A DNA stretch of 53,900 nt from a virus, in the IMG/VR virus record IMGVR_UViG_3300050821_001685, positions 1 to 53,900 of that record, one strand, 5' to 3'. This document shows, one piece after another, positions 1-53,900 of the stretch (the first letter of the stretch is position 1; each line of letters starts with the position of its first letter). The notes under the pieces are model-generated. The model did no database searches. It saw nothing but the letters and a program-made list of their open reading frames with translations, and was not told the origin of the DNA. Both the position numbers and the translations under genes were made by a program.

Positions 1-97
1 CGAATTGACAAGCGGACCATATCTCCGCTCAAGGTGCCGCACGAGCTTTCGCCATTCGGCCCGTTCCCGTTTTTCTTTGGCTGGCATTCGTTTGGTC
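1..97. repeat. Terminal 97-bp direct repeat, copy 1 (circular closure)
   Basis: Identical to 53804-53900. The repeat lies inside a gene that only reads through when the two ends are joined, so it most likely marks a closed circular assembly with an overlap rather than a biological terminal repeat. A short true terminal redundancy cannot be excluded from sequence alone. Confidence 0.95.
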
Positions 98-99
98 AT
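1..99 (-). CDS. Small basic protein spanning the circle join (5' part)
   Basis: This is the 5' end of the 51-residue gene that continues at 53803-53747. Its start codon ATG is at 97-99, six nucleotides after the TAA of the upstream gene (106-108). See the entry at 53747 for the full protein. Confidence 0.75.
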   Translation of the reverse strand, partial: MTKRMPAKEKRERAEWRKLVRHLERRYGPLVNS

Positions 100-105
100 C
101 GGCGG

Positions 106-321
106 TTAGCGCCTGTTTGAAACGCGCGTAAAGCGTTTCGGAAATTGATCTTCGGCGATCAGCGTCACGCGCGTTCCCTTGATCGGATTGCCGTTCTGTT
201 GGCAGGTCCGAATACGTATCCAAGATCGTGGGGACTCCATAACGCGGACAAAGCGCATACCAGCGCCGCGCTGGCGCCAAATCTGTCCTGTCTCTGGCGG
301 GTCTAGCAATGGTTCGGTCAT
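106..321 (-). CDS. Hypothetical protein, 71 aa
   Basis: Starts at ATG 319-321, which overlaps the stop of the upstream gene in an ATGA junction, a strong sign of translational coupling. The protein contains 'RQRGAGMRFVRV' and a basic C-terminus. This resembles the short beta-strand-rich 'G..W......F.RVV' type small phage proteins, but I cannot name a family. It is part of the minus operon that starts at about 1.1 kb and crosses the circle join. Confidence 0.7.
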   Translation of the reverse strand: MTEPLLDPPETGQIWRQRGAGMRFVRVMESPRSWIRIRTCQQNGNPIKGTRVTLIAEDQFPKRFTRVSNRR

Positions 322-521
322 AGCGACATACGTCCTGACTGTCGCTGCTTGATCGGCGTCGCCTGTTGGATTGGCGAAACCTCACCAGCCTTATGATAAG
401 CACACTCCCTGATGTCGATCCTGCCAGGGAAGATTGATTCAACGATCCAGTGGTTGCCGTCGCTTCGCGGAGCGTGGCCCATGCCGCACCACTTGCAGTT
501 TATCATCTTGGGTTTCTTCAT
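318..521 (-). CDS. Small protein with CxxC, 67 aa
   Basis: Begins MKKPKMINCKWCGMG. The CKWC pair, followed by a single later Cys (ECAYH), suggests a small metal-binding knuckle. It couples to the next gene through ATGA (318-321) and lies 16 nt after the zinc-knuckle gene at 538-759. Function unknown. Confidence 0.75.
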   Translation of the reverse strand: MKKPKMINCKWCGMGHAPRSDGNHWIVESIFPGRIDIRECAYHKAGEVSPIQQATPIKQRQSGRMSL

Positions 522-537
522 GGCTGCTGACCCCGTG

Positions 538-759
538 TTAGACCGTTTTTGCGAACAGGTGCTTCAACTCGGTGAGCGCGTCGAAATGCTCGCCTTTTCC
601 GCAAACGTGGACGCTCTCTCGGCCGCCAGAATTGATAGCGCAGTCGGAACAGGCCATGACGGTAGGATCGCCGCAGATAACGCACGGCGCCTCGATGTAC
701 GGGCATTTGATCGACCCGTAGTGCGTACCACCGCAGTTCGGACAGTTCTCAATCGTCAT
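538..759 (-). CDS. Zinc-knuckle protein, 73 aa
   Basis: The chosen start is ATG 757-759 (MTIENCPNCGG), because the longer upstream reading has no zinc-protein character. It contains CPNC near residues 6-9, CVIC near 26-29 and CSDC near 37-40: three CxxC pairs fitting one or two zinc ribbons. Such proteins often contact nucleic acid, but no specific role is visible. Second gene of the minus operon. Confidence 0.75.
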   Translation of the reverse strand: MTIENCPNCGGTHYGSIKCPYIEAPCVICGDPTVMACSDCAINSGGRESVHVCGKGEHFDALTELKHLFAKTV

Positions 760-775
760 GGCGGTTAACCCCGTG

Positions 776-1105
776 TTAACTTCCGCTCGCAAATGCAGGG
801 TGGTCGCGGCCGGCCTTAGCGCGCGGGGCAAATGGAATAGTTGATTCGTTTTTCTCGGCTTCAGTATCTTTTACCGCTAAGATTGCTTGGCCTGCCGAAG
901 TCAATGCTGAAGTAACTCGAATGTACTTACGTTCAATTTCAAGAACCCTTGCGCTAAGTCTGTCGTTCTCAGCGCGCAACCGGATATTTTCGGCACGATT
1001 AAGTTCGTAGCTGAGTTTATAAGTATCTAAATTAGCCGACAGTCGGCTATTTCTTTCGGTCAGGTCTTCAATTTCGTGCGCCAATGTTACAAGTGCTTCC
1101 GACAT
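776..1105 (-). CDS. Coiled-coil protein, first gene of the join-spanning operon
   Basis: 109 residues. Residues about 8-70 form an uninterrupted heptad-rich coiled coil (EIEDLTERNSRLSANL and following), with a basic unstructured tail. The ribosome site AAGGGAAG sits 7 nt before the ATG, and a clear promoter lies just upstream (1150-1178). It resembles small phage coiled-coil proteins of unknown function. It heads an operon of eight genes running through the circle join to 52990. Confidence 0.8.
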   Translation of the reverse strand: MSEALVTLAHEIEDLTERNSRLSANLDTYKLSYELNRAENIRLRAENDRLSARVLEIERKYIRVTSALTSAGQAILAVKDTEAEKNESTIPFAPRAKAGRDHPAFASGS

Positions 1106-1135
1106 GATTTACTTCCCTTCGTCCCCGTACCTGTG

Positions 1136-1164
1136 TTGACCCGTGCGGCAATGTACGCTATACG
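1136..1164 (+). promoter_or_regulatory. sigma70-type promoter for the RHH gene
   Basis: TTGACC (1136-1141), 17-nt spacer, TATACG (1159-1164), followed 34 nt later by the ATG at 1198. It is interleaved with the minus-strand promoter at 1150-1178. Confidence 0.7.
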
Positions 1165-1178
1165 GTCCCTATCGTCAA
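1150..1178 (-). promoter_or_regulatory. sigma70-type promoter for the minus operon
   Basis: Read on the minus strand, TTGACG (1173-1178), 17-nt spacer and TACATT (1150-1155). It overlaps the opposite promoter at 1136-1164, so the two probably compete. Confidence 0.65.
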
Positions 1179-1197
1179 CCGTACAGGAATTACAGCC

Positions 1198-1497
1198 ATG
1201 GACGTCTCCGCCACCGAAGATACCACGAAGCCGCCGGAACCGGCAAAGCCCAAGAAGCGCGCTAATCCGAAAATCAAGAAAAAGGCAAAGCGGCCAGCGA
1301 AATCAAAGGCCAAAAAGCGCAGAGTTGTCAGGGCGAAGTCGAAGAAGGCGCGTAAACTCGTCAACGGCGACGCGCGGTCGGAACGGCTGGATATGCGTTT
1401 GACGAAGGCGCAAAAGGCCAAGGTATACGCCAAGGCGAAGAAAACCCGGCGTACGGTTACGAGCCTCGTTATCGAAGCTATCGAGAAGATCAGGTAG
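1198..1497 (+). CDS. Lysine-rich protein with ribbon-helix-helix domain
   Basis: 99 residues. The first about 55 residues are a Lys/Ala/Pro-rich histone-H1-like tail. Residues about 60-99 (ERLDMRLTKAQKAKVY, then TVTSLVIEAIEKI) fit a ribbon-helix-helix fold of the CopG/Arc kind: a beta strand followed by two helices. RHH proteins bind operators as dimers, and the basic tail would add nonspecific DNA affinity. It has its own promoter and sits beside a terminator, so it may be an early regulator or DNA-compacting protein. No homologue named. Confidence 0.8.
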   Translation: MDVSATEDTTKPPEPAKPKKRANPKIKKKAKRPAKSKAKKRRVVRAKSKKARKLVNGDARSERLDMRLTKAQKAKVYAKAKKTRRTVTSLVIEAIEKIR

Positions 1498-1515
1498 CGC
1501 ATGCTTTTCGATAAA

Positions 1516-1544
1516 AGAGGCCCCGGTTTATCGCCGGGGCCTCT
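1516..1544. terminator. Strong hairpin terminator
   Basis: An 11-bp perfect stem, AGAGGCCCCGG (1516-1526) with CCGGGGCCTCT (1534-1544), and a 7-nt loop. On the minus strand it is followed by TTTT, fitting termination after the outer-membrane protein gene. It may also stop plus-strand transcripts from the RHH gene. Confidence 0.8.
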
Positions 1545-1559
1545 GCGCGCGTTGGAGGC

Positions 1560-2378
1560 TTAGTTCGCCGACAGAACGAAATTGTAGTTCAACCCGAGGC
1601 CGTACTGCGTGCCCATGTTGGCACCCGCACCTAATGTCAGGGGGGCACCGTTGGCCGCCAGAACGTTGCCCATGGTGAATCCCCGCATTGGGAATGCCAC
1701 CCAGGCATAGGCATCGAGCGCGCCACCATTGGGCCTGCCGCTGGTATCGAGCGTCTGCCAGAGGTAGCCGGTTTTGATCATCGGCGCGACGCCAACAGTC
1801 TGGCCGGTCGCAAATCCGAATCGGCCGCTTTCGCCGAACTCGCGAAGGCCAACGCCGACATATTCGAGCGGAGAACCGACCGGCACAGTTGGGGTGGGAG
1901 GCGTAAAGACCGGCCAATTCACGACATTGCTCAGATTGGGCACAGCGGAAATGATCCGTTGGATAAGTTCAAAGCCAACGTCGAATTCCTGCGAGCTATG
2001 CCACCGCTGCGCAATGAACTCGCTCGCACCGCTGGATGTGCCGGTCGGGGCAACGGCATTTGTGCCCTGGATATTTGACCATCCACCTTCAAGCTGCGCC
2101 CTCCACCATCGTAAAGGATTGCCAGACACGTACCCGCAAGCGGCATTGAGCGAACCACCAGTCGCCGTGAGGCCGCCGGTCGCCAAGCTGGTGGCAAAGA
2201 GATTGGTGCCCGTCACGTTGCTTTGGGCAACGTCCGCTTCCGTGCCCACGCCGCAGTACCAGCCCGCTCCATTAACCGAAGGCGGGGATGCTTTGAATAC
2301 GGGTCGAGGTAGATCCGCCGCCATTGCCGTCGAACTCAGGAGCGCGAGTGCCCCGATTACCGCGTAGAATCTGCGCAT
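1560..2378 (-). CDS. Phage-encoded outer-membrane beta-barrel-like protein
   Basis: 272 residues from ATG 2376-2378, chosen because AGGGGA sits 6 nt upstream and a textbook signal peptide follows (MRRFYAVIGALALLSSTAMA, cleavage before ADLPRP). The mature start AADLPRPVFK matches Omp25/31-like and porin-like proteins of Rhizobiales, and the C-terminal strand YGLGLNYNFVLSA suits a barrel, although it ends in Asn rather than Phe. Probably exported to the outer membrane. Possible roles are superinfection exclusion or receptor masking, or it is a captured host gene. It has its own terminator and is not coupled to neighbours. Confidence 0.75.
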   Translation of the reverse strand: MRRFYAVIGALALLSSTAMAADLPRPVFKASPPSVNGAGWYCGVGTEADVAQSNVTGTNLFATSLATGGLTATGGSLNAACGYVSGNPLRWWRAQLEGGWSNIQGTNAVAPTGTSSGASEFIAQRWHSSQEFDVGFELIQRIISAVPNLSNVVNWPVFTPPTPTVPVGSPLEYVGVGLREFGESGRFGFATGQTVGVAPMIKTGYLWQTLDTSGRPNGGALDAYAWVAFPMRGFTMGNVLAANGAPLTLGAGANMGTQYGLGLNYNFVLSAN

Positions 2379-2458
2379 ATGAAGTCCCCTGTTTCGGGCG
2401 GAATGCCCGATACGGACTGTACGCCTATAAGGTGTGCTTTGCCTGCAACAGTACGAAT

Positions 2459-2674
2459 TTATTGTACGGGCGCGAAGGACACAATGCCGCCCCAAAAGAA
2501 ATGACAAACAAGGAACCCGGTTATAAAACCGGCAAAGTACGGAAATGGCGGCCACGCTTTACTTAGAGTCCAGACGTAACGGGAAAGTGTCGGCGTTTTT
2601 CGATAGAGCGCGAGCCCCTCAAACAATGCGAAGCTAATTACGATGACGGCCAGCCATATGGACCATAGAATCAT
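2459..2674 (-). CDS. Two-TM membrane protein
   Basis: 71 residues from ATG 2672-2674, which overlaps the upstream stop (ATGA), the reason for preferring it to the longer reading from 2707. Residues about 2-22 (MILWSIWLAVIVISFALFEG) and about 45-65 are hydrophobic segments separated by a basic loop. Last gene of the portal operon. It could be a membrane-associated accessory or holin-like protein, but nothing specific supports that. Confidence 0.7.
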   Translation of the reverse strand: MILWSIWLAVIVISFALFEGLALYRKTPTLSRYVWTLSKAWPPFPYFAGFITGFLVCHFFWGGIVSFAPVQ

Positions 2675-2904
2675 CTGATCGCTCTCCACGGCCAAAATGT
2701 CGGGCATGGGTATTTTTCAATCGCACAGGCGAGAGTTATATTTTGTTCGTCCGGCGCTAGTTTTATTTTCTTTGCCACGCGTTCCGCGATTTCCCGGCGG
2801 CAGTCTTGCCGGTAGTACGGAGCAAGTCCTTCAGTAAAGTCGTCAAGCCACAGTTGCGGCTCGAAACCCCCTTTTAGGTTTCTCAACCAGACGAACCAAA
2901 GCAT
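2671..2904 (-). CDS. Hypothetical protein, 77 aa
   Basis: Starts at ATG 2902-2904, four nucleotides after the previous stop (2909), with AGGG about 8 nt upstream. Begins MLWFVWLRNLKGGFEP. The middle (YYRQDCRREIAERVAKK) is helical and charged. A longer in-frame reading upstream only shadows the neighbouring gene. Downstream it couples to the membrane protein by ATGA. Function unknown. Confidence 0.65.
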   Translation of the reverse strand: MLWFVWLRNLKGGFEPQLWLDDFTEGLAPYYRQDCRREIAERVAKKIKLAPDEQNITLACAIEKYPCPTFWPWRAIR

Positions 2905-2908
2905 AGTA

Positions 2909-3457
2909 TTACCCTGTCTTGATGCGAAACCCGGCTCCGGTGAATTGACCTTTGGTGCCGTCTTTGGCGTCCACGTTGGCAGTGTACTTACCCGATAGAT
3001 CCTTGTTGCCGGGGTCCATGCCGGCGTACAGACTGGCGAGCTGTACGCGGTAACGTTTGCGAATATGCTCGCCAACGGCCTTTGGACGTGCAACCAAGAT
3101 AGGGCGAAATGCTTTGCCTTCCTTGTCCGTACCGGCGACAAGATCGCGGAACAGCGCGGACATTTCCGGGTCCGTAACTTCCCTGAAACCTTTGTTATGC
3201 GCGTCCGCAATTTCGTGCGGGATGCTGTTGATGATTCTGAACTCGTATTGCGGATACTTTTCTTTGTTCGGGATGAACAGCTTGAGCGGCCGGTCCAGCG
3301 TTAGGTTTTTTATGATTTCGTCAACGTTGAGTGCTTCCTTGAACGGCGATGCGTTCGCCATGGCGTCGCCGGCAGTTTGCGGCTCAGGCATGTCGGGCGG
3401 CGGGTTAGGTTTCAGTGCGTCGGGGATGCCTGAGAACGGATTTGTTGGATCGTTCAT
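2909..3457 (-). CDS. Probable virion or assembly protein, 182 aa
   Basis: Begins MNDPTNPFSGIPDALK, with a Pro-rich, probably disordered first 35 residues, then a mixed alpha/beta body (LDRPLKLFIPNKEKYPQYEF). The ATGA overlap with the upstream gene (3454-3457) places it in the portal operon. I do not recognise a named family. Its location next to portal and GroES-like genes suggests a structural or scaffolding role, which is inference only. Confidence 0.65.
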   Translation of the reverse strand: MNDPTNPFSGIPDALKPNPPPDMPEPQTAGDAMANASPFKEALNVDEIIKNLTLDRPLKLFIPNKEKYPQYEFRIINSIPHEIADAHNKGFREVTDPEMSALFRDLVAGTDKEGKAFRPILVARPKAVGEHIRKRYRVQLASLYAGMDPGNKDLSGKYTANVDAKDGTKGQFTGAGFRIKTG

Positions 3458-4092
3458 GTCTTCTTTCCTTTGGCAAGCTGCGCCTTAGCATAGTGCGCTT
3501 CAAGCGCCTTAGCTACGAATTTTTCGCGCCCTTCCTTGGTTTTCGGCGCGAACTTGTCCGCAGTGCGATTAATTTCTTTTTGTACGTCGGCGGGGGCATC
3601 GGATATTTTCAGCCATGGCCCTGACGTACGGCGTGTACGCGCGGCCCCGGTATCGCCGTCCGCAGGGCCGTCACTAGCGCGTGGTTTCTTCGCGGGCTTC
3701 GGATCGGCGTCCGGGTCAGGATCGGCGTCCGGGTCAGGATCGGCGTCCGGGTCAGGCTTTGGTTTAAATTCTTCGTCAACGACTTTGACGAGCGCCGCTG
3801 TGAATTCGGCAGCCGTGCTGAATTTCTTGGGGTCCATGGTTTTCCCAAGTTCGATTGTACGGCCTGATTTCTTCGGGTCCACGCCGAACCAATCCAGTTT
3901 GTTCAGCTCGGCGCGTATTTCTTTGTCACCAAATCCTGTTGGCGGCGCGGGCACAATGGCAGTTTTTAAGTCGGCAAGTTTGTCGGCTGCTTTACGCGCC
4001 GCTTCCGTGTCGCCGTTCGTCACGGCGGTATCAAGTTCCGTTTGAAGCGCGCTCTTGGCGTGTTCTGCCAGCATGACGTTAAGATCGGGCAT
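3454..4092 (-). CDS. Acidic repeat-containing protein, possible scaffold
   Basis: 212 residues. The N-terminal 60 residues are helical, the middle contains a tandem PDPDAD repeat encoded by three perfect 18-bp copies, and the C-terminus is helical and Lys-rich (KTKEGREKFVAKALEAHYAK). The charged, extended, helix-ended design is compatible with a phage scaffolding protein, and the gene lies between portal and accessory genes, but no scaffold family is recognised. Overlaps the GroES-like gene by 14 nt and the next gene by ATGA. Confidence 0.6.
   Translation of the reverse strand: MPDLNVMLAEHAKSALQTELDTAVTNGDTEAARKAADKLADLKTAIVPAPPTGFGDKEIRAELNKLDWFGVDPKKSGRTIELGKTMDPKKFSTAAEFTAALVKVVDEEFKPKPDPDADPDPDADPDPDADPKPAKKPRASDGPADGDTGAARTRRTSGPWLKISDAPADVQKEINRTADKFAPKTKEGREKFVAKALEAHYAKAQLAKGKKT
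3701..3754. repeat. Three perfect 18-bp tandem repeats
   Basis: Unit GGATCGGCGTCCGGGTCA at 3701-3718, 3719-3736 and 3737-3754, in frame within the acidic protein gene. On the minus strand it encodes the hexapeptide repeat DPDADP. Confidence 0.9.
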
Positions 4093-4576
4093 GGGGCACC
4101 TTTATGCGCTCGCGTGACTCGCCGCCGAAACTTTCTGTCGGTTTAGGTCCGGGTGTGATCGTCTTGGCTTCCGCATCGGCTTCATCCCAAAGCAGCGTTT
4201 TCGGGTCTGGCATCTTGTCAGCCGGTACGAGGCCGATCACGTCTTGAAAACTGGACAGGTAGCGCCAGTTACTGATGGAAACTTTGCCGCCCGTTGTTTG
4301 CGTCCCTGCGTACGGACGGAAGATAACCCAATCGCCTATGTTCACAGGCTGACGGGTCAAATTTCCGTCTGCGTCTTTGTAAACGAATGCGAGCGGCCCC
4401 ATGGCGGTGACGCGACCAACCATGACGTTGTGTTGCGCCATGTCACGGAATCCATCCGGGACATAGAAGCTCCCCACTTTCTTCGGCGACAGCGGCAGCC
4501 GAACAATAACCATGTCTCGCGTCGGCTGTACGCAGTCGTGCGGTATGGCGAAGTCATGTACGCCGATGTTGCTCAT
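4079..4576 (-). CDS. GroES-like co-chaperonin
   Basis: 165 residues from ATG 4574-4576 (ATGA overlap with the upstream gene). The pattern 'MVIVRLPLSPKKVGSFYVPD', then 'MVGRVTAMGP', 'VNIGDWVIFRPYAGT' and a late 'DVIGLVPA' follows the Cpn10 order: N-terminal strand with mobile-loop region, G(R/K)VxAxGxG, VGDxVxFxxYxGT, and I(L)A-type end. It is longer than GroES (about 97 aa) because of N- and C-terminal extensions. Known phage co-chaperonins (T4 gp31 and others) replace GroES during capsid folding. Its place beside the portal gene suggests a capsid-folding role. Confidence 0.7.
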   Translation of the reverse strand: MSNIGVHDFAIPHDCVQPTRDMVIVRLPLSPKKVGSFYVPDGFRDMAQHNVMVGRVTAMGPLAFVYKDADGNLTRQPVNIGDWVIFRPYAGTQTTGGKVSISNWRYLSSFQDVIGLVPADKMPDPKTLLWDEADAEAKTITPGPKPTESFGGESRERIKVPHARS

Positions 4577-4788
4577 TTTGGCCAGTCTGTAAACGGAAAT
4601 ACGGGGCCATCGAGTGCGTAATCGACTATAAAAACTCTCGGCTTTGCCGTTAATCCTATGTTGGTTAAAGCACCCACTGCACAAGCATACGGCCCGTACC
4701 CCGCGACCTCGAATCGCAAAAGACTTTCTTGAAGCCGGGAGAAGCCGGCAGGCGATATTGGTGTTACTTCAGCGTCGATGTTGCTCAT
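4573..4788 (-). CDS. Hypothetical protein, 71 aa
   Basis: Begins MSNIDAEVTPISPAGF, overlaps the upstream gene by 20 nt and the GroES-like gene by ATGA. Short beta-rich sequence with VFIVDYALDGPVFPF near the end. Part of the portal operon; no family recognised. Confidence 0.65.
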   Translation of the reverse strand: MSNIDAEVTPISPAGFSRLQESLLRFEVAGYGPYACAVGALTNIGLTAKPRVFIVDYALDGPVFPFTDWPK

Positions 4789-5023
4789 TTAGCTCTTTCG
4801 CCGCATTTTCAAAAATTTTGATGATTTCCACTGGCGGCTCTTTCAACAATCGCTCGACTTCATTGAACCCCGCCGCCCGGCCCTGCACTATTTGGCTGAC
4901 CCCCGTTCCCCGGAGGAAATCCGTTACCGCCGCCATTTGGCGGAACTTGAGGTACGTTACCAGGGCCTTGGTTTCCGGGCTGTTGAGCCATTCCGCTAAG
5001 GATGCCGTCTGCATTGTTCGCAC
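4769..5023 (-). CDS. Small helical protein overlapping the portal gene
   Basis: 84 residues, begins MRTMQTASLAEWLNSPETK and continues with a clear amphipathic helical pattern (FNEVERLLKEPPVEIIKIFE). It overlaps the last 164 nt of the portal gene in another frame, exactly where the portal sequence becomes Gly/Pro/Asn-rich. Both the natural-looking composition here and the coupling to the next gene support it being real. An internal start at Met30 (MAAVTDFLRG) is possible. Similar short helical proteins follow portal genes in other podoviruses, but I cannot name the family. Confidence 0.65.
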   Translation of the reverse strand: MRTMQTASLAEWLNSPETKALVTYLKFRQMAAVTDFLRGTGVSQIVQGRAAGFNEVERLLKEPPVEIIKIFENAAKELNEQHRR

Positions 5024-6797
5024 CCGCCATCAGCTCTTGTACGGTTTGCTCTATCTGTGCCATTTGCAACAAAGCTGCCCGGTTGTCAAGCATCCCGCCG
5101 CTGGCTTCGACCATATTCAACAGGGCTTGGGTAAGCTGTACGGCCACGGCCGCCTTGGCCTTCATCTGTTCGATTTGCAGTTTGCCCAGGCCGATCATGC
5201 CTTTCATCTTTTCGTCAGGCGTGGCTTGCGGTGGTTGCGGGCCTTGGCCAATCAGTTTTTGCGGGTCGGGGAGCCGCAATGTGCGGTACAACCGCATACG
5301 AACTTCGTCCCATTTCGTCATGGGGTCTTTCATCAATTCCATGTAAATGCCGGCCAACGCCGTACGCTGCATTTCGGTCGCCAACGACGGGTCCGCCGTA
5401 ACTGCAACGCCATCCTTGCCGGAAGCTGAAATGCCTTCGGGCAGCATATCGTATGCGTCTGCCATTTGGACAAACATGCGGAATTCTTGCGTCATAGACG
5501 CTACGAGGCGCCGATGCACAGCGGATTGAACTTGCGTACCTGTATCAATGATACCCTTTGCCATGGTAGCAGTCATGGACGACGGCGCGTTCTCCAAAAG
5601 GTTCAGCGTGCCGGCGAGGCGGTCACCCAATGTCATCAATTTTTCAAGCGTCGCAACCGAACCCGGCGAAACTGACTTAACTGGAAATGCGGAGAATTTA
5701 TTGGCGAGTGGGGCGCCATCTGTGTTGACAGTGGCAATGCGGTTGTTTTTCAGTTCGATCTTGTCGGGCAGTCCAAAGCCGCCACCGGCAAGCACGCCGC
5801 CATTTTCGCTTTCACTTTTGGCGGTATCTACGATTGATCCTAAAAGCCGATCGGCTGAACTCTCCGTACGGTCTAGCAACTTACCGAAGCCCATAGGGAG
5901 AAAAGTGCCTTTAGGATCCGGCAGGAAGCGGTACGGATAAAAACGACGGATCGGATTGAAGAACAAAACATCGTCCGTACTTACGACGGTCTTTTTTGAC
6001 CATCGTGGTTTGATACGTACTACTTCCGGGGTGTCGTCTCTGGAAATAACGACGGTCCAAGGTTCGTCTATCTCGTCGCCGTCAAGGTCAAGCCACAAGT
6101 CCGTATCGTAAAATCGTTTTATGGCTTGCGGATCGCGGTCGTCATCGTATCTCGGCTCGTAGTTAACCCATTTTTTGCGCTCAATCAGGCGGTCGATTTC
6201 GTACGGATAGCGTTCAAACATATCTGTGATGCGCGGGGCGCGCTCTACAGAGCGAACGCTGCTGTTTATAATAACATCCGTACATGGACGAAAGGACGTG
6301 TGGAATGCCCGGTCTTCATCGTCAAAATCGCGTTTGCGCCAGCCGAGCCCTGTGACAGACATATGGATTACGAGCGGGTCGGTATCTAAAGTCCAATTCG
6401 GGTCTTTTGTGCGGAGCTGACTGGAAACCCACGATGCAAGGTCTTCGCTGCCGGGTTCGCTGGCCCGCGCCAAGTCAGGCTCGCCTAGTAAGGCGTCAGT
6501 TGCGCGAGCTGAGAACTGAATGACCGCCGATAGCGTCATTTCGGTTTTCGGCGGCGGTTCTTCTCCGGCGCCTTCCTGTTCACGATCGTTCGGGTTGTCG
6601 TTTTCGTCATTATCGATTTTGTCGAGGTAGCCTTTGGCCTTTCCTAGCCAATCCGACATTGATTGTTCATCCACCCCAACCAACGCAATAATATCGGTTG
6701 CGAGCGTACGCCGTTCGTCAGGGCCTAATTTTTCAGCGACGTTGCCAAAGTCTTGCGGCTTCGTCAGATCCAGCTTTAGGACGGGAAGATCGCGCAT
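4860..6797 (-). CDS. Portal protein
   Basis: 645 residues from ATG 6795-6797 with AGGG upstream. An acidic N-terminal region (about residues 75-95) is followed by the portal core: 'GWRKRDFDDEDRAFHT...RPCTDVIINSS', 'FFNPIRRFYPYRFLPDP' and a long helical C-terminal domain, ending in a Gly/Pro/Asn-rich tail. The length and motif style fit podovirus portals of the P22-like/large type, which form the dodecameric DNA-entry channel and bind terminase. It heads a minus-strand operon and diverges from the capsid gene. The low-complexity tail coincides with an overlapping gene. Confidence 0.8.
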   Translation of the reverse strand: MRDLPVLKLDLTKPQDFGNVAEKLGPDERRTLATDIIALVGVDEQSMSDWLGKAKGYLDKIDNDENDNPNDREQEGAGEEPPPKTEMTLSAVIQFSARATDALLGEPDLARASEPGSEDLASWVSSQLRTKDPNWTLDTDPLVIHMSVTGLGWRKRDFDDEDRAFHTSFRPCTDVIINSSVRSVERAPRITDMFERYPYEIDRLIERKKWVNYEPRYDDDRDPQAIKRFYDTDLWLDLDGDEIDEPWTVVISRDDTPEVVRIKPRWSKKTVVSTDDVLFFNPIRRFYPYRFLPDPKGTFLPMGFGKLLDRTESSADRLLGSIVDTAKSESENGGVLAGGGFGLPDKIELKNNRIATVNTDGAPLANKFSAFPVKSVSPGSVATLEKLMTLGDRLAGTLNLLENAPSSMTATMAKGIIDTGTQVQSAVHRRLVASMTQEFRMFVQMADAYDMLPEGISASGKDGVAVTADPSLATEMQRTALAGIYMELMKDPMTKWDEVRMRLYRTLRLPDPQKLIGQGPQPPQATPDEKMKGMIGLGKLQIEQMKAKAAVAVQLTQALLNMVEASGGMLDNRAALLQMAQIEQTVQELMAGANNADGILSGMAQQPGNQGPGNVPQVPPNGGGNGFPPGNGGQPNSAGPGGGVQ

Positions 6798-6805
6798 GGA
6801 GCCCT

Positions 6806-6833
6806 TTGTATGACATTTCAGTATGACAATCAA
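6806..6833 (-). promoter_or_regulatory. Promoter for the portal operon with GTCATAC repeat
   Basis: On the minus strand, TTGATT (6828-6833), 16-nt spacer, ATACAA (6806-6811). GTCATAC occurs twice here (6808-6814 and 6821-6827), and the same GTCATACAA word recurs before genes at 12109, 20522 and 45861. Confidence 0.5.
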
Positions 6834-6915
6834 GAGGTTCAAGATAGCATGTATTGCGCCCGCTCGCATTGGGTGCTAAGTTCCTCCACATTCGCCGTGC
6901 GGGAATCCGACCAGT

Positions 6916-6929
6916 AGGAGGCTACCATT
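6916..6929 (+). promoter_or_regulatory. Consensus ribosome site placing the capsid start at ATT
   Basis: AGGAGG at 6916-6921, 5-nt spacer, then ATT at 6927-6929. This is the strongest Shine-Dalgarno in the window, and it decides the capsid gene start. Confidence 0.75.
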
Positions 6930-7859
6930 CAAGTCATAGATCGTTCACTCCAACCGTCGCAATACTGGCCGGGCCTGTACGCACTGTTTGGCCTCGACTA
7001 CGAAAGGCTCGAACCGATCTACACCAAATTTTTCGACAGCAAGCCTTCGGAAAAAGCGTTCGAAGAATTTATGACCGAGCGCGCCGGTCTCGGCCTCGCG
7101 GTTCAACAGCCCGAATTGGAGCCCGTTCAATTCGATGTACCGAACGAAGGCTACCGCACTCAGGTCACGCACGCTTCGTACGGTCTTGCTGTCGCGGTGT
7201 CTCGCGAAGCCGAAGACGACAATCTGTACGAAGACGTTGGCGCCCGCATGATGAAAGAGCTGGCGTTCAGCGCGCGACAGACCGAAGAGTATATCGCCCA
7301 TGCGCCGCTGCAAGTCGCCGTCGATGCCGTGAACGGCGTGCGCGCAGACAACGTGCCGCTCGGCAGCGCAAGCCACCCGACCGCTTCCGGCTTGCAAAGC
7401 AACTTGCTTGTTTCGGCCAACGTATCGGAACTGGCGTTTGAAAACGCCGTCATCCAGATTTCGTACACACGTAATGGTCGCGGCTTCATCATCAACGAGC
7501 TGCCGCGCCGCGTCATTCTGTCGCCGGAAAGCGGCCCGGAAACCCGGCGTATCCTCGGTTCGCCGTTGCAGTGGAACGCGCAGACGAACAACATCAACGT
7601 CCTTCGATCGACTGGTGCGCTGCCGGAAGTCATCGAGACTCCCTACCTTGTCGATAAGGACAACTATTTCATTCAAACGTCCGAACAGGACAAGGACAAC
7701 GGACAAGGCTTTACCTTTTGGGAGCGTTCCGCGCTGGAAATGCGCGAGGATAGCAACTGGAGCAATCAAGCCAAGCTGATGGCGCTTTGGTTCCGGTGTG
7801 CCGCTTCCATTGTCGATTGGCGTACGGTGTACGTTTCGCCGGGCGCTGATAACGCTTAA
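6927..7859 (+). CDS. Major capsid protein (HK97-fold), apparent ATT start
   Basis: The frame opens immediately after an in-frame TAG (6915-6917). The first ATG is at 7071, but the 48 codons before it read as capsid sequence (DRSLQPSQYWPGLYALFGLD...). A perfect AGGAGG (6916-6921) stands 5 nt before ATT at 6927, with no ATG/GTG/TTG in between, so ATT is the likely start, giving 310 residues. The C-terminal two thirds carry HK97-type landmarks: 'GRGFIINELPRRVILSPES', 'ETRRILGSP', 'NNINVLRSTGALPEVIETPYLVDKDN'. It forms the icosahedral shell and is followed by a strong terminator, fitting high expression. Confidence 0.85.
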   Translation: MQVIDRSLQPSQYWPGLYALFGLDYERLEPIYTKFFDSKPSEKAFEEFMTERAGLGLAVQQPELEPVQFDVPNEGYRTQVTHASYGLAVAVSREAEDDNLYEDVGARMMKELAFSARQTEEYIAHAPLQVAVDAVNGVRADNVPLGSASHPTASGLQSNLLVSANVSELAFENAVIQISYTRNGRGFIINELPRRVILSPESGPETRRILGSPLQWNAQTNNINVLRSTGALPEVIETPYLVDKDNYFIQTSEQDKDNGQGFTFWERSALEMREDSNWSNQAKLMALWFRCAASIVDWRTVYVSPGADNA

Positions 7860-7891
7860 CGAGCTTCCTCCCTGGAAGGTGTTGGTAACTT

Positions 7892-7921
7892 AGCCCTCGG
7901 CGTCAAAACCGGGGGCTTTTT
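7892..7921 (+). terminator. Rho-independent terminator after the capsid gene
   Basis: Stem AGCCCTCGG (7892-7900) with CCGGGGGCT (7909-7917), 8-nt loop, then TTTTTA. Confidence 0.85.
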
Positions 7922-7951
7922 ACATCGCAGCCGGTGTGATACAGTTCCGGC

Positions 7952-8569
7952 ATGTCAGTGCCGCACCATACGGGCGTGCCGAAGTTCCCACCATATGCTG
8001 TGTGGGGGGCGTGCTCGCGATGCAACGCCCGCGTCCTTTATAGCACCCTCAAGCGCGAGCGCCTTACAGGGCTATTGGTATGCTCCAAGGCCAGCGGACG
8101 CGCCACGCGCCCTTGCTGGGACCCCTGGCCCGCCGTGTACGACTTTCAAACCTTTCCCGACAAATCAGTGGAACCACCGCCGGAACCGCTGCCGCTTCGC
8201 TATAATCTCGACGCCATATGGGGCAACGGCCCTGTGAGTGGCACCACGGCGGTTTTCGCTGCCGCGCCGGTTGCCGCGCCGGATGATGCGACGCGACTTG
8301 CCAAGCTGCTTACGACGGTGCCGTATTACGCTAATCTTGGGAAGTCGGCAGCATTTATGGGACCTAACGCACCGATATCGAGCAAAGTTTTCAATCTTGG
8401 TACGATCGTGCCGCAAGATTACGATGGTACGTTTTTGCCGAGTTCATCTGTACGGACGGTGACGCCGCCAAACGAAGCAACCGAACTGACAGATATTCTT
8501 AGAACGGATCCGGATTTGCCGAACGATCAATTATGGTCGCCGCCGTGGAGTGCAGCCAAGAATGTCTAA
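7952..8569 (+). CDS. Zinc-ribbon-containing head/tail-connector-region protein
   Basis: 205 residues. The N-terminus has a degenerate zinc-ribbon pattern (ACSRCNARV, TGLLVCSKA, RPCWDPWPAV ... DF), typical of a widespread small phage protein placed between capsid and connector genes ('CDRCGFRY...TGLRVC...CWDPRHPQ'). The remainder is Pro/Ala-rich, with no further domain. Role not established; the location suggests a virion or assembly protein. Overlaps the next gene by 8 nt. Confidence 0.65.
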   Translation: MSVPHHTGVPKFPPYAVWGACSRCNARVLYSTLKRERLTGLLVCSKASGRATRPCWDPWPAVYDFQTFPDKSVEPPPEPLPLRYNLDAIWGNGPVSGTTAVFAAAPVAAPDDATRLAKLLTTVPYYANLGKSAAFMGPNAPISSKVFNLGTIVPQDYDGTFLPSSSVRTVTPPNEATELTDILRTDPDLPNDQLWSPPWSAAKNV

Positions 8570-8816
8570 CTTAGTCACCTTAGTTTCAAAACCAAAAGTA
8601 TCCGACGAAGTTAGAGAAAGCGTGGTGCGACTTCTCCGTGAGTCGCTTGAACAAGCTGAGAGAGGCGAAGTCGATACCGTCATTATCATTTTAAGTCATC
8701 CTGACGGTGAATGGTCCGATAGATGCAGTGACACCAATAAGTTATCAACCTCCATCGGGCGGTTAGAAATAACTAAGCAAGAATGGATTGCAAAATACCT
8801 TAAAGAACGCGAGTAA
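8562..8816 (+). CDS. Hypothetical protein sharing an MSNLVTL start with 28550
   Basis: 84 residues from ATG 8562-8564. After MSNLVTLVSKPKVSDEV comes a helical segment and then 'GEVDTVIIILSHPDGEW', a strand-rich stretch. Common as a small phage/alphaproteobacterial protein of unknown function. The first seven residues equal those of the gene at 28550, although the rest differs. Overlaps the upstream gene by 8 nt. Confidence 0.65.
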   Translation: MSNLVTLVSKPKVSDEVRESVVRLLRESLEQAERGEVDTVIIILSHPDGEWSDRCSDTNKLSTSIGRLEITKQEWIAKYLKERE

Positions 8817-8819
8817 ATT

Positions 8820-9503
8820 ATGACCACAGCCGCCCAAATTATCACCGATGCACTGCACTTATTTGGCATAGTGGATCAAACAGAGGCGCCGACAGTGACG
8901 GACATAGCGAACAACGTCACCATTCTGAACGACTTGCTTCGCGCCGAACAAGCGGACGGCGCCTGTCAGTACCTCATTAAGCGCCTTGCGGTGACGCTGC
9001 CGATCGGCACCAACGGACAAGTATATACCTTCGTAGTTGGCAACGGCAGTCCCAGCTATTTAGTCCAAGTTGACGCGGTAGCCGTACGCGCTATTTGGAT
9101 GAATGACATAAATCTAACCGTCAATCGCGAAACACGCATGGCGCCCATCGCCGATGTTGTACGCACGACGTACCCCGGCATCGTAACCAAGTGGCATCAG
9201 GAGCGGCAGACAGATGGTTCCGTACTGATTACGGCGTGGCAGCCGCCCCGCGCGCCCGCGAAGGCGCTGATCGAGTATGGCGCTCGATTAGCTTTAATCT
9301 CTGCGCCGGACGGTAGCGACGTGGTTGCGTTGCCGCCTGAAGGGATACACGACGTCACGCTGCTACTCGGCCGGCGTATCATGGGCTCGTACGGTCGCGT
9401 CATAAGTCCAACGGACCCTATCATTGTGGATGCCGAGCGCGTTAATGCGCGCTGGCGTGACTACGCAAGGGGCCAGCAATGGCTCCGGTTCGTCCGCAAT
9501 TAA
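8820..9503 (+). CDS. Head-completion / tail accessory factor, P22 gp4-like
   Basis: 227 residues. The start (TAAQIITDALHLFGIVD...EAPTVTDIANNVTILNDLL) is the standard opening of P22 gp4-family tail accessory factors, which bind below the portal ring and close the filled head. The rest is mixed alpha/beta with 'LPPEGIHDVTLLLGRRIM'. It directly abuts the gp10-like gene, reproducing the 4-10 order of P22. Confidence 0.7.
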   Translation: MTTAAQIITDALHLFGIVDQTEAPTVTDIANNVTILNDLLRAEQADGACQYLIKRLAVTLPIGTNGQVYTFVVGNGSPSYLVQVDAVAVRAIWMNDINLTVNRETRMAPIADVVRTTYPGIVTKWHQERQTDGSVLITAWQPPRAPAKALIEYGARLALISAPDGSDVVALPPEGIHDVTLLLGRRIMGSYGRVISPTDPIIVDAERVNARWRDYARGQQWLRFVRN

Positions 9504-10946
9504 ATGGGTGTTATCGACATACTCGGCTCGTTCCAAGATCCTCTTAACTTAGATCAAGGGGTCGGAAAGCTTGTCAATGTGCGCGTCGTACCGCGAGAAC
9601 AAAAAGAAGGCAAGCCCGGCAAAGCGCGCCTCGTTGGTGCTCCGGGCTTGACGCAAGTTTGCCGGCCCGCAGCCGCGCCTTGCATCACCATAGGACAGGC
9701 GTTGAGAACAGTATGGACCGGCCACGCGGACGGCTCGATATACTACGGCATCGAAACCGGGGCGCCGACACTGGCAGGTTTCGTTGCCGTGAACGCACAG
9801 CAACCGATCATACGCTTTGCCGAAGATCGTACGGCGCTTGCCATTGCATCCAACATGAACGCTAACAACGCAACGGAAGCCGGCACGGCGTACACAGCCA
9901 CGCCGGCCGCTGGCGTCGTCAACGCGGGCTTTGACGCCAGTATAAACTTCGATCCGGCTGCCGTTGCCGAACTGAATAACATAGCGGTGTGGTCTGCCGC
10001 GTCGAATTTCTACGCCAATCAAGACGCCAAGATGTACAGCTCGCAACCGCTGACGCCGGCCAACGTACTGCCGAACAGCTTTGCAACAAAGGAAGCCCGC
10101 GCTGATCGTGTCGTGGATCTGGCGGTATCCGGACTGGTTCTATGGCCGCTCGGCTCCCGGTCGCTTGAACAGTGGTACGATCCAGGCGGGCAAACTGACT
10201 TTGCATTCACGGCCTACCCTAATTCACTCTATTCCGTCGGGTTGGCCGCGCGCCTGTCTTTGGCCGTGCTTCGCGACGCGATTATGTTTGTGGGTACTGA
10301 TCGCCGCATGTGGCTCTGTACGGGGCAGACGGCTCAAGCAGTCTCGCCGCCATGGATTGATTTGCTTTTGCAGCAGCTCACGGCTGCGCAGTTGGCGACG
10401 TTGACGGCATATGCGTACGGGCAAGGCGGCGGCGATTTCTACGTGTTGACGCTTCCCGGTCAATGGACCCTAGAGCTGTGTGGCAGCACTGGCGTATGGT
10501 CTTATCGACAAACGCCGGGCGGTCGCTTGGATCACGCAGGGCGCTGCGCTACTGAATACAGCGGTGGCGTTACGTACGTCGGTTTGGACACCGGCCATAT
10601 CTGCACTGTGAATATAGACAGTAATTCGGAACCGGCCGGCGCGTTGCAGCGGATGATAATAACGCCATGGCTCGGCAGCGAAGAAATGCGACAGACGTAC
10701 AACTCAATTGACGTAACATCGTCCATGGGGCCGGCAGCCGGAAATTTTCAACTAGACTGGTCCGAAGACAGAGCCGTAACGTGGCGCGGCGCTCGACAAA
10801 TCACAATGCCACAACCCGGCACGCAACGTGCGATCGCGCGTAATTTTGGCACCGGACGGCGGCGGCAGTTCCGTTTGCAGTACAGCGGCGTACAAGCGCC
10901 GTTTACAATTGATGAAATATTCGCGAATGTTTCAGCGGGTACGTAG
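9504..10946 (+). CDS. Packaged-DNA stabilisation protein, P22 gp10-like
   Basis: 480 residues, starts MGVIDILGSFQDPLNLDQG, one base after the previous stop. The protein is rich in beta strands with repeating 'DG..Y', 'GTDRRMWLCTG' and 'YVLTLPGQWTLELCGSTGVWSYR' blades, consistent with the P22 gp10 stabilisation/hub family, which forms the hexameric plug beneath gp4. The gene order (gp4, gp10, needle) adds support. Confidence 0.75.
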   Translation: MGVIDILGSFQDPLNLDQGVGKLVNVRVVPREQKEGKPGKARLVGAPGLTQVCRPAAAPCITIGQALRTVWTGHADGSIYYGIETGAPTLAGFVAVNAQQPIIRFAEDRTALAIASNMNANNATEAGTAYTATPAAGVVNAGFDASINFDPAAVAELNNIAVWSAASNFYANQDAKMYSSQPLTPANVLPNSFATKEARADRVVDLAVSGLVLWPLGSRSLEQWYDPGGQTDFAFTAYPNSLYSVGLAARLSLAVLRDAIMFVGTDRRMWLCTGQTAQAVSPPWIDLLLQQLTAAQLATLTAYAYGQGGGDFYVLTLPGQWTLELCGSTGVWSYRQTPGGRLDHAGRCATEYSGGVTYVGLDTGHICTVNIDSNSEPAGALQRMIITPWLGSEEMRQTYNSIDVTSSMGPAAGNFQLDWSEDRAVTWRGARQITMPQPGTQRAIARNFGTGRRRQFRLQYSGVQAPFTIDEIFANVSAGT

Positions 10947-10968
10947 GTCCGAAGGGCAAAGTTAAACA

Positions 10969-11397
10969 ATGGTTCAAAAAGTACCGCCGCCGCCGACGCT
11001 GCCGCAACAGTTCCAGCAATTAAATCGGTGGCTGTTAGAGCTGCAAGGTATTTTGAACAGCCAAGGGACTATCGATCCTAGTCAGGTTGACGGGTTGCCG
11101 GCGCTCTTTACCCAAGTCGCAACGAACACCACGGACATTGCAACCAACACTGCCGATATTGCGACTAACACCACAAACATTGCGGCCAACACCGCAGCTA
11201 TCGCAACCAACACTGCTGATATCGCAACTAACACTGCTAATATCGCAGCCTTAACGGCGCGCAACCAGATTCGGAACGGTAATGGCGTCCCCGCTGCCGG
11301 GCTCGGCAGCAATGGCGATTTGTACATCAACGACACCGGCGGCGTCGGTACGTATTTGTATGGCAAGATTGGCGGCACTTGGATTGCGTTTGCTTAA
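10969..11397 (+). CDS. Tail-needle-like trimeric coiled-coil protein
   Basis: 142 residues. An N-terminal Pro-rich anchor is followed (residues about 48-95) by seven-residue repeats of the ATNTADI type, a trimeric coiled coil. The C-terminal tip begins 'NGNGVPAAGLGSNGDLYIND', a motif common in phage fibre and needle tips. The position right after the gp10-like gene matches P22 gp26, the needle that plugs the tail and penetrates the membrane; sequence similarity beyond architecture is not claimed. The repeats are visible as 21-bp units at about 11115-11250. Confidence 0.65.
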   Translation: MVQKVPPPPTLPQQFQQLNRWLLELQGILNSQGTIDPSQVDGLPALFTQVATNTTDIATNTADIATNTTNIAANTAAIATNTADIATNTANIAALTARNQIRNGNGVPAAGLGSNGDLYINDTGGVGTYLYGKIGGTWIAFA

Positions 11398-11491
11398 AAT
11401 TCTGAAGTTAAACCAAATTCCCAAATCCAACGCCACCACCGTACAGGATTTTTCCAAGGCGAGCAAAAAGTCAGGAATTTAGTTGGCGCTG

Positions 11492-11875
11492 TCATGAATG
11501 TCCAAACAGCTCCATCCCGTTAACGACATTCTGAAACTCCGCAACCGTACGCACAAGAAAGTACAAACCCCCGGCACGCTCCCAACGCCGCTGGAATTTG
11601 ACTTGATCTGCGTCCTGTTCGCCCTTATCGTCTTTAAGCTCGATTGCGAATTTACGGCCGCCAACTGGGAACGCAAGGAAATCTGCCACGCCGGCCAGCA
11701 CGCCTAGGCGTTTCATTTTGACGTGGTATTGAACGTGCGCCTTGCGCTCGTTGGCGACATGGAAAATCAGCAGCGCGGGGTGCGCTTTCTGAACCCAAGC
11801 CCACGCCTTCATGTGGATTTCATTTTCGGACGGTCCTTTCGACTTGGAGACCTTCCTAACGCGCTTTTTTGGCAA
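11492..11875 (-). CDS. VRR-NUC domain nuclease
   Basis: 127 residues, basic N-terminus (MPKKRVRKVSKSKG). The core 'GVLAGVADFLAFPVGGRKFAIELKDDKGEQ' carries the PD-(D/E)xK signature of VRR-NUC: D in GVADF, then ExK in IELKDD, followed by a conserved Q/D helix. VRR-NUC proteins cut branched or flapped DNA (Holliday junction or structure-specific). It overlaps the RHH gene by 20 nt on the minus strand, inserted between plus-strand structural genes. Confidence 0.8.
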   Translation of the reverse strand: MPKKRVRKVSKSKGPSENEIHMKAWAWVQKAHPALLIFHVANERKAHVQYHVKMKRLGVLAGVADFLAFPVGGRKFAIELKDDKGEQDADQVKFQRRWERAGGLYFLVRTVAEFQNVVNGMELFGHS

Positions 11876-12059
11876 GGACCCCTAGCTCCCGTAGCCGGTC
11901 TTCGCGCCCCGGCAGCCATACCTCTAGGGCCTCACGGAGCGCCGCAGAGCGGTTCTTTACCGTCTCGCTGTCGATATTGCGGGTGACGTAATCCAGGCGC
12001 TCTACGAGCCCCACAGGCAGCCGCCCGGAAATCATCACGGTTTTGCGCTCTGTGTCCAT
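11856..12059 (-). CDS. Ribbon-helix-helix DNA-binding protein
   Basis: 67 residues. 'KTVMISGRLPVGLVERLDYV' followed by 'NRSAALREALEVWL' fits the RHH (CopG/MetJ) strand-helix-helix pattern. It precedes and overlaps the VRR-NUC gene, so it may autoregulate the pair. It diverges from the plus-strand gene at 12109, with the GTGGTATG/GTCATAC element lying between them. Confidence 0.75.
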   Translation of the reverse strand: MDTERKTVMISGRLPVGLVERLDYVTRNIDSETVKNRSAALREALEVWLPGREDRLRELGVLAKKAR

Positions 12060-12061
12060 AG

Positions 12062-12091
12062 GTGGTATGGTCTAGCCGAATTGTCATACAA
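12062..12091 (+). promoter_or_regulatory. Two-box element GTGGTATGGT / GTCATACAA
   Basis: GTGGTATGGT (12062-12071) and GTCATACAA (12083-12091), start to start 21 nt. The same pair occurs at 45817/45839, start to start 22 nt. GTATG and CATAC also form an inverted repeat, so this could be a promoter, an operator, or both. Confidence 0.45.
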
Positions 12092-12108
12092 GCGCAAGGG
12101 CCTAATCA

Positions 12109-12771
12109 ATGTCAAGTGGTGGCGGCGGTGGTTTCGGCGGTGGCCTCGGGCAGCTCATCGGCGGGGAATTAGGCTACCAAGATCTTCAGCAGGGCCAGTC
12201 GCGCGTTGATAATTCAATGCAAGATTTCATGGCCAATACGCAGCCGTACAATCAATTTGGCCAGTCATTTTTGGGCACCGCCAGTAACGCAATCGGCGGG
12301 GCCGAAGCCTTTGCGAACAACACGCAGGGCTACAATCAATTCATGTCCGGCTACACGAACACGCCGGCCGCACAATATCAACTGCAACAGGCAGACCAAG
12401 CACAGAACAACAGCGCCGCCGCGAGTGGTGGGCTGCTTTCCGGTGCGAACGAACGCGCACTCGGCACCATTAACAGCGGTATCGTTGCGCAGAATGCAAA
12501 CAATGCATACAACGAATATCTGTCCGGTAATCAACAGCAATTCGGACAGCTCGAAAGCGCTCTCGGCAATATGTTCAGTGCGATAGGCGTCGGGCAGACG
12601 GCGACGGGCCAGCAAGGCCAGCTCAGTGCGGAGCAAATGAACGCTAGCTCGCAAATTTCGCAGGCGCAAGCCAAAGCCAGTGAAGGGAAGGGCAGCGGTC
12701 TCGGGTCTATGTTTGGCGGCCTGTTTGGAGGCAGCGGCGGCGGTAAAAGTGGCGGCCCGTTCTCGTTCTAA
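12109..12771 (+). CDS. Probable DNA-ejection protein, P22 gp7-like by position
   Basis: 220 residues. Gly-rich ends flank a Gln/Asn/Ala-rich helical middle (QADQAQNNSAAASGGLLSGA..., 'QLSAEQMNASSQISQAQAKA'). This composition and the location after the gp4-gp10-needle set match small internal ejection proteins of podoviruses, which are released into the cell envelope with the DNA. The assignment is by composition and context. Its stop overlaps the convergent GNAT gene by 4 nt. Confidence 0.5.
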   Translation: MSSGGGGGFGGGLGQLIGGELGYQDLQQGQSRVDNSMQDFMANTQPYNQFGQSFLGTASNAIGGAEAFANNTQGYNQFMSGYTNTPAAQYQLQQADQAQNNSAAASGGLLSGANERALGTINSGIVAQNANNAYNEYLSGNQQQFGQLESALGNMFSAIGVGQTATGQQGQLSAEQMNASSQISQAQAKASEGKGSGLGSMFGGLFGGSGGGKSGGPFSF

Positions 12772-13268
12772 CGCACTATGCTGTACACGTAGCAGTCTTG
12801 CGGCTCTGTACTGACATTCGGAAAAAACTCAAACCGCCGCAACAACCCTTCGCATGTAGCGCCCATCCGCTCGGTTACGCGCTGGCCCTGTATATTGTCA
12901 ACGTGAACGTACGTCCACAGCCGCCATGTTTGCGGGTGCGTAAAAATCCATTGCACAAACGGCCGGCAGAACTCGCGACCGGCCCCGCGCGCTTTCCAGT
13001 CCGATCGAAACATAATCGACATAGTTGCTTGATGCCGTACAACTTCCAAGCCGACGACGCCTAGAATCTCATTGTTGGAGCATACCGCTTGCCATTTCGT
13101 CGGGCTGTTGCGGTACTGCTCTATGAGTTGCGTTGCTTCGTCTACTGACTTGTGCGTACGAAGGCCCATATAGCGCGTTATATCGGGATTGCCTGTCAGT
13201 ACAAACAAAGCGGGGCCTTCCCATGGGTTCAGGTCACGCATGGTGAAGCGGCCGACTTGTGCAGTCAT
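12768..13268 (-). CDS. GNAT-family N-acetyltransferase
   Basis: 166 residues from ATG 13266-13268 (ATGA with the upstream methyltransferase). 'LWTYVHVDNIQGQRVTERMGATCEGLLR' is the RimJ/RimL-type end: N...R...E..GF/A..EG. The acetyl-CoA loop region is around 'FRSDWKARGAGREF'. Substrate unknown; phage acetyltransferases may modify host proteins, small molecules or DNA bases. The final gene of the methyltransferase-helicase-polymerase operon. Confidence 0.75.
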   Translation of the reverse strand: MTAQVGRFTMRDLNPWEGPALFVLTGNPDITRYMGLRTHKSVDEATQLIEQYRNSPTKWQAVCSNNEILGVVGLEVVRHQATMSIMFRSDWKARGAGREFCRPFVQWIFTHPQTWRLWTYVHVDNIQGQRVTERMGATCEGLLRRFEFFPNVSTEPQDCYVYSIVR

Positions 13269-14239
13269 GTTTCCCACGGCATTTTTGTAGCACGTTCACA
13301 GTTTTGTACGGCTTGTCGCCAATACGACGGTTTTAGTTCCGCACCGATCGCACGGCGCCCCATCTGCAAAGACACGTATAGTTCCGAACCGATGCCTGCG
13401 AATGGCGAAAGTACCGTATCGCCAGGGTTGCTCCAAAGTTCTAAACACCGTCGAATCGGCGTGAGCTGCAATGGCGATATATGTGCTTCGTCGGCTTCTT
13501 CGCGCGCCTCTTTACGGGACAGTACATCACCTTGCGCGATGTCGTCCCATACCGGCTCCGCGTACCGTTGCCAAACAGCGATACTGTATTGTTTTGTGCC
13601 GGGCGACGCAATGCACGAAATCATTTTTTCTTCTTCTTCGCTCCACTCTCGGCTTGGCAGCGTACCGTTAACTGTCGTTTCTGAACCGTAGTAAACATCG
13701 AACTGCCCCGCAATCCGCTCTGGATTTTCGCCAGGCTTGCGCATTGTAACGATATAATCGGGGATCGCCATGCGCGACATGCTCGAGTCCTTAACGATCT
13801 GTTTGTGGAGTAACCCGAGGGCTTTCGTGCGTTGCATCGCCGATACTGGGTCTTTTCGGATGCACACTTCGGAGTGATAATAAAAACCTACTTCTTGGTG
13901 CGCTTTGATGATGTCGCCGCGAAAGTCGCGCAACCCGATAAAACCGTCCCGCAGTTTGGACGTTGGCAGGTTCATGCAATGAACAGACACAAGCCGGCCG
14001 GGCTTAGTGACACGGTATACTTCGGCGATCAAAAACCTATAGTGCTGCCAAAAATCAGCATCCGCTCGACAGTTGCTCATATCGCGCGGATCGTCTGAGA
14101 ACGTATACAGGCTGATAAACGGCGGCGAATAAATTGTGTAGTGTACGGACTCGTCCGGCAGCCCGCGAGCCACGGCAACGCAATCCCCGTTCCACAGATG
14201 CCAGTCTTTGCCGGACGCTTGGTCGATTACCGCAGCCAT
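13265..14239 (-). CDS. DNA methyltransferase, N4/N6 class (SPPF)
   Basis: 324 residues. The catalytic motif IV is SPPF at residues 38-41, and the SAM-binding motif I is near the C-terminus ('PGDTVLSPFAGIGSELYVSL'), an IV-then-I order fitting the beta class. SPPF/SPPY catalytic boxes are most often N4-cytosine enzymes, but N6-adenine cannot be ruled out. The recognition site is unknown. A start slightly downstream of the helicase end gives a 13-nt overlap. It could protect phage DNA or interfere with host methylation control alongside GcrA. Confidence 0.8.
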   Translation of the reverse strand: MAAVIDQASGKDWHLWNGDCVAVARGLPDESVHYTIYSPPFISLYTFSDDPRDMSNCRADADFWQHYRFLIAEVYRVTKPGRLVSVHCMNLPTSKLRDGFIGLRDFRGDIIKAHQEVGFYYHSEVCIRKDPVSAMQRTKALGLLHKQIVKDSSMSRMAIPDYIVTMRKPGENPERIAGQFDVYYGSETTVNGTLPSREWSEEEEKMISCIASPGTKQYSIAVWQRYAEPVWDDIAQGDVLSRKEAREEADEAHISPLQLTPIRRCLELWSNPGDTVLSPFAGIGSELYVSLQMGRRAIGAELKPSYWRQAVQNCERATKMPWET

Positions 14240-15618
14240 GTAGGGACCTCCATATTGTTTTTATGTGCTGTAAGCTCGCGAATGCCGTGCAGCGTTCGCG
14301 TCATCAATGTTCGAGTATGCTTTGACATTTCATCCGCCATGCGGTCGGCGGCAGCTTCCTTAGCGGCAAGATTGCTGACGACGGCGCCTTCCGCTGTCGA
14401 GGCGATAAAATACGCACGTACGTCCGACATTTGGCCGAACCGCCAGCAACGGCGAATGGCTTGGAATAACTGCTCAAAGCTGTCGTTGAGCCCGACAAAT
14501 ACCATATCGGCGCAGCGTTGGAAATTCATGCCCCAACCGGCGATGGACGGCTTACTGACGAGTACACGTACAGTTCCGTTTGCGAAGCCAAGCAATCGCT
14601 CTGATTTAAGTTCGGCCGGGTGACTACCCCTAACTTCGACTGCACCCACTATTGCAGTCGTTAGCATTTCGGATTCCAGATTGGAGTTGCACCATACCAA
14701 CCACGGCCGATCCGGTTGCATGTTAACCAGCGTCGCCGCCGCCCGTACGCGGTCTACTGTGCTGTCGCGCCGCGCTCGCAGACGTTCGGACAGCGTATGT
14801 GCAACCGGCAAGTCCGACGGAACTGTTATAAAACGCTTGTGCAACGGCGGCAGGTCGTACCCCGGCTCGTCGTAGCCTAGTTCGTTCGGGTGCCGCAACA
14901 TCACGGACCACGACGACAGCCAAGCCCAAAATTCCTGCTCTGCGTGGCCCTTAAGGCGCCACTCCGCAACCGGCTTTTTATCATGATTTTTGGCGCTAGT
15001 GGCTTTCATTGAACTATTATGAACAAACCACGTCGCCAGCATTTCTTTGGCGCTGCATACGCCTAAAAACTCCGCATGATTGCCAAGTTCAACATAGTCA
15101 TTTGGCGCGGGTGTTGCCGTACACGGCAGCCGGAATGGAATGTCTCGCGTAAACTCGATCAACTTCGCTCTAGTTTTGCTGTCGTGCGCTTTGATGATAC
15201 TGGACTCGTCAAGTACGATACCGGCGAAGTCCGCAGGATCAAAATTGTCAATACGATCGTAGTTAGTCACTACGATATTGGACTTGATCGAAGCCCGATC
15301 GGGAGCGTATTCGACTGAGTCGATATTAAACTTTTTAGCCTCTTGTACGGTCTGCTGCGCAACAGCCAAGGGCGCTAGGACGAGTATTCGGCGCCAAGTG
15401 TCATGCTGAATTTCTTTTGCCCAAGATAGCTGTTGAAACGTCTTACCGAGCCCAGTGCCGGCGAACACGGCGGCGCGGCCTTGCCGCAGCCCCCACGTAA
15501 CGATGTCGCGTTGAAAAGGGCGCAGTAAGGGTGACAGATCCAAAGTACGAGACAGCCCGACATGAACAGGTAGTGCGGACTTCCTAACTAAAAAATCCTC
15601 ATAGGTGTCCTGCATCAT
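14227..15618 (-). CDS. SNF2-like superfamily 2 helicase
   Basis: 463 residues from the ATG at 15616-15618 (ATGA with the polymerase stop). Walker A is GTGLGKT (residues about 54-60), motif II DESS (about 137-140), motif III CTATP, and motif VI lies in 'QLFQAIRRCWRFGQ', the arrangement of SNF2/ERCC3-like DNA translocases found in many phages. It probably remodels or unwinds DNA during replication or repair. It sits directly downstream of the polymerase and upstream of the methyltransferase. Confidence 0.85.
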   Translation of the reverse strand: MMQDTYEDFLVRKSALPVHVGLSRTLDLSPLLRPFQRDIVTWGLRQGRAAVFAGTGLGKTFQQLSWAKEIQHDTWRRILVLAPLAVAQQTVQEAKKFNIDSVEYAPDRASIKSNIVVTNYDRIDNFDPADFAGIVLDESSIIKAHDSKTRAKLIEFTRDIPFRLPCTATPAPNDYVELGNHAEFLGVCSAKEMLATWFVHNSSMKATSAKNHDKKPVAEWRLKGHAEQEFWAWLSSWSVMLRHPNELGYDEPGYDLPPLHKRFITVPSDLPVAHTLSERLRARRDSTVDRVRAAATLVNMQPDRPWLVWCNSNLESEMLTTAIVGAVEVRGSHPAELKSERLLGFANGTVRVLVSKPSIAGWGMNFQRCADMVFVGLNDSFEQLFQAIRRCWRFGQMSDVRAYFIASTAEGAVVSNLAAKEAAADRMADEMSKHTRTLMTRTLHGIRELTAHKNNMEVPTWLR

Positions 15619-17555
15619 TTTCGCATCCGTTCGCTCTCGTATCCTTCGCAATCCAATGGCAGCCCCGAAGTCCATGAACGCGGGCGCCGCATAATTTCGC
15701 GCATCTGTTGCGACCGTACAGCAGCAACGTCGGCACGTGCAAGACTTAAAATCGAATCATAAACATCTAGGATCAAAACCACGTCGGGCAGCTCGCGCTC
15801 TATATCGGCTTCGGCTGCCGTCACAAGATCCCGCGTCATGGACTGACACGCAATTTCGAGCAGGCTACCGCCAAACGCCTTTTGTCGCAGCATGGCGCCG
15901 TACTTGGCCCGGAAAAACGCCATTTCACCGCCGTACGTAATGTGTGCGGAGTAGTGCGGCACGGCGCGGCCGGATGGCAACAGCATCCATACGGTGCCGT
16001 GGTTGTCTTTCTGGAAAGCGACTTTGCCAGCGGGGAATACACGACCCGGCTGCTCATAGATGGCGAACTTGAAAGCGTCTCGAAGATCATCCCATAAATC
16101 TGTTAATTTTGGATTTGCCTGCCGGTAACCGTCGATGTCGGAACGCGCTTTGATTTCATCTACGTTAATCCCACCTTTACGTAGGTGAGCTAAAAAAGTT
16201 TTCCAACCTAGTTGATAGTTGCCGCCGAGCGTGACGTTTTTATAGATAGTGTACTCTTTTAGGTGGTTCTTTTTGGTCCAACCTTCGGGCCATCCGCCCA
16301 TCTTTATCGCGTTGTATATGTACGGATTTTTAGTCTTATCCGCGATCACGTTCAGTCGTTCAGTATCCCCGGCCATCCACATTGCAATCCGATACTCCGC
16401 GCCCGATAAGTCGTTATCACAAACCATCCAGTCCGGCGGCGCTACGATCGTGCTTCGCAGGCAATCCGTAAGCGCGATGTTGTTGTATTTAAAGCCGGCT
16501 TTAAGACCCTGAATAACGCTATCGATCGTTGGGCGCCCATCTTCCCCGTCGTACTTACCCGACGGCCTCGCGATGTTAAACATATTGGCACCTTCGGACG
16601 TGCCGCGCCCTGATCGCGCGCCGAAGTACCGCGTAGCGTCTTTGTAAAAGCCGTTAACGTGGCGATCTAACAAAGCCTGCGCTTTGAGCGGTGCGGAGCC
16701 GCCTTCGGATTGCAACAACTCCAAAACAATACGCACGTCGGGGTGCAAATTTTCATCGGCCAATTTTTCAGCGACAATATGCTTTTGTGTACTTTCCAGT
16801 CCGGCAGCGCGGTTGCCGCTGTTGCACCACTCAATAATGCGCTGGCGCTGCGATAGTTTCGTTACCGCGTTCTGCGTCAGCTCCATAAGCGTCGCAGTGC
16901 TCTCTTGTTCGATTTCTTGTCGGCGCATCGCAATTGCAGTCGCCAGATGTACGTCGATCGGCAAGCCAATTTCGTTCTTTCGCCATGTGCGTTCAAAGAT
17001 CAGGCGTTCGTCCGGCGTGAGTGGCGGCAACCGGCTATCTAAATCGATAAGACAATCCACATCGCGGTCATTGTATTCTAGCAATTCACGGAACGTCTGT
17101 ACATCTTCGTTGAATGTACCATCGCGCTGTGGCCGACAAGTTTTCATAACAAGTTCGCGCCCGCGCGGATCTTTACCCCGAATGCCGAGTGTTTTGCATA
17201 TTTCATCCAAGCCGCCGGGAAGCGCCAACGACTGCGCCCGTGCCATTGTACAATCGATTTTTGAAAGCGGCAGATCGAGAAAAGGATTAACCGCGCGCAA
17301 AATACTCACATCAAAATTCGCGTGGTGCGCCACGAATCGGCGGCACTGTCGTACGTCGGCGTACAGGTCCGCGAGCGTGTGCGTGCCTAAGTGCGGATAT
17401 ACAGGGCAGGCGCGTTTTCGTGCGCCACGAAATTGCCAAACAACCGAAGTGATCCCGGTCGAAGGATCTGCGGCGTAGCGCCTTGCGCCGGCCTTTTTAA
17501 GATCGCAGCGACTCCGCGTCTCAAAATCGGCGAGCAAGTCGTCAGGGTGCGGCAT
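15615..17555 (-). CDS. Family A DNA polymerase with 3'-5' exonuclease
   Basis: 646 residues from ATG 17553-17555. The proofreading domain shows DFET (exo I, residues about 10-13), 'HHANFD' (exo II) and 'YNDRDVD' (exo III). The polymerase domain shows motif A as DLSGAEYR (the DxSxxExR pattern), a motif B region around 'KEYTIYKNVTLGGNY', and motif C as VYDS in place of the usual VHDE, retaining the catalytic Asp. No 5' nuclease domain is present, as is usual for phage replicative polymerases. A terminator hairpin lies immediately upstream of the start, implying attenuated expression relative to the SSB gene. Confidence 0.85.
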   Translation of the reverse strand: MPHPDDLLADFETRSRCDLKKAGARRYAADPSTGITSVVWQFRGARKRACPVYPHLGTHTLADLYADVRQCRRFVAHHANFDVSILRAVNPFLDLPLSKIDCTMARAQSLALPGGLDEICKTLGIRGKDPRGRELVMKTCRPQRDGTFNEDVQTFRELLEYNDRDVDCLIDLDSRLPPLTPDERLIFERTWRKNEIGLPIDVHLATAIAMRRQEIEQESTATLMELTQNAVTKLSQRQRIIEWCNSGNRAAGLESTQKHIVAEKLADENLHPDVRIVLELLQSEGGSAPLKAQALLDRHVNGFYKDATRYFGARSGRGTSEGANMFNIARPSGKYDGEDGRPTIDSVIQGLKAGFKYNNIALTDCLRSTIVAPPDWMVCDNDLSGAEYRIAMWMAGDTERLNVIADKTKNPYIYNAIKMGGWPEGWTKKNHLKEYTIYKNVTLGGNYQLGWKTFLAHLRKGGINVDEIKARSDIDGYRQANPKLTDLWDDLRDAFKFAIYEQPGRVFPAGKVAFQKDNHGTVWMLLPSGRAVPHYSAHITYGGEMAFFRAKYGAMLRQKAFGGSLLEIACQSMTRDLVTAAEADIERELPDVVLILDVYDSILSLARADVAAVRSQQMREIMRRPRSWTSGLPLDCEGYESERMRK

Positions 17556-17557
17556 GG

Positions 17558-17583
17558 AAAAAGCGGGGGCGCAAAGCCCCCGC
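17558..17583 (-). terminator. Terminator/attenuator between SSB and polymerase genes
   Basis: GCGGGGG/CCCCCGC stem (17563-17569 with 17577-17583), 7-nt loop, followed on the minus strand by TTTTT, only 2 nt before the polymerase ATG. It should cut most transcripts from the strong promoter at 18420 after the SSB gene. Confidence 0.8.
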
Positions 17584-17594
17584 AATCCGATTGT

Positions 17595-18374
17595 TTAGCG
17601 CGGTGCGAACGGATTTGTTGGCGGCGGACTAAAAGGGGATGTCGCACTCCCACCGAAACCCGGACCAGTGGGGGCCGGGGCACCCGGGGTCGCAGGGATG
17701 CCCGGAGTCGGGGCAAATCCGCCTGCCGGCGGCGTAAAACCCCCTTGCTGGCCAAAACCCTGCGGCTGCGGTGCGAAGCCTCCAGGCGACGGACTGAAGC
17801 CCGCCGGACGCAAACCCTGCTGTTCCGCCATCCGCATCAGCTCGGCACCGCTGACAGAGTTCGCGAACACGATTTCCTCGCCCGGCGACGAAAACACAAC
17901 GGCGTTAAGGTATAGCTTCACGCCGCGCGGATCGTTTTGTTTCACAGCCGCAGTGACGCCGGCCATGACATAATCGCCGGACTTCACGCCGACTTTGTTT
18001 GTCAACTTTGTGAGTACGCCGCCGGCTTGCACTATTTCGACATTCGGCGGGTTGCCGCTTGACGCCGAAAACAGCCAATGACCTTTGGCGAACTCAGATG
18101 ACTTGCCTTCCGGGCTCGGCATGTTGCCGTCAACGACGGGCCACACGAGAATGTGCGGATTGTTCTGGTAGATTTTGCCGCACGCCGCCGAAATGCCCGC
18201 GAGTGCTGGTTCTTGGAACCACTGCGCCACGGTTTTCTTAACGAGGAACATGGCGAAGTAGTTGGGCTTTTGCGTCGGCTGCCCTTTGTACGTCGTGCTA
18301 GGCGTAAACAAGTGCCGCATGTCCGCAATGCGAGCGTTAAACACTGTTGCAGGTTCGTATTGTCTCTGTGCCAT
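17595..18374 (-). CDS. Phage single-strand DNA-binding protein (DUF2815/gp2.5-like)
   Basis: 259 residues. The N-terminal 175 residues follow the DUF2815 pattern ('ADMRHLFTPSTTYKGQPTQKPNYFAMFLVKK'), an OB-fold family acting as phage SSB. The last 80 residues are Gly/Pro/Phe-rich repeats (GGFAPQPQGF...), a disordered tail for protein partners, although it ends basic (FAPR) rather than acidic. It has the best promoter in the operon and its own terminator, fitting the large amounts of SSB that replication needs. Confidence 0.75.
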   Translation of the reverse strand: MAQRQYEPATVFNARIADMRHLFTPSTTYKGQPTQKPNYFAMFLVKKTVAQWFQEPALAGISAACGKIYQNNPHILVWPVVDGNMPSPEGKSSEFAKGHWLFSASSGNPPNVEIVQAGGVLTKLTNKVGVKSGDYVMAGVTAAVKQNDPRGVKLYLNAVVFSSPGEEIVFANSVSGAELMRMAEQQGLRPAGFSPSPGGFAPQPQGFGQQGGFTPPAGGFAPTPGIPATPGAPAPTGPGFGGSATSPFSPPPTNPFAPR

Positions 18375-18419
18375 TTTCAGTTCTCCATTTTGCTAAGTTG
18401 TCAAATAGTCGCGCTGCGA

Positions 18420-18448
18420 AGTATAGGCATACGGTTGGCGGAGGTCAA
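18420..18448 (-). promoter_or_regulatory. Strong sigma70-type promoter for the SSB gene
   Basis: Minus strand: TTGACC (18443-18448), 17-nt spacer, TATACT (18420-18425). A GGAGA ribosome site precedes the ATG at 18374. Confidence 0.85.
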
Positions 18449-18762
18449 GCGCCTGCGTGCCAGCGTCTTAGATATTCTCTCTTCCGCGCGGCACGCTTAT
18501 TGATGGCAGTTACGTCTAGTTTAAAGTGCTCAATAATCAATTGAGCGTTAGCTAGTACGTCAGCGATTTCTTCCCACAGCCACTCTCTGTTGTTTTTATT
18601 TGTGGTCGGTTCGGTTTCGTCAATTCCTTGGATAACACAGCGTGCGGCAGCGCTGGCGGCTTCTGCGCATTCTTCAATGAATTTTCCAAGGTGCTTCAAA
18701 TCCACCGGGTTACTCATCGGGTGCCACGGATTAGGCCCGCGCAAGTGGTGTGCGTTGTCCAT
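18445..18762 (-). CDS. MazG-like nucleotide pyrophosphohydrolase
   Basis: 105 residues. 'LGKFIEECAEAASAAARC' and 'EWLWEEIADVLANAQLIIE' are the two metal-binding EExxE/ExxD helices of the MazG/all-alpha NTP pyrophosphatase fold. Such enzymes hydrolyse (d)NTPs or alarmones, and phage versions adjust nucleotide pools or dampen starvation signalling. It starts one base after the DUF2800 stop, so it is translationally coupled. The -35 box of the SSB promoter lies within its 3' end. Confidence 0.8.
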   Translation of the reverse strand: MDNAHHLRGPNPWHPMSNPVDLKHLGKFIEECAEAASAAARCVIQGIDETEPTTNKNNREWLWEEIADVLANAQLIIEHFKLDVTAINKRAARKREYLRRWHAGA

Positions 18763-18763
18763 A

Positions 18764-19744
18764 TCAGTAACTCGCTTTCAATTGCCCTTCGGGCTTGTGC
18801 GCCCCGACAGCCGCGTATTGCTTACCAGCCGGCCCCAACTTTTCGGCCTGCGCTGGAGAGATTGGCTTGATGCCCCGTGTACCGAATTGTTCGTACAGAA
18901 CTTTAGCGGCTTGCTCTTGATCGTTCCAGGCTCGAAAGGCACGAGCGGGCTTCAGCGTAGCTCCCGGCGTCGCGTAACCCAACTTCAGGCGAGTCGTCAG
19001 CGCGTCATCATAAACGGCTTTCACGTCGTCAAGCGCGCGGATGATTCGCAGTAGCCGTACAAGTTCTTCACTGGTCAGGCTCTCAGGAGCGCGCGACATG
19101 GCGCCCATGACAAAGCCGGCATCGGTCGCCATGGCAGGGCATTGCTGGAACGCATTACACCAACGGCACCACGGGCCGGGGCGCGGTGCGCTGCGATCGG
19201 CAATCTGCCGCAACACGCGGTCACGGTGCGCGATCACTTCGCTGCGGTGCGCTACCCATTGTTTGAACGGTGTTTCGTCCAGACCATTCGGTTGAAAAAT
19301 TACAAGGCGCCACCATTCGGCGTCGCACTCGTTCAGCAATGCAGCGGCGTACGTCAACATTTGTTTATTGTGGTATGCGTCAACGTCCCATTTGCCGAAC
19401 TTGTAATCCATAATGGTTGCGATGTATGGATGATCGTTGAACAGGTCGGCTGTACCGCCGCATTCGTGCGCCAGCTCTACCGTTAACTCCGTGTACGTGT
19501 CGCCGAGTTCTAACTGCCGTACAAAATCGACGCCCAGGGCGATGGCTTCGGCTTTGCTGTCGTTGTCGTCAGGGAACGCGTTTTCTGCGACAGCGAGTGC
19601 CAGTAATTCATGGCCGCGCGTGCCTTCGTTCGCCGCCTGTTGCGTCTTTAGCGGCTTTGGTGCTTCCGGTACGCTATTCCGCGCCGAGAAAGAGCATTCG
19701 AGCCATGTCGCAGCGGATGACGGTGCAAATATCGCGTGGGCCAT
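18764..19744 (-). CDS. DUF2800 family nuclease (RecB/Cas4-like PD-(D/E)xK)
   Basis: 326 residues. 'APSSAATWLECSFSAR', 'NEGTRGHELLALA', 'IATIMDYKFGKWDVDAYHNKQMLTYA' form the PD-(D/E)xK core (D...DxK...Q). 'PWCRWCNAFQQCPA' adds the Cys cluster typical of Cas4/AddB-like iron-sulfur nucleases. The C-terminal about 90 residues (AWNDQEQAAK...ISPAQAEKLGPAGKQY) are a separate domain, also encoded alone at 29358. A recombination or end-processing exonuclease is the likely role, with the SSB and helicases as neighbours. Confidence 0.8.
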   Translation of the reverse strand: MAHAIFAPSSAATWLECSFSARNSVPEAPKPLKTQQAANEGTRGHELLALAVAENAFPDDNDSKAEAIALGVDFVRQLELGDTYTELTVELAHECGGTADLFNDHPYIATIMDYKFGKWDVDAYHNKQMLTYAAALLNECDAEWWRLVIFQPNGLDETPFKQWVAHRSEVIAHRDRVLRQIADRSAPRPGPWCRWCNAFQQCPAMATDAGFVMGAMSRAPESLTSEELVRLLRIIRALDDVKAVYDDALTTRLKLGYATPGATLKPARAFRAWNDQEQAAKVLYEQFGTRGIKPISPAQAEKLGPAGKQYAAVGAHKPEGQLKASY

Positions 19745-20031
19745 TATGCGCGTCTCACGGCGTTAAGTAGCGATTCTCTTTGTGGTTCGGAAAGATCGGC
19801 GTACTCATTCGCCCACACTTCGACGGCTTCTAAAATTTCGTCTCTAGTTTCTTTTTCCGCTTGTTCTTCCGCTTCTTGCAATTCCAAGGCGCGGCGGTCT
19901 TCAACTTCGTCCGTGTCTGCTAGTCTGTCAACGCAATCCACAACTTGCGGACTTAGACCCATCGCAATTACGTATGTACGCAACTGCGCAATGAAATCGT
20001 CCATGGGCATGTTTTGCCAAGCGCGAAGCAT
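19744..20031 (-). CDS. Acidic helical protein, 95 aa
   Basis: Starts at ATG 20029-20031 (MLRAWQNMPMDDF). The longer reading from 20220 only shadows the upstream gene. The C-terminal half is a very acidic helix (EVEDRRALELQEAEEQAEKE). Its TAA overlaps the ATG of the nuclease gene by one base, so the two are coupled. Function unknown. Confidence 0.7.
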   Translation of the reverse strand: MLRAWQNMPMDDFIAQLRTYVIAMGLSPQVVDCVDRLADTDEVEDRRALELQEAEEQAEKETRDEILEAVEVWANEYADLSEPQRESLLNAVRRA

Positions 20032-20055
20032 TGTACGGACCTTTGAAAGAGTGGT

Positions 20056-20076
20056 GGGGGCCTGACCAGAACCCCC
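20056..20076 (-). other. GGGGG/CCCCC hairpin between two genes
   Basis: GGGGG (20056-20060) pairs with CCCCC (20072-20076) in the short gap between the genes at 20097 and 20031. There is no T-run, so it is more likely an mRNA stability or processing element than a terminator. Confidence 0.35.
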
Positions 20077-20096
20077 GATGAACGCCACGCAGTACC

Positions 20097-20522
20097 TTAC
20101 GCGTTCATCAATTTCGCGATGTTCTCCAGCCCCGGCACCGCCAGCTTGTGCAGGAAAACAGTCTTGATTTGGTCCATGTTCGCAGCCGACGCTTCCGCAC
20201 CGCACTGGCCCCGGAACCAATTCAGCACCGCGTCGGCAGGCTGACCGCTGGCGATGGCGCTGTCAATGCGGGTGACGATACGCTGCACGAGGCCGGCAAT
20301 CACCGGATCGGCTATAGGAGCGCCGGGGAAGCCTTGCGGTGGGGTAAACGCGGCGGTTGGCGGGGGCGCAGGATTGAAGGCAGGCTGCGCTTGCTGAGGC
20401 GGCTGTAGAGGAGTCGGGGCCGCCGTCTGGTCGCCGTCGTCGGCATTGCCCCTACCGCTGCGCGGGTTCTTAATCCGCGCCTTGAACTCTTCTTCGCTAT
20501 CGAACTCGACTGTGATTTTCAT
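20097..20522 (-). CDS. Hypothetical protein with Pro-rich linker, 141 aa
   Basis: Begins MKITVEFDSEEEFKARI (a short beta-alpha unit), then a Pro/Ala/Gln-rich linker (residues about 35-65), then a helical C-terminal domain. Two modules joined by a linker, as in replication accessory proteins, but no family is recognised. A GGAGAG ribosome site and a promoter lie upstream. It heads the transcript into the acidic protein, nuclease and MazG genes. Confidence 0.65.
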   Translation of the reverse strand: MKITVEFDSEEEFKARIKNPRSGRGNADDGDQTAAPTPLQPPQQAQPAFNPAPPPTAAFTPPQGFPGAPIADPVIAGLVQRIVTRIDSAIASGQPADAVLNWFRGQCGAEASAANMDQIKTVFLHKLAVPGLENIAKLMNA

Positions 20523-20567
20523 ATTCCGCTCTCCGTTGGTTTGCGACGTGCCGAAATAGAATGCCGC

Positions 20568-20596
20568 TTGTATGACAGATTTTCGGGCTACGTCAA
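20568..20596 (-). promoter_or_regulatory. Promoter for the gene at 20522
   Basis: Minus strand: TTGACG (20591-20596), 17-nt spacer, ATACAA (20568-20573). It contains the recurring word GTCATACAA. Confidence 0.6.
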
Positions 20597-20615
20597 GAGC
20601 CTTTATCCGTACAAG

Positions 20616-22250
20616 TCACTTTTGATGTATCACGCCTTGCTTGTCGTACAGTCCAGCAGCCACATATCGCCCATTCGGCGCCCGCTTAAGATACACGGAG
20701 TGTACGTCAGGCAACGTTTCATAATTCCATAGAGCCGTCGTGTATCGCGTTGTCAACGTCCAGCCGCCCGAAGGGTTTTTAACCGGCGGGCTGACGACGG
20801 GCTGCCAGGGCTCGGCCTCTACAAGCTTGCGAATGTTGACGGCTTCGCTCGCGCCACCGCGCATTTTCAGATCCTTACCGGCCGCCATCGTCACGGTGTT
20901 GTCGAAAACGCAGAACGGACAAAGCGGATGCAAGAACGCCGCATACGTTTCTTCGCAGGCTGCGCACGTCTTTATTTCGGATTGCTGTTGATGACAGTGC
21001 GGACAGCGCATGCCGTGAAAATGCGGATCGAATTGTTCACCGCAGCTTTTACATTTTGGCGCGCTGCGGTGCAGCGTTTGGCACTTCGGGCACGTCTTGC
21101 CGCTTTCCCATGTCTCCCATTCATTCGCGCATACGTCGCACTCCAACAAGCGCCCCGGAGCTGCCATCACTGCGTCAAGTGTACCGTGGCGTTGAATGTT
21201 GCCGCCGAAGTCCGAGACGAGACAATTAGCGGCGTACGGTGTTATGCGGGCGCCGCGCCCTAAACTTTGTGCGTACAGCACGGCGGATTTGGTGGCGCGA
21301 CAGAACGCCATGTAATCGATATCCACGACGTTAAATCCCGTCGTAAACATATTGCACGATACGAGTATTTCAGCGCGTCCGGCTTTGAACGCCTCAACGG
21401 CCTTATCTCGCCTGCCTGTGATCGAACGCGAATGCACACCAACAACCGAAGCGTTAAGTTTTTGTAGCTCCGCTTCCATCTTATCGACGTGTTCGATGTT
21501 GCAGCAGAACACCAGCACGCGGCGGCGTCCGTACTTTTGCATCACTTCTAAAATGGTTTTTGCGTGGCTTGGCGACAGCTTGATTGCGCGCGGCGCCATT
21601 TCGTCCATGTCAAAATCGCCGGCTACAGTCTTCAGCCCTTCGACTTCGATCGTTTCGTCTTCACCGGCGTCTACCGGAACGAGCGGCTTAACATAGCCGT
21701 CGCGCAATGCATCTAAAAAAGAGTATTTGAAAACAACCGGCCCAAATGTACGGTTAAGATCGCCAGTCCCGTCTGAACGGAACGGCGTCGCAGTCAATCC
21801 GTGGACTTTGGTTTGCGCGAGTTTATCAAATAATCGCCGGTATTGCGACGATTTGGCAGGTGGCGTCCTGTGAACTTCATCCACAAGAATTGCAACAACG
21901 TCACGGAAAAGATGTAGTCTGCTGACAATTGTTCCGATGGTTCCAACTGTGACGCGAGCAAAGGCATTAACGCTGATGGACGCCGAGCAGACGCCGGGGG
22001 CCACGCCAAGTTGCTTGCAGGCTTCGGCGTTCTGCACTACCAATTCCTTGTTGTGTGCAACTATCAGTACGCGTCCGAATTGACGGTAGTGCAACGCCAG
22101 CATCCCAAGCATGGCGCTTTTACCGCCGGCTACCGACACTTCGGCAACTGAAAAACGGCCGTCGTGATTGATAAGCGTCTGCACGCCTTCGGTTTGGTGG
22201 AGGCGGGGGGCGAATAGCGGAACTGGCGGTACGGGAAAACCGGCGTGCAT
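20616..22250 (-). CDS. RadD-like superfamily 2 helicase with zinc ribbons
   Basis: 544 residues from ATG 22248-22250 (3 nt after the upstream TAG; an upstream TTG at 22262 is possible). Walker A region 'SVAGGKSAMLGML', motif II DEVH, motif III LTATP, motif VI 'QSLGRGARITP'. After the helicase core come three CxxC pairs and more (CDVC, CPKC, CKSC, CPHC, CAAC, CPFC), the arrangement seen in RadD/YejH, a helicase linked to recombination and repair. The last about 90 residues form an extra domain. Probably a replication or recombination motor. Confidence 0.8.
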   Translation of the reverse strand: MHAGFPVPPVPLFAPRLHQTEGVQTLINHDGRFSVAEVSVAGGKSAMLGMLALHYRQFGRVLIVAHNKELVVQNAEACKQLGVAPGVCSASISVNAFARVTVGTIGTIVSRLHLFRDVVAILVDEVHRTPPAKSSQYRRLFDKLAQTKVHGLTATPFRSDGTGDLNRTFGPVVFKYSFLDALRDGYVKPLVPVDAGEDETIEVEGLKTVAGDFDMDEMAPRAIKLSPSHAKTILEVMQKYGRRRVLVFCCNIEHVDKMEAELQKLNASVVGVHSRSITGRRDKAVEAFKAGRAEILVSCNMFTTGFNVVDIDYMAFCRATKSAVLYAQSLGRGARITPYAANCLVSDFGGNIQRHGTLDAVMAAPGRLLECDVCANEWETWESGKTCPKCQTLHRSAPKCKSCGEQFDPHFHGMRCPHCHQQQSEIKTCAACEETYAAFLHPLCPFCVFDNTVTMAAGKDLKMRGGASEAVNIRKLVEAEPWQPVVSPPVKNPSGGWTLTTRYTTALWNYETLPDVHSVYLKRAPNGRYVAAGLYDKQGVIHQK

Positions 22251-22252
22251 AG

Positions 22253-22360
22253 CTATCGCCAAAATACCAGAAACGGTCGTCGGTTAAAACTAATTCGCAA
22301 AATGTGAGTGCGGCCCCAAAAGAGCCACCATGTCCATTTGTTAAGATGCCGGATTTTCAT
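22253..22360 (-). CDS. Tiny basic Trp-rich protein, 35 aa
   Basis: ATG 22358-22360 overlaps the upstream stop (ATGA), and TAG lies at 22253-22255, 2 nt before the helicase ATG. MKIRHLNKWTWWLFWGR, then RRPFLVFWR. Coupling on both sides supports translation; the sequence itself is anonymous. It may simply carry ribosomes to the helicase start. Confidence 0.5.
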   Translation of the reverse strand: MKIRHLNKWTWWLFWGRTHILRISFNRRPFLVFWR

Positions 22361-22572
22361 GACACGTTTTCTTTCACAAACTCAATTTCCCGTTCTAAAC
22401 CAATGCCGATGAAGCCGAGACGTTTAAGCCGTATTTTCAGCAGCACTTCGTCGGAGTAGGTTTTTGGACCGTCGTTAAATTCTTTGACGTGTACGGTGTA
22501 TGCTTGACGCCAATCTTGCCAGTCATCGTACATTGATGGAAGGGAATTAGGTTCGGTGTTGGGCGCGGTCAT
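22357..22572 (-). CDS. Hypothetical protein, 71 aa
   Basis: Begins MTAPNTEPNSLPSMYDDW; body charged and mixed (VLLKIRLKRLGFIGIGLERE). Coupled by ATGA at both ends (22357-22360 and 22569-22572). No family recognised. Confidence 0.65.
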   Translation of the reverse strand: MTAPNTEPNSLPSMYDDWQDWRQAYTVHVKEFNDGPKTYSDEVLLKIRLKRLGFIGIGLEREIEFVKENVS

Positions 22573-22730
22573 GATGAAAGTTTCATTTCCTGCAAAGCGA
22601 TAAACTTAACAAGTTGTGCATCGGCTATCTGAAATTCAACGCGGATACCGCGTTTTTGCAAGTCCGCAATTTTCTCACAAACCTTGAGCATGGTGCTTTT
22701 GATGTCGTTCACTTCTTCAATGACAGACAT
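22569..22730 (-). CDS. Small helical protein, 53 aa
   Basis: ATG 22728-22730 to TGA 22569-22571. MSVIEEVNDIKSTMLKVC..., ending IALQEMKLSS. An amphipathic helix pattern runs along most of its length. It starts 1 nt after the stop of the 22732 gene and couples to the next by ATGA. Function unknown. Confidence 0.6.
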   Translation of the reverse strand: MSVIEEVNDIKSTMLKVCEKIADLQKRGIRVEFQIADAQLVKFIALQEMKLSS

Positions 22731-22731
22731 T

Positions 22732-23031
22732 TTATTTCCTTTCCAAGTGCCTCAAATCCCGATCCACAGCTTCGCGCAATTTCGTTACCGTCGCGTTAAT
22801 AACGTCGTCTTTGCTGCCGTAACCGCCCGCGATTGTCAGCGCCACAGCGCCAGCCAAGCCGTCAACGTACGCCGCAACAACAGCTTGACCGGACGGCCGG
22901 CTCGTACGGATTGAAAACTGAAACGTTTGCATGTGATGACGTATTGCGTCACGCAACGTAACGCTGGCAGCCGTTTCGATTTTTAACCCATCTTCGGTCA
23001 TGTGCGTATCTGTACTCTCAATTCTGTACAT
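22732..23031 (-). CDS. Hypothetical protein, 99 aa
   Basis: ATG at 23029-23031, 2 nt after the upstream stop; a TTG at 23035-23037 overlapping that stop is an alternative. MYRIESTDTHMTEDGL, then a helical body with 'AAYVDGLAGAVALTIAGGYGSKDDV' and a charged C-terminus (LREAVDRDLRHLERK). Unknown function. Confidence 0.65.
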   Translation of the reverse strand: MYRIESTDTHMTEDGLKIETAASVTLRDAIRHHMQTFQFSIRTSRPSGQAVVAAYVDGLAGAVALTIAGGYGSKDDVINATVTKLREAVDRDLRHLERK

Positions 23032-23033
23032 TG

Positions 23034-23327
23034 TCAATGCAGTGCATCCATCACAAAGCCGAAATTATCCCATATTTCCACAAAGCCGCCGCGTTCCAGC
23101 GATACCCACTGCTCGAAGCTGGGGTAACTTAGAAATACACGGCGCATTCCGGCGCCTTCCGAACGAATGATTACCAGCGACGTACAGGCGGGTATCTTGC
23201 TTGTCGCGGCGTGGCACGCGGCCATTGTGTACAGCGATATTGCGCCTAAATCAGAACTCGCAAAGTCGTTTCTTTGCTGCGGCTCTAGGCGTCGCATCAC
23301 TGCGGATGTGGGCCAGTAGGAAGTCAT
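23034..23327 (-). CDS. Hypothetical protein, 97 aa
   Basis: Begins MTSYWPTSAVMRRLEP and contains 'TSLVIIRSEGAGMRRVFLSYPSF', a strand-turn-strand stretch. ATGA overlap with the upstream gene. No family recognised. Confidence 0.65.
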   Translation of the reverse strand: MTSYWPTSAVMRRLEPQQRNDFASSDLGAISLYTMAACHAATSKIPACTSLVIIRSEGAGMRRVFLSYPSFEQWVSLERGGFVEIWDNFGFVMDALH

Positions 23328-23650
23328 TTGCTTATCTCCAGTCCTGACTCACTCGCCAGTTTCCAAAGGCGAGACATAATCTGCGGTACAGTCAAGTACG
23401 GCACGTTTGGCTGTGGCATAGCTATATCCTGCAACTCAACCGTCGTGCCGTCCGAAAATTTGACTTCCCCGCGCGGTATGAGCTGCCCTCGCTGCGTGTT
23501 GGCGATAAAAGCGAACGCCGGATTATTGGAGTGTACCACGATTGCAGTATTCGCGACAGCGTATGCAAAGTCACTTTGCAGTAGCGCAATGGTATCCTCC
23601 GCTGATCGTTTCGGCGGGTCCCAAGGGAATGTATCGTCGGCAGCGGTCAT
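23324..23650 (-). CDS. Hypothetical protein, 108 aa
   Basis: Begins MTAADDTFPWDPPKRSAED. The middle 'IANTQRGQLIPRGEVKFSDGTTVELQDI' is beta-rich. ATGA overlaps on both sides place it in the C5-methyltransferase transcript. Function unknown. Confidence 0.65.
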   Translation of the reverse strand: MTAADDTFPWDPPKRSAEDTIALLQSDFAYAVANTAIVVHSNNPAFAFIANTQRGQLIPRGEVKFSDGTTVELQDIAMPQPNVPYLTVPQIMSRLWKLASESGLEISK

Positions 23651-24705
23651 GGTGCATACTGCATGGCTGCCTTTATGAATTCTTCCGCTTGCGGCGCGAC
23701 GATAGCGTTACCGTAGCCCCGCAAAAGTCCCACTCGATTGGCAACCCCATAAGCCAGCGGGAATGCGCTGGGTTCAACTGGCCGCCATTTGTCATCTTTG
23801 CATCGGAGCCAGTCAGCAGTTCGCCAGTAGCCGTTAGTCGGGCCGCACCATTCAACGCCGACTTGACGCGGGCTCCTAACGTCATGCTCGTTCCTATATC
23901 CACCCCGCGCGTCTTTTGTCTCGCGTTTCGTGCTAATATCTGCTCCGGTTCTTCGTCCGGCTCTGTCGCCATACATGTCGGCCAGCCCGCTAGTTGGTGC
24001 GCCAATTCGTTCAGTGCTTTCCCGCGCGGATGCAACCAACGTTCCCGATGGTATTCTTCCGTTGCTTCGTTGCTGCGGTAGTCCCGCGTTGTTGTTGTTG
24101 GCCAGCCCGTCAGCATCGTAAAGTCGTCCAAGTTCGATCCGTGACGTGTCGTGTCCGTTGCTCGCGCTGCCTGAGCGCCACCATGGCTGCCGTCTCTGCT
24201 CTGCGTCGTAGGCCATCCAGTATAACCGCTGTCGGATATGCGGCGCACCGAAGCTCGCAACGCATTGATCGAGCGCCCCGAAGGCGTAGTCCGTACCTTC
24301 CAAGTCAGACTGTACAAGGTCGAGCCAAGCAAGTCCGTCTGGGCTCGCAACTTGCTCACCAAAAACGATGTTAGGGCGGCACTGCTCGATAAGATGGAAA
24401 AACGCAGGCCATAGGTGCCGCTCGTCAGTAAACCCCGCTCCTTGGCCTGCCTGGCTGAAAGGCTGGCATGGGCATGAACCGCTCCAGCCGTGACAATCGT
24501 CGGACCACCCGGCCCGGCGCATGGCGTAGGACCAGACGCCGATTCCGGCAAAGAAATGGCATTGTGTGTACTTGGCAAGTTCCAAGGGAATAACATCCTC
24601 GATGCTTCTTTCGTCAACGTCGCCGGGCGCGATCATGTTCGCGGCAATCAACTTGCGCAGCCATTCGGCTGCGAAAGGGTCTTTTTCGTTGTAGTACGCT
24701 ACCAT
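23647..24705 (-). CDS. C5-cytosine DNA methyltransferase
   Basis: 352 residues from ATG 24703-24705 with AAGGAA upstream. It begins MVAYYNEKDPFAAEWL, a typical phage opening. Motif I is 'HFFAGIGVWS' (about 50-60), motif IV 'PCQPFS' with catalytic Cys (79-84), motif VI appears as EQV rather than ENV, motif VIII 'RQRLYW', and motif X 'GYGNAIVAPQAEEFI' closes it. The variable target-recognition region contains GLAD/GLAN-type repeats. It transfers methyl to carbon 5 of cytosine in an unknown site. A 314-codon open frame lies inside it in another phase. Confidence 0.85.
   Translation of the reverse strand: MVAYYNEKDPFAAEWLRKLIAANMIAPGDVDERSIEDVIPLELAKYTQCHFFAGIGVWSYAMRRAGWSDDCHGWSGSCPCQPFSQAGQGAGFTDERHLWPAFFHLIEQCRPNIVFGEQVASPDGLAWLDLVQSDLEGTDYAFGALDQCVASFGAPHIRQRLYWMAYDAEQRRQPWWRSGSASNGHDTSRIELGRLYDADGLANNNNAGLPQQRSNGRIPSGTLVASARESTERIGAPTSGLADMYGDRAGRRTGADISTKRETKDARGGYRNEHDVRSPRQVGVEWCGPTNGYWRTADWLRCKDDKWRPVEPSAFPLAYGVANRVGLLRGYGNAIVAPQAEEFIKAAMQYAP
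23673..24617 (-). other. Second long open frame (314 codons) inside the C5-methyltransferase gene
   Basis: In the +1 phase relative to the methyltransferase, open from ATG 24615-24617 to 23673. The translation contains repeated 'GWPTTQSRD', 'GWPTTTTRD' and 'GWPTCMATE', and ends 'GGQLNPAHSRWLMGLPIEWD...SSRRKRKNS'. From memory, very similar sequences are common as hypothetical phage proteins. Either an overprinted gene is translated, or the similarity simply echoes conserved methyltransferase DNA. I cannot decide. Confidence 0.4.
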
Positions 24706-24866
24706 GGAAATTCCTTCGGCGGTTCTACAGCAGACGGCAATTCCCAAGGCATCGGCGGCGACTTGTACGGTTCATGCGTTGCGCCGTAGATACAGCGCAC
24801 GCCATCGGCTTCTTTCTTGCCGCACGCGCACGTACCATCCCACTCGCCGTTTGTATCTAACCCCAC
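24699..24866 (-). CDS. Small CxC protein, 55 aa, GTG start
   Basis: GTG 24864-24866 with GGAGAG 7 nt upstream, stop TAG 24699-24701. MGLDTNGEWDGTCACGKK, then 'VRCIYGATHEPYKSPPMPWE'. Three cysteines suggest a metal knuckle. Overlaps the primase stop by 10 nt and the methyltransferase start by 7 nt, so it is translationally linked to both. Function unknown. Confidence 0.6.
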   Translation of the reverse strand: MGLDTNGEWDGTCACGKKEADGVRCIYGATHEPYKSPPMPWELPSAVEPPKEFPW

Positions 24867-26923
24867 GGAAAACTCTCCTTCGGTACTTCGATTGCAAATG
24901 GTATTGTTAATTCCTGCCGTACACTACCAGCCGGCGGAAAGATCGTCAAGAACGGATAACCGTACAAGCTCCTAAGATGGCCGCTTTCCACAAGGCTTTT
25001 TATGCCGTCCTCGAACATCTTTTTAGCGGCATCCTTGCTGACGACGTAACCGGGCACTTCGCCTTTGACGGCGTGGCCTATCTCGGCTGCCACGCTATCG
25101 AATTTGACGATGCTACCAGCGCGTAAAGCGTCCATGCCGACAGCCGTAACGCCGGGCAGCATCGCGGCCAGCTTAAGCACGGCGGACTGTTCTTTGTTCT
25201 CTTTAATCATTTCCGAAGTGCGCTTGAAGACGTTAACAGTGGTTGTACGGCCCTTCACGTCTTTGCCGTAGTTTTCCGAAACGATCTTGCCCGTGTAACT
25301 CTTGGCCTTCGGCGCCCCGCGCGCCTTGCCGCAATCGACCGATACGAAGTCGTTGCGGCCGCCTGTGACGCGATAGACGAAGCCGGCGTTACCCGACTTG
25401 GCGCCGTTGCCTTTCTGCCATGCGTCTTCATTGCCGAGTGGTAAGTGATCGGTGACGAGTACAGCGGCGCCCGTACGCCGCGCCACGCTTTTCAGAATAA
25501 ACATGGCTTTCAGCACGGCTTCGGTATCGTTGTCGGCAAAGCAAATCCCGGACGCGCCCCAAGTATCCAACGCAATTATATCAACACGCTTATCCATCGC
25601 GGCCATGGCCTGAAACTGCGCTACGCATTGTTGCTCGAATGCCATCGGCTCGTTGATGCCACGAATCATGTGAAAGCGCGCCGCCAGCTCCGTTGCATTA
25701 GGTTCCTGACGCAGCAGATGCCTCACGCGTCGTTCTGTGCCGTAATCGTCTTCAGCGGCAATCCATAGGACATGACCATTCGTGCGTTCGTTATCGGCAT
25801 CCAACCATGAAACCCCCCTAAGAAACTGCACCGATAAATCAGTAACAAGCGCGGACTTTCCGGCGCCGCTGTGCCCTGTGAAAAAATGGACTTCGCCGCA
25901 GAGTATTCTTTGATAAAACAGCCACGGCAATTCTGCACTGTCGTCCTCCAGTGAAATCTCAAAACCGCTACGCAATGCCAATGTCGGCGCCGCCTGCGCG
26001 TCAAACAATCCTTGCAGCATCGTACGGCGCGACATAATCGCTTGCATAATGAGGTTGCCGCGCAACACCGGCAACTGATCTTGCCGGGTTATTTCTTCGC
26101 CGAGCGTACGGCCGCCGATTCCTTCGTCCAAGCTGTGCCCGGCTTCGGTAATGGCGTCTTCAATCTCGCGCCGCGTACACATACCGTGCTGTTCGGCGAA
26201 TTTCAGCACGCCAACAATGGCGAAGATTGTAGATCCGCGTCCTTCGGTTTTGCCTAGCAGCTCATGCTTGAGCATCCCGAGATAACGCGATGCAGCGTCG
26301 CGCCCGGCCTGCCATTCATCGTACGTTTGCGGCGCTGCGTATTTTAGTTCGTCCACACTGGCGGTTTCGTGCTCCGCTGCGAAACGTAATGACGTGCCGG
26401 CTCGCAACGGGACTTCGGATAAGACCGTTTGCAGTTGTTCTGTCGTCAGTCGCGGCCAGTCACTTTGCCAATTCTCCCACTGATAGTTTTGGCCGGTATC
26501 TTTATGCGGGCCAAAAGCGATAAATTGGCCGCCCATGATTTGTAAATGCTCACCGTTTGCGAATGTAAACGTACGGCCACGTACGGGCGCATCGATGAGA
26601 TAAAAAGGGATTAGAAAACGGTTTGGTCTGCCTCGTCTAATAGGAACGTTCGGACCAAGCACTGAGCGAAAAGCGTCTAGTAGTCTTGGAGATAGAGTTG
26701 GGTCCGATACATCAACGTCGAAAGCAGTTAATCCGTTATCGCCGCAGCGCAGTCCTACGCTGCCGGCGCCGGGGTGCGCAATCGGGTGCGTCCACAGGTC
26801 CCAGCCAGCGCCGATCGGCGCTTTGCTGTTCCGGGCGATGGCGAGGGGGAAAAGGCCGCGCGCAATGGCGGCATCCCAAAAGGATTGTATGTCGTACGCG
26901 GTTGTGCTAGTGGGGGCAAGCAT
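24857..26923 (-). CDS. Primase-polymerase fused to RepA-like helicase
   Basis: 688 residues. The N-terminal about 200 residues are a bifunctional primase-polymerase domain: 'KAPIGAGWDLWTHP', 'GLTAFDVDVSDP' (metal-binding D69/D71) and 'GQFIAFGPHKDTG'. A second domain carries the AAA/RecA-type Walker A 'GHSGAGKSALVTDL' and Walker B 'VDIIALDTWG', typical of RepA/DnaB-like hexameric helicases. The protein would prime and unwind the phage origin. It is the first large gene of the replication transcript downstream of the 27.6 kb promoter. Confidence 0.85.
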   Translation of the reverse strand: MLAPTSTTAYDIQSFWDAAIARGLFPLAIARNSKAPIGAGWDLWTHPIAHPGAGSVGLRCGDNGLTAFDVDVSDPTLSPRLLDAFRSVLGPNVPIRRGRPNRFLIPFYLIDAPVRGRTFTFANGEHLQIMGGQFIAFGPHKDTGQNYQWENWQSDWPRLTTEQLQTVLSEVPLRAGTSLRFAAEHETASVDELKYAAPQTYDEWQAGRDAASRYLGMLKHELLGKTEGRGSTIFAIVGVLKFAEQHGMCTRREIEDAITEAGHSLDEGIGGRTLGEEITRQDQLPVLRGNLIMQAIMSRRTMLQGLFDAQAAPTLALRSGFEISLEDDSAELPWLFYQRILCGEVHFFTGHSGAGKSALVTDLSVQFLRGVSWLDADNERTNGHVLWIAAEDDYGTERRVRHLLRQEPNATELAARFHMIRGINEPMAFEQQCVAQFQAMAAMDKRVDIIALDTWGASGICFADNDTEAVLKAMFILKSVARRTGAAVLVTDHLPLGNEDAWQKGNGAKSGNAGFVYRVTGGRNDFVSVDCGKARGAPKAKSYTGKIVSENYGKDVKGRTTTVNVFKRTSEMIKENKEQSAVLKLAAMLPGVTAVGMDALRAGSIVKFDSVAAEIGHAVKGEVPGYVVSKDAAKKMFEDGIKSLVESGHLRSLYGYPFLTIFPPAGSVRQELTIPFAIEVPKESFPWG

Positions 26924-26955
26924 CGCAGGCCCTAGCTGTGGTGCGCTTCTAGCCT

Positions 26956-26990
26956 CGGAACGGAGTCGAGCCCGTTCCGGGGTTTTTCTT
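26956..26990 (+). terminator. Plus-oriented hairpin with T-run
   Basis: CGGAACGG (26956-26963) pairs with CCGTTCCG (26972-26979), then GGGTTTTTCTTTTT. The orientation suits plus-strand transcripts, although only minus-strand genes surround it. It may block antisense transcription into the operon. Confidence 0.6.
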
Positions 26991-27013
26991 TTTATGCTTG
27001 CGTCATGGGGTTG

Positions 27014-27121
27014 TCAAATTTCCTGCCAATTAAAGCAAACACCGCCGCACTCGCGCATCTGGAACCACCAAGAATAAATGTTCTCTAGCGTCATGGGGTA
27101 TCGTTCAAAATACGGTTTCAC
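27014..27121 (-). CDS. Tiny protein, 35 aa, GTG start
   Basis: GTG 27119-27121 overlaps the TGA of the upstream membrane protein (GTGA), with GGGA 6 nt upstream. MKPYFERYPMTLENIYSWWF..., ending CFNWQEI. Coupling supports expression; function unknown. Confidence 0.5.
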   Translation of the reverse strand: MKPYFERYPMTLENIYSWWFQMRECGGVCFNWQEI

Positions 27122-27291
27122 AGCGTTCCCGTCACAACCCGAAACATGACGTACGCGAAAAACGCGGTGACGATAAGCAACGCACTGCCGACGACAATGC
27201 GCGCTGTACGTACACCGAAGGCGAATGTGATGGCGGCAACGATCGCGAAAATACCGATCGCACCGCCATGTTTGTGGTGGCCGTAGCTCAT
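27118..27291 (-). CDS. Two-TM small membrane protein, 57 aa
   Basis: ATG 27289-27291 (ATGA overlap) to TGA 27118-27120. MSYGHHKHGGAIGIFAIV begins a hydrophobic segment, and a second one runs through 'IVVGSALLIVTAFFAYVMF'. The loop is basic (VRTARI). A small inner-membrane protein made early; possibly superinfection exclusion or host membrane interference, unproven. Confidence 0.65.
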   Translation of the reverse strand: MSYGHHKHGGAIGIFAIVAAITFAFGVRTARIVVGSALLIVTAFFAYVMFRVVTGTL

Positions 27292-27452
27292 TGGTCATCT
27301 TCCCATTGCTGCTTTAGATCATTAATCGCGTCTTGCTCGGTGCGACCGTAGCCGATGTAACAGCCGGGTTCGTAGTTATCGAAAACTGCGGACCAATCAA
27401 ATTGACGCTGCGAGATTGGCGGATAGACAAACTCTGTGATGATTTTGTTCAT
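27288..27452 (-). CDS. Small protein with GYGRTEQDAI motif, 54 aa
   Basis: ATG 27450-27452, TGA 27288-27290. MNKIITEFVYPPISQR..., then 'CYIGYGRTEQDAINDLK'. The GxGxTxxxAIxDL pattern recalls a widespread small phage/bacterial alpha-beta protein of unknown function. Lies 1 nt after the 27454 gene and overlaps the next by ATGA. Confidence 0.65.
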   Translation of the reverse strand: MNKIITEFVYPPISQRQFDWSAVFDNYEPGCYIGYGRTEQDAINDLKQQWEDDQ

Positions 27453-27453
27453 A

Positions 27454-27624
27454 TCACACAACCTCTCGCTCGAACTGCGCCCACCACTGAACCGAACGGC
27501 CGTACCGCAGCGCCTCGACCATATCGGTACAGGCTATGTCGAATTCCTCGCCACTGCAAGCAATCGCCAGTTTGCGCGCGGCTTCCTGCACCAGTTCGTT
27601 GTCGGTTTTGATTCGGCTAATCAT
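27454..27624 (-). CDS. Small protein, first gene after the 27.66 kb promoter, 56 aa
   Basis: ATG 27622-27624 with CGCTGGAGAGCG immediately upstream, a leader shared with genes at 29081 and 29358. MISRIKTDNELVQEAA, helical, ending WWAQFEREVV. Promoter-proximal gene of the replication transcript. Function unknown. Confidence 0.65.
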   Translation of the reverse strand: MISRIKTDNELVQEAARKLAIACSGEEFDIACTDMVEALRYGRSVQWWAQFEREVV

Positions 27625-27660
27625 GTCGCTCTCCAGCGGTTCGCGTTATCGATGTACGTA

Positions 27661-27689
27661 CATGTACGCCTACTAAAGTGGGCTGTCAA
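27661..27689 (-). promoter_or_regulatory. Promoter with GTACGTAC element, minus strand
   Basis: TTGACA (27684-27689), 17-nt spacer, TACATG (27661-27666), followed by GTACGTACATCGA and the CGCTGGAGAGCG leader. The palindromic GTACATGTAC/TGTACGTACA word also follows promoters at 29018 and 36105. Confidence 0.75.
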
Positions 27690-28342
27690 CACTCCCAAGG
27701 CATTTTTTGCGCTTTATTTTGGGTGAGCCATTTTTGCAACAGTTCTTCGCCGGGTTGCGCAAGCGCGGCGTTTATCCTTCTTGTGGATTCCGCCATGGTC
27801 AGGGGCTCGGGTGGCAATTTGTACGTCTGTACAGGCTTGGGAACGACTGGCATTGCAGGTTGCTCGATCACAGCCTGCGTACCGCGCAACTCTTTTAATT
27901 GTGCGTACAGCCCTTCAAGTTCCTCTTTCATGGTGGCGTTGGCCGAACGCAAGGATTCCAGCTCAGACATGCCGACTGCGATTTCGACAGGCGATTGGTT
28001 GCCGTAGTTTTTCTGTACGGCTGCCGCAGGCTGCACAACAGATGCCGCGACCGCAGGCGCAACTTCGGCTTTGCGTACCGCGTACGCCTCAGGGCCAGCT
28101 TTCAACGCCAGCCGGCATTTCTTGCAACGCCGCAGCGCCAAGCCATGATTGGTCGCTTTGCCCTCCAGCGCTTTCGTGGTCACGTCCAGCACGATCGTTT
28201 CCGTACACGTCGGGCACGGCCTTGTGAGCCGGTGTGCGTGCCGGAACTGGCCTTGAAACCACTTATTAACCGGCTTGTCATACGTCCAGCCGGCAAGCAA
28301 GCCGGCAGCCCAGTCAAGCTTTGTCGGGTCAAAATTGGTCAT
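27686..28342 (-). CDS. Zinc-binding coiled-coil protein, 218 aa
   Basis: Begins MTNFDPTKLDWAAGLLAG. 'RPCPTCTETIVLDV' and 'LRRCKKCRLAL' give two CxxC knuckles (a zinc ribbon). A linker is followed by a coiled coil (ELESLRSANATMKEELEGLYAQLKEL) and a Pro-rich stretch. It starts next to the repeat-bearing control region and may bind DNA there; regulator or replication accessory are both possible. Its stop overlaps the -35 box of the downstream promoter. Confidence 0.7.
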   Translation of the reverse strand: MTNFDPTKLDWAAGLLAGWTYDKPVNKWFQGQFRHAHRLTRPCPTCTETIVLDVTTKALEGKATNHGLALRRCKKCRLALKAGPEAYAVRKAEVAPAVAASVVQPAAAVQKNYGNQSPVEIAVGMSELESLRSANATMKEELEGLYAQLKELRGTQAVIEQPAMPVVPKPVQTYKLPPEPLTMAESTRRINAALAQPGEELLQKWLTQNKAQKMPWEC

Positions 28343-28362
28343 GTGTTGCCTCTTTGGGTTAA

Positions 28363-28428
28363 ATAGGTTGCATAGATGGATTACATGGATTAGTGACGTG
28401 GCTTGGTTAGATAGATTACATAGATTAT
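28363..28428. repeat. Tandem ATRGATTAC repeats (iteron/operator-like)
   Basis: Nine-mers ATAGGTTGC (28363), ATGGATTAC (28376), ATGGATTAG (28385), ATAGATTAC (28411) and ATAGATTAT (28420). The last four form two tandem pairs whose starts are 35 bp apart. AT-rich, between divergent genes and overlapping a promoter: a candidate origin or operator. Confidence 0.75.
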
Positions 28429-28440
28429 CCGTGTGGTCAA
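28413..28440 (-). promoter_or_regulatory. Promoter overlapping the repeats
   Basis: Minus strand: TTGACC (28435-28440), 16-nt spacer, TAATCT (28413-28418). The -10 box lies inside one of the ATAGATTAC repeats, so a repeat-binding protein would occlude it. Confidence 0.55.
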
Positions 28441-28494
28441 GTCGTTTGGTAATACCCAGCGCCGCTAAAGGATCGGTGGTGTGCGGGAGAGCGC

Positions 28495-28523
28495 TTGACA
28501 GCCCCGCACCCGATGCGGCAAAG
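28495..28523 (+). promoter_or_regulatory. Possible plus-strand promoter
   Basis: TTGACA at 28495-28500 is a consensus -35. The matching -10 (CAAAGT, 18-nt spacer) is weak, so an activator or a different spacing may be involved. Confidence 0.35.
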
Positions 28524-28549
28524 TGGATGTAAGAATTTGGACAGTTACT

Positions 28550-29014
28550 ATGAGTAACCTAGTCACTTTAAGTAACCACCCACGGCTGCCCGAGTTGGCT
28601 GTACGTATGGCTGCGCTGCATCAAAGCCGGATAAACGCGCTCGTACGGATGAAAAGCCCGATTCTCACTACGGCATGCCGCCAAGCCGGATTGCCGCTCG
28701 AACTGGCGGAAACATGCGGCGGATTGCTTGCAAGCGTCGTGGATGACTTGGTGACGATCGGCCGGCTGCGGCGTACGGATTTTGAGCGTACAAAGCGCAA
28801 GCAACGCGTTCTGGCGGCTGCTGACGAGCCTGCAGCATCGGCCTTACGACTTGCCATCGTTGCGTCGCCGGTCAATGGGCGAGCGGCTGTGGCTCATTGG
28901 GACGCCATTTGCGAGGGTTACGAGCTGGGCAAGCTGGCGTGGCTTTTGGGCATGGACACCGAGACGAGCTGGGGTTATGGTCGCCGGATGGAAAAGCGGA
29001 ATAATCGTAATTAG
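28550..29014 (+). CDS. Hypothetical early protein, 154 aa
   Basis: ATG 28550-28552 chosen because MSNLVTL matches the start of the gene at 8562; an in-frame ATG at 28523 is possible. Helical throughout, with 'LELAETCGGLLASVVDDLV', a basic segment (ERTKRKQRV) and 'GYELGKLAWLLGMDTE'. First gene of the rightward early region. Function unknown. Confidence 0.65.
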   Translation: MSNLVTLSNHPRLPELAVRMAALHQSRINALVRMKSPILTTACRQAGLPLELAETCGGLLASVVDDLVTIGRLRRTDFERTKRKQRVLAAADEPAASALRLAIVASPVNGRAAVAHWDAICEGYELGKLAWLLGMDTETSWGYGRRMEKRNNRN

Positions 29015-29017
29015 GTG

Positions 29018-29045
29018 TTGACAGGGTTTTGGCGTGTGCTAGTGT
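29018..29045 (+). promoter_or_regulatory. Early promoter with GTACGTAC element
   Basis: TTGACA (29018-29023), 16-nt spacer, TAGTGT (29040-29045), then GTACGTACATCGA and CGCTGGAGAGCG before the ATG at 29081. Confidence 0.8.
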
Positions 29046-29080
29046 ACGTACATCGAAACCCGAACCGCTGGAGAGCGCAG

Positions 29081-29305
29081 ATGGTCAAAACCCGCAAACT
29101 AACCCCGAAGCAAGAAGCCGAGATCACTAGCCGCAATTGGGGTTACTGGGACGGCGTTGCCGATCGCGCGCATCAGCGCATGGCGAAGTGGTATCGCGGC
29201 GCTCACAAGACATACGGCCATTTCAACGCCGCTTACGCGGAAGGCTACAATCTCGGCATCTTCGCTGGGGACCCGCCGCCCTACGCTTTGACTGGCGAGG
29301 CTTGA
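29081..29305 (+). CDS. Hypothetical early protein, 74 aa
   Basis: ATG 29081-29083, with GGAGAGCG 3-10 nt upstream. Basic N-terminus (MVKTRKLTPKQEAEIT), then aromatic/helical 'NWGYWDGVADRAHQRMAKWY'. The longer upstream reading would include the promoter, so it is rejected. Function unknown. Confidence 0.7.
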   Translation: MVKTRKLTPKQEAEITSRNWGYWDGVADRAHQRMAKWYRGAHKTYGHFNAAYAEGYNLGIFAGDPPPYALTGEA

Positions 29306-29330
29306 CACCCGCTAAAACCACCCGTACACT
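29302..29330 (+). promoter_or_regulatory. Early promoter
   Basis: TTGACA (29302-29307), 17-nt spacer, TACACT (29325-29330), overlapping the end of the preceding gene, then CGCTGGAGAGCG and the ATG at 29358. Confidence 0.85.
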
Positions 29331-29357
29331 TCCGCCATCTTAACGCTGGAGAGCGAC

Positions 29358-29768
29358 ATGAACACGAACCTTCCCGCCCTTGAAATAGTTTACGACACGC
29401 TGCAAACCGCGCTGGCGCAGTTGCGGGCTATTAACGCCGACGCTATTGAAAGCGCCAATCTCGTACCGATGGTCAAAGCCGTACAGGCGATCGGTGCATT
29501 CCAAGCTGCCATTGACGCACAAATCCAAGCGCGTGCGATCGGCAATGGCGAATTGATTCCTGGTGTTGTTGTGAAGGACAGCGTTGTACATCGCCGATGG
29601 TCAGATCCCGAAGTTGCAGTGCAGCTCGCGCAAGAGACGTTTGGTGACAAGGCTTTCAAACGTGAATTGCTGTCGCCGGCACAAATGGAAAAGTTGGGCG
29701 ACGAAGGCAAGTCGTTTGTTGCTGTGGCTTCGTTCAAGCCGGAAGCTGGCAAGCGAGTGGTGTACTGA
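29358..29768 (+). CDS. Stand-alone copy of the DUF2800 C-terminal domain
   Basis: 136 residues. The last about 75 residues (RRWSDPEVAVQLAQETFG..., 'LLSPAQMEKLGDEGKSFVAV', 'FKPEAGKRVVY') align by eye with the C-terminal domain of the nuclease at 18764-19744 (RAWNDQEQAAK..., 'ISPAQAEKLGPAGKQYAAV', 'HKPEGQLKASY'). It lacks the nuclease core and the Cys cluster. Probably a DNA- or partner-binding module that could modulate or compete with the full nuclease. It has its own strong promoter. Confidence 0.75.
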   Translation: MNTNLPALEIVYDTLQTALAQLRAINADAIESANLVPMVKAVQAIGAFQAAIDAQIQARAIGNGELIPGVVVKDSVVHRRWSDPEVAVQLAQETFGDKAFKRELLSPAQMEKLGDEGKSFVAVASFKPEAGKRVVY

Positions 29769-29769
29769 C

Positions 29770-29910
29770 ATGCGTATGTTCGGGGTATTCAAAGGCGCGA
29801 CTATGTTTGAAGCGTGGATTTGGCGTTTCTACATTCGCGTTCCGTATTGGAAATATTTGCGCGTTGGCTGCCGACCGCATGTTGGTTTTGATTGGGGTGG
29901 AGACGAATGA
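29770..29910 (+). CDS. Small aromatic protein, 46 aa
   Basis: ATG 29770-29772, one base after the previous stop; ends at TGA 29908-29910, overlapping the next ATG. MRMFGVFKGATMFEAWIWRF..., ending GFDWGGDE. Tightly coupled; function unknown. Confidence 0.55.
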   Translation: MRMFGVFKGATMFEAWIWRFYIRVPYWKYLRVGCRPHVGFDWGGDE

Positions 29911-30104
29911 CCCGCTACCATCGCAAATGGGATCGACGCGGCAGGCTGCTCAACGCCGTACAAAAATTGCTGGCCGGCATAATCATTGCCAGCGATAACA
30001 GCGTGTCACTAAGTTTACGGCCACGTACGCGCGAAGCGGAGCGCCTGTACGTGCGTTCCAAATCGATGGTCGCCAGGATAAAGCGGGAGTTGAGCAATGG
30101 CTGA
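29907..30104 (+). CDS. Small basic protein, 65 aa
   Basis: ATG 29907 (ATGA). MTRYHRKWDRRGRLLNAVQK, strongly basic, with a hydrophobic patch (LLAGIIIAS) and a basic C-terminal helix. May bind nucleic acid or a host target; no family recognised. Confidence 0.6.
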   Translation: MTRYHRKWDRRGRLLNAVQKLLAGIIIASDNSVSLSLRPRTREAERLYVRSKSMVARIKRELSNG

Positions 30105-30249
30105 TGATTGCGGTGATGAGTTAGCGAATCGGCGCACCATCATTGCTAAGATTGCGCGGTTACGAACACGCTTGAAAAACATGGCGATGGACGCTAACGT
30201 GCGCGCAATCCTACTTGGCTTTCTGGATTTGCTGGAGGATGAACTGTGA
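30097..30249 (+). CDS. Small helical protein, 50 aa
   Basis: ATG 30097, overlapping the previous gene by 8 nt; TGA 30247-30249. MADDCGDELANRRTIIAKIA..., ending LLGFLDLLEDEL. A basic centre and acidic ends. Function unknown. Confidence 0.55.
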   Translation: MADDCGDELANRRTIIAKIARLRTRLKNMAMDANVRAILLGFLDLLEDEL

Positions 30250-30347
30250 GTGAGGCATGGGCTTGGATTGGCTTAGGTCTTTTTGCTGCGCTTGCGGTGA
30301 CGCTCCCAACCGTGTTTCTTCATTTGCTTGTGCTGTACGGAGGTTGA
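30246..30347 (+). CDS. Single-TM peptide, 33 aa, GTG start
   Basis: GTG overlaps the previous TGA (GTGA). MSEAWAWIGLGLFAALAVTL continues into a second half rich in Leu/Val: essentially one membrane helix. Coupled; function unknown. Confidence 0.5.
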   Translation: MSEAWAWIGLGLFAALAVTLPTVFLHLLVLYGG

Positions 30348-30348
30348 C

Positions 30349-30465
30349 GTGAGTTGGATTATCACCGTGCTCGCAATCTTTTTCCTCTGGCGATGGCTAC
30401 GCGAGAAAATAAACAACAAACCGTGGCCGGACTTTTATCACGACTGGAACGGATGGAGCTGGTGA
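30349..30465 (+). CDS. Small membrane-anchored protein, 38 aa, GTG start
   Basis: GTG 30349 preceded by GGAGG 6 nt upstream, a strong ribosome site. MSWIITVLAIFFLWRWLREK, then a Trp/Asp-rich tail (DFYHDWNGWSW). An N-terminal membrane helix with an exposed tail. Function unknown. Confidence 0.55.
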   Translation: MSWIITVLAIFFLWRWLREKINNKPWPDFYHDWNGWSW

Positions 30466-30480
30466 GGGGAATAGTTGTAC

Positions 30481-30648
30481 ATGACCGAGTATGTAAATAA
30501 GCTGTACAAGCCGACGGAATTAATTGCCGCGCAGCAGGCACTAATGCACAACGGATTTCACGACTTCGATCCGAACGACGCCTCCGCGATAATCATCGCG
30601 CTTCATAAACTTGGCTTTCGCATTGTGCAATGGAAACCACGGCCATGA
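30481..30648 (+). CDS. Small protein, 55 aa
   Basis: ATG 30481. MTEYVNKLYKPTELIAAQQ..., then 'DPNDASAIIIALHKLGFRIV'. A small alpha/beta protein; overlaps the next gene by ATGA (30645-30648). Function unknown. Confidence 0.6.
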   Translation: MTEYVNKLYKPTELIAAQQALMHNGFHDFDPNDASAIIIALHKLGFRIVQWKPRP

Positions 30649-30842
30649 ACCTTCAGGAATTCGCCGCGCTTAAAGTCGGCGACAAGATCAAAAACCACGC
30701 TGTCGGCGGTACAGGCCATGGCGAGGTTGTGGAAACAACTCCCAGCGGCGTGCGTATCGTGTGGGGATCGCGCTCTGATCGCGAGACAAAATTCTTTTAC
30801 AGTGTCGTCGGTACGGCTTGGATGCCATGGAGCAAAGCGTGA
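30645..30842 (+). CDS. Small beta-rich protein, 65 aa
   Basis: ATG 30645 (ATGA). MNLQEFAALKVGDKIKNHAV..., with 'GHGEVVETTPSGVRIVWG': the 'GDxIxN...GxGxVVxxxxxGVxVxWG' pattern of a small SH3-like barrel, frequent in phage early genes. Its stop overlaps the GcrA ATG (TGATG). Confidence 0.6.
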   Translation: MNLQEFAALKVGDKIKNHAVGGTGHGEVVETTPSGVRIVWGSRSDRETKFFYSVVGTAWMPWSKA

Positions 30843-31261
30843 TGGGCAGCAAACGGGGCGCCGAATGGACTAAAGAACGCACGGCGCTGCTTACAAAACT
30901 TTGGCTGGAAAAGCGGTCGGCCAGTCGGATAGCTGCCGAGCTGGGCGGCACTACGCGCAATGCGGTCATTGGGAAATTAAGTCGGCTGGGACTTTTAGAA
31001 AGAGTCCCATTGCGGATTCCGTACGCTGGAACACCGTACAGACCTCTGCCGCCTAATCCGCCTACTGTGTCAATATTGCCGATGACGCCCAACGGCTCCG
31101 ACATTCCAACCGCACAACGTCGTACGTTATTGCAGCTTACCAGCGGCGTTTGTAAATGGCCGTTTGGCGAAGTCGGCAGTGCTGATTTCTTTTTCTGCGG
31201 CGGCACAATGGACGGTAAGCCGTACTGCGCGAGGCATTGTCGAGTCGCTTATCGGGCTTGA
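30842..31261 (+). CDS. gcrA: GcrA-family cell-cycle regulator
   Basis: 139 residues. 'WTKERTALLTKLWLEKRSASRIAAELGG', then 'TRNAVIGKLSRLGL', is the GcrA DNA-binding region. The C-terminal part has the family's zinc/Cys signature (CKWPFGEVGSADFFFCG...PYCARHCRVAY). In Alphaproteobacteria GcrA binds sigma70 and reads GANTC methylated by CcrM to activate cell-cycle genes. A phage copy could redirect host transcription or serve phage promoters. It ends the early plus-strand gene chain. Confidence 0.9.
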   Translation: MGSKRGAEWTKERTALLTKLWLEKRSASRIAAELGGTTRNAVIGKLSRLGLLERVPLRIPYAGTPYRPLPPNPPTVSILPMTPNGSDIPTAQRRTLLQLTSGVCKWPFGEVGSADFFFCGGTMDGKPYCARHCRVAYRA

Positions 31262-31328
31262 CATCCGTACAGTGGGTAGTGCAAAATACGAGTGCGTTAA
31301 CCCCGAACCAAAGGAGGCGCTGACCGTG

Positions 31329-31367
31329 AAACCAATCATCACGACCATCAAAACTTTGAAAAACTGA
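31329..31367 (+). CDS. Possible 13-residue leader peptide
   Basis: GTG 31329 preceded by a near-perfect AAAGGAGG (8-nt spacer), reading MKPIITTIKTLKN and stopping at TGA. The ribosome site is far stronger than chance would suggest for so short a frame. A leader peptide or degraded gene are both possible. Confidence 0.35.
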   Translation, partial: KPIITTIKTLKN

Positions 31368-31403
31368 TACGTCGGCGCCGGCTGAAATAAGCTGGACAGC
31401 TCG

Positions 31404-31440
31404 CGGCACCTGCGGGCTTTGTAGCCAAGTGGTGCGGCAG
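31404..31440 (+). ncRNA. Candidate structured RNA element
   Basis: In the 262-nt gap before the 1312-residue gene: GCACC pairs with GGTGC and, inside, GGCT with AGCC around a TTGT loop. Not a tRNA and no T-run, so a 5' UTR structure or processing site is possible. Weak evidence. Confidence 0.25.
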
Positions 31441-31523
31441 GTCGGATAGACGGCCACCCCTATAAGTGACAAAGCCGCCCTAACTGTGCTACTGTTCCGC
31501 AATTCACTTGCGGAGCGGTCAAA

Positions 31524-34500
31524 ATGTCTGACGTATTCGGCGGCGGCTTGGATTCTCAGTCGGGTGCGCCGGTCTATAACGGTGACGGTAGCGGCGCGCT
31601 GCCGGATCCGTCACCGGCCGATATGCAAGCTCAGGCACCTGCGCCGCAGCCACAGAGCAGCGGGCCGACGTTCGGCAGTTCGCTGCGAAACTTACTACCG
31701 GGGCCAAACTACACCGCACCGGACCCAGCAGCATCGGCGTTGGATCAGACAGCCGGATTGCTTCAGCAGCGGATAGCTCGCGCTGGTCAAGTTTCAACTA
31801 GCTTTCTTGGGCAGCTTTTTGCACCCGAAAAAGTTGCGGCTGCACGCGATGCCATGCCTCAACTGACTCAGCAATTGCAGCAAGTGAAACAGCAGCAGGC
31901 GACAATTCAAGCCAACCTCGCACGCGCTAAAACGCTTAGTTTGACGCCGGACGAAGTTCCGCCTAACGCAACGCAAGACGACATGATCGCGATTGCAACT
32001 AACAAAGCACTTAAAGGCGACCCTTTTATACTTCAGGCTATCGGGGCCGTTGCTCCCGACAAAGCGGCGGCGATAGCGCCGCAGGTTTATGCGGCGATCG
32101 GCGGTCATTTGGACAATGCACAAACCGCTTTCGACAGTCTCTCGGGCATGGAGAACGAAGGACAGTACCAAGCCAAGATCAAACAACTGCGTACGGATGG
32201 TATGCTAACCGATCTTGAAAGCGCCGGCCTGAAACTGCCGCCGACGTTCGATGCGTTCAAGGCTGCGGCGCCGGCCGAAGCGATGGCACTTCGGAACGCG
32301 CGTGCTGCTCTTAATGCGCAAGGGCAGGCAATTGAACAGCGCAACACGTACGTTCCAATGGAAACGAAGGAGCAGGAAACGTATAAGGGCGCGTTGAAAA
32401 CTGTGTACGGCGATGAGCTGAATTTAGGGCCGTGGTCGCGCAATGGTGCGTCGGGGACGCGCGGCCAGCTCGCGAACGGCATCGCCACAGTAGATGATTA
32501 CGGCAAAACAGGCGGCGGTGCCACGGCGGAACAGCGCAAGGCGATAGGGGAGGATTTTAAGAACGCTGCACCGCCGGCAGACATTGAAAAGTACCGGGGT
32601 TTTAATCGCATTTACGACATAGCGACGAAGGATGCGAAGGGCAATCCATTGCCGTCTGATAAGATCAATACTAATCCGAACGTACAGCAAGGCGTCGCGG
32701 AAGGCTTGGCGTCTATGTTGCGTGGCGGCCGAGCTAGCGCCAACGTCGGCTTGTTGAATATCGAAACGGCCAAGCGTGGCGTTATGCAAGCCATGTTTGA
32801 TAAAATTCAAAGCGGCTACGCTGGTACGTTGAACACGTTGACGGGGGACGATGTACGTCCGTACCTGACCGGAATTTCGCAAGCCCAAATTCGTGAAGTC
32901 ATGGACGGTTTGAAACAATGGAACGATAGCAGCATCGGCGACCGTGCAACTGGAATTGCGAGGCGTGCGGGTGCGCTCGGCATGGACGCGTCGGCTTTAG
33001 GACTCGGGCAGGACGAAGCCAACGGCGTGATTAACGACGCAATTGAGCAAGGGCGTCAAGCGCAAGTCGAGCGCATGCGCCCGTACTTTCAGCCGATCGG
33101 CGCAGGCAATGGTGTGCTGCAGCTCGGCGCGCAGCGTCCCGGCGCGGGGCCAATCAGTCTGCCCCCCGGTTCACAGCCGGCTAATCAGATTCCAGGCGCA
33201 CAACCCCTATTGACACCCGTACAGCAGGCGAGGCAGAATACGAATGCATCGCCTTCGGGCGGTGTTGCCCCTCCAGCCCCGCCCGCCCCGCAGCCGCCGA
33301 ACAGCAACGGGGCGGGCACCTCACCGGCACCACAGCAGCCCGTCACAGTTGCGGGCCAGCAAGTCGCCATGGCGTTGCCGCCGGGCGCGTCGCCTGCGTA
33401 TGTCGCTTCGCTGCAGCGTATCGAAACTGGCAACGAGCGCAATCCATGGACTGCGAAGGCTGACAGTACGAGCGCGGGTGGCGCGTATCAGTTCATAAAA
33501 TCGACTTGGGATGCAAACAAACCGCCCGGCGCTCCCGCTCAAGCTAAAGATGCTACGCCGGCACAGCAAACAGCGGCGCTTGAAAAACTTACAAGTACGA
33601 ACGCGACGGCGTTGCAAACTGCCGGCATCCCAGTCAACGATACATCGCTGTACGTTGCGCATAATCTTGGTGTGAATGGCGCGGCGTCGTTATTGAAAGC
33701 AAATCCTAACGCCGACGCGCGTACAGTTGTTGGTGAAGCAGCCGCGCGTAACAACCCAACGTTTTTCAGAGGGCGCCCAACTGTTGCGACCGTTTTAGGG
33801 CGCTATCAGGCAAACGTGGCGCAAGACGTTTCCGACAGCGTGCCGCGTCGTGCTGCGCCGCTGCCCGGTGCTGAACCGGCGATGGGTAATCCGATGGACG
33901 ACCCCGCCACGATGGCGTGGAACCATTTGACGCCGGCACAGCAAGAGCAAGGACGACAAGGCGGCATTGATATGCTTGCCGGCGCCGCGCCCGCTGCACT
34001 TTCAACGGGAGGCGCGCTTGTTGGTTTGCTTGGCGGTCCTCCTGGTGCTGTTGCCGGCGGCGCTGTCGGCGGTGCGGCCGGTACGGTGCTCAAAAACTAT
34101 CTGAGAGGCAAGCCGCAGGGCGCAATCGAGACCACCGAACAAGCGGCACTTGGCGGTGCGCTCGGTGTTGCATCGGCTGCGCGCCCTATTTTAGCGGCAG
34201 CGGGCCGTGTAGTCGGCAGCGGCGCTATCGAAGCTGGTACGGAAGCGGCGCGTGGTGGCAGCGGTCCCGATGTGGTTGACGCGGGCTTGCGCGGCGCTGC
34301 CGAGGGGGCTGGTGGTGAAGCATTTGGCCGTGCGCTTGGCATGGCGGGGCACAAAGTTTTCAGCTTATTCGCGCCTGACGCCAAGGTAGCCGTACAAGAT
34401 GCCGCAAAAACGTACGCAGAAACTTCGCAAGTTTTGAAAACTGAACCGAACCGCCTCCTAGGCGTTGGCGGTGCTGTCGGCGGCCCAAATCCGAAGTATT

Positions 34501-35462
34501 TGGCTGCCGAACAGGCACACGGCGAGGCCGAAACGAAATTAAAAGACGCGGGTTTGGACCCGGAAGAAGCCGCGTACGCGCACACTGTCAGTTCTCAAGG
34601 CGTGCCATTGCAAGAAGCGCAAGTAAACAAACCGAGGGCGCTTGAAAAAGAGGCTGTTGGTAAAGGATACCAGCAGCTAGAGGCCGAAGTTGCGTCTAAA
34701 GGTGTCGGCGCGGTGAAAGCCACGCCAAAATTGGCTGATGGCCCTATGGCTGCCGTAGCAAATAAGCAGGTTTCCGCCGCGCATGCCGAACTCGCGGAGC
34801 GTACAGAAATGGCAATCACGGCGCCGGCTGCGAATTGGCAGGAAAAATGGAACCAACTGAAAGATGCGCGTTCCAATCTGTTACAGGCTGAACGTGACGC
34901 GCTTGGCAGCACTGCGACCGGCAAGACGCAGACGGCAGCGGATATGCGGACGCTGGCCGATACTGTGCGTACGCAGCAAGCAAAGGCCGCTAATTACGTT
35001 TTTGGTCCGACACAGGGGCCACAAGTCATGCAACGGCTTAACGCACTCGATGTACGTTACCGGCGTTTGATGGATGCCACAAACGGTGGTGATCTTGCGT
35101 CGGCGGCGCGGTTGAAAGGTCAGGAAGGGCGCGACGCCGATCAGCGTTTCAAAGCGTTTGCCGCAAATGATCCGACTGCGATAGCGGCCTGGAACGCAAT
35201 GCGTCAAGCTGGTCCTAATTACGAGAAAGGCGTTCTCAATCTTGTTGCTGCGGAGCGCATTCCTTATCTAGGCAAGGTGTACAGCGGCGTTAAATTGCTG
35301 GGCAGTCTTAACCGATGGATGCAGGAACGCGCGGCTGGCAGCCCTGCGAAGTTCTCTGATATTCTGGGTGCAATGCCGGACAGCGGTGCTCGTACAGCTC
35401 GCGATGTTGCTGGTACGGTAGCGCAACGCGGCGCCGTACAGGGCGTTGGGGCCTCGCCGTAG
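31524..35462 (+). CDS. Large ejection protein with lytic transglycosylase domain
   Basis: 1312 residues. N-terminal low-complexity and helical regions lead to a Pro-rich linker. At about residues 625-760 lies a lytic-transglycosylase-like domain: 'YVASLQRIETGNERNPWT', then 'SAGGAYQFIKSTWDAN' (catalytic Glu in RIE; GAYQFI box), 'AHNLG' and 'VLGRYQ'. Then come Gly-zipper hydrophobic stretches (GGALVGLLGGPPGAVAGGAV) that could insert in membranes, and a long helical C-terminus. This is the design of podovirus internal virion proteins that locally cut peptidoglycan and form the DNA conduit. Confidence 0.75.
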   Translation: MSDVFGGGLDSQSGAPVYNGDGSGALPDPSPADMQAQAPAPQPQSSGPTFGSSLRNLLPGPNYTAPDPAASALDQTAGLLQQRIARAGQVSTSFLGQLFAPEKVAAARDAMPQLTQQLQQVKQQQATIQANLARAKTLSLTPDEVPPNATQDDMIAIATNKALKGDPFILQAIGAVAPDKAAAIAPQVYAAIGGHLDNAQTAFDSLSGMENEGQYQAKIKQLRTDGMLTDLESAGLKLPPTFDAFKAAAPAEAMALRNARAALNAQGQAIEQRNTYVPMETKEQETYKGALKTVYGDELNLGPWSRNGASGTRGQLANGIATVDDYGKTGGGATAEQRKAIGEDFKNAAPPADIEKYRGFNRIYDIATKDAKGNPLPSDKINTNPNVQQGVAEGLASMLRGGRASANVGLLNIETAKRGVMQAMFDKIQSGYAGTLNTLTGDDVRPYLTGISQAQIREVMDGLKQWNDSSIGDRATGIARRAGALGMDASALGLGQDEANGVINDAIEQGRQAQVERMRPYFQPIGAGNGVLQLGAQRPGAGPISLPPGSQPANQIPGAQPLLTPVQQARQNTNASPSGGVAPPAPPAPQPPNSNGAGTSPAPQQPVTVAGQQVAMALPPGASPAYVASLQRIETGNERNPWTAKADSTSAGGAYQFIKSTWDANKPPGAPAQAKDATPAQQTAALEKLTSTNATALQTAGIPVNDTSLYVAHNLGVNGAASLLKANPNADARTVVGEAAARNNPTFFRGRPTVATVLGRYQANVAQDVSDSVPRRAAPLPGAEPAMGNPMDDPATMAWNHLTPAQQEQGRQGGIDMLAGAAPAALSTGGALVGLLGGPPGAVAGGAVGGAAGTVLKNYLRGKPQGAIETTEQAALGGALGVASAARPILAAAGRVVGSGAIEAGTEAARGGSGPDVVDAGLRGAAEGAGGEAFGRALGMAGHKVFSLFAPDAKVAVQDAAKTYAETSQVLKTEPNRLLGVGGAVGGPNPKYLAAEQAHGEAETKLKDAGLDPEEAAYAHTVSSQGVPLQEAQVNKPRALEKEAVGKGYQQLEAEVASKGVGAVKATPKLADGPMAAVANKQVSAAHAELAERTEMAITAPAANWQEKWNQLKDARSNLLQAERDALGSTATGKTQTAADMRTLADTVRTQQAKAANYVFGPTQGPQVMQRLNALDVRYRRLMDATNGGDLASAARLKGQEGRDADQRFKAFAANDPTAIAAWNAMRQAGPNYEKGVLNLVAAERIPYLGKVYSGVKLLGSLNRWMQERAAGSPAKFSDILGAMPDSGARTARDVAGTVAQRGAVQGVGASP

Positions 35463-35485
35463 GCGTATAAAAGTTGAACAAATAA

Positions 35486-35794
35486 ATGTTCCCGTGGCTC
35501 TACGCACAAAAGCCCAAAACAACAACGCCGCGTGAAATCATGTTGGAGCGGTTACGGGAAGGCGTGCCGCCGGAATTGGCCTCGCGGGCCGCCGGTATTG
35601 ATTGGAGCGGAGTAAAAAACGACCCTGAAATCGACAAGGCGCTTGCCGAAGGTGAAATTTTGCTATTCGAGCGGGCGCGCGATAGCGGCGTTACCGGCGT
35701 TGTACGTGCGGCGTTAAGAAATGAAACTAAATCTTGGGTCCCCAAAGCTGAAGCGCAATTAGGTCTGAGTCTTGAAGATTACCTTCGTGATTGA
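35486..35794 (+). CDS. Possible terminase small subunit
   Basis: 102 residues. 'TPREIMLERLREGVPPELASRAAGI' looks like a helix-turn-helix opening of small terminases, followed by 'DPEIDKALAEGEILLFERARDSG' (helical). No large terminase is adjacent (it lies at 51428), so the assignment rests on sequence style only. Its 3' end overlaps an antisense gene. Confidence 0.4.
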   Translation: MFPWLYAQKPKTTTPREIMLERLREGVPPELASRAAGIDWSGVKNDPEIDKALAEGEILLFERARDSGVTGVVRAALRNETKSWVPKAEAQLGLSLEDYLRD

Positions 35795-35882
35795 CGGGCT
35801 TTGGCAACTCGCGTTTCAAGAAGTCGGGTATTTCGTCGTAGTCCGGTTCTTGTATTGGTAGTTTTTCCCAAGGGTGCGTCAT
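35727..35882 (-). CDS. Small acidic protein, 51 aa, antisense overlap
   Basis: ATG 35880-35882 directly follows the TAA of the 35883 gene; TAG 35727-35729. MTHPWEKLPIQEPDYDEIPD, then 'FLKRELPKP'. Its last 68 nt overlap the 3' end of the plus-strand gene at 35486-35794. The acidic Pro-rich N-terminus looks protein-like. Function unknown. Confidence 0.5.
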   Translation of the reverse strand: MTHPWEKLPIQEPDYDEIPDFLKRELPKPVNHEGNLQDSDLIALQLWGPKI

Positions 35883-36074
35883 TTAGTTGAATTCCAGTTG
35901 AAAGCGGCGCCCTAAAACAACTTTCCAATGTCGCAGCGTGTATGCTGGCTTATCTGTGTTCTCCTCCACAAAGCCGCCATACGGATATTTTTCTAGCGTC
36001 GCGAGCAGTTCGCCTGTTTCTGTGCTGTGGATATAACGAAACGGGCCGTCTTTCAGCACGTCAAATTTAGCCAT
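35883..36074 (-). CDS. Hypothetical early-type protein, 63 aa
   Basis: ATG 36072-36074 with GGAGAG upstream and a clear promoter. MAKFDVLKDGPFRYIHSTET..., beta-rich ('GELLATLEKYPYGGFVEE'). It has the same promoter/leader style as early genes at 27624 and 29081, although it sits alone among late genes. Function unknown. Confidence 0.65.
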   Translation of the reverse strand: MAKFDVLKDGPFRYIHSTETGELLATLEKYPYGGFVEENTDKPAYTLRHWKVVLGRRFQLEFN

Positions 36075-36104
36075 CTGTCACTCTCCATCGTCGTACGTAC
36101 ATGT

Positions 36105-36133
36105 ACAGTAACATGTTTACAAGTTCGTGTCAA
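36105..36133 (-). promoter_or_regulatory. Early-type promoter with GTACGTAC element
   Basis: Minus strand: TTGACA (36128-36133), 17-nt spacer, TACTGT (36105-36110), then ACATGTACGTAC and a GATGGAGAG leader. Confidence 0.8.
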
Positions 36134-36145
36134 CACCTCTATATG
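36116..36145 (+). promoter_or_regulatory. Possible plus-strand promoter for the virion block
   Basis: TTTACA (36116-36121), 18-nt spacer, TATATG (36140-36145), inside the divergent promoter region and overlapping the minus promoter. Confidence 0.4.
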
Positions 36146-36248
36146 TATGACACGTCAGAGGTCGCAATAACTAGCCCTTGCGGTATGACGTTTTCTTCGC
36201 TAGCCTACCATTCACTGATTTTAACGCACCAAATCGAGAGGCACTCCG

Positions 36249-36983
36249 ATGGTGAATATCGTAAACGCTGGCACGCTAGGGGGAGGGTTTCGGGCGTATT
36301 CCGGACTCCTACCTGTGATGCCCGGCGGCGGCGGTCCCCAAGCACAAGCGACCGTCCGCTATTTTCACATTCCGTCTGCCAATGCGGCAGCGATTTTCCG
36401 GGGCGATATTGTCGTTTGGGCATCGGGCGCGATCGGTACGCCCGGTGCAGCCGACATGCCGTACAACATTTCAGCGCCTTCCGCGTCGGTTGTCGTTGGC
36501 GGGGGCGGCGGTTCGGGGCTCGGTAACGCGTCCATGGACCCAAACATCACCCGATGGGTGCCCGGCGACACCACCAGCGTCATTGCGGGTATCGTTGTCG
36601 GTTTTGGTCCGATCACGCTCTATCAAGCAAAGAACGGTTTTCAGTACGCGCCGGCTTCAACTGAATGCTGGGCCGCCGTTGAAACCAGCCCCGGCGTCGA
36701 AATGGACATTACGATGCCGACTGTGCCGGCTACTGCGTTCAATCTGATTCTTGGGGAAGGCATCGACGTGAAAGCGAATGCCGCCCAACAGTCTACGCGC
36801 TTCGGCATTTCCGGCGTGTCACTTGATCCCGCGACGTTCCAAACCACGTCAACACTGCCGCTTCGTTTGCTCAATTCGGGCGACCAGATCGGCAATGATC
36901 CGACTTCCGCCGGTTTTGTCGCACGGGTGATTTTCAACACCAGTCGGCATTACAGAGGCGGCGGCGCGTTCATCGCCGACTAA
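36249..36983 (+). CDS. Virion protein, possible capsid decoration/cement protein
   Basis: 244 residues. 'ATVRYFHIPSANAAAIFRGDIVVWASG' is the opening beta pattern of small head-decoration/cement proteins. The remainder is beta-rich with 'GVEMDITMPTVPATAF' and ends 'RVIFNTSRHYRGGGAFIAD'. It has no signal peptide, unlike many genes that follow. Decoration proteins bind the outer capsid shell; this role is inferred from pattern only. Confidence 0.5.
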   Translation: MVNIVNAGTLGGGFRAYSGLLPVMPGGGGPQAQATVRYFHIPSANAAAIFRGDIVVWASGAIGTPGAADMPYNISAPSASVVVGGGGGSGLGNASMDPNITRWVPGDTTSVIAGIVVGFGPITLYQAKNGFQYAPASTECWAAVETSPGVEMDITMPTVPATAFNLILGEGIDVKANAAQQSTRFGISGVSLDPATFQTTSTLPLRLLNSGDQIGNDPTSAGFVARVIFNTSRHYRGGGAFIAD

Positions 36984-37025
36984 TTGTACGTAGCGCGCAA
37001 ACACAGGAACGAAGGGAACACCAAA

Positions 37026-37568
37026 ATGAAGCTCACTTTTCGCGCTGCGTTGACTGCGTTGTTGGTCGCGCTGGCGTCACTCTCAGCCAAAGCGCAGACC
37101 GTCGTACAGGTTCCTACCGTCGTGGCCGCACGTACCGTAGTTGACTTGGGTAACGGGCCAACTGAGATCCGTACGCTTCAAGGCAACATGGGGCTGTTTA
37201 CGTCGCAGGGTTCCGGCGTCGGTAGTACGTCGGGTTCGTCAACCACGCTTACACTAACGGCGACCGCCGCAGCCAATCCGCCGTGCGTTGGCTGTATCAT
37301 TTCCGGCACCGGCATTACGTCGGGTACGACTGTTGCTGCGTTTAACGGAACAACTGGCATCACGCTTTCGGCTGCGATGACCGTAGCATCGTCCACGGCG
37401 CTCGCGTGGGGCCAAGCATGTCCGTCCGCGCCACCTTCGGCGCCGCTCGCGTTGGTTCAAGCGGCAGTTGGTTCCGATTTTCCGATGTATACGCAGGCGC
37501 GCGTGTGCGCGTACGGTGGAAATGGCCCCGGCGCGCTGCTCACGCAATTTGCTATCGGGGCGCATTAA
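37026..37568 (+). CDS. Signal-peptide protein, paralogue of the 42766 N-terminal domain
   Basis: 180 residues from ATG 37026. Signal peptide MKLTFRAALTALLVALASLS with AKA-QT cleavage. The mature part has 'STTLTLTATA', 'SGTGITSGTTVAAFNGTTGI' and 'TLSAAMTVASSTALAWG', closely matching the N-terminal domain of the spike-like protein at 42766. Beta-rich, probably an Ig-like or fibre-anchor domain. The Sec signal predicts export. Function unknown. Confidence 0.7.
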   Translation: MKLTFRAALTALLVALASLSAKAQTVVQVPTVVAARTVVDLGNGPTEIRTLQGNMGLFTSQGSGVGSTSGSSTTLTLTATAAANPPCVGCIISGTGITSGTTVAAFNGTTGITLSAAMTVASSTALAWGQACPSAPPSAPLALVQAAVGSDFPMYTQARVCAYGGNGPGALLTQFAIGAH

Positions 37569-37595
37569 TTCTAGTCGGTAAAGGGGCCGAATCCG

Positions 37596-37901
37596 ATGGT
37601 CGCCAATCCTAGGAACGATCAGCCCCGCAGCTATCAATCTTGGAGTGGTATTTCTGCGACGCCAAATGATTTCAATTTGGACGCTGGCAGATACGGACTG
37701 ACTATAGCTGGCGGTGGTTTTACAAGCTACCAGCTCCAAAGATTGTTGCCTGACGGTGCGACGTACGCGCCTGCCATGCCGGTAACTGCTGCGGCTGGTT
37801 ACACAGTTCTTGACTTGCCGGCGGGCCAGTACAGTTTAGCTGTGGTCGCTACCGCGCTGTCCGGCGTGATTGAAAAAATCGACACGGGGCGCGCACGATG
37901 A
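37596..37901 (+). CDS. Small virion-associated protein, 101 aa
   Basis: Begins MVANPRNDQPRSYQSWSGIS and continues 'DAGRYGLTIAGGGF', 'LPAGQYSLAVVATALSGVIEKI'. From memory this pattern is common in podovirus/rhizobial phage structural regions, where it is a small beta-sandwich protein of the head or decoration. ATGA overlap with the next gene. No signal peptide. Confidence 0.6.
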   Translation: MVANPRNDQPRSYQSWSGISATPNDFNLDAGRYGLTIAGGGFTSYQLQRLLPDGATYAPAMPVTAAAGYTVLDLPAGQYSLAVVATALSGVIEKIDTGRAR

Positions 37902-39160
37902 AGAAATTTTTGCTATTTGTTTTGTTGGCGCTCAACGTTCTTTCTGCGCCTGCGGATGCACAGCAAGTACCGAAAGCCTTGATTTTATCTTCGTGCGGTA
38001 CTGCGTCGGGCTACGTTGCGCAGTTTTACGGTATCCTTACGATGGATACGACGGGGAAGCTATGCATCAACGCCACGGTCACGGCGACGGCAACCACAAG
38101 TTATACCGCCGCAAGCACGCTCCCGACTCTAAGCGCCGGTGCCGGCGCAGCCGGATATGAAAGCCTAGGGGGCGCTCCATACTCGCAACCCGTATTCGGC
38201 AGCGCCTCTGGTGGCGGCACGCAAGTCGATGCCACGCACGGCCTGCCCGTCAATTGCATTGTCGGATGCGCGGCGGGCACCGGAGCAAATAACGCCGATA
38301 GCGTCGCGGCGGTATCGACAGGATTAGGCCCCGTACAATCGTATCCGTTTCTGTGGAATGGCACGACGTTCGATCGCTGGTACGGCGATAAGACGAATGG
38401 GGCGTTTGTTAACGTAAAAACGCTACCTCCCGGCGCCGCGACCTCAGCACTACAGGCTACCAATACCGCGACGACAGCTCACACCTGCTCGGTGGTCGGA
38501 TACTCGATATTGGGCTGCATTGGCCAGATGGACGACGATATTAAAGGCGCGGTGCCTTGGTTGACTGCGACCGCTTGGAACACGAATACTTATACGACCG
38601 GCACGACAAATCCGGGGAACGCCGATCTTCACGGCGCCCCATGGGTTGATATCGGCGCGATCAATGGCGTCGCTGCTCTTGCCGGCGCGGGCGCAACCGG
38701 CACCGGATCACCCCGCGTAACAGCGGCGCAGGATACGACAACAATTGCCGGCTCGGCACCGGGAACGGCGGGAACGCCATCGGCCAATGTCGTGAGCGTG
38801 CAGGGCGAAACGTCGATGACGCCGGTCGCCGTCTCTGGCGCAGTCAATGTCACACCGACCGATTGCTCTACTACGATCACGTCGGGGGGGACGGCGCAGA
38901 ATATCATTTCAGCGGCGGCGACCGTTCATGGTTTTACGATAGCCAACATTGACACGGGGCATAATGCCGAGCCGATTTGGATTTCATTCACCACAACGGC
39001 GGCGGCATCAACCGCAGCGTCCTATCCGCTTTCCGCGCCAACGGCGACGACGTTTGCGGGCCTCGCGAGTTACACGACACCGCTAGGATTTGGGGCTAAT
39101 CACGCTGTTTCGGTCATTGCTGCGACAACCGGGCATATCATTTCGTGCACGCAGTGGTGA
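37898..39160 (+). CDS. Signal-peptide fibre-like protein, mosaic
   Basis: 420 residues. Signal MKKFLLFVLLALNVLSAPADA then QQ. The first about 160 residues resemble the surrounding backbone (GTAC words present); from about 38390 on, the DNA changes character. The C-terminal part is Ala/Thr-rich with repeated 'TTIAGSAPGTAGTPSANVVS' and a beta-sandwich end. Fibre or adhesin style. The composition change inside the gene suggests a recombination joint. Function unknown. Confidence 0.65.
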   Translation: MKKFLLFVLLALNVLSAPADAQQVPKALILSSCGTASGYVAQFYGILTMDTTGKLCINATVTATATTSYTAASTLPTLSAGAGAAGYESLGGAPYSQPVFGSASGGGTQVDATHGLPVNCIVGCAAGTGANNADSVAAVSTGLGPVQSYPFLWNGTTFDRWYGDKTNGAFVNVKTLPPGAATSALQATNTATTAHTCSVVGYSILGCIGQMDDDIKGAVPWLTATAWNTNTYTTGTTNPGNADLHGAPWVDIGAINGVAALAGAGATGTGSPRVTAAQDTTTIAGSAPGTAGTPSANVVSVQGETSMTPVAVSGAVNVTPTDCSTTITSGGTAQNIISAAATVHGFTIANIDTGHNAEPIWISFTTTAAASTAASYPLSAPTATTFAGLASYTTPLGFGANHAVSVIAATTGHIISCTQW

Positions 39161-39165
39161 CGGTC

Positions 39166-39672
39166 ATGCACCGCGTTATTATCCTCGCGCTTCTGCTGAT
39201 CCTCCATCCCGCGCTCGCCCTTGCGCAGTTTCCGGGCGGCGGAACAGTCTCGCCGTGCAGCGGGGACCTCAATACATCGTGTCAAGTCACGAATCTGCAT
39301 ACCGGCGTCAGCCGCGTCCTTTGCTCGATTCGAGCCGCTAATTTCAATGTCACGACCGATCAGTCTTGCGTAATCCCAGCCTCGATCACGGCATGGGTTC
39401 CAACCTCGATCTTGGTAACCAATTGCTCCGGTACGTTCACCTTGGCTGCGGGGGGCGTTTACCCGACGACAAGCAAGGGTGGAACGGCACTGGTTGCTGC
39501 CGCTCAAGTCTATACGGCATTGACCGGCGCAACTGTCATTTTGGGACTGACCCTCGCGGCCAATATTGCAACGACGCGGCAAACGGTCAATGCGGTTTAC
39601 CTGTCGCTGACAACCGGAACCGGGGGCGCCGCGACCTGCGACTTCTATGTTATTGGAACCGATCTCACATGA
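39166..39672 (+). CDS. Signal-peptide protein, 168 aa
   Basis: ATG 39166, 5 nt after the previous stop (a GTG at 39157 is an alternative). Signal MHRVIILALLLILHPALALA then QF. Mature protein beta-rich with four Cys (PCSGDLNTSC, LCSI) and 'TGATVILGLTLAANIATTRQ'. It overlaps the next ATG (ATGA). Exported protein of unknown function inside the GTAC-poor module. Confidence 0.65.
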   Translation: MHRVIILALLLILHPALALAQFPGGGTVSPCSGDLNTSCQVTNLHTGVSRVLCSIRAANFNVTTDQSCVIPASITAWVPTSILVTNCSGTFTLAAGGVYPTTSKGGTALVAAAQVYTALTGATVILGLTLAANIATTRQTVNAVYLSLTTGTGGAATCDFYVIGTDLT

Positions 39673-40859
39673 TATGGCGGTTGGCTCTTGCGGCAATCCT
39701 GACGGCTGCGCTTTCTCTATTCGCGCTTAGTACGCCCCACGCGCAATTCAATGGTTGCCCGGCAGGCTTTTGTAATCCGCCAAGTGCATCGGCGCCAGCG
39801 AGTTATACTGGCCCACTGGATATCGTCAGTTCCAACGTCGTCGGCTGCTGGGCGCTGCGAGCGTGCAGCGCGGCGGCGCGCGGCACGGCGGCGATCAATG
39901 CTTGCAATCTTGGTGATGCCGCGTGCGCGGACGTTCTCACCGACGCCTCGACCGGGCAATTGCCTGCCGGGGTGCTGACTATCGGCGGCACGCCCTGCAC
40001 GGTTACGGTATCGTCTGGAACTTACAGCAGCGTGACGGGCGGCGTGGTGCTGACAACCGCGACCAGCAGCGGGCTCGCAAGCGGCAATTCGTTCGCGGAA
40101 ATCTTGACGGGAACCGGCAGTATTAGTTCTCTTAATAACCAATTTGTAGCGATAGCCGGGACAACCGGCACAACCATCACTTTCACGGCTGCATCCGGGT
40201 TGACACTCACCATTACGGGCGGGGTGGTTTCGTTCTGCACAGGCAAAATTATCTACGATCAGAGCGGTGCCCTCGCCTGCGGCGGTTCAACAGCTTGCAA
40301 TCTGGTCCAGGCAACGATTGCCTCTAGGAGTATCCTGCAAGCGAATTGCATCAATACGACGTTTCGCTGCTTGAGCATCACAGGCGGCGAAGGTTATAAC
40401 TCGGCGAACAGCTTGCCGACGATCACGCAGCCCTACACGCAGTCGCTTGTCGCCTATACCGATGCGACCAATTCTCACAGCAACACCATATTCAGCAGTA
40501 GTGCGGGGGGCGATCTGTTCGGGTTACACGCCAACAACAATGCACAGGGAGCTATCTTCAACGGCGCTTATGGCACCTGGACCGCGAACGACAACGCATG
40601 GAACGCCATGGGTGTGGTCGGCAACGCCGCCTCGTCGATCTACAACAACAACGGAACGGCCGGCACGCCGTCCGGCAATCCGGGAACTACCCCTCCATCC
40701 GGCACGATGCAGATGGGCTATTATACCGGCGCGCCAACGCTCAATTTTAATGGTTTCTTTGTCGAGGGTGTCTTTTGGAAAGCAGGAAACTCGGCGACAC
40801 AACTTAACAACGTTGTCAGCAACCAGCGCGGCTCGGCCAACGCCGGGTGGAATTTCTGA
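39669..40859 (+). CDS. Exported arabinofuranosidase-like / lectin-like protein
   Basis: 396 residues from ATG 39669. Signal MIWRLALAAILTAALSLFAL...AQF. 'GPLDIVSSNVVGCWALRACSAAARG', then 'CTGKIIYDQSGALACGGSTAC', resemble the catalytic/ConA-like domain of alpha-L-arabinofuranosidase B-type proteins (capped by 'CxxxxIYDQSG'). The C-terminal half is a LamG/concanavalin-like beta sandwich ('SHSNTIFSSSAGGDLFGLHANN'). Probably binds or cleaves a surface polysaccharide. Whether catalytic residues are intact cannot be judged here. Confidence 0.6.
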   Translation: MIWRLALAAILTAALSLFALSTPHAQFNGCPAGFCNPPSASAPASYTGPLDIVSSNVVGCWALRACSAAARGTAAINACNLGDAACADVLTDASTGQLPAGVLTIGGTPCTVTVSSGTYSSVTGGVVLTTATSSGLASGNSFAEILTGTGSISSLNNQFVAIAGTTGTTITFTAASGLTLTITGGVVSFCTGKIIYDQSGALACGGSTACNLVQATIASRSILQANCINTTFRCLSITGGEGYNSANSLPTITQPYTQSLVAYTDATNSHSNTIFSSSAGGDLFGLHANNNAQGAIFNGAYGTWTANDNAWNAMGVVGNAASSIYNNNGTAGTPSGNPGTTPPSGTMQMGYYTGAPTLNFNGFFVEGVFWKAGNSATQLNNVVSNQRGSANAGWNF

Positions 40860-40861
40860 CA

Positions 40862-42469
40862 ATGCGAGCATGGAAAGTCGCTTTCGTTCTGCTGGTCGTA
40901 CTGCTGAACGGAAGTTGGGTGCATGGCGTCGCGTTCGGTCCCGGATTCCCCGGTTTCCTGCCGACGTGTAGTTCGACCTACGCGGTTAAAAATCTAGTCT
41001 TGCAGTCGCAGTCGTTCACGACCTCACCGTGGACGTTGTTCAGCGCGGGAGGCGCCTCCAATCCGACGGTGACGGCCAACACGGCGGTTGCGCCGGATTC
41101 AACGATGACCGCCTCGACGCTGGCGCTGCCAGCCGTGACCTCTGGGCAGTCGTCGATCCTCTATCAGTCAGTATCATTTAGTGGCAATCAGCCTTACGTC
41201 ACCGACATCTATATCAAGGGTGTGGTCGGCGGCGAGACATTGTGGTTCGGCATCGAGATCGGCGGCGGGACCGGCTACGTAACGCAAAAAATTGTCGCGG
41301 CGACTTCGTGGCAACGCATTCCGGTGCCGTTCGTTTCCGCCAATACCACGCTGCTAGTTCAGATTGGCGTCGATACGCGTGGTTCGTCTGGGCAGACCGG
41401 GCAAAGTGCCCAATCGGTCTATATCTGGGGCGCGCAGGCAATCGCCAATCAGGTTGAGCGCAACTATGTTCCGACCACAACCTCGACCGTCACGCAGCAG
41501 CAGACGGTGAACTGCCCGCCGGGCATCGCCTTCCGGGATTGGACGGCGCTGCAAGCTGGCTACCCCGGCACGACCACGGTGCCACAAGGGGCCGGCGCGC
41601 AGTGGAACGCGGGTGCCCAGGGCGCGGCCTTCAACACCGGCATCGTCATCGGCGGCGTGACCTATGCGCCGACCTATGCGGCGCCGACGCCTTATCCCTC
41701 GTCGAAGAACTTCGCAATCGGGATGCTATCCTCGACCAATTACGCAGGGGCATGGTCCCAGGCCTGCACCAATCCGATCATCCCGCTCGGCGGGGACATC
41801 CAGACCTATGCGATCACGCCGAACATGATCCTACAAGTCGGTTCGTCGCCGGCGAAGTATCTGCTCTATTTCAGTGCACAATCTACCACCTATGGCATTC
41901 AGGAAATTTATCTATTCACGTCAAGCGATCCTTCAAATTGCAGCGGTTGGACGGCCTATTCGTCGTTGCCTGTTCTCATCGGTGGTCCCGAGGCTAATGG
42001 CGCGTCCGTATCCCTGCCGTGCGTCGTGTACATCGGTGGTCAATATTTGATGTATGTCACGACGGCCCTTTCCGGCGGTGAGGGAATTTTCTACTACACA
42101 TCGCCAAACGGCCTGCCGCCCTGGACCTATGGCGGTCAGGCATTAATGATAGACGCGAACGATTGGGATACTGGCGGCGCTGTCGAAGAGGATGCTTTTG
42201 TAAATCTGAATAAGCATGGCTTCTATGAAATGACCTATGCCGGCGATGTCAACCCGACGCAGAGTATTGGTTACGCGATTTCTCAGGACGGGAAAATCTG
42301 GTTCAAATATCAACCTGCGGCTATCCTTCCGGGCAGTGGTGGATCGGCGCTCTTGGGCGACTCGAACATGATCGAGGTGGGCAATAGCCTATATTTCAGC
42401 TATGATACCTCGACCAATTCCAGCCCCTACACATCAAGCGGGGCAGTTATCGTCATACCGGATCATTGA
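40862..42469 (+). CDS. Exported GH43-like propeller with carbohydrate-binding domain
   Basis: 535 residues from ATG 40862, 2 nt after the previous stop. A signal-like start (MRAWKVAFVLLVVLLNGSWV). Residues about 40-195 follow the CBM-like pattern common in phage tail proteins ('NLVLQSQSFTTSPWTLFSAG...'). From about 215 on, blades with 'GIQEIYLFTSSDPSNCSGWT', 'YFSYDTSTN' and 'SQDGKIWFKYQPAAILPG' fit a five-bladed GH43/GH32-like propeller. Candidate exopolysaccharide depolymerase. It sits next to another polysaccharide-active-looking gene. Confidence 0.6.
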   Translation: MRAWKVAFVLLVVLLNGSWVHGVAFGPGFPGFLPTCSSTYAVKNLVLQSQSFTTSPWTLFSAGGASNPTVTANTAVAPDSTMTASTLALPAVTSGQSSILYQSVSFSGNQPYVTDIYIKGVVGGETLWFGIEIGGGTGYVTQKIVAATSWQRIPVPFVSANTTLLVQIGVDTRGSSGQTGQSAQSVYIWGAQAIANQVERNYVPTTTSTVTQQQTVNCPPGIAFRDWTALQAGYPGTTTVPQGAGAQWNAGAQGAAFNTGIVIGGVTYAPTYAAPTPYPSSKNFAIGMLSSTNYAGAWSQACTNPIIPLGGDIQTYAITPNMILQVGSSPAKYLLYFSAQSTTYGIQEIYLFTSSDPSNCSGWTAYSSLPVLIGGPEANGASVSLPCVVYIGGQYLMYVTTALSGGEGIFYYTSPNGLPPWTYGGQALMIDANDWDTGGAVEEDAFVNLNKHGFYEMTYAGDVNPTQSIGYAISQDGKIWFKYQPAAILPGSGGSALLGDSNMIEVGNSLYFSYDTSTNSSPYTSSGAVIVIPDH

Positions 42470-42471
42470 CC

Positions 42472-42606
42472 ATGAACAGCATCATCATCGCCGCCGACAT
42501 CCTGGCCCTGATCGTGGCGATCTACGCCGTGATGCTGGGCAGCAACGCGCCAAATCCTTACACGGAGACGGATACGTGGAGGGATCATGAGATCGAACGA
42601 CAATAG
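42472..42606 (+). CDS. Small membrane peptide, 44 aa
   Basis: ATG 42472, 2 nt after the previous stop; TAG 42604-42606. MNSIIIAADILALIVAIYAV forms one membrane helix, with a polar tail (DTWRDHEIERQ). Function unknown; may travel with the acquired module. Confidence 0.55.
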   Translation: MNSIIIAADILALIVAIYAVMLGSNAPNPYTETDTWRDHEIERQ

Positions 42607-42667
42607 CCCGGTGGGGCTGGCGAAGGTGGCGTGAGGACGGACCACAGAGCCAAAAAGGAATTAAGAA

Positions 42668-42766
42668 ATGACGCGAATAATGCTGATTGTCCTGCTTTGG
42701 ACGGTATCGTTGGCAGTTCTTCCGGCGCTGTGTTACTGTGCGCCCGAACTTTTATGGCATGACTGA
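42668..42766 (+). CDS. Tiny hydrophobic peptide, 32 aa
   Basis: AAGGA 7 nt before ATG 42668; TGA 42764-42766 overlaps the next ATG (TGATG). MTRIMLIVLLWTVSLAVLPA, then LCYC. Looks like a signal peptide or small membrane peptide, possibly mainly translational coupling for the spike gene. Confidence 0.5.
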   Translation: MTRIMLIVLLWTVSLAVLPALCYCAPELLWHD

Positions 42767-44733
42767 TGCGCAGGTTTTTGCTCACCTTATTGCTACTTTG
42801 CTGTACGGCGTTTCCCGCGCTTGCGCAGACCGCCATTACTTTGCCGATTGCTGCAAACGCGGTCGCCGATTTAGGTAATGGCCCTATCAAAGTTCGTATG
42901 GTTGCAGGCAATGCGTCAATCTTTACGGCGCAAGGATCTGGCATCGGCAGCACATCGGGGCCATCCACAACTTTGACGTTGACAGCAACGCCAGCAACAG
43001 CGCCACTTGTTGGCGGCTTGATTTCTGGTAATGGCATTACGTCAGGGACGACAATAATAGCGTACAACGGTACGACGGGCATTACGCTTTCGGCCGCGAT
43101 GACCGTACCAAGCAGTACGACAGTTTCATGGGGCGCCGCGTGTCCGTTGTCCGCCCCTAGCAACGTCATCCAAGCATCACCGCAAGCCGGCTACTATATA
43201 ATGTACACACAGGCGCGCGTGTGTGCAGTTTCGCCGGGCGGCCCGGTGAACACCCTTTTGATTTCGCCGGTTTTCAACGACATCGGCGGTAGCGGACCCG
43301 TAAACGGCCCAAGTTCATCAGTAGTGGGCGATATCGCAGAGTGGGCTAACGGTGCCGGAACGCTGCTTAAAGACGTAGCCCCGGCTGCGATGGTTGACCA
43401 GATATGTGCAACTAACAATGACTTTTTAATTCGGCTTAGTGGCACTTGGCAGTGCGGTTCGCTGGGCGCGGGTTTGTCGCTTACGGGTTCGGTGTTATCC
43501 ACAGCTCCCGGTGTTGATGCTAACATTCAAAATCAGCAATCCGGTAACTATACGGTCGCTATGACAGATTGCGGCGCAACTATTTATTTTAGTGTCGCGA
43601 GTCAGGCTACGTTAACACTACCCGCTGTTACCGGATTTCCGTCGAATTGTTCAGTGCTAGTTAAAAGTAGAGAAAGTAATCCGAACGGCGTAATCCTTTC
43701 CGGTTTTCCGGCTGCGTTTGGACCAATACTATATCCCGGTCAATCTTTAGGTGTAAAAATCACCGGCTCAAGTCCGGCGTGGCGTTCTTTCTATAATCCG
43801 CAGCCGTGGGCGCCGGTATCGGCTGTTACATTGTTTGCGAGTTCAACTGGCAATGACGCTAATGACGGCCTTACAGTCGGAACGCCGATTACGCTCGCCA
43901 CGGCTTGCTCGCGCCGACAAACGATTTTTCAGCCCGGCGCCGTTACCATTCAGCTCGCCGATGGCACGTACTCGACGCCTGATTCTAACGGCGCGCTTTG
44001 TACGGTGTACGGTAATTCCGGCGGTAATTCTAATACGCTTACAAATATAGTTGGAAACTGTGTTACGTTAGGTAATGTGCTTTTGTCTATCCCGGACGGC
44101 GACACGGGCATTTTTATAAAAGATATTGGAGAAGTAGAGGGCCTTTGTATAGCACTTCAGGGTGCCGGATCTGGCGTAAGCATCGGTGTCTCAGGTGCGC
44201 AATTTTCTGTATTCGACGCACAGCAAACGCTTTGGCGCAATTTTGGCGCGGGGAGTATCTTAGCTGACTTCGGCCAAAGTGCTTCGTTCAATCTCATTGG
44301 CGCGGCAGCAATGACTTTAAACGCCGCACCCGGCGGATCGGGCACGGTTATCGCACTTGCAAGCAGTGCAAATATGTCATCGGGTGCCGCGACTATCGCT
44401 ATTCCGTCTGCATTGGCATGGGGCGGCCAGTTTCTTGAACTCTACGGGCCGACCATGGCGACCTTGGGTGGCTTGACATTTACAGGGGCGGGCGTGGGTG
44501 GGACAACTGGCAAGCGCGCCACACTGATCGGAGGGGGTGCTTTTCTCGTTACCGGCGGTGTTTCCTGCAACACGTTCTTTCCTGGCAGCGGCTCTTGTAG
44601 TATCATCGACGGGGCGCAAGATGATGCTGGCGACAATCCGACTTCGCCAACTCCGGTTGGCGGCACGAATTGCGTACTGACGGCTGTATCGCATCTAACA
44701 GTTGTGAACGGGGTAGTTACGCTATGCAATTAA
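42766..44733 (+). CDS. Exported tail-spike-like protein with beta-helix pattern
   Basis: 655 residues. Signal MRRFLLTLLLLCCTAFPALA then QT. N-terminal domain (about 25-165) is paralogous to the 37026 protein. The middle is a small beta domain. From about residue 355, 'ASSTGNDANDGLTVGTPITLATAC' opens a parallel beta-helix-like region, as in phage spikes and pectate-lyase-like enzymes. The C-terminus ends 'LTVVNGVVTLCN'. A spike architecture combined with a Sec signal is unexpected for a cytoplasmically assembled virion. Confidence 0.65.
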   Translation: MRRFLLTLLLLCCTAFPALAQTAITLPIAANAVADLGNGPIKVRMVAGNASIFTAQGSGIGSTSGPSTTLTLTATPATAPLVGGLISGNGITSGTTIIAYNGTTGITLSAAMTVPSSTTVSWGAACPLSAPSNVIQASPQAGYYIMYTQARVCAVSPGGPVNTLLISPVFNDIGGSGPVNGPSSSVVGDIAEWANGAGTLLKDVAPAAMVDQICATNNDFLIRLSGTWQCGSLGAGLSLTGSVLSTAPGVDANIQNQQSGNYTVAMTDCGATIYFSVASQATLTLPAVTGFPSNCSVLVKSRESNPNGVILSGFPAAFGPILYPGQSLGVKITGSSPAWRSFYNPQPWAPVSAVTLFASSTGNDANDGLTVGTPITLATACSRRQTIFQPGAVTIQLADGTYSTPDSNGALCTVYGNSGGNSNTLTNIVGNCVTLGNVLLSIPDGDTGIFIKDIGEVEGLCIALQGAGSGVSIGVSGAQFSVFDAQQTLWRNFGAGSILADFGQSASFNLIGAAAMTLNAAPGGSGTVIALASSANMSSGAATIAIPSALAWGGQFLELYGPTMATLGGLTFTGAGVGGTTGKRATLIGGGAFLVTGGVSCNTFFPGSGSCSIIDGAQDDAGDNPTSPTPVGGTNCVLTAVSHLTVVNGVVTLCN

Positions 44734-44990
44734 TTTGGTTACTTATTTTGTTCGTTACTTTCACCGCTACCGCCGATGCCGGGCCGGCATGCGACGCCTT
44801 AGCAGTACGCGCAATGGCCTGCACGACGCTTGATTTGTCCGCAGTTTCGCAATGTATCCGAATGGCAGTGGAGAAAAATCAGTGCCTTGTTACGGAAGGC
44901 AAAGATGCCGAAAGCGTCGCCGTTCAGCCGGCAGTTGACAACTACTTGGCACAGCGCATCGCCGAGCACAAACGGCTGTACGGACAATGA
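44724..44990 (+). CDS. Signal-peptide Cys-rich protein, 88 aa
   Basis: ATG 44724 overlaps the spike gene by 10 nt. Signal MQLIWLLILFVTFTATADA then GPAC. Mature part has four Cys (PAC, MAC, QCIR, NQCLV) and helical pattern. Exported or periplasmic; a spanin-like role is conceivable next to the membrane protein that follows, but no spanin signature is seen. Confidence 0.6.
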   Translation: MQLIWLLILFVTFTATADAGPACDALAVRAMACTTLDLSAVSQCIRMAVEKNQCLVTEGKDAESVAVQPAVDNYLAQRIAEHKRLYGQ

Positions 44991-45274
44991 TTGTTGACGC
45001 AGGGACCATAGCCGCTGGCGTCGCTGCTTTGAATCTCGTGCTTACAGTGGGTGGCGGCGGTTTCTTTGCTGGTAAGCTGACTGGTAAAATCCAGCGCATT
45101 GAAACCGATGTGAGAGAGACTAAAGGTTTGCTTGTTACGTCGGCAGTTGAGGCCGATCGGCTCCGACGCGCGGAAGCTGACATACAGAACGTAGAGGAAG
45201 ACATTCGGAATTTGCGGAAAGGTGTCGGCTGGATAAACGACGCGGTTGCAAAAGGCATCAACCGGGAGTATTGA
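44987..45274 (+). CDS. Membrane-anchored coiled-coil protein, 95 aa
   Basis: ATGA overlap with the previous gene. MIVDAGTIAAGVAALNLVLT and following Gly-rich residues form an N-terminal membrane helix, then a charged coiled coil (EADRLRRAEADIQNVEEDIR). The helix plus coiled-coil plan fits i-spanin or holin-accessory proteins. Function inferred only. Confidence 0.6.
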   Translation: MIVDAGTIAAGVAALNLVLTVGGGGFFAGKLTGKIQRIETDVRETKGLLVTSAVEADRLRRAEADIQNVEEDIRNLRKGVGWINDAVAKGINREY

Positions 45275-45276
45275 AC

Positions 45277-45304
45277 TTCCTTGCTGTCCGAAAGTTGTTA
45301 TAAT
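45277..45304 (+). promoter_or_regulatory. Promoter with perfect TATAAT
   Basis: TATAAT (45299-45304); the matching -35, TTCCTT (45277-45282, 16-nt spacer), is weak. It precedes the gene at 45338, which has a TAGGAGA ribosome site. Confidence 0.55.
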
Positions 45305-45337
45305 TGGCATCATGCCAAAATCCTAGGAGAACGGACC

Positions 45338-45760
45338 ATGAGTGACCTAAAGAACGATCTTCAACAGCTTTTCAACAAACTGAAGGGAGTGGAAGAGCGC
45401 GCCCGCAAGCTGAAAAACCAGAATCTTGCGGACATTGCGGCGTCGGCGCATGGAAAGGTCAAGCAACTTAGCGACCATCCCGACTTGGAGCTGGTGGACG
45501 AAAAGAAAGACCAGCAGGCTCGACCGGACGGTACGTTGAAAGCCGATCCGAACGCGCCTAAGACCAAAGAGGAAGCAATCGCTTCCTATGCGCATGCGGG
45601 TGATACGAACCCGGAAAATTCGGCTCGAATGAGGTGGCCGCACTTGTTTACCGAACCGGCACCGCTCCGCGAACCGCCGCATTCGGGTGCTCAGCAATGG
45701 CCCGGGTCACAGCCGGTGCAGCCTAGGCCGCTCGGCGCCGACGAATACCAGCGGTCCTGA
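45338..45760 (+). CDS. Hypothetical protein, 140 aa
   Basis: ATG 45338. N-terminal helical domain (MSDLKNDLQQLFNKLKGVEE...), then an acidic/Pro-rich tail with 'PKTKEEAIASYAHAG' and 'SGAQQWPGSQPVQPRP'. Own promoter and a hairpin after it, so a single-gene transcript is likely. Function unknown. Confidence 0.65.
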   Translation: MSDLKNDLQQLFNKLKGVEERARKLKNQNLADIAASAHGKVKQLSDHPDLELVDEKKDQQARPDGTLKADPNAPKTKEEAIASYAHAGDTNPENSARMRWPHLFTEPAPLREPPHSGAQQWPGSQPVQPRPLGADEYQRS

Positions 45761-45772
45761 CGCTGATTGAGT

Positions 45773-45798
45773 AGGCCCCTGCCGCGCGGTAGGGGCCT
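45773..45798 (+). terminator. Hairpin after the 45338 gene
   Basis: AGGCCCCT (45773-45780) pairs with AGGGGCCT (45791-45798). A strong stem but no T-run, so termination strength is uncertain. Confidence 0.5.
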
Positions 45799-45816
45799 AT
45801 GAAAGCCGGGAACCAA

Positions 45817-45847
45817 GTGGTATGATGCTTTAAACGGCGTCATACAA
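45817..45847 (+). promoter_or_regulatory. Two-box element GTGGTATGAT / GTCATACAA
   Basis: GTGGTATGAT (45817-45826) and GTCATACAA (45839-45847). TGGTATGAT also reads as an extended -10. Same pair as at 12062. Precedes the gene at 45861. Confidence 0.5.
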
Positions 45848-45860
45848 AGGCAGGCCCCCT

Positions 45861-46118
45861 ATGAGCACTCGATTTCGCGGCAAAAAGACAGGCTTCAATA
45901 AGATGGGGAGCAACGATTGCTGCCCCAACGAAATGGGGCCTCCCACTACGAAATTCTTGGGGCGCGGCGGTTTGCCGGAAGGGCCCTTGAAGCACTATCC
46001 CGGCGCGGTGGCGGATACGAGCATGGGCAATCGTCGGCTGGCGAAGTCCAACCATGGCGACGGTGGGGGCTCTAGTACGCGATTCAGCGGCAATACGGCT
46101 TTCGATAAAGGCCGATAG
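45861..46118 (+). CDS. Hypothetical Gly-rich basic protein, 85 aa
   Basis: Begins MSTRFRGKKTGFNKMGSNDC. Gly/Arg/Lys/Ser-rich, probably disordered. The next gene is in the same frame directly after its TAG (46116-46118). Head of the late tail cluster behind the 45817 element. Function unknown. Confidence 0.6.
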   Translation: MSTRFRGKKTGFNKMGSNDCCPNEMGPPTTKFLGRGGLPEGPLKHYPGAVADTSMGNRRLAKSNHGDGGGSSTRFSGNTAFDKGR

Positions 46119-46127
46119 GGGCGCGTT

Positions 46128-46544
46128 TTGTTCTACAGGCCGGGCGGCAGCGCGACACGGATCAATAATCAAAATGATACCGTGTACGCCGATTTTGTCG
46201 GCGGTGCGACCGGATGGTTGCCGGTGAGCAAGGGCAACACTATCTCCGTCAACATAGCTCGCGCTTTGCTGGCGTTCGTTAGTTCCGCGCAGAGCACCAT
46301 AACGCCGTCGCCGGTCGCTCCCGAAGTTCAAGTTATTATGGAAATGAAGTTGTACGGCGGCGATCCCGACGCGTCCGCGCGCCCGATTGACCAATGGCAA
46401 AACATTGTCGTTGCCACGTCCCGACGTGCTCACCGCGAAGGTTGGGCGCGGCTGCGCATTGTCAACATCAACAATAGCGAAGGTACGGGTATTGTTATGG
46501 ATATGCAGATTGCCCGTACAGGGGATGTAGGTGCCTCCACATGA
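46128..46544 (+). CDS. Virion or tail protein, 138 aa, TTG start
   Basis: No ATG at the N-terminus; TTG 46128-46130 with GGGG 7 nt upstream is the likely start (MFYRPGGSATRINNQNDT). Beta-sandwich-like ('VQVIMEMKLYGGDPDASARP'). It lies in frame with the upstream gene across TAG plus three codons. ATGA overlap with the next gene. Function unknown. Confidence 0.6.
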   Translation: MFYRPGGSATRINNQNDTVYADFVGGATGWLPVSKGNTISVNIARALLAFVSSAQSTITPSPVAPEVQVIMEMKLYGGDPDASARPIDQWQNIVVATSRRAHREGWARLRIVNINNSEGTGIVMDMQIARTGDVGAST

Positions 46545-47170
46545 GCGGCTTCGATCAAGGAACAACGCAAGGCGGCATATTCGTCCAAACGAAGCAGTTT
46601 GGCTCAATCTTGCGCGGCTCCGGCCCGCCCGTGCCGGGGGCGGGCGTCGTTGGTGATTTGTACATTGATGTACAAACTTGGTTTCTGTACGGGAAACGCA
46701 GTGCGGAGGGCACAGATCCTTGGGGCCATTATCTGTTTGCTGTCCCTGCGCAGTATCAGTCCGGCTTGAACTGGTTTAGCTCATCGCTACCGACAAACGA
46801 TTTTGGGGCGAACGGCGATTATTGCCTGCTTTGGGCCGGGTTTAACAACTACGGGCTTCAGCCGTCTTTTTGCGGCCCGAAGGCAGCCGGGGCGTGGCCC
46901 GAAAGCGGCGACGGGCCGGACGCACTGCTTGACCCGGCAAACGCGGGTTATACGATTCCTGTTGATGGCGCGAGCGAAGGTCCGCTAGTTCCGTTCAGTA
47001 ATTCGTGGCAGCTCGTAGTCGTGGGCGTGGATACGGAATACGTTTTGTCCATCCCAGTGTCGCAGCTTGCGAATACGCCTATTCTTCAACGCGGGTTACG
47101 TTCGCCGCCCGCTGTCGTGCCTGTGGTTCTTAATCCGCTCTATGCCGCTGAAGACGAGCATGCCATATGA
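46541..47170 (+). CDS. Tail-type protein, tandem paralogue A, 209 aa
   Basis: Begins MSGFDQGTTQGGIFVQTKQF, then 'GAGVVGDLYIDVQTWFLYGKR', a motif ('GDLYID..T..LYGK') typical of phage fibre and tail-tip domains. A 60-70-residue insertion (about 130-195) is absent from the neighbouring copy at 47167. ATGA on both sides. Probably part of the tail or fibre assembly. Confidence 0.65.
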   Translation: MSGFDQGTTQGGIFVQTKQFGSILRGSGPPVPGAGVVGDLYIDVQTWFLYGKRSAEGTDPWGHYLFAVPAQYQSGLNWFSSSLPTNDFGANGDYCLLWAGFNNYGLQPSFCGPKAAGAWPESGDGPDALLDPANAGYTIPVDGASEGPLVPFSNSWQLVVVGVDTEYVLSIPVSQLANTPILQRGLRSPPAVVPVVLNPLYAAEDEHAI

Positions 47171-47595
47171 GTGGCTTCGACAACGGCACAATTCAAGGTG
47201 GCGTGTTTGCACAGACGAAGCAATTTGGTCCGGTGCTTCGTGGTACGGGCGAGCCCGTGCCGTCTGCCGGCGTCGTTGGCGACGTGTACATAGACACACA
47301 GACTTGGTTTTTGTACGCAAAGCGAGCCAATGACAAAACGAGTCCGTGGGGCAATTATTTGTTTGCCGTGCCCGCGACTTATCAAGCCGCGTTGAACTGG
47401 TTTAGTTCCGCACAGCCAACAAACGATTTAGGTTCCAACGGCGATTATTGTTTGTTGTGGGGCGGCTACCCGAACTACGGGCTTCAGCCATCCATTTTAG
47501 GACCGAAAGCAGCCGGCGCGTGGCCTGCTAACCCCGTTGCCGTAGCGGTTGCGCTCAATCCGCTGTATACGGCTGAAAACGAGCACGCCGTATGA
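47167..47595 (+). CDS. Tail-type protein, tandem paralogue B, 142 aa
   Basis: Begins MSGFDNGTIQGGVFAQTKQF and parallels the upstream gene for its full length (GDVYIDTQTWFLYAKR..., 'NYGLQPS..GPKAAGAWP', 'LNPLYTAENEHAV') but lacks its central segment. Result of tandem duplication. ATGA on both sides. Confidence 0.65.
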   Translation: MSGFDNGTIQGGVFAQTKQFGPVLRGTGEPVPSAGVVGDVYIDTQTWFLYAKRANDKTSPWGNYLFAVPATYQAALNWFSSAQPTNDLGSNGDYCLLWGGYPNYGLQPSILGPKAAGAWPANPVAVAVALNPLYTAENEHAV

Positions 47596-48203
47596 GCTAC
47601 AACCCAGCCACAGATTTCATCGGTCTTCTGCGGCTAGTCGGCAGCGGCGTGCGCTCAGAGCGCATGCCGGGGCTCGATTACATCGTTGCTGCGCTGGCTC
47701 GTGCTGGGATGTTCGCTCTCTCGGTCGGGCAGACGGCACCTACGGCAAATCAAACGAGTACCTTTTGGCTTCAACCTGCTATTCCTTCTTGGACAGCCGA
47801 AGGCACGCTGTATATCTGGAACCCGGTAACTGCGTCTTACCAAATTGCGACGTCGGCGCTGTGGCAGGCATTTTTGTCGCCGTCCGGCTCGGTTTTCCAA
47901 TCACTGCCCGCCGCGAACAACGTCATCAATCCAGGTGTTTCGCTCGCTGCTATACAACGTGCGGCGCCGGCCAATACAGCCGTACAGCTTCCGACGATAG
48001 CAGCGCAGTATCTTACACAAAAGGATATTGTGCTGACTGATTTCTCTACGGGCGTCGCCAATCATCAGATTATAGTTTCGCCAGTTGGCGGTGCCACGAT
48101 CATGCAGAGCGCAACGTGGAATTTACAATCCACCGCAGACTATTTGGCGCGCATTCGTCTTCGCCCTTCCCCTGATCTCAACGCCTGGATATTGATACCA
48201 TGA
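47592..48203 (+). CDS. Tail-type protein, 203 aa
   Basis: Begins MSYNPATDFIGLLRLVGSGV; central 'STFWLQPAIPSWTAEGTLYIWNP' resembles tail-tip or receptor-binding accessory domains. Beta-rich C-terminus. Coupled by ATGA to both neighbours. No named family. Confidence 0.6.
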   Translation: MSYNPATDFIGLLRLVGSGVRSERMPGLDYIVAALARAGMFALSVGQTAPTANQTSTFWLQPAIPSWTAEGTLYIWNPVTASYQIATSALWQAFLSPSGSVFQSLPAANNVINPGVSLAAIQRAAPANTAVQLPTIAAQYLTQKDIVLTDFSTGVANHQIIVSPVGGATIMQSATWNLQSTADYLARIRLRPSPDLNAWILIP

Positions 48204-49489
48204 GAATGTTTCGCACTGCTGCCGTTCTCGCATTCTTGCTGGCCTGCGTACCGGCTTTTGCACAGCAGACGGCAATTCATTCCGTTCCGATCGGTAAGGG
48301 TGCCGGCAATACCGGGTTTAATGCCGCAGTGCCCGGTGCATCAGGTCAACCGCTTGTCAGTCAAGGCCCTAGTGCGGACCCTGCTTTCGGTCCAATTGCT
48401 AATAGTGGCCTTACCCCCGGCGCTGCGAACACGGCGAAAGGCAGTCTGAACGGCACAGCCGTAGTAGATCTCCCACTGCCAAGCTGTACGGCTGTTAATC
48501 AGGCGTGGAAGTACGTATCCGGCACCGGCATAAATTGCAGTGCTGTCAGCAGCACGACTGGTTACGACATGCCGATCAATCTTGGCTTGTCGGCATCCAT
48601 TTCCGGGGGCGCTCTTACTCTCACTTTGACGCAAGCAAACAGCAGCGCGCCTACTAGCAGTAACCCGGTTCAATTTCCGTTCCGATCCACTACGCCAACG
48701 CTCGGCACGGTGACGTGGGCCAACGTCACTGCTACCCAATCTATCACCATACCCAATGGTGCGACGCTCGGCACCGCGAGTGGCATACCTTTTCGCATTT
48801 GGATTTTTGAAGAATACAACGGCGGTACGCCTGAATTGGCGGTAGCGACATGCAGCAATACTACTACCGTTTTTCCGTGTGCCGCGTGGGAAAATACGCT
48901 TGTAACCAGTACGACTATTGGCGGTTCGTGCGGCAGTCCTTGCGATACAGCGGGGGCGTTGCTTGCTTCTGCTGGCGTTGCCGCCGATGCCGTGCGGATT
49001 ATAGGGTTTTGTGAGTACGGTAGCGGGCTGCCCACTTTTGGTACTTGGTCTAGTTCGTGTACGAACCTGCAAGTGTTCGGTCCTGGCGTTGCGAAACCAG
49101 GGAGTGCGGTGCAGTCGGTTTACTTTAACACTGCCGGCAGCACTACTTGCACTACGAGCGCGTATGTCATTACCGCTGTCACGCAGAACATCACGCCGAG
49201 CAGCACTGCCAATCTCATTCTCGCGAACGCCGCCGCTTCAACGGTTTCCAATACGGCGGGCGATGCTACCAATATTACGCTTACGCACGGTGCCGGTGCT
49301 GCCATTGGCCAGCCTGCCACTGTTGGCACAACCGGCGCAAGCGTAGTTACCAAAGGCTCGGCGTCTTTTCAGGTGCTAGACGCCCCTGGGACCGTAAGTT
49401 CTGAAAACTATTCGATTTGGTGCCAAGGCGTTGGCGGCAACGGCAGCGAAGGCGGCGGCACTATAACGCTGCAAGAAATTATGGGATAG
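48200..49489 (+). CDS. Signal-peptide fibre-like protein, 429 aa
   Basis: Signal MRMFRTAAVLAFLLACVPAF then AQQ. 'IGKGAGNTGFNAAVPGASGQPLVS' and 'AWKYVSGTGINCSAV' are typical fibre-shaft motifs. The middle has repeated Cys pairs (TCSNTTTVFPC, SCGSPC), suggesting disulfides formed after export. Ends 'GGGTITLQEIMG'. Eighth exported-looking protein of this region; the endolysin follows 4 nt later. Confidence 0.65.
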   Translation: MRMFRTAAVLAFLLACVPAFAQQTAIHSVPIGKGAGNTGFNAAVPGASGQPLVSQGPSADPAFGPIANSGLTPGAANTAKGSLNGTAVVDLPLPSCTAVNQAWKYVSGTGINCSAVSSTTGYDMPINLGLSASISGGALTLTLTQANSSAPTSSNPVQFPFRSTTPTLGTVTWANVTATQSITIPNGATLGTASGIPFRIWIFEEYNGGTPELAVATCSNTTTVFPCAAWENTLVTSTTIGGSCGSPCDTAGALLASAGVAADAVRIIGFCEYGSGLPTFGTWSSSCTNLQVFGPGVAKPGSAVQSVYFNTAGSTTCTTSAYVITAVTQNITPSSTANLILANAAASTVSNTAGDATNITLTHGAGAAIGQPATVGTTGASVVTKGSASFQVLDAPGTVSSENYSIWCQGVGGNGSEGGGTITLQEIMG

Positions 49490-49493
49490 TCAC

Positions 49494-50216
49494 ATGAGCA
49501 ATCCGTACATAGCGCAACAGCGCGCTCAGTTCGCGAAGGACTTGGCTGATCCGGTGACGCATGACCAAGTATGCGCTATGATGATTACTGAGGATGCCGC
49601 ACACCCCGTGCCGTGCCTCGAGAGCCTGCTCAACCGCATTCTGTACTGCAACTCGCACGGTTATAAGCAAACCGTTCTTTCGATGCTGCATAGCGGTTTC
49701 TACGGCCCGTATAATCGCGGTACGTACCCCCGAACGATAAGACAGCTTCACGTCAATCCGGCGCTACAAGCAAGGATGGACGCTGCGATAGCAACCGTGA
49801 TGGCAGGCAGCGATCTTATCCACGGTTTCACCGATCAAGGGCTACCGACCGACCCGAACGGGCAGCGGCAGCCGCAAATGAGGCTTGGGGGTAACATCTT
49901 CAACGATTGGGGTGGCGGTCCTGGGGGTCACGATGGCGCGGAAGCATGGCGGCAGGTATTCGAGGCAGCAGCGGCCAAGGCAGCGCCGCCTGTAACATCG
50001 GCCATCGCTGGGCTGCACACTACCGACAATCTGCAAACCGCGCTCAATAGCTTCGGCTACGCGCCGCTGCTCAATGTGGACGGGCAGTATGGCGACGCTA
50101 CTAAGGCGGCTATCAGATGGTTCCAGGCGAAGCACTCGTTAACAGTTGATGGCGTGCCGGGGTCGATGACTTGGGCATCGATCGATGCTGCCATTAACGG
50201 AGACCAGATCGGCTGA
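49494..50216 (+). CDS. Endolysin with C-terminal peptidoglycan-binding domain
   Basis: 240 residues. N-terminal catalytic-type domain (VTHDQVCAMMITEDAAHPVP...LLNRILYCNSHGYK) with a Glu-centred motif, like SleB/muramidase-type phage lysins. A Gly-rich linker, then a clear PG_binding_1 domain ('LQTALNSFGYAPLLNVDGQYG...TKAAIRWFQAKHSLTVDGV...'). No signal peptide, so it would need a holin. Exact bond specificity unknown. Confidence 0.7.
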   Translation: MSNPYIAQQRAQFAKDLADPVTHDQVCAMMITEDAAHPVPCLESLLNRILYCNSHGYKQTVLSMLHSGFYGPYNRGTYPRTIRQLHVNPALQARMDAAIATVMAGSDLIHGFTDQGLPTDPNGQRQPQMRLGGNIFNDWGGGPGGHDGAEAWRQVFEAAAAKAAPPVTSAIAGLHTTDNLQTALNSFGYAPLLNVDGQYGDATKAAIRWFQAKHSLTVDGVPGSMTWASIDAAINGDQIG

Positions 50217-50235
50217 GTAGGAGGTGGGGGCGGTA

Positions 50236-50661
50236 ATGGAAGACAGGGTAGGGAGTGTTCCGGTTCCTGATCCGACCAAGTTAACGACGGATGCGGTTGC
50301 ACTTGCGACGGCGCAAATCGAAAAACTGTTTGATGTAAAATTAGAAGGCGTTGTAAAGCTCATTGATGAAAAATTCGCTGGAGTCAAAACCGAATTTACC
50401 ATGCGCGACATTGCGCTTTCGGCGGCTTTTAAAGCGGCGGAAGCAGCGGTAAGTCAACAGAACAACAGCAATACGTTAGCGATTGATAAAGCCGGCACGG
50501 CGTTCACCAAGCAAATCGACGGACTCGATGAAAAGATTGCTGACTTAAAAGAACGCGTCGCGGAGCTGTCCGGGCGCAATTGGTCCGCAGTTGGGGCGTA
50601 CATCGTCGGCGCGGTTGGCGTTGTTGCGCTGCTTTCATCTATTCTTATCCATCTTCGTTAG
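50236..50661 (+). CDS. Coiled-coil protein with C-terminal TM, 141 aa
   Basis: ATG 50236 with AGGAGG 11 nt upstream (GTG 50224 possible). A long coiled coil (LFDVKLEGVVKLIDEKFAG..., 'LDEKIADLKERVAEL') ends in a TM helix (GAYIVGAVGVVALLSSILIH). The plan fits lysis-cassette membrane proteins (holin or antiholin type) and it follows the endolysin. Function inferred from context. Confidence 0.6.
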   Translation: MEDRVGSVPVPDPTKLTTDAVALATAQIEKLFDVKLEGVVKLIDEKFAGVKTEFTMRDIALSAAFKAAEAAVSQQNNSNTLAIDKAGTAFTKQIDGLDEKIADLKERVAELSGRNWSAVGAYIVGAVGVVALLSSILIHLR

Positions 50662-50676
50662 TGACCGTGATGTTCG

Positions 50677-50856
50677 ATGCCGCCCCTTGTATTTTGGCTC
50701 AATCCGCCGGATATTTGCCCGAAGTGCCAAAAGCCAACAGTACGGCTTTCCTACATCGAAGCTGACAACGGTACTGCGACGCTTAACTATTCGTGACCAA
50801 CGTGCGGCATGGTAAAGGTGGCTGTGTACTCACTTAAACAGCCGGGAAGGAAGTAA
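50677..50856 (+). pseudogene. Zinc-ribbon gene interrupted by in-frame TGA
   Basis: ATG 50677 reads MPPLVFWLNPPDICPKCQKP... to TGA at 50794-50796 (39 residues). The same frame continues PTCGMVKVAVYSLKQPGRK to TAA 50854-50856, 2 nt before the next ATG. Replacing the TGA by a Cys codon would complete a second knuckle (C-P-T-C-G) matching CPKC and a normal zinc ribbon. A nonsense mutation, a sequencing error or rare recoding would explain it. Confidence 0.6.
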
Positions 50857-50857
50857 C

Positions 50858-51025
50858 ATGAGCATCGGAACCATTCTGCTTATCGTTTTAGTGATCTTGT
50901 TGCTCGGTGGATTTAGTGGCTTCGGCGGCGGCCCATTCTACGGTGCCGGTTATGGATGGGGCGGTGGTGGCCTTAGTTTGATCGTCATTGTACTGCTAAT
51001 TTTGGTCCTATCTGGTCGGATATAG
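50858..51025 (+). CDS. DUF3309-type small membrane protein, 55 aa
   Basis: ATG 50858 with GGAAGGAA upstream. MSIGTILLIVLVILLLGGFS, a Gly/Tyr-rich loop, then LSLIVIVLLILVLSGRI: the two-helix pattern of DUF3309, a family known from Rhizobiales and other Alphaproteobacteria. In this lysis region a pinholin-like role is possible but unproven. Confidence 0.7.
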   Translation: MSIGTILLIVLVILLLGGFSGFGGGPFYGAGYGWGGGGLSLIVIVLLILVLSGRI

Positions 51026-51092
51026 GCCCCATTGCTTGTCTGTCTGACAAGTGCTATGCGTAAGGCATCCATTAACGGGGACGCTTTGCGCC

Positions 51093-51431
51093 ATGAACAA
51101 AACACAGCTTCAGACGACTGCCGCTTCACTCATTGGCGTTGCGGCCGGCTACGCAGCGGGTCACGGTTGGCTTGGCTTGGATGTCGGCGCTTGGACAACT
51201 ATCATGGGCAGCGCGGTTGCTGCTGGTGCCGTCCTCTGGCCCGCTATTGTCACTCGCGCGCAGTCCCTCAAGGACACCGTCGGCAAGATGCCGAAAACTA
51301 CCGTCGTGACTGACAAAGCCACCGCCGACGCGCTCCCGAACAACCCTGACGTGATCGCCGCGACGCCGGAAATCGTTGCTGCCATCAAGAAAAGCGGCGA
51401 CGATAGCACTACGGGCGCGACGGTGCGGTGA
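51093..51431 (+). CDS. Holin-like membrane protein, 112 aa
   Basis: ATG 51093. Residues about 8-25 (ASLIGVAAGYAAGHGWLGLD) and 32-50 (TTIMGSAVAAGAVLWPAIVT) are membrane segments, with a polar Thr/Asp/Lys-rich C-terminus. A two-TM holin plan beside the endolysin. Its stop overlaps the terminase GTG (GTGA). Confidence 0.6.
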   Translation: MNKTQLQTTAASLIGVAAGYAAGHGWLGLDVGAWTTIMGSAVAAGAVLWPAIVTRAQSLKDTVGKMPKTTVVTDKATADALPNNPDVIAATPEIVAAIKKSGDDSTTGATVR

Positions 51432-52975
51432 ATTTTCCTTGGACACTTTCGACCGTTTTGCCCGTACAGACTAGGGAAGCCATACGGGCAAAACTTCTCG
51501 ATTTCGATTACTACCGTGAAAAGTTCATGCGCATACGCCCCCGCGAAGGTGGCGAGCGCATTCCGTTCATTCTCAATAGCCCTCAAAAGTTTTTGCACGC
51601 TCGCATTAACCGGGAGCGTGAAGTGTTCGGCACGGTGCGTGCGCTCATACCTAAAGCGCGCCGCATGGGCGTCAGCTCTTATATCGGCGGCCGATATTTC
51701 CATCAGACTGCGACCATGTTCGGCCGACGTGCGCAAATCGTAGCACACCGAGCGGACAGCGCGGCGAACTTGCATCGTGAAGTCAAGGAATTTTCCAACG
51801 GTCTGCCGCACGCCATACGTCCGTCGATTGGCGCAACAAATGCGTATGAGCTGATCTTTGACAAGCTGAAATCGCTGTACAAGGTCGCGTCTGCGGACGG
51901 TGGCGATATCGGTCGTTCTGATGACTTCCATTTGTTGCACCTATCCGAAGCTGCCTTTTTTGACAACACGGAAGATTTGTCGTCCGGCCTTTTGCAAACC
52001 GTACAGAACTTGCCGGGTACTGAAATAATCATGGAAAGCACCGGCAACGGACAGTCCGGGATGTTTTTCAGTATGTGTGAGGAAGCCAGCCGGCAGCAGA
52101 ATAGAGGACCGTGGCGTATTCACTTCCTGCCGTGGGGCCTCATGCCCGAATACCGTACGGATGTGCCGCAAGGATGGATCGTGCCAAAAGAGTTTGAAGA
52201 CTATGCTAAATTGCATGGCCTCGATCGTGAACAGCTTTATTGGTTCTGGATGCAGAATTACACCATCGCGGCAATGAACGGCGGGCAACCTGAGACGATT
52301 CACCGACTGACGCGCCAAGAATATCCGGCCATCTATAGCGAATGTTTCATGGCTGACAGTACGCTGGATTTCTACCCGGCGTCGTTAGTCCAGGCGGCCA
52401 TGACCAGCAAGGCAGCGCCGTCCGCCGGGGCGTTGAAGTTGCTTTGTGTAGATCCTGCCGGTGATGGTCAAGATAAACCCTTTGTCTGCGATCGGCAGGG
52501 CTCTGCGATCGGAGCGCGGGTATGGGGTGAGCTGGCGAGCCGCGACGCCAACGTGGCATCCGATTGGCTGGTAGCGACATTCCGACGCTTCGGCATGGAC
52601 GCCATACTAATAGACGGAACAGGTGGTTATGGGCGCGACTTGGTTGCTGGTTGTCGGCTGCGCATGCGGGAGTTGGGGCCGGAAAAAATTGTAGCCGTTG
52701 TATTCAGCCACGGCGCTCACAATTCTGTTATGTACGGCAATCGGCGTGCGGAATTGCACGATAAACTGTTGTGCTGGCTTGGCGGCAAGGTATCGATGCC
52801 AAACGACAAAATGGCGCAAGAGGAAGCGGCGGCGTACAAGTGGGGTCAGAACGCTTGCCGTCGTGACGAAAACGCGCGGCTGTTTATGACGCCTAAAGAA
52901 AAGATCAGAAAAGAAATCGGTCGGTCACCTGATCGCTGGGACTGTTGTGCTATTTCGATGGCGATTGAGAGTTAA
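51428..52975 (+). CDS. Large terminase subunit (TerL)
   Basis: 515 residues from GTG 51428-51430. ATPase half: 'TVRALIPKARRMGVSSYIGGRYFH' (degenerate Walker A region with the R-rich motif common in TerL), 'DDFHLLHLSEAAFF' (Walker B-like), 'ESTGNG' coupling motif. Nuclease half: 'LLCVDPAGDGQDKP' (D of the RNase H-like core), 'ILIDGTGGYGRDLV', 'PDRWDCCAISMA'. It cuts and pumps phage DNA into heads. Last gene of the plus strand before the convergent minus operon. Confidence 0.85.
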   Translation: MNFPWTLSTVLPVQTREAIRAKLLDFDYYREKFMRIRPREGGERIPFILNSPQKFLHARINREREVFGTVRALIPKARRMGVSSYIGGRYFHQTATMFGRRAQIVAHRADSAANLHREVKEFSNGLPHAIRPSIGATNAYELIFDKLKSLYKVASADGGDIGRSDDFHLLHLSEAAFFDNTEDLSSGLLQTVQNLPGTEIIMESTGNGQSGMFFSMCEEASRQQNRGPWRIHFLPWGLMPEYRTDVPQGWIVPKEFEDYAKLHGLDREQLYWFWMQNYTIAAMNGGQPETIHRLTRQEYPAIYSECFMADSTLDFYPASLVQAAMTSKAAPSAGALKLLCVDPAGDGQDKPFVCDRQGSAIGARVWGELASRDANVASDWLVATFRRFGMDAILIDGTGGYGRDLVAGCRLRMRELGPEKIVAVVFSHGAHNSVMYGNRRAELHDKLLCWLGGKVSMPNDKMAQEEAAAYKWGQNACRRDENARLFMTPKEKIRKEIGRSPDRWDCCAISMAIES

Positions 52976-52989
52976 CGACTACCTGCTCA

Positions 52990-53280
52990 TCAATATCTTG
53001 AGCCGCCCACGTCTGCTGCGCGCAGCGCGGCTTCGATGGCCTTGCGGACTTCGACGCTGCCGATTGATCTTGGATCGCGTTTACGTTTACCATCTCCAAA
53101 GCGCGTTAATACTTGCCAAGCGGCTTCCTGCATCGCAGGCGTGACCTTGGATGGGATATTGGCCTCTCGACAGCGGCGTTCGACCATTGCAAATAGTTGA
53201 TCGGCGGTGTCGCAATTCAGCTTTTGGCACGCTCGTACCAATGCGAGAGCCTGATCGAGTGGAATGTCTTTTTTCAACAT
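52990..53280 (-). CDS. Hypothetical protein, 96 aa
   Basis: Begins MLKKDIPLDQALALVRACQK; helical, with Cys and charged residues, C-terminal 'VRKAIEAALRAADVGG'. Last gene of the join-spanning minus operon, converging with terminase 14 nt away. Function unknown. Confidence 0.65.
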   Translation of the reverse strand: MLKKDIPLDQALALVRACQKLNCDTADQLFAMVERRCREANIPSKVTPAMQEAAWQVLTRFGDGKRKRDPRSIGSVEVRKAIEAALRAADVGGSRY

Positions 53281-53290
53281 CTAGTGGCTC

Positions 53291-53419
53291 TCAGCGTTTG
53301 TGTGCGGCAACCGGATAAGCATGATAGCTTAGATCGTTACGCCAAGACGGCTCAGTCCACCGCGGTATGTAGCCGTAGCAATCATTCCAAGGCATCAGTG
53401 GCGGGTCTCCGTAAGGCAT
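53291..53419 (-). CDS. Small protein, 42 aa
   Basis: ATG 53417-53419, TGA 53291-53293. MPYGDPPLMPWNDCYGYIPR, then 'WTEPSWRNDLSYHAYP'. Aromatic and Pro-rich, anonymous. Fills the gap between two operon genes. Confidence 0.5.
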   Translation of the reverse strand: MPYGDPPLMPWNDCYGYIPRWTEPSWRNDLSYHAYPVAAHKR

Positions 53420-53437
53420 CTAGCGACAGCCTACTGA

Positions 53438-53713
53438 TTAGCCGGCCGCGCGATCGAGCCGTTCGATCTCCGCAACTATCAAAGCTCCGGCGCGTATCAG
53501 GTCACGCCGCCGATCTTTGTGATTAATCCAATCGATGACCTCACCCCAGGCAAGTGATGCTTCCTCATAGACCTTGCCTTGGTCTGGCATTGCGTACAAC
53601 GCAGCAAGCCTAGCGAGATCGCCGGTAGAGTGCCGGTCATCATGTCCATAGGTGTAGCCCTCGCCGCCCATCTGGCGCTCTCGCTCGCGGGCTATTTCGG
53701 CAATTACGGACAT
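53438..53713 (-). CDS. HDD-motif protein, 91 aa
   Basis: ATG 53711-53713 with GGGAG upstream (a TTG 6 nt earlier is possible). 'MSVIAEIARERERQMGGEGYT' then 'GHDDRHSTGDLARLAALYA' match a widespread phage family with an invariant HDDxHxxGxL box and 'LIRAGALIVAEIERL' C-terminus. Function unknown. Follows the join-spanning gene. Confidence 0.7.
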   Translation of the reverse strand: MSVIAEIARERERQMGGEGYTYGHDDRHSTGDLARLAALYAMPDQGKVYEEASLAWGEVIDWINHKDRRRDLIRAGALIVAEIERLDRAAG

Positions 53714-53746
53714 CTTCAATCTCCCTGCTTTGGACGGGTCAGTCGG

Positions 53747-53900
53747 CTATTTTCGTTTTGAATAGTAGGCGATCACTTCGGCTGCGATTATCTTGTAGAT
53801 TAGCGAATTGACAAGCGGACCATATCTCCGCTCAAGGTGCCGCACGAGCTTTCGCCATTCGGCCCGTTCCCGTTTTTCTTTGGCTGGCATTCGTTTGGTC
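53747..53900 (-). CDS. Small basic protein spanning the circle join (3' part)
   Basis: Joined across the ends, the frame starts at ATG (CAT at 97-99), runs off position 1, continues from 53803 and stops at TAG (53747-53749), giving 51 residues. In this copy the start codon is cut two bases short by the window end. The protein begins MTKRMPAKEKRERAEW and ends AYYSKRK. It is highly charged and basic, with a hydrophobic centre (NSLIYKIIAAEVIAYY). No family recognised. It lies 6 nt after the 106-321 gene and upstream of the 53438-53713 gene, so it belongs to the same minus operon. Confidence 0.75.
   Translation of the reverse strand, partial: TKRMPAKEKRERAEWRKLVRHLERRYGPLVNSLIYKIIAAEVIAYYSKRK
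53804..53900. repeat. Terminal 97-bp direct repeat, copy 2
   Basis: Exact copy of 1-97. Collapsing one copy gives a circle of about 53,803 bp. Confidence 0.95.

Follow-up and report, generated by a model that had tools for sequence, protein, structure and literature searches.

The accepted view has tailed phages making and assembling their spikes and fibres in the cytoplasm. Why, then, should eight genes in the spike/fibre region of such a phage begin like proteins meant for the Sec pathway? The question is raised by the window, i.e. the whole stretch of 53,900 nucleotides that was analysed, a virus record representing a tailed-phage genome of 53.9 kb. In one relative the same gene occurred twice, 52.7 kb apart, indicating a genome of ~53 kb. 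The window encodes a terminase large subunit (51428-52975, plus strand; phrog_2, E=1.6e-18), a protein with a Phage_capsid_4 domain match (7071-7859), a head-closure protein (at 9504), a DNA-ejection protein (at 12109) and an endolysin-like protein with a peptidoglycan-binding domain (49494-50216, plus strand; PF01471, E=3.3e-16). A GroES-like Cpn10 domain (4082-4684, minus strand; E=4.7e-5) adjoins the genes of the capsid region. Judging from the terminase, capsid, Cpn10-like, head-closure, DNA-ejection and replication genes, the particle would be podovirus-like in morphology. The gene scan recognised replication genes and, among the window genes scanned, no integrase, which suggests a lytic phage.

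Relatives were sought with the terminase as anchor. It showed ~30% identity at best with terminases of isolated phages, while close terminases were present in 41 uncultured contigs. A 1312-aa protein, encoded at 31524 in the window, was found in 20/20 long relatives tested; two relatives, G011 and G012, are near-identical. The stretch from the 1312-aa gene to the terminase gene was taken as the cassette of each relative, its genes were called and their N-termini were scored. Among isolated phages, the cassette gave no match in a near-DNA search, and the DLGNGP domain, the adaptor and the outer-membrane (OM) barrel described below gave none by tblastn; the HSVPIG family, the 40862 protein and the 1312-aa protein gave partial, weak matches only.

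All eight open reading frames were recovered with ATG starts on the plus strand. Each has an N-terminal hydrophobic stretch, and their mature parts lack any further TM-like segment, which speaks against membrane anchors. The strict rule used for Sec signals (n-, h- and c-regions), which found 9/10 E. coli signal peptides in a control, was passed by six of the eight. The first of these (37026-37568, 180 aa, 4 Cys) is the short form of the DLGNGP family, with a signal of about residues 1-23 and the site AKA-QT; its AlphaFold model (pLDDT 84.6) has a signal helix at 2-17, a low-confidence, disordered linker at 23-25 and a confident beta domain. The others passing were 37898-39160 (TMDTTGKLC family, 420 aa, ADA-QQ, 8 Cys), 39166-39672 (168 aa, ALA-QF, 6 Cys), 40862-42469 (535 aa, GVA-FG or nearby, an odd number of 5 Cys), 42766-44733 (a DLGNGP domain with a long variable C-part, 655 aa, ALA-QT, 14 mature Cys) and 48200-49489 (HSVPIG family, 429 aa, AFA-QQ, 10 mature Cys). 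The product of 39669-40859 (396 aa, 12 Cys) fell below the threshold, its apparent site HA-QF having Pro at -3. That of 44724-44990 (88 aa, 4 Cys) has a strong hydrophobic core and the site ADA-GP but no basic residue (MQLIWLL...), so the initial annotation errs here in giving every protein a basic start. Its broader claim of eight Sec signals held firmly for the six, which show the basic n-region, h-region and AxA c-region of Sec/SPI signals, and less well for 39669 and 44724, in which these features are weaker. An LLAC motif made 48200 a candidate lipoprotein; this was rejected, since the upstream Cys is not conserved in the HSVPIG family whereas its PAxAQ site is invariant or nearly so.

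The frequency of such starts is far above chance. Random N-termini drawn from the mature composition of the same proteins passed the rule in 23/4150 cases (0.55%). Control genes elsewhere in these phages passed in 18/244 cases, 13 of the 18 belonging to one conserved outer-membrane-barrel slot, as compared to 73/306 genes in the cassettes of the relatives. Seven passing genes were removed as membrane proteins, small TM/holin-like proteins or, in one case, a lipoprotein-like protein, the membrane proteins taken out by hand being signal matches of the type 'MNKTQLQ...' and O-antigen-ligase-like proteins. Proteins that narrowly failed the rule were added back on N-terminal reading alone. The final set comprised 83 signal proteins in fixed slots of 20 phages (19 relatives with a cassette, and the window).

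Are these signals in use? The composition of the mature proteins argues that they are. Cysteine made up 1.89% of the mature signal proteins as compared to 0.71% of the other cassette proteins. When the signal proteins were clustered into 42 unrelated families, even Cys numbers outnumbered odd ones 36:6 (binomial p 1.4e-6) with no family Cys-free, a count open to some bias because the narrowly failing additions were picked with Cys counts visible; the strict-rule set alone gave 63:6, families not being collapsed. Non-signal cassette families, in contrast, gave 16:13, and 23 more were Cys-free. In the DLGNGP alignment one Cys pair was gained or lost as a unit, two members had acquired a second, and a third was invariant. 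Mean identity within this family was 32% in the signal region and 57% in the mature part, and the diverged regions still read as signals. Mature signal-protein modules were matched by 219 ORFs, none of them a clear case of a complete homologue lacking a signal, the 35 unflagged ones being fragments, over-extended reading frames or signals below the rule. The sole case resembling a signal-less counterpart was in the relative G013 (L063 cassette, 11271-13250), where the adaptor domain runs in frame into a pectate-lyase-like spike that has 16 Cys but lacks a signal. Conserved signals, Cys parity and covariation, and divergence with the signal kept together indicate that export is real, and vestigial signals were rejected as an explanation. 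The systematic export proposed in the initial annotation thus agrees with the even Cys numbers, the Cys covariation, the recurrence of signals in conserved slots and the presence of an OM barrel gene in the same phages, and by computation export of the signal proteins is well supported and very likely.

What the exported proteins might do was approached through their resemblances. PHROGs and Pfam were mostly empty for the eight, a tail PHROG being matched by 40862 alone. The N-half of that protein is tail-protein-like (phrog_5939, E=2.5e-6), and its C-half gave a weak match to glycosyl hydrolase family 43 (PF04616, E=9e-4) that at 19.1 bits did not reach the cut-off of 32.2. The 39669 protein resembles, at the level of motifs, ConA-like lectin proteins that occupy the same slot in relatives, the lectin match itself being weak and seen only in a relative. 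Cassette proteins of the relatives gave weak ConA-like and BNR/Sortilin matches, and beta-helix and GH-A-like motifs were recognised by eye, among them a beta-helix-like C-part in 42766; several of these enzyme assignments are thus weak or made by eye. A Wzy_C (O-antigen-ligase-like) membrane protein lies in or next to the cassette of six relatives (G007, G008, G014, G015, G016 and G017, among L050-L072); one protein was scanned (E=2.4e-6, 27.8 bits against a cut-off of 31.7) and the motif is present in all six. No O-antigen-ligase-like gene was recognised in the window. Secreted proteins that touch polysaccharides, one of the options raised by the initial annotation, became the leading reading, in keeping with the weak GH43, BNR-repeat, ConA-like lectin and O-antigen-ligase matches in the cassettes.

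We therefore favour a late export programme in which spike-like proteins that bind or cleave glycans work on the host envelope and are freed at lysis, a proposal that we give an even chance of being correct. During infection, the host Sec machinery would take up the spike- and fibre-like proteins of the phage, signal peptidase I would cut the signal, and the mature proteins would form disulfide bonds as they fold in the periplasm. In build the constant N-terminal domains recall fibre adaptors; the variable C-terminal ones may bind or cut surface glycans. The proteins would then act on the envelope first from the periplasm and, once the cell has lysed, from outside. By removing or masking receptor glycans they could keep progeny from being trapped on the dying cell and its debris, and keep out sister or rival phages. 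The phage OM barrel, along with the O-antigen-ligase-like enzyme in some relatives, would be part of the same envelope remodelling.

The strongest competitor holds that the exported proteins are parts of the virion: spikes would pass into the periplasm, fold and become oxidised there, and dock on virions at lysis through non-signal partners that had been assembled on the particle in the cytoplasm (47592, 36249 and 37596). The evidence for it lies in the modular build of the cassette. Constant N-parts joined to largely unrelated C-parts, as in virion fibres and spikes, were found in three signal families (DLGNGP, TMDTTGKLC and HSVPIG): in the three, pairs of members were alike in their N-parts in 140/153, 28/28 or 253/253 cases, and in their C-parts in 46/153, 9/28 or 3/15. 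Moreover, each of these families directly follows a non-signal partner gene of its own. The short DLGNGP gene follows a 245-aa gene (36249-36983, plus strand, in the window) in every cassette that holds it (17/17), and TMDTTGKLC follows a gene of ~100 aa in 8/8 cases; in the window the latter partner (37596-37901, plus strand, 101 aa) shares a 4-bp ATGA overlap with 37898, and the pair is kept in relatives. HSVPIG lies directly after the adaptor-like gene in 17/18 cases, with an exact 4-bp overlap in 15. This adaptor, of the TTDF...MPGLDY family, has neither signal nor Cys (47592-48203, plus strand), overlaps 48200 by ATGA and is preceded by two non-signal fibre-like genes (46541-47170 and 47167-47595, plus strand). 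A frameshift fusion of 47592 with 48200 was considered and rejected, the overlap being ATGA with no slippery run seen by eye. In relatives, longer forms of the adaptor carry collar- or spike-like C-parts and no signal, and in G013 the adaptor is joined straight to its signal-less spike-like C-part.

Structural likeness points the same way. About 75 residues of the DLGNGP domain resemble the capsid decoration protein of the Arthrobacter phage Bridgette (PDB 8eci; structure probability 1.00, 33% identity), with a sequence match of E=0.0036, although only part of the protein is covered by the match, and in the phages described here the domain comes after a signal peptide and contains two Cys pairs. 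The domain also matches viral collar, fibre and structural proteins. Since constant N-parts with variable C-parts are the build of virion receptor-binding proteins and the DLGNGP domain is like a decoration protein, docking on the particle fits these features better than does a free enzyme. On the other side, the partner proteins would stay cytoplasmic until lysis, and neither the OM barrel nor the signal proteins that resemble enzymes depend on a virion. Four-bp overlaps are common throughout the operon, so gene coupling is weak evidence for docking. To our knowledge, no tailed phage matures its spikes in the periplasm. We consider maturation outside the cytoplasm somewhat unlikely overall, and slightly more doubtful still that this phage group builds part of its virion there, adding at lysis, through coupled adaptors, oxidised spikes that could not form in a reducing cytoplasm. 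Envelope work is favoured by the OM barrel and by the members that resemble enzymes, docking by the constant N-parts and partner genes, and both may be true, of different members. The pairs of constant N-part and partner gene offer interactions that can be tested.

A ninth signal protein, absent from the initial annotation, is encoded at 1560-2378 on the minus strand. It is a predicted 8-stranded OM beta-barrel of the OmpA/NspA/Ail type: eight long strands were predicted after a signal peptide (mean pLDDT 69), the best solved Foldseek matches were OmpA (1e-5) and NspA (3e-5), both with probability 1.00, along with Ail, and Pfam gave no match. The last residue was F, Y or W in 9/12 homologues; the window copy ends ...YNFVLSAN. 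Homologues were detected in 21/34 relative loci searched, mostly on the minus strand just beyond the terminase gene and in one case elsewhere. In L035 and L045 the barrel's place is taken by a signal protein of ~1090 aa (MKRI...AQGLPNFGGSQLPNNPGG), on the minus strand beyond the terminase gene. Since an OM barrel must pass through Sec, the window phage would use this pathway in any case. Could the exported proteins dock on this barrel and shield receptors, serving superinfection exclusion only? A general precedent exists in the receptor-blocking OM proteins and lipoproteins that phages encode, and barrel and signal spikes co-occur in the same phages. However, there was no sign of an interaction between barrel and spikes, and the search for the barrel came up empty in several relatives with signal spikes, some loci there being short. 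Such surface display is improbable.

It is still less probable that the proteins are ordinary fibres of the virion, never exported, whose N-termini are hydrophobic or vestigial. Their position among fibre-like genes and their fibre-shaft-like and decoration-like motifs would suit such fibres, but Cys parity and covariation and the constraint on signals despite divergence would not, and signals occur in some families only, the fibre-like proteins next to them having neither a signal nor Cys pairing. Nor are the signals a general habit of alphaproteobacterial fibres: the fibre of an isolated Bradyrhizobium phage has a related shaft motif and no signal.

The initial annotation had also suggested that the signals are retained from host ancestors, which the genomes of the host family do not bear out. 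The signal sequences diverge faster than the mature parts and are nevertheless kept as signals. DLGNGP was essentially absent from 297 genomes of this family (one weak, stop-broken match), and HSVPIG was found in 7/297, with three strong matches, in prophage-like settings where these were read. On this scarcity, host capture of the spike families was rejected. An origin by capture of secreted proteins from the host, or by the joining of host DNA to the contig, is extremely improbable: the barrel profile does match 149/150 host-family genomes, often in several copies, but the same slots recur between phage genes in many independent contigs and DLGNGP and HSVPIG are as scarce as stated. By their distribution over genomes the spike families are phage families and not captured host genes, and only the barrel looks host-derived, as it probably is given its matches. 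The host is probably a member of the Xanthobacteraceae (Hyphomicrobiales), as the HSVPIG matches fall in the family of a Pseudolabrys MAG, beside phage-like genes where the context was read. Signal-bearing fibre-like proteins near tail-fibre- or integrase-like genes were also seen in host-family genomes (L073/L110 of the Pseudolabrys MAG, L101/L107, and L109). One such genome tested had no relative of the window terminase, and the export habit may therefore extend to other phage groups.

In a widespread lineage, the export of two to eight such proteins per genome, along with an OM barrel, through Sec would mean either a large, unseen programme of envelope takeover or spike maturation in the periplasm. 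We found no described phage export programme like that of the window in the open-access literature, and the nearest systems each share only some of its features. Tailspikes, depolymerases and RBP adaptor systems, such as the tailspikes of P22 and Sf6 and the depolymerases of K-phages, have the same constant N-part and variable C-part, with beta-rich, glycan-directed C-parts; the known ones, unlike the window proteins, lack Sec signals, and their production and assembly are cytoplasmic. The serotype-conversion genes gtrABC of P22 and wzy of D3 remodel envelope glycans and find a likeness in the Wzy_C-like gene of the relatives, whereas the window, from a phage suggested to be lytic, has no recognised counterpart. 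Glycoside hydrolases regarded as auxiliary metabolic genes of soil viruses are, as here, phage-encoded proteins known from metagenomes, and viral CAZymes including GH43 have been reported there (PMC10227523). The GH-like proteins described here, however, carry Sec signals and are encoded within a fibre cassette, and the passages of that report consulted describe no such signal-bearing cassette. For metagenomic viral glycoside hydrolases, such a setting makes a role in infection as likely as one in carbon metabolism.

Closest in purpose are the envelope proteins by which phages exclude superinfection, namely the lipoproteins Llp of T5 and Cor of phi80 and N15, and the Lc porin of PA-2. Like the proteins described here they are phage-encoded, exported to the envelope and proposed to affect access to receptors, and the OM barrel comes closest to the Lc porin. 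They are, however, single small lipoproteins or a porin, mostly of temperate phages, whereas the fibre operon of each phage of the window group encodes some two to eight spike-like proteins that are large, modular and Cys-paired.
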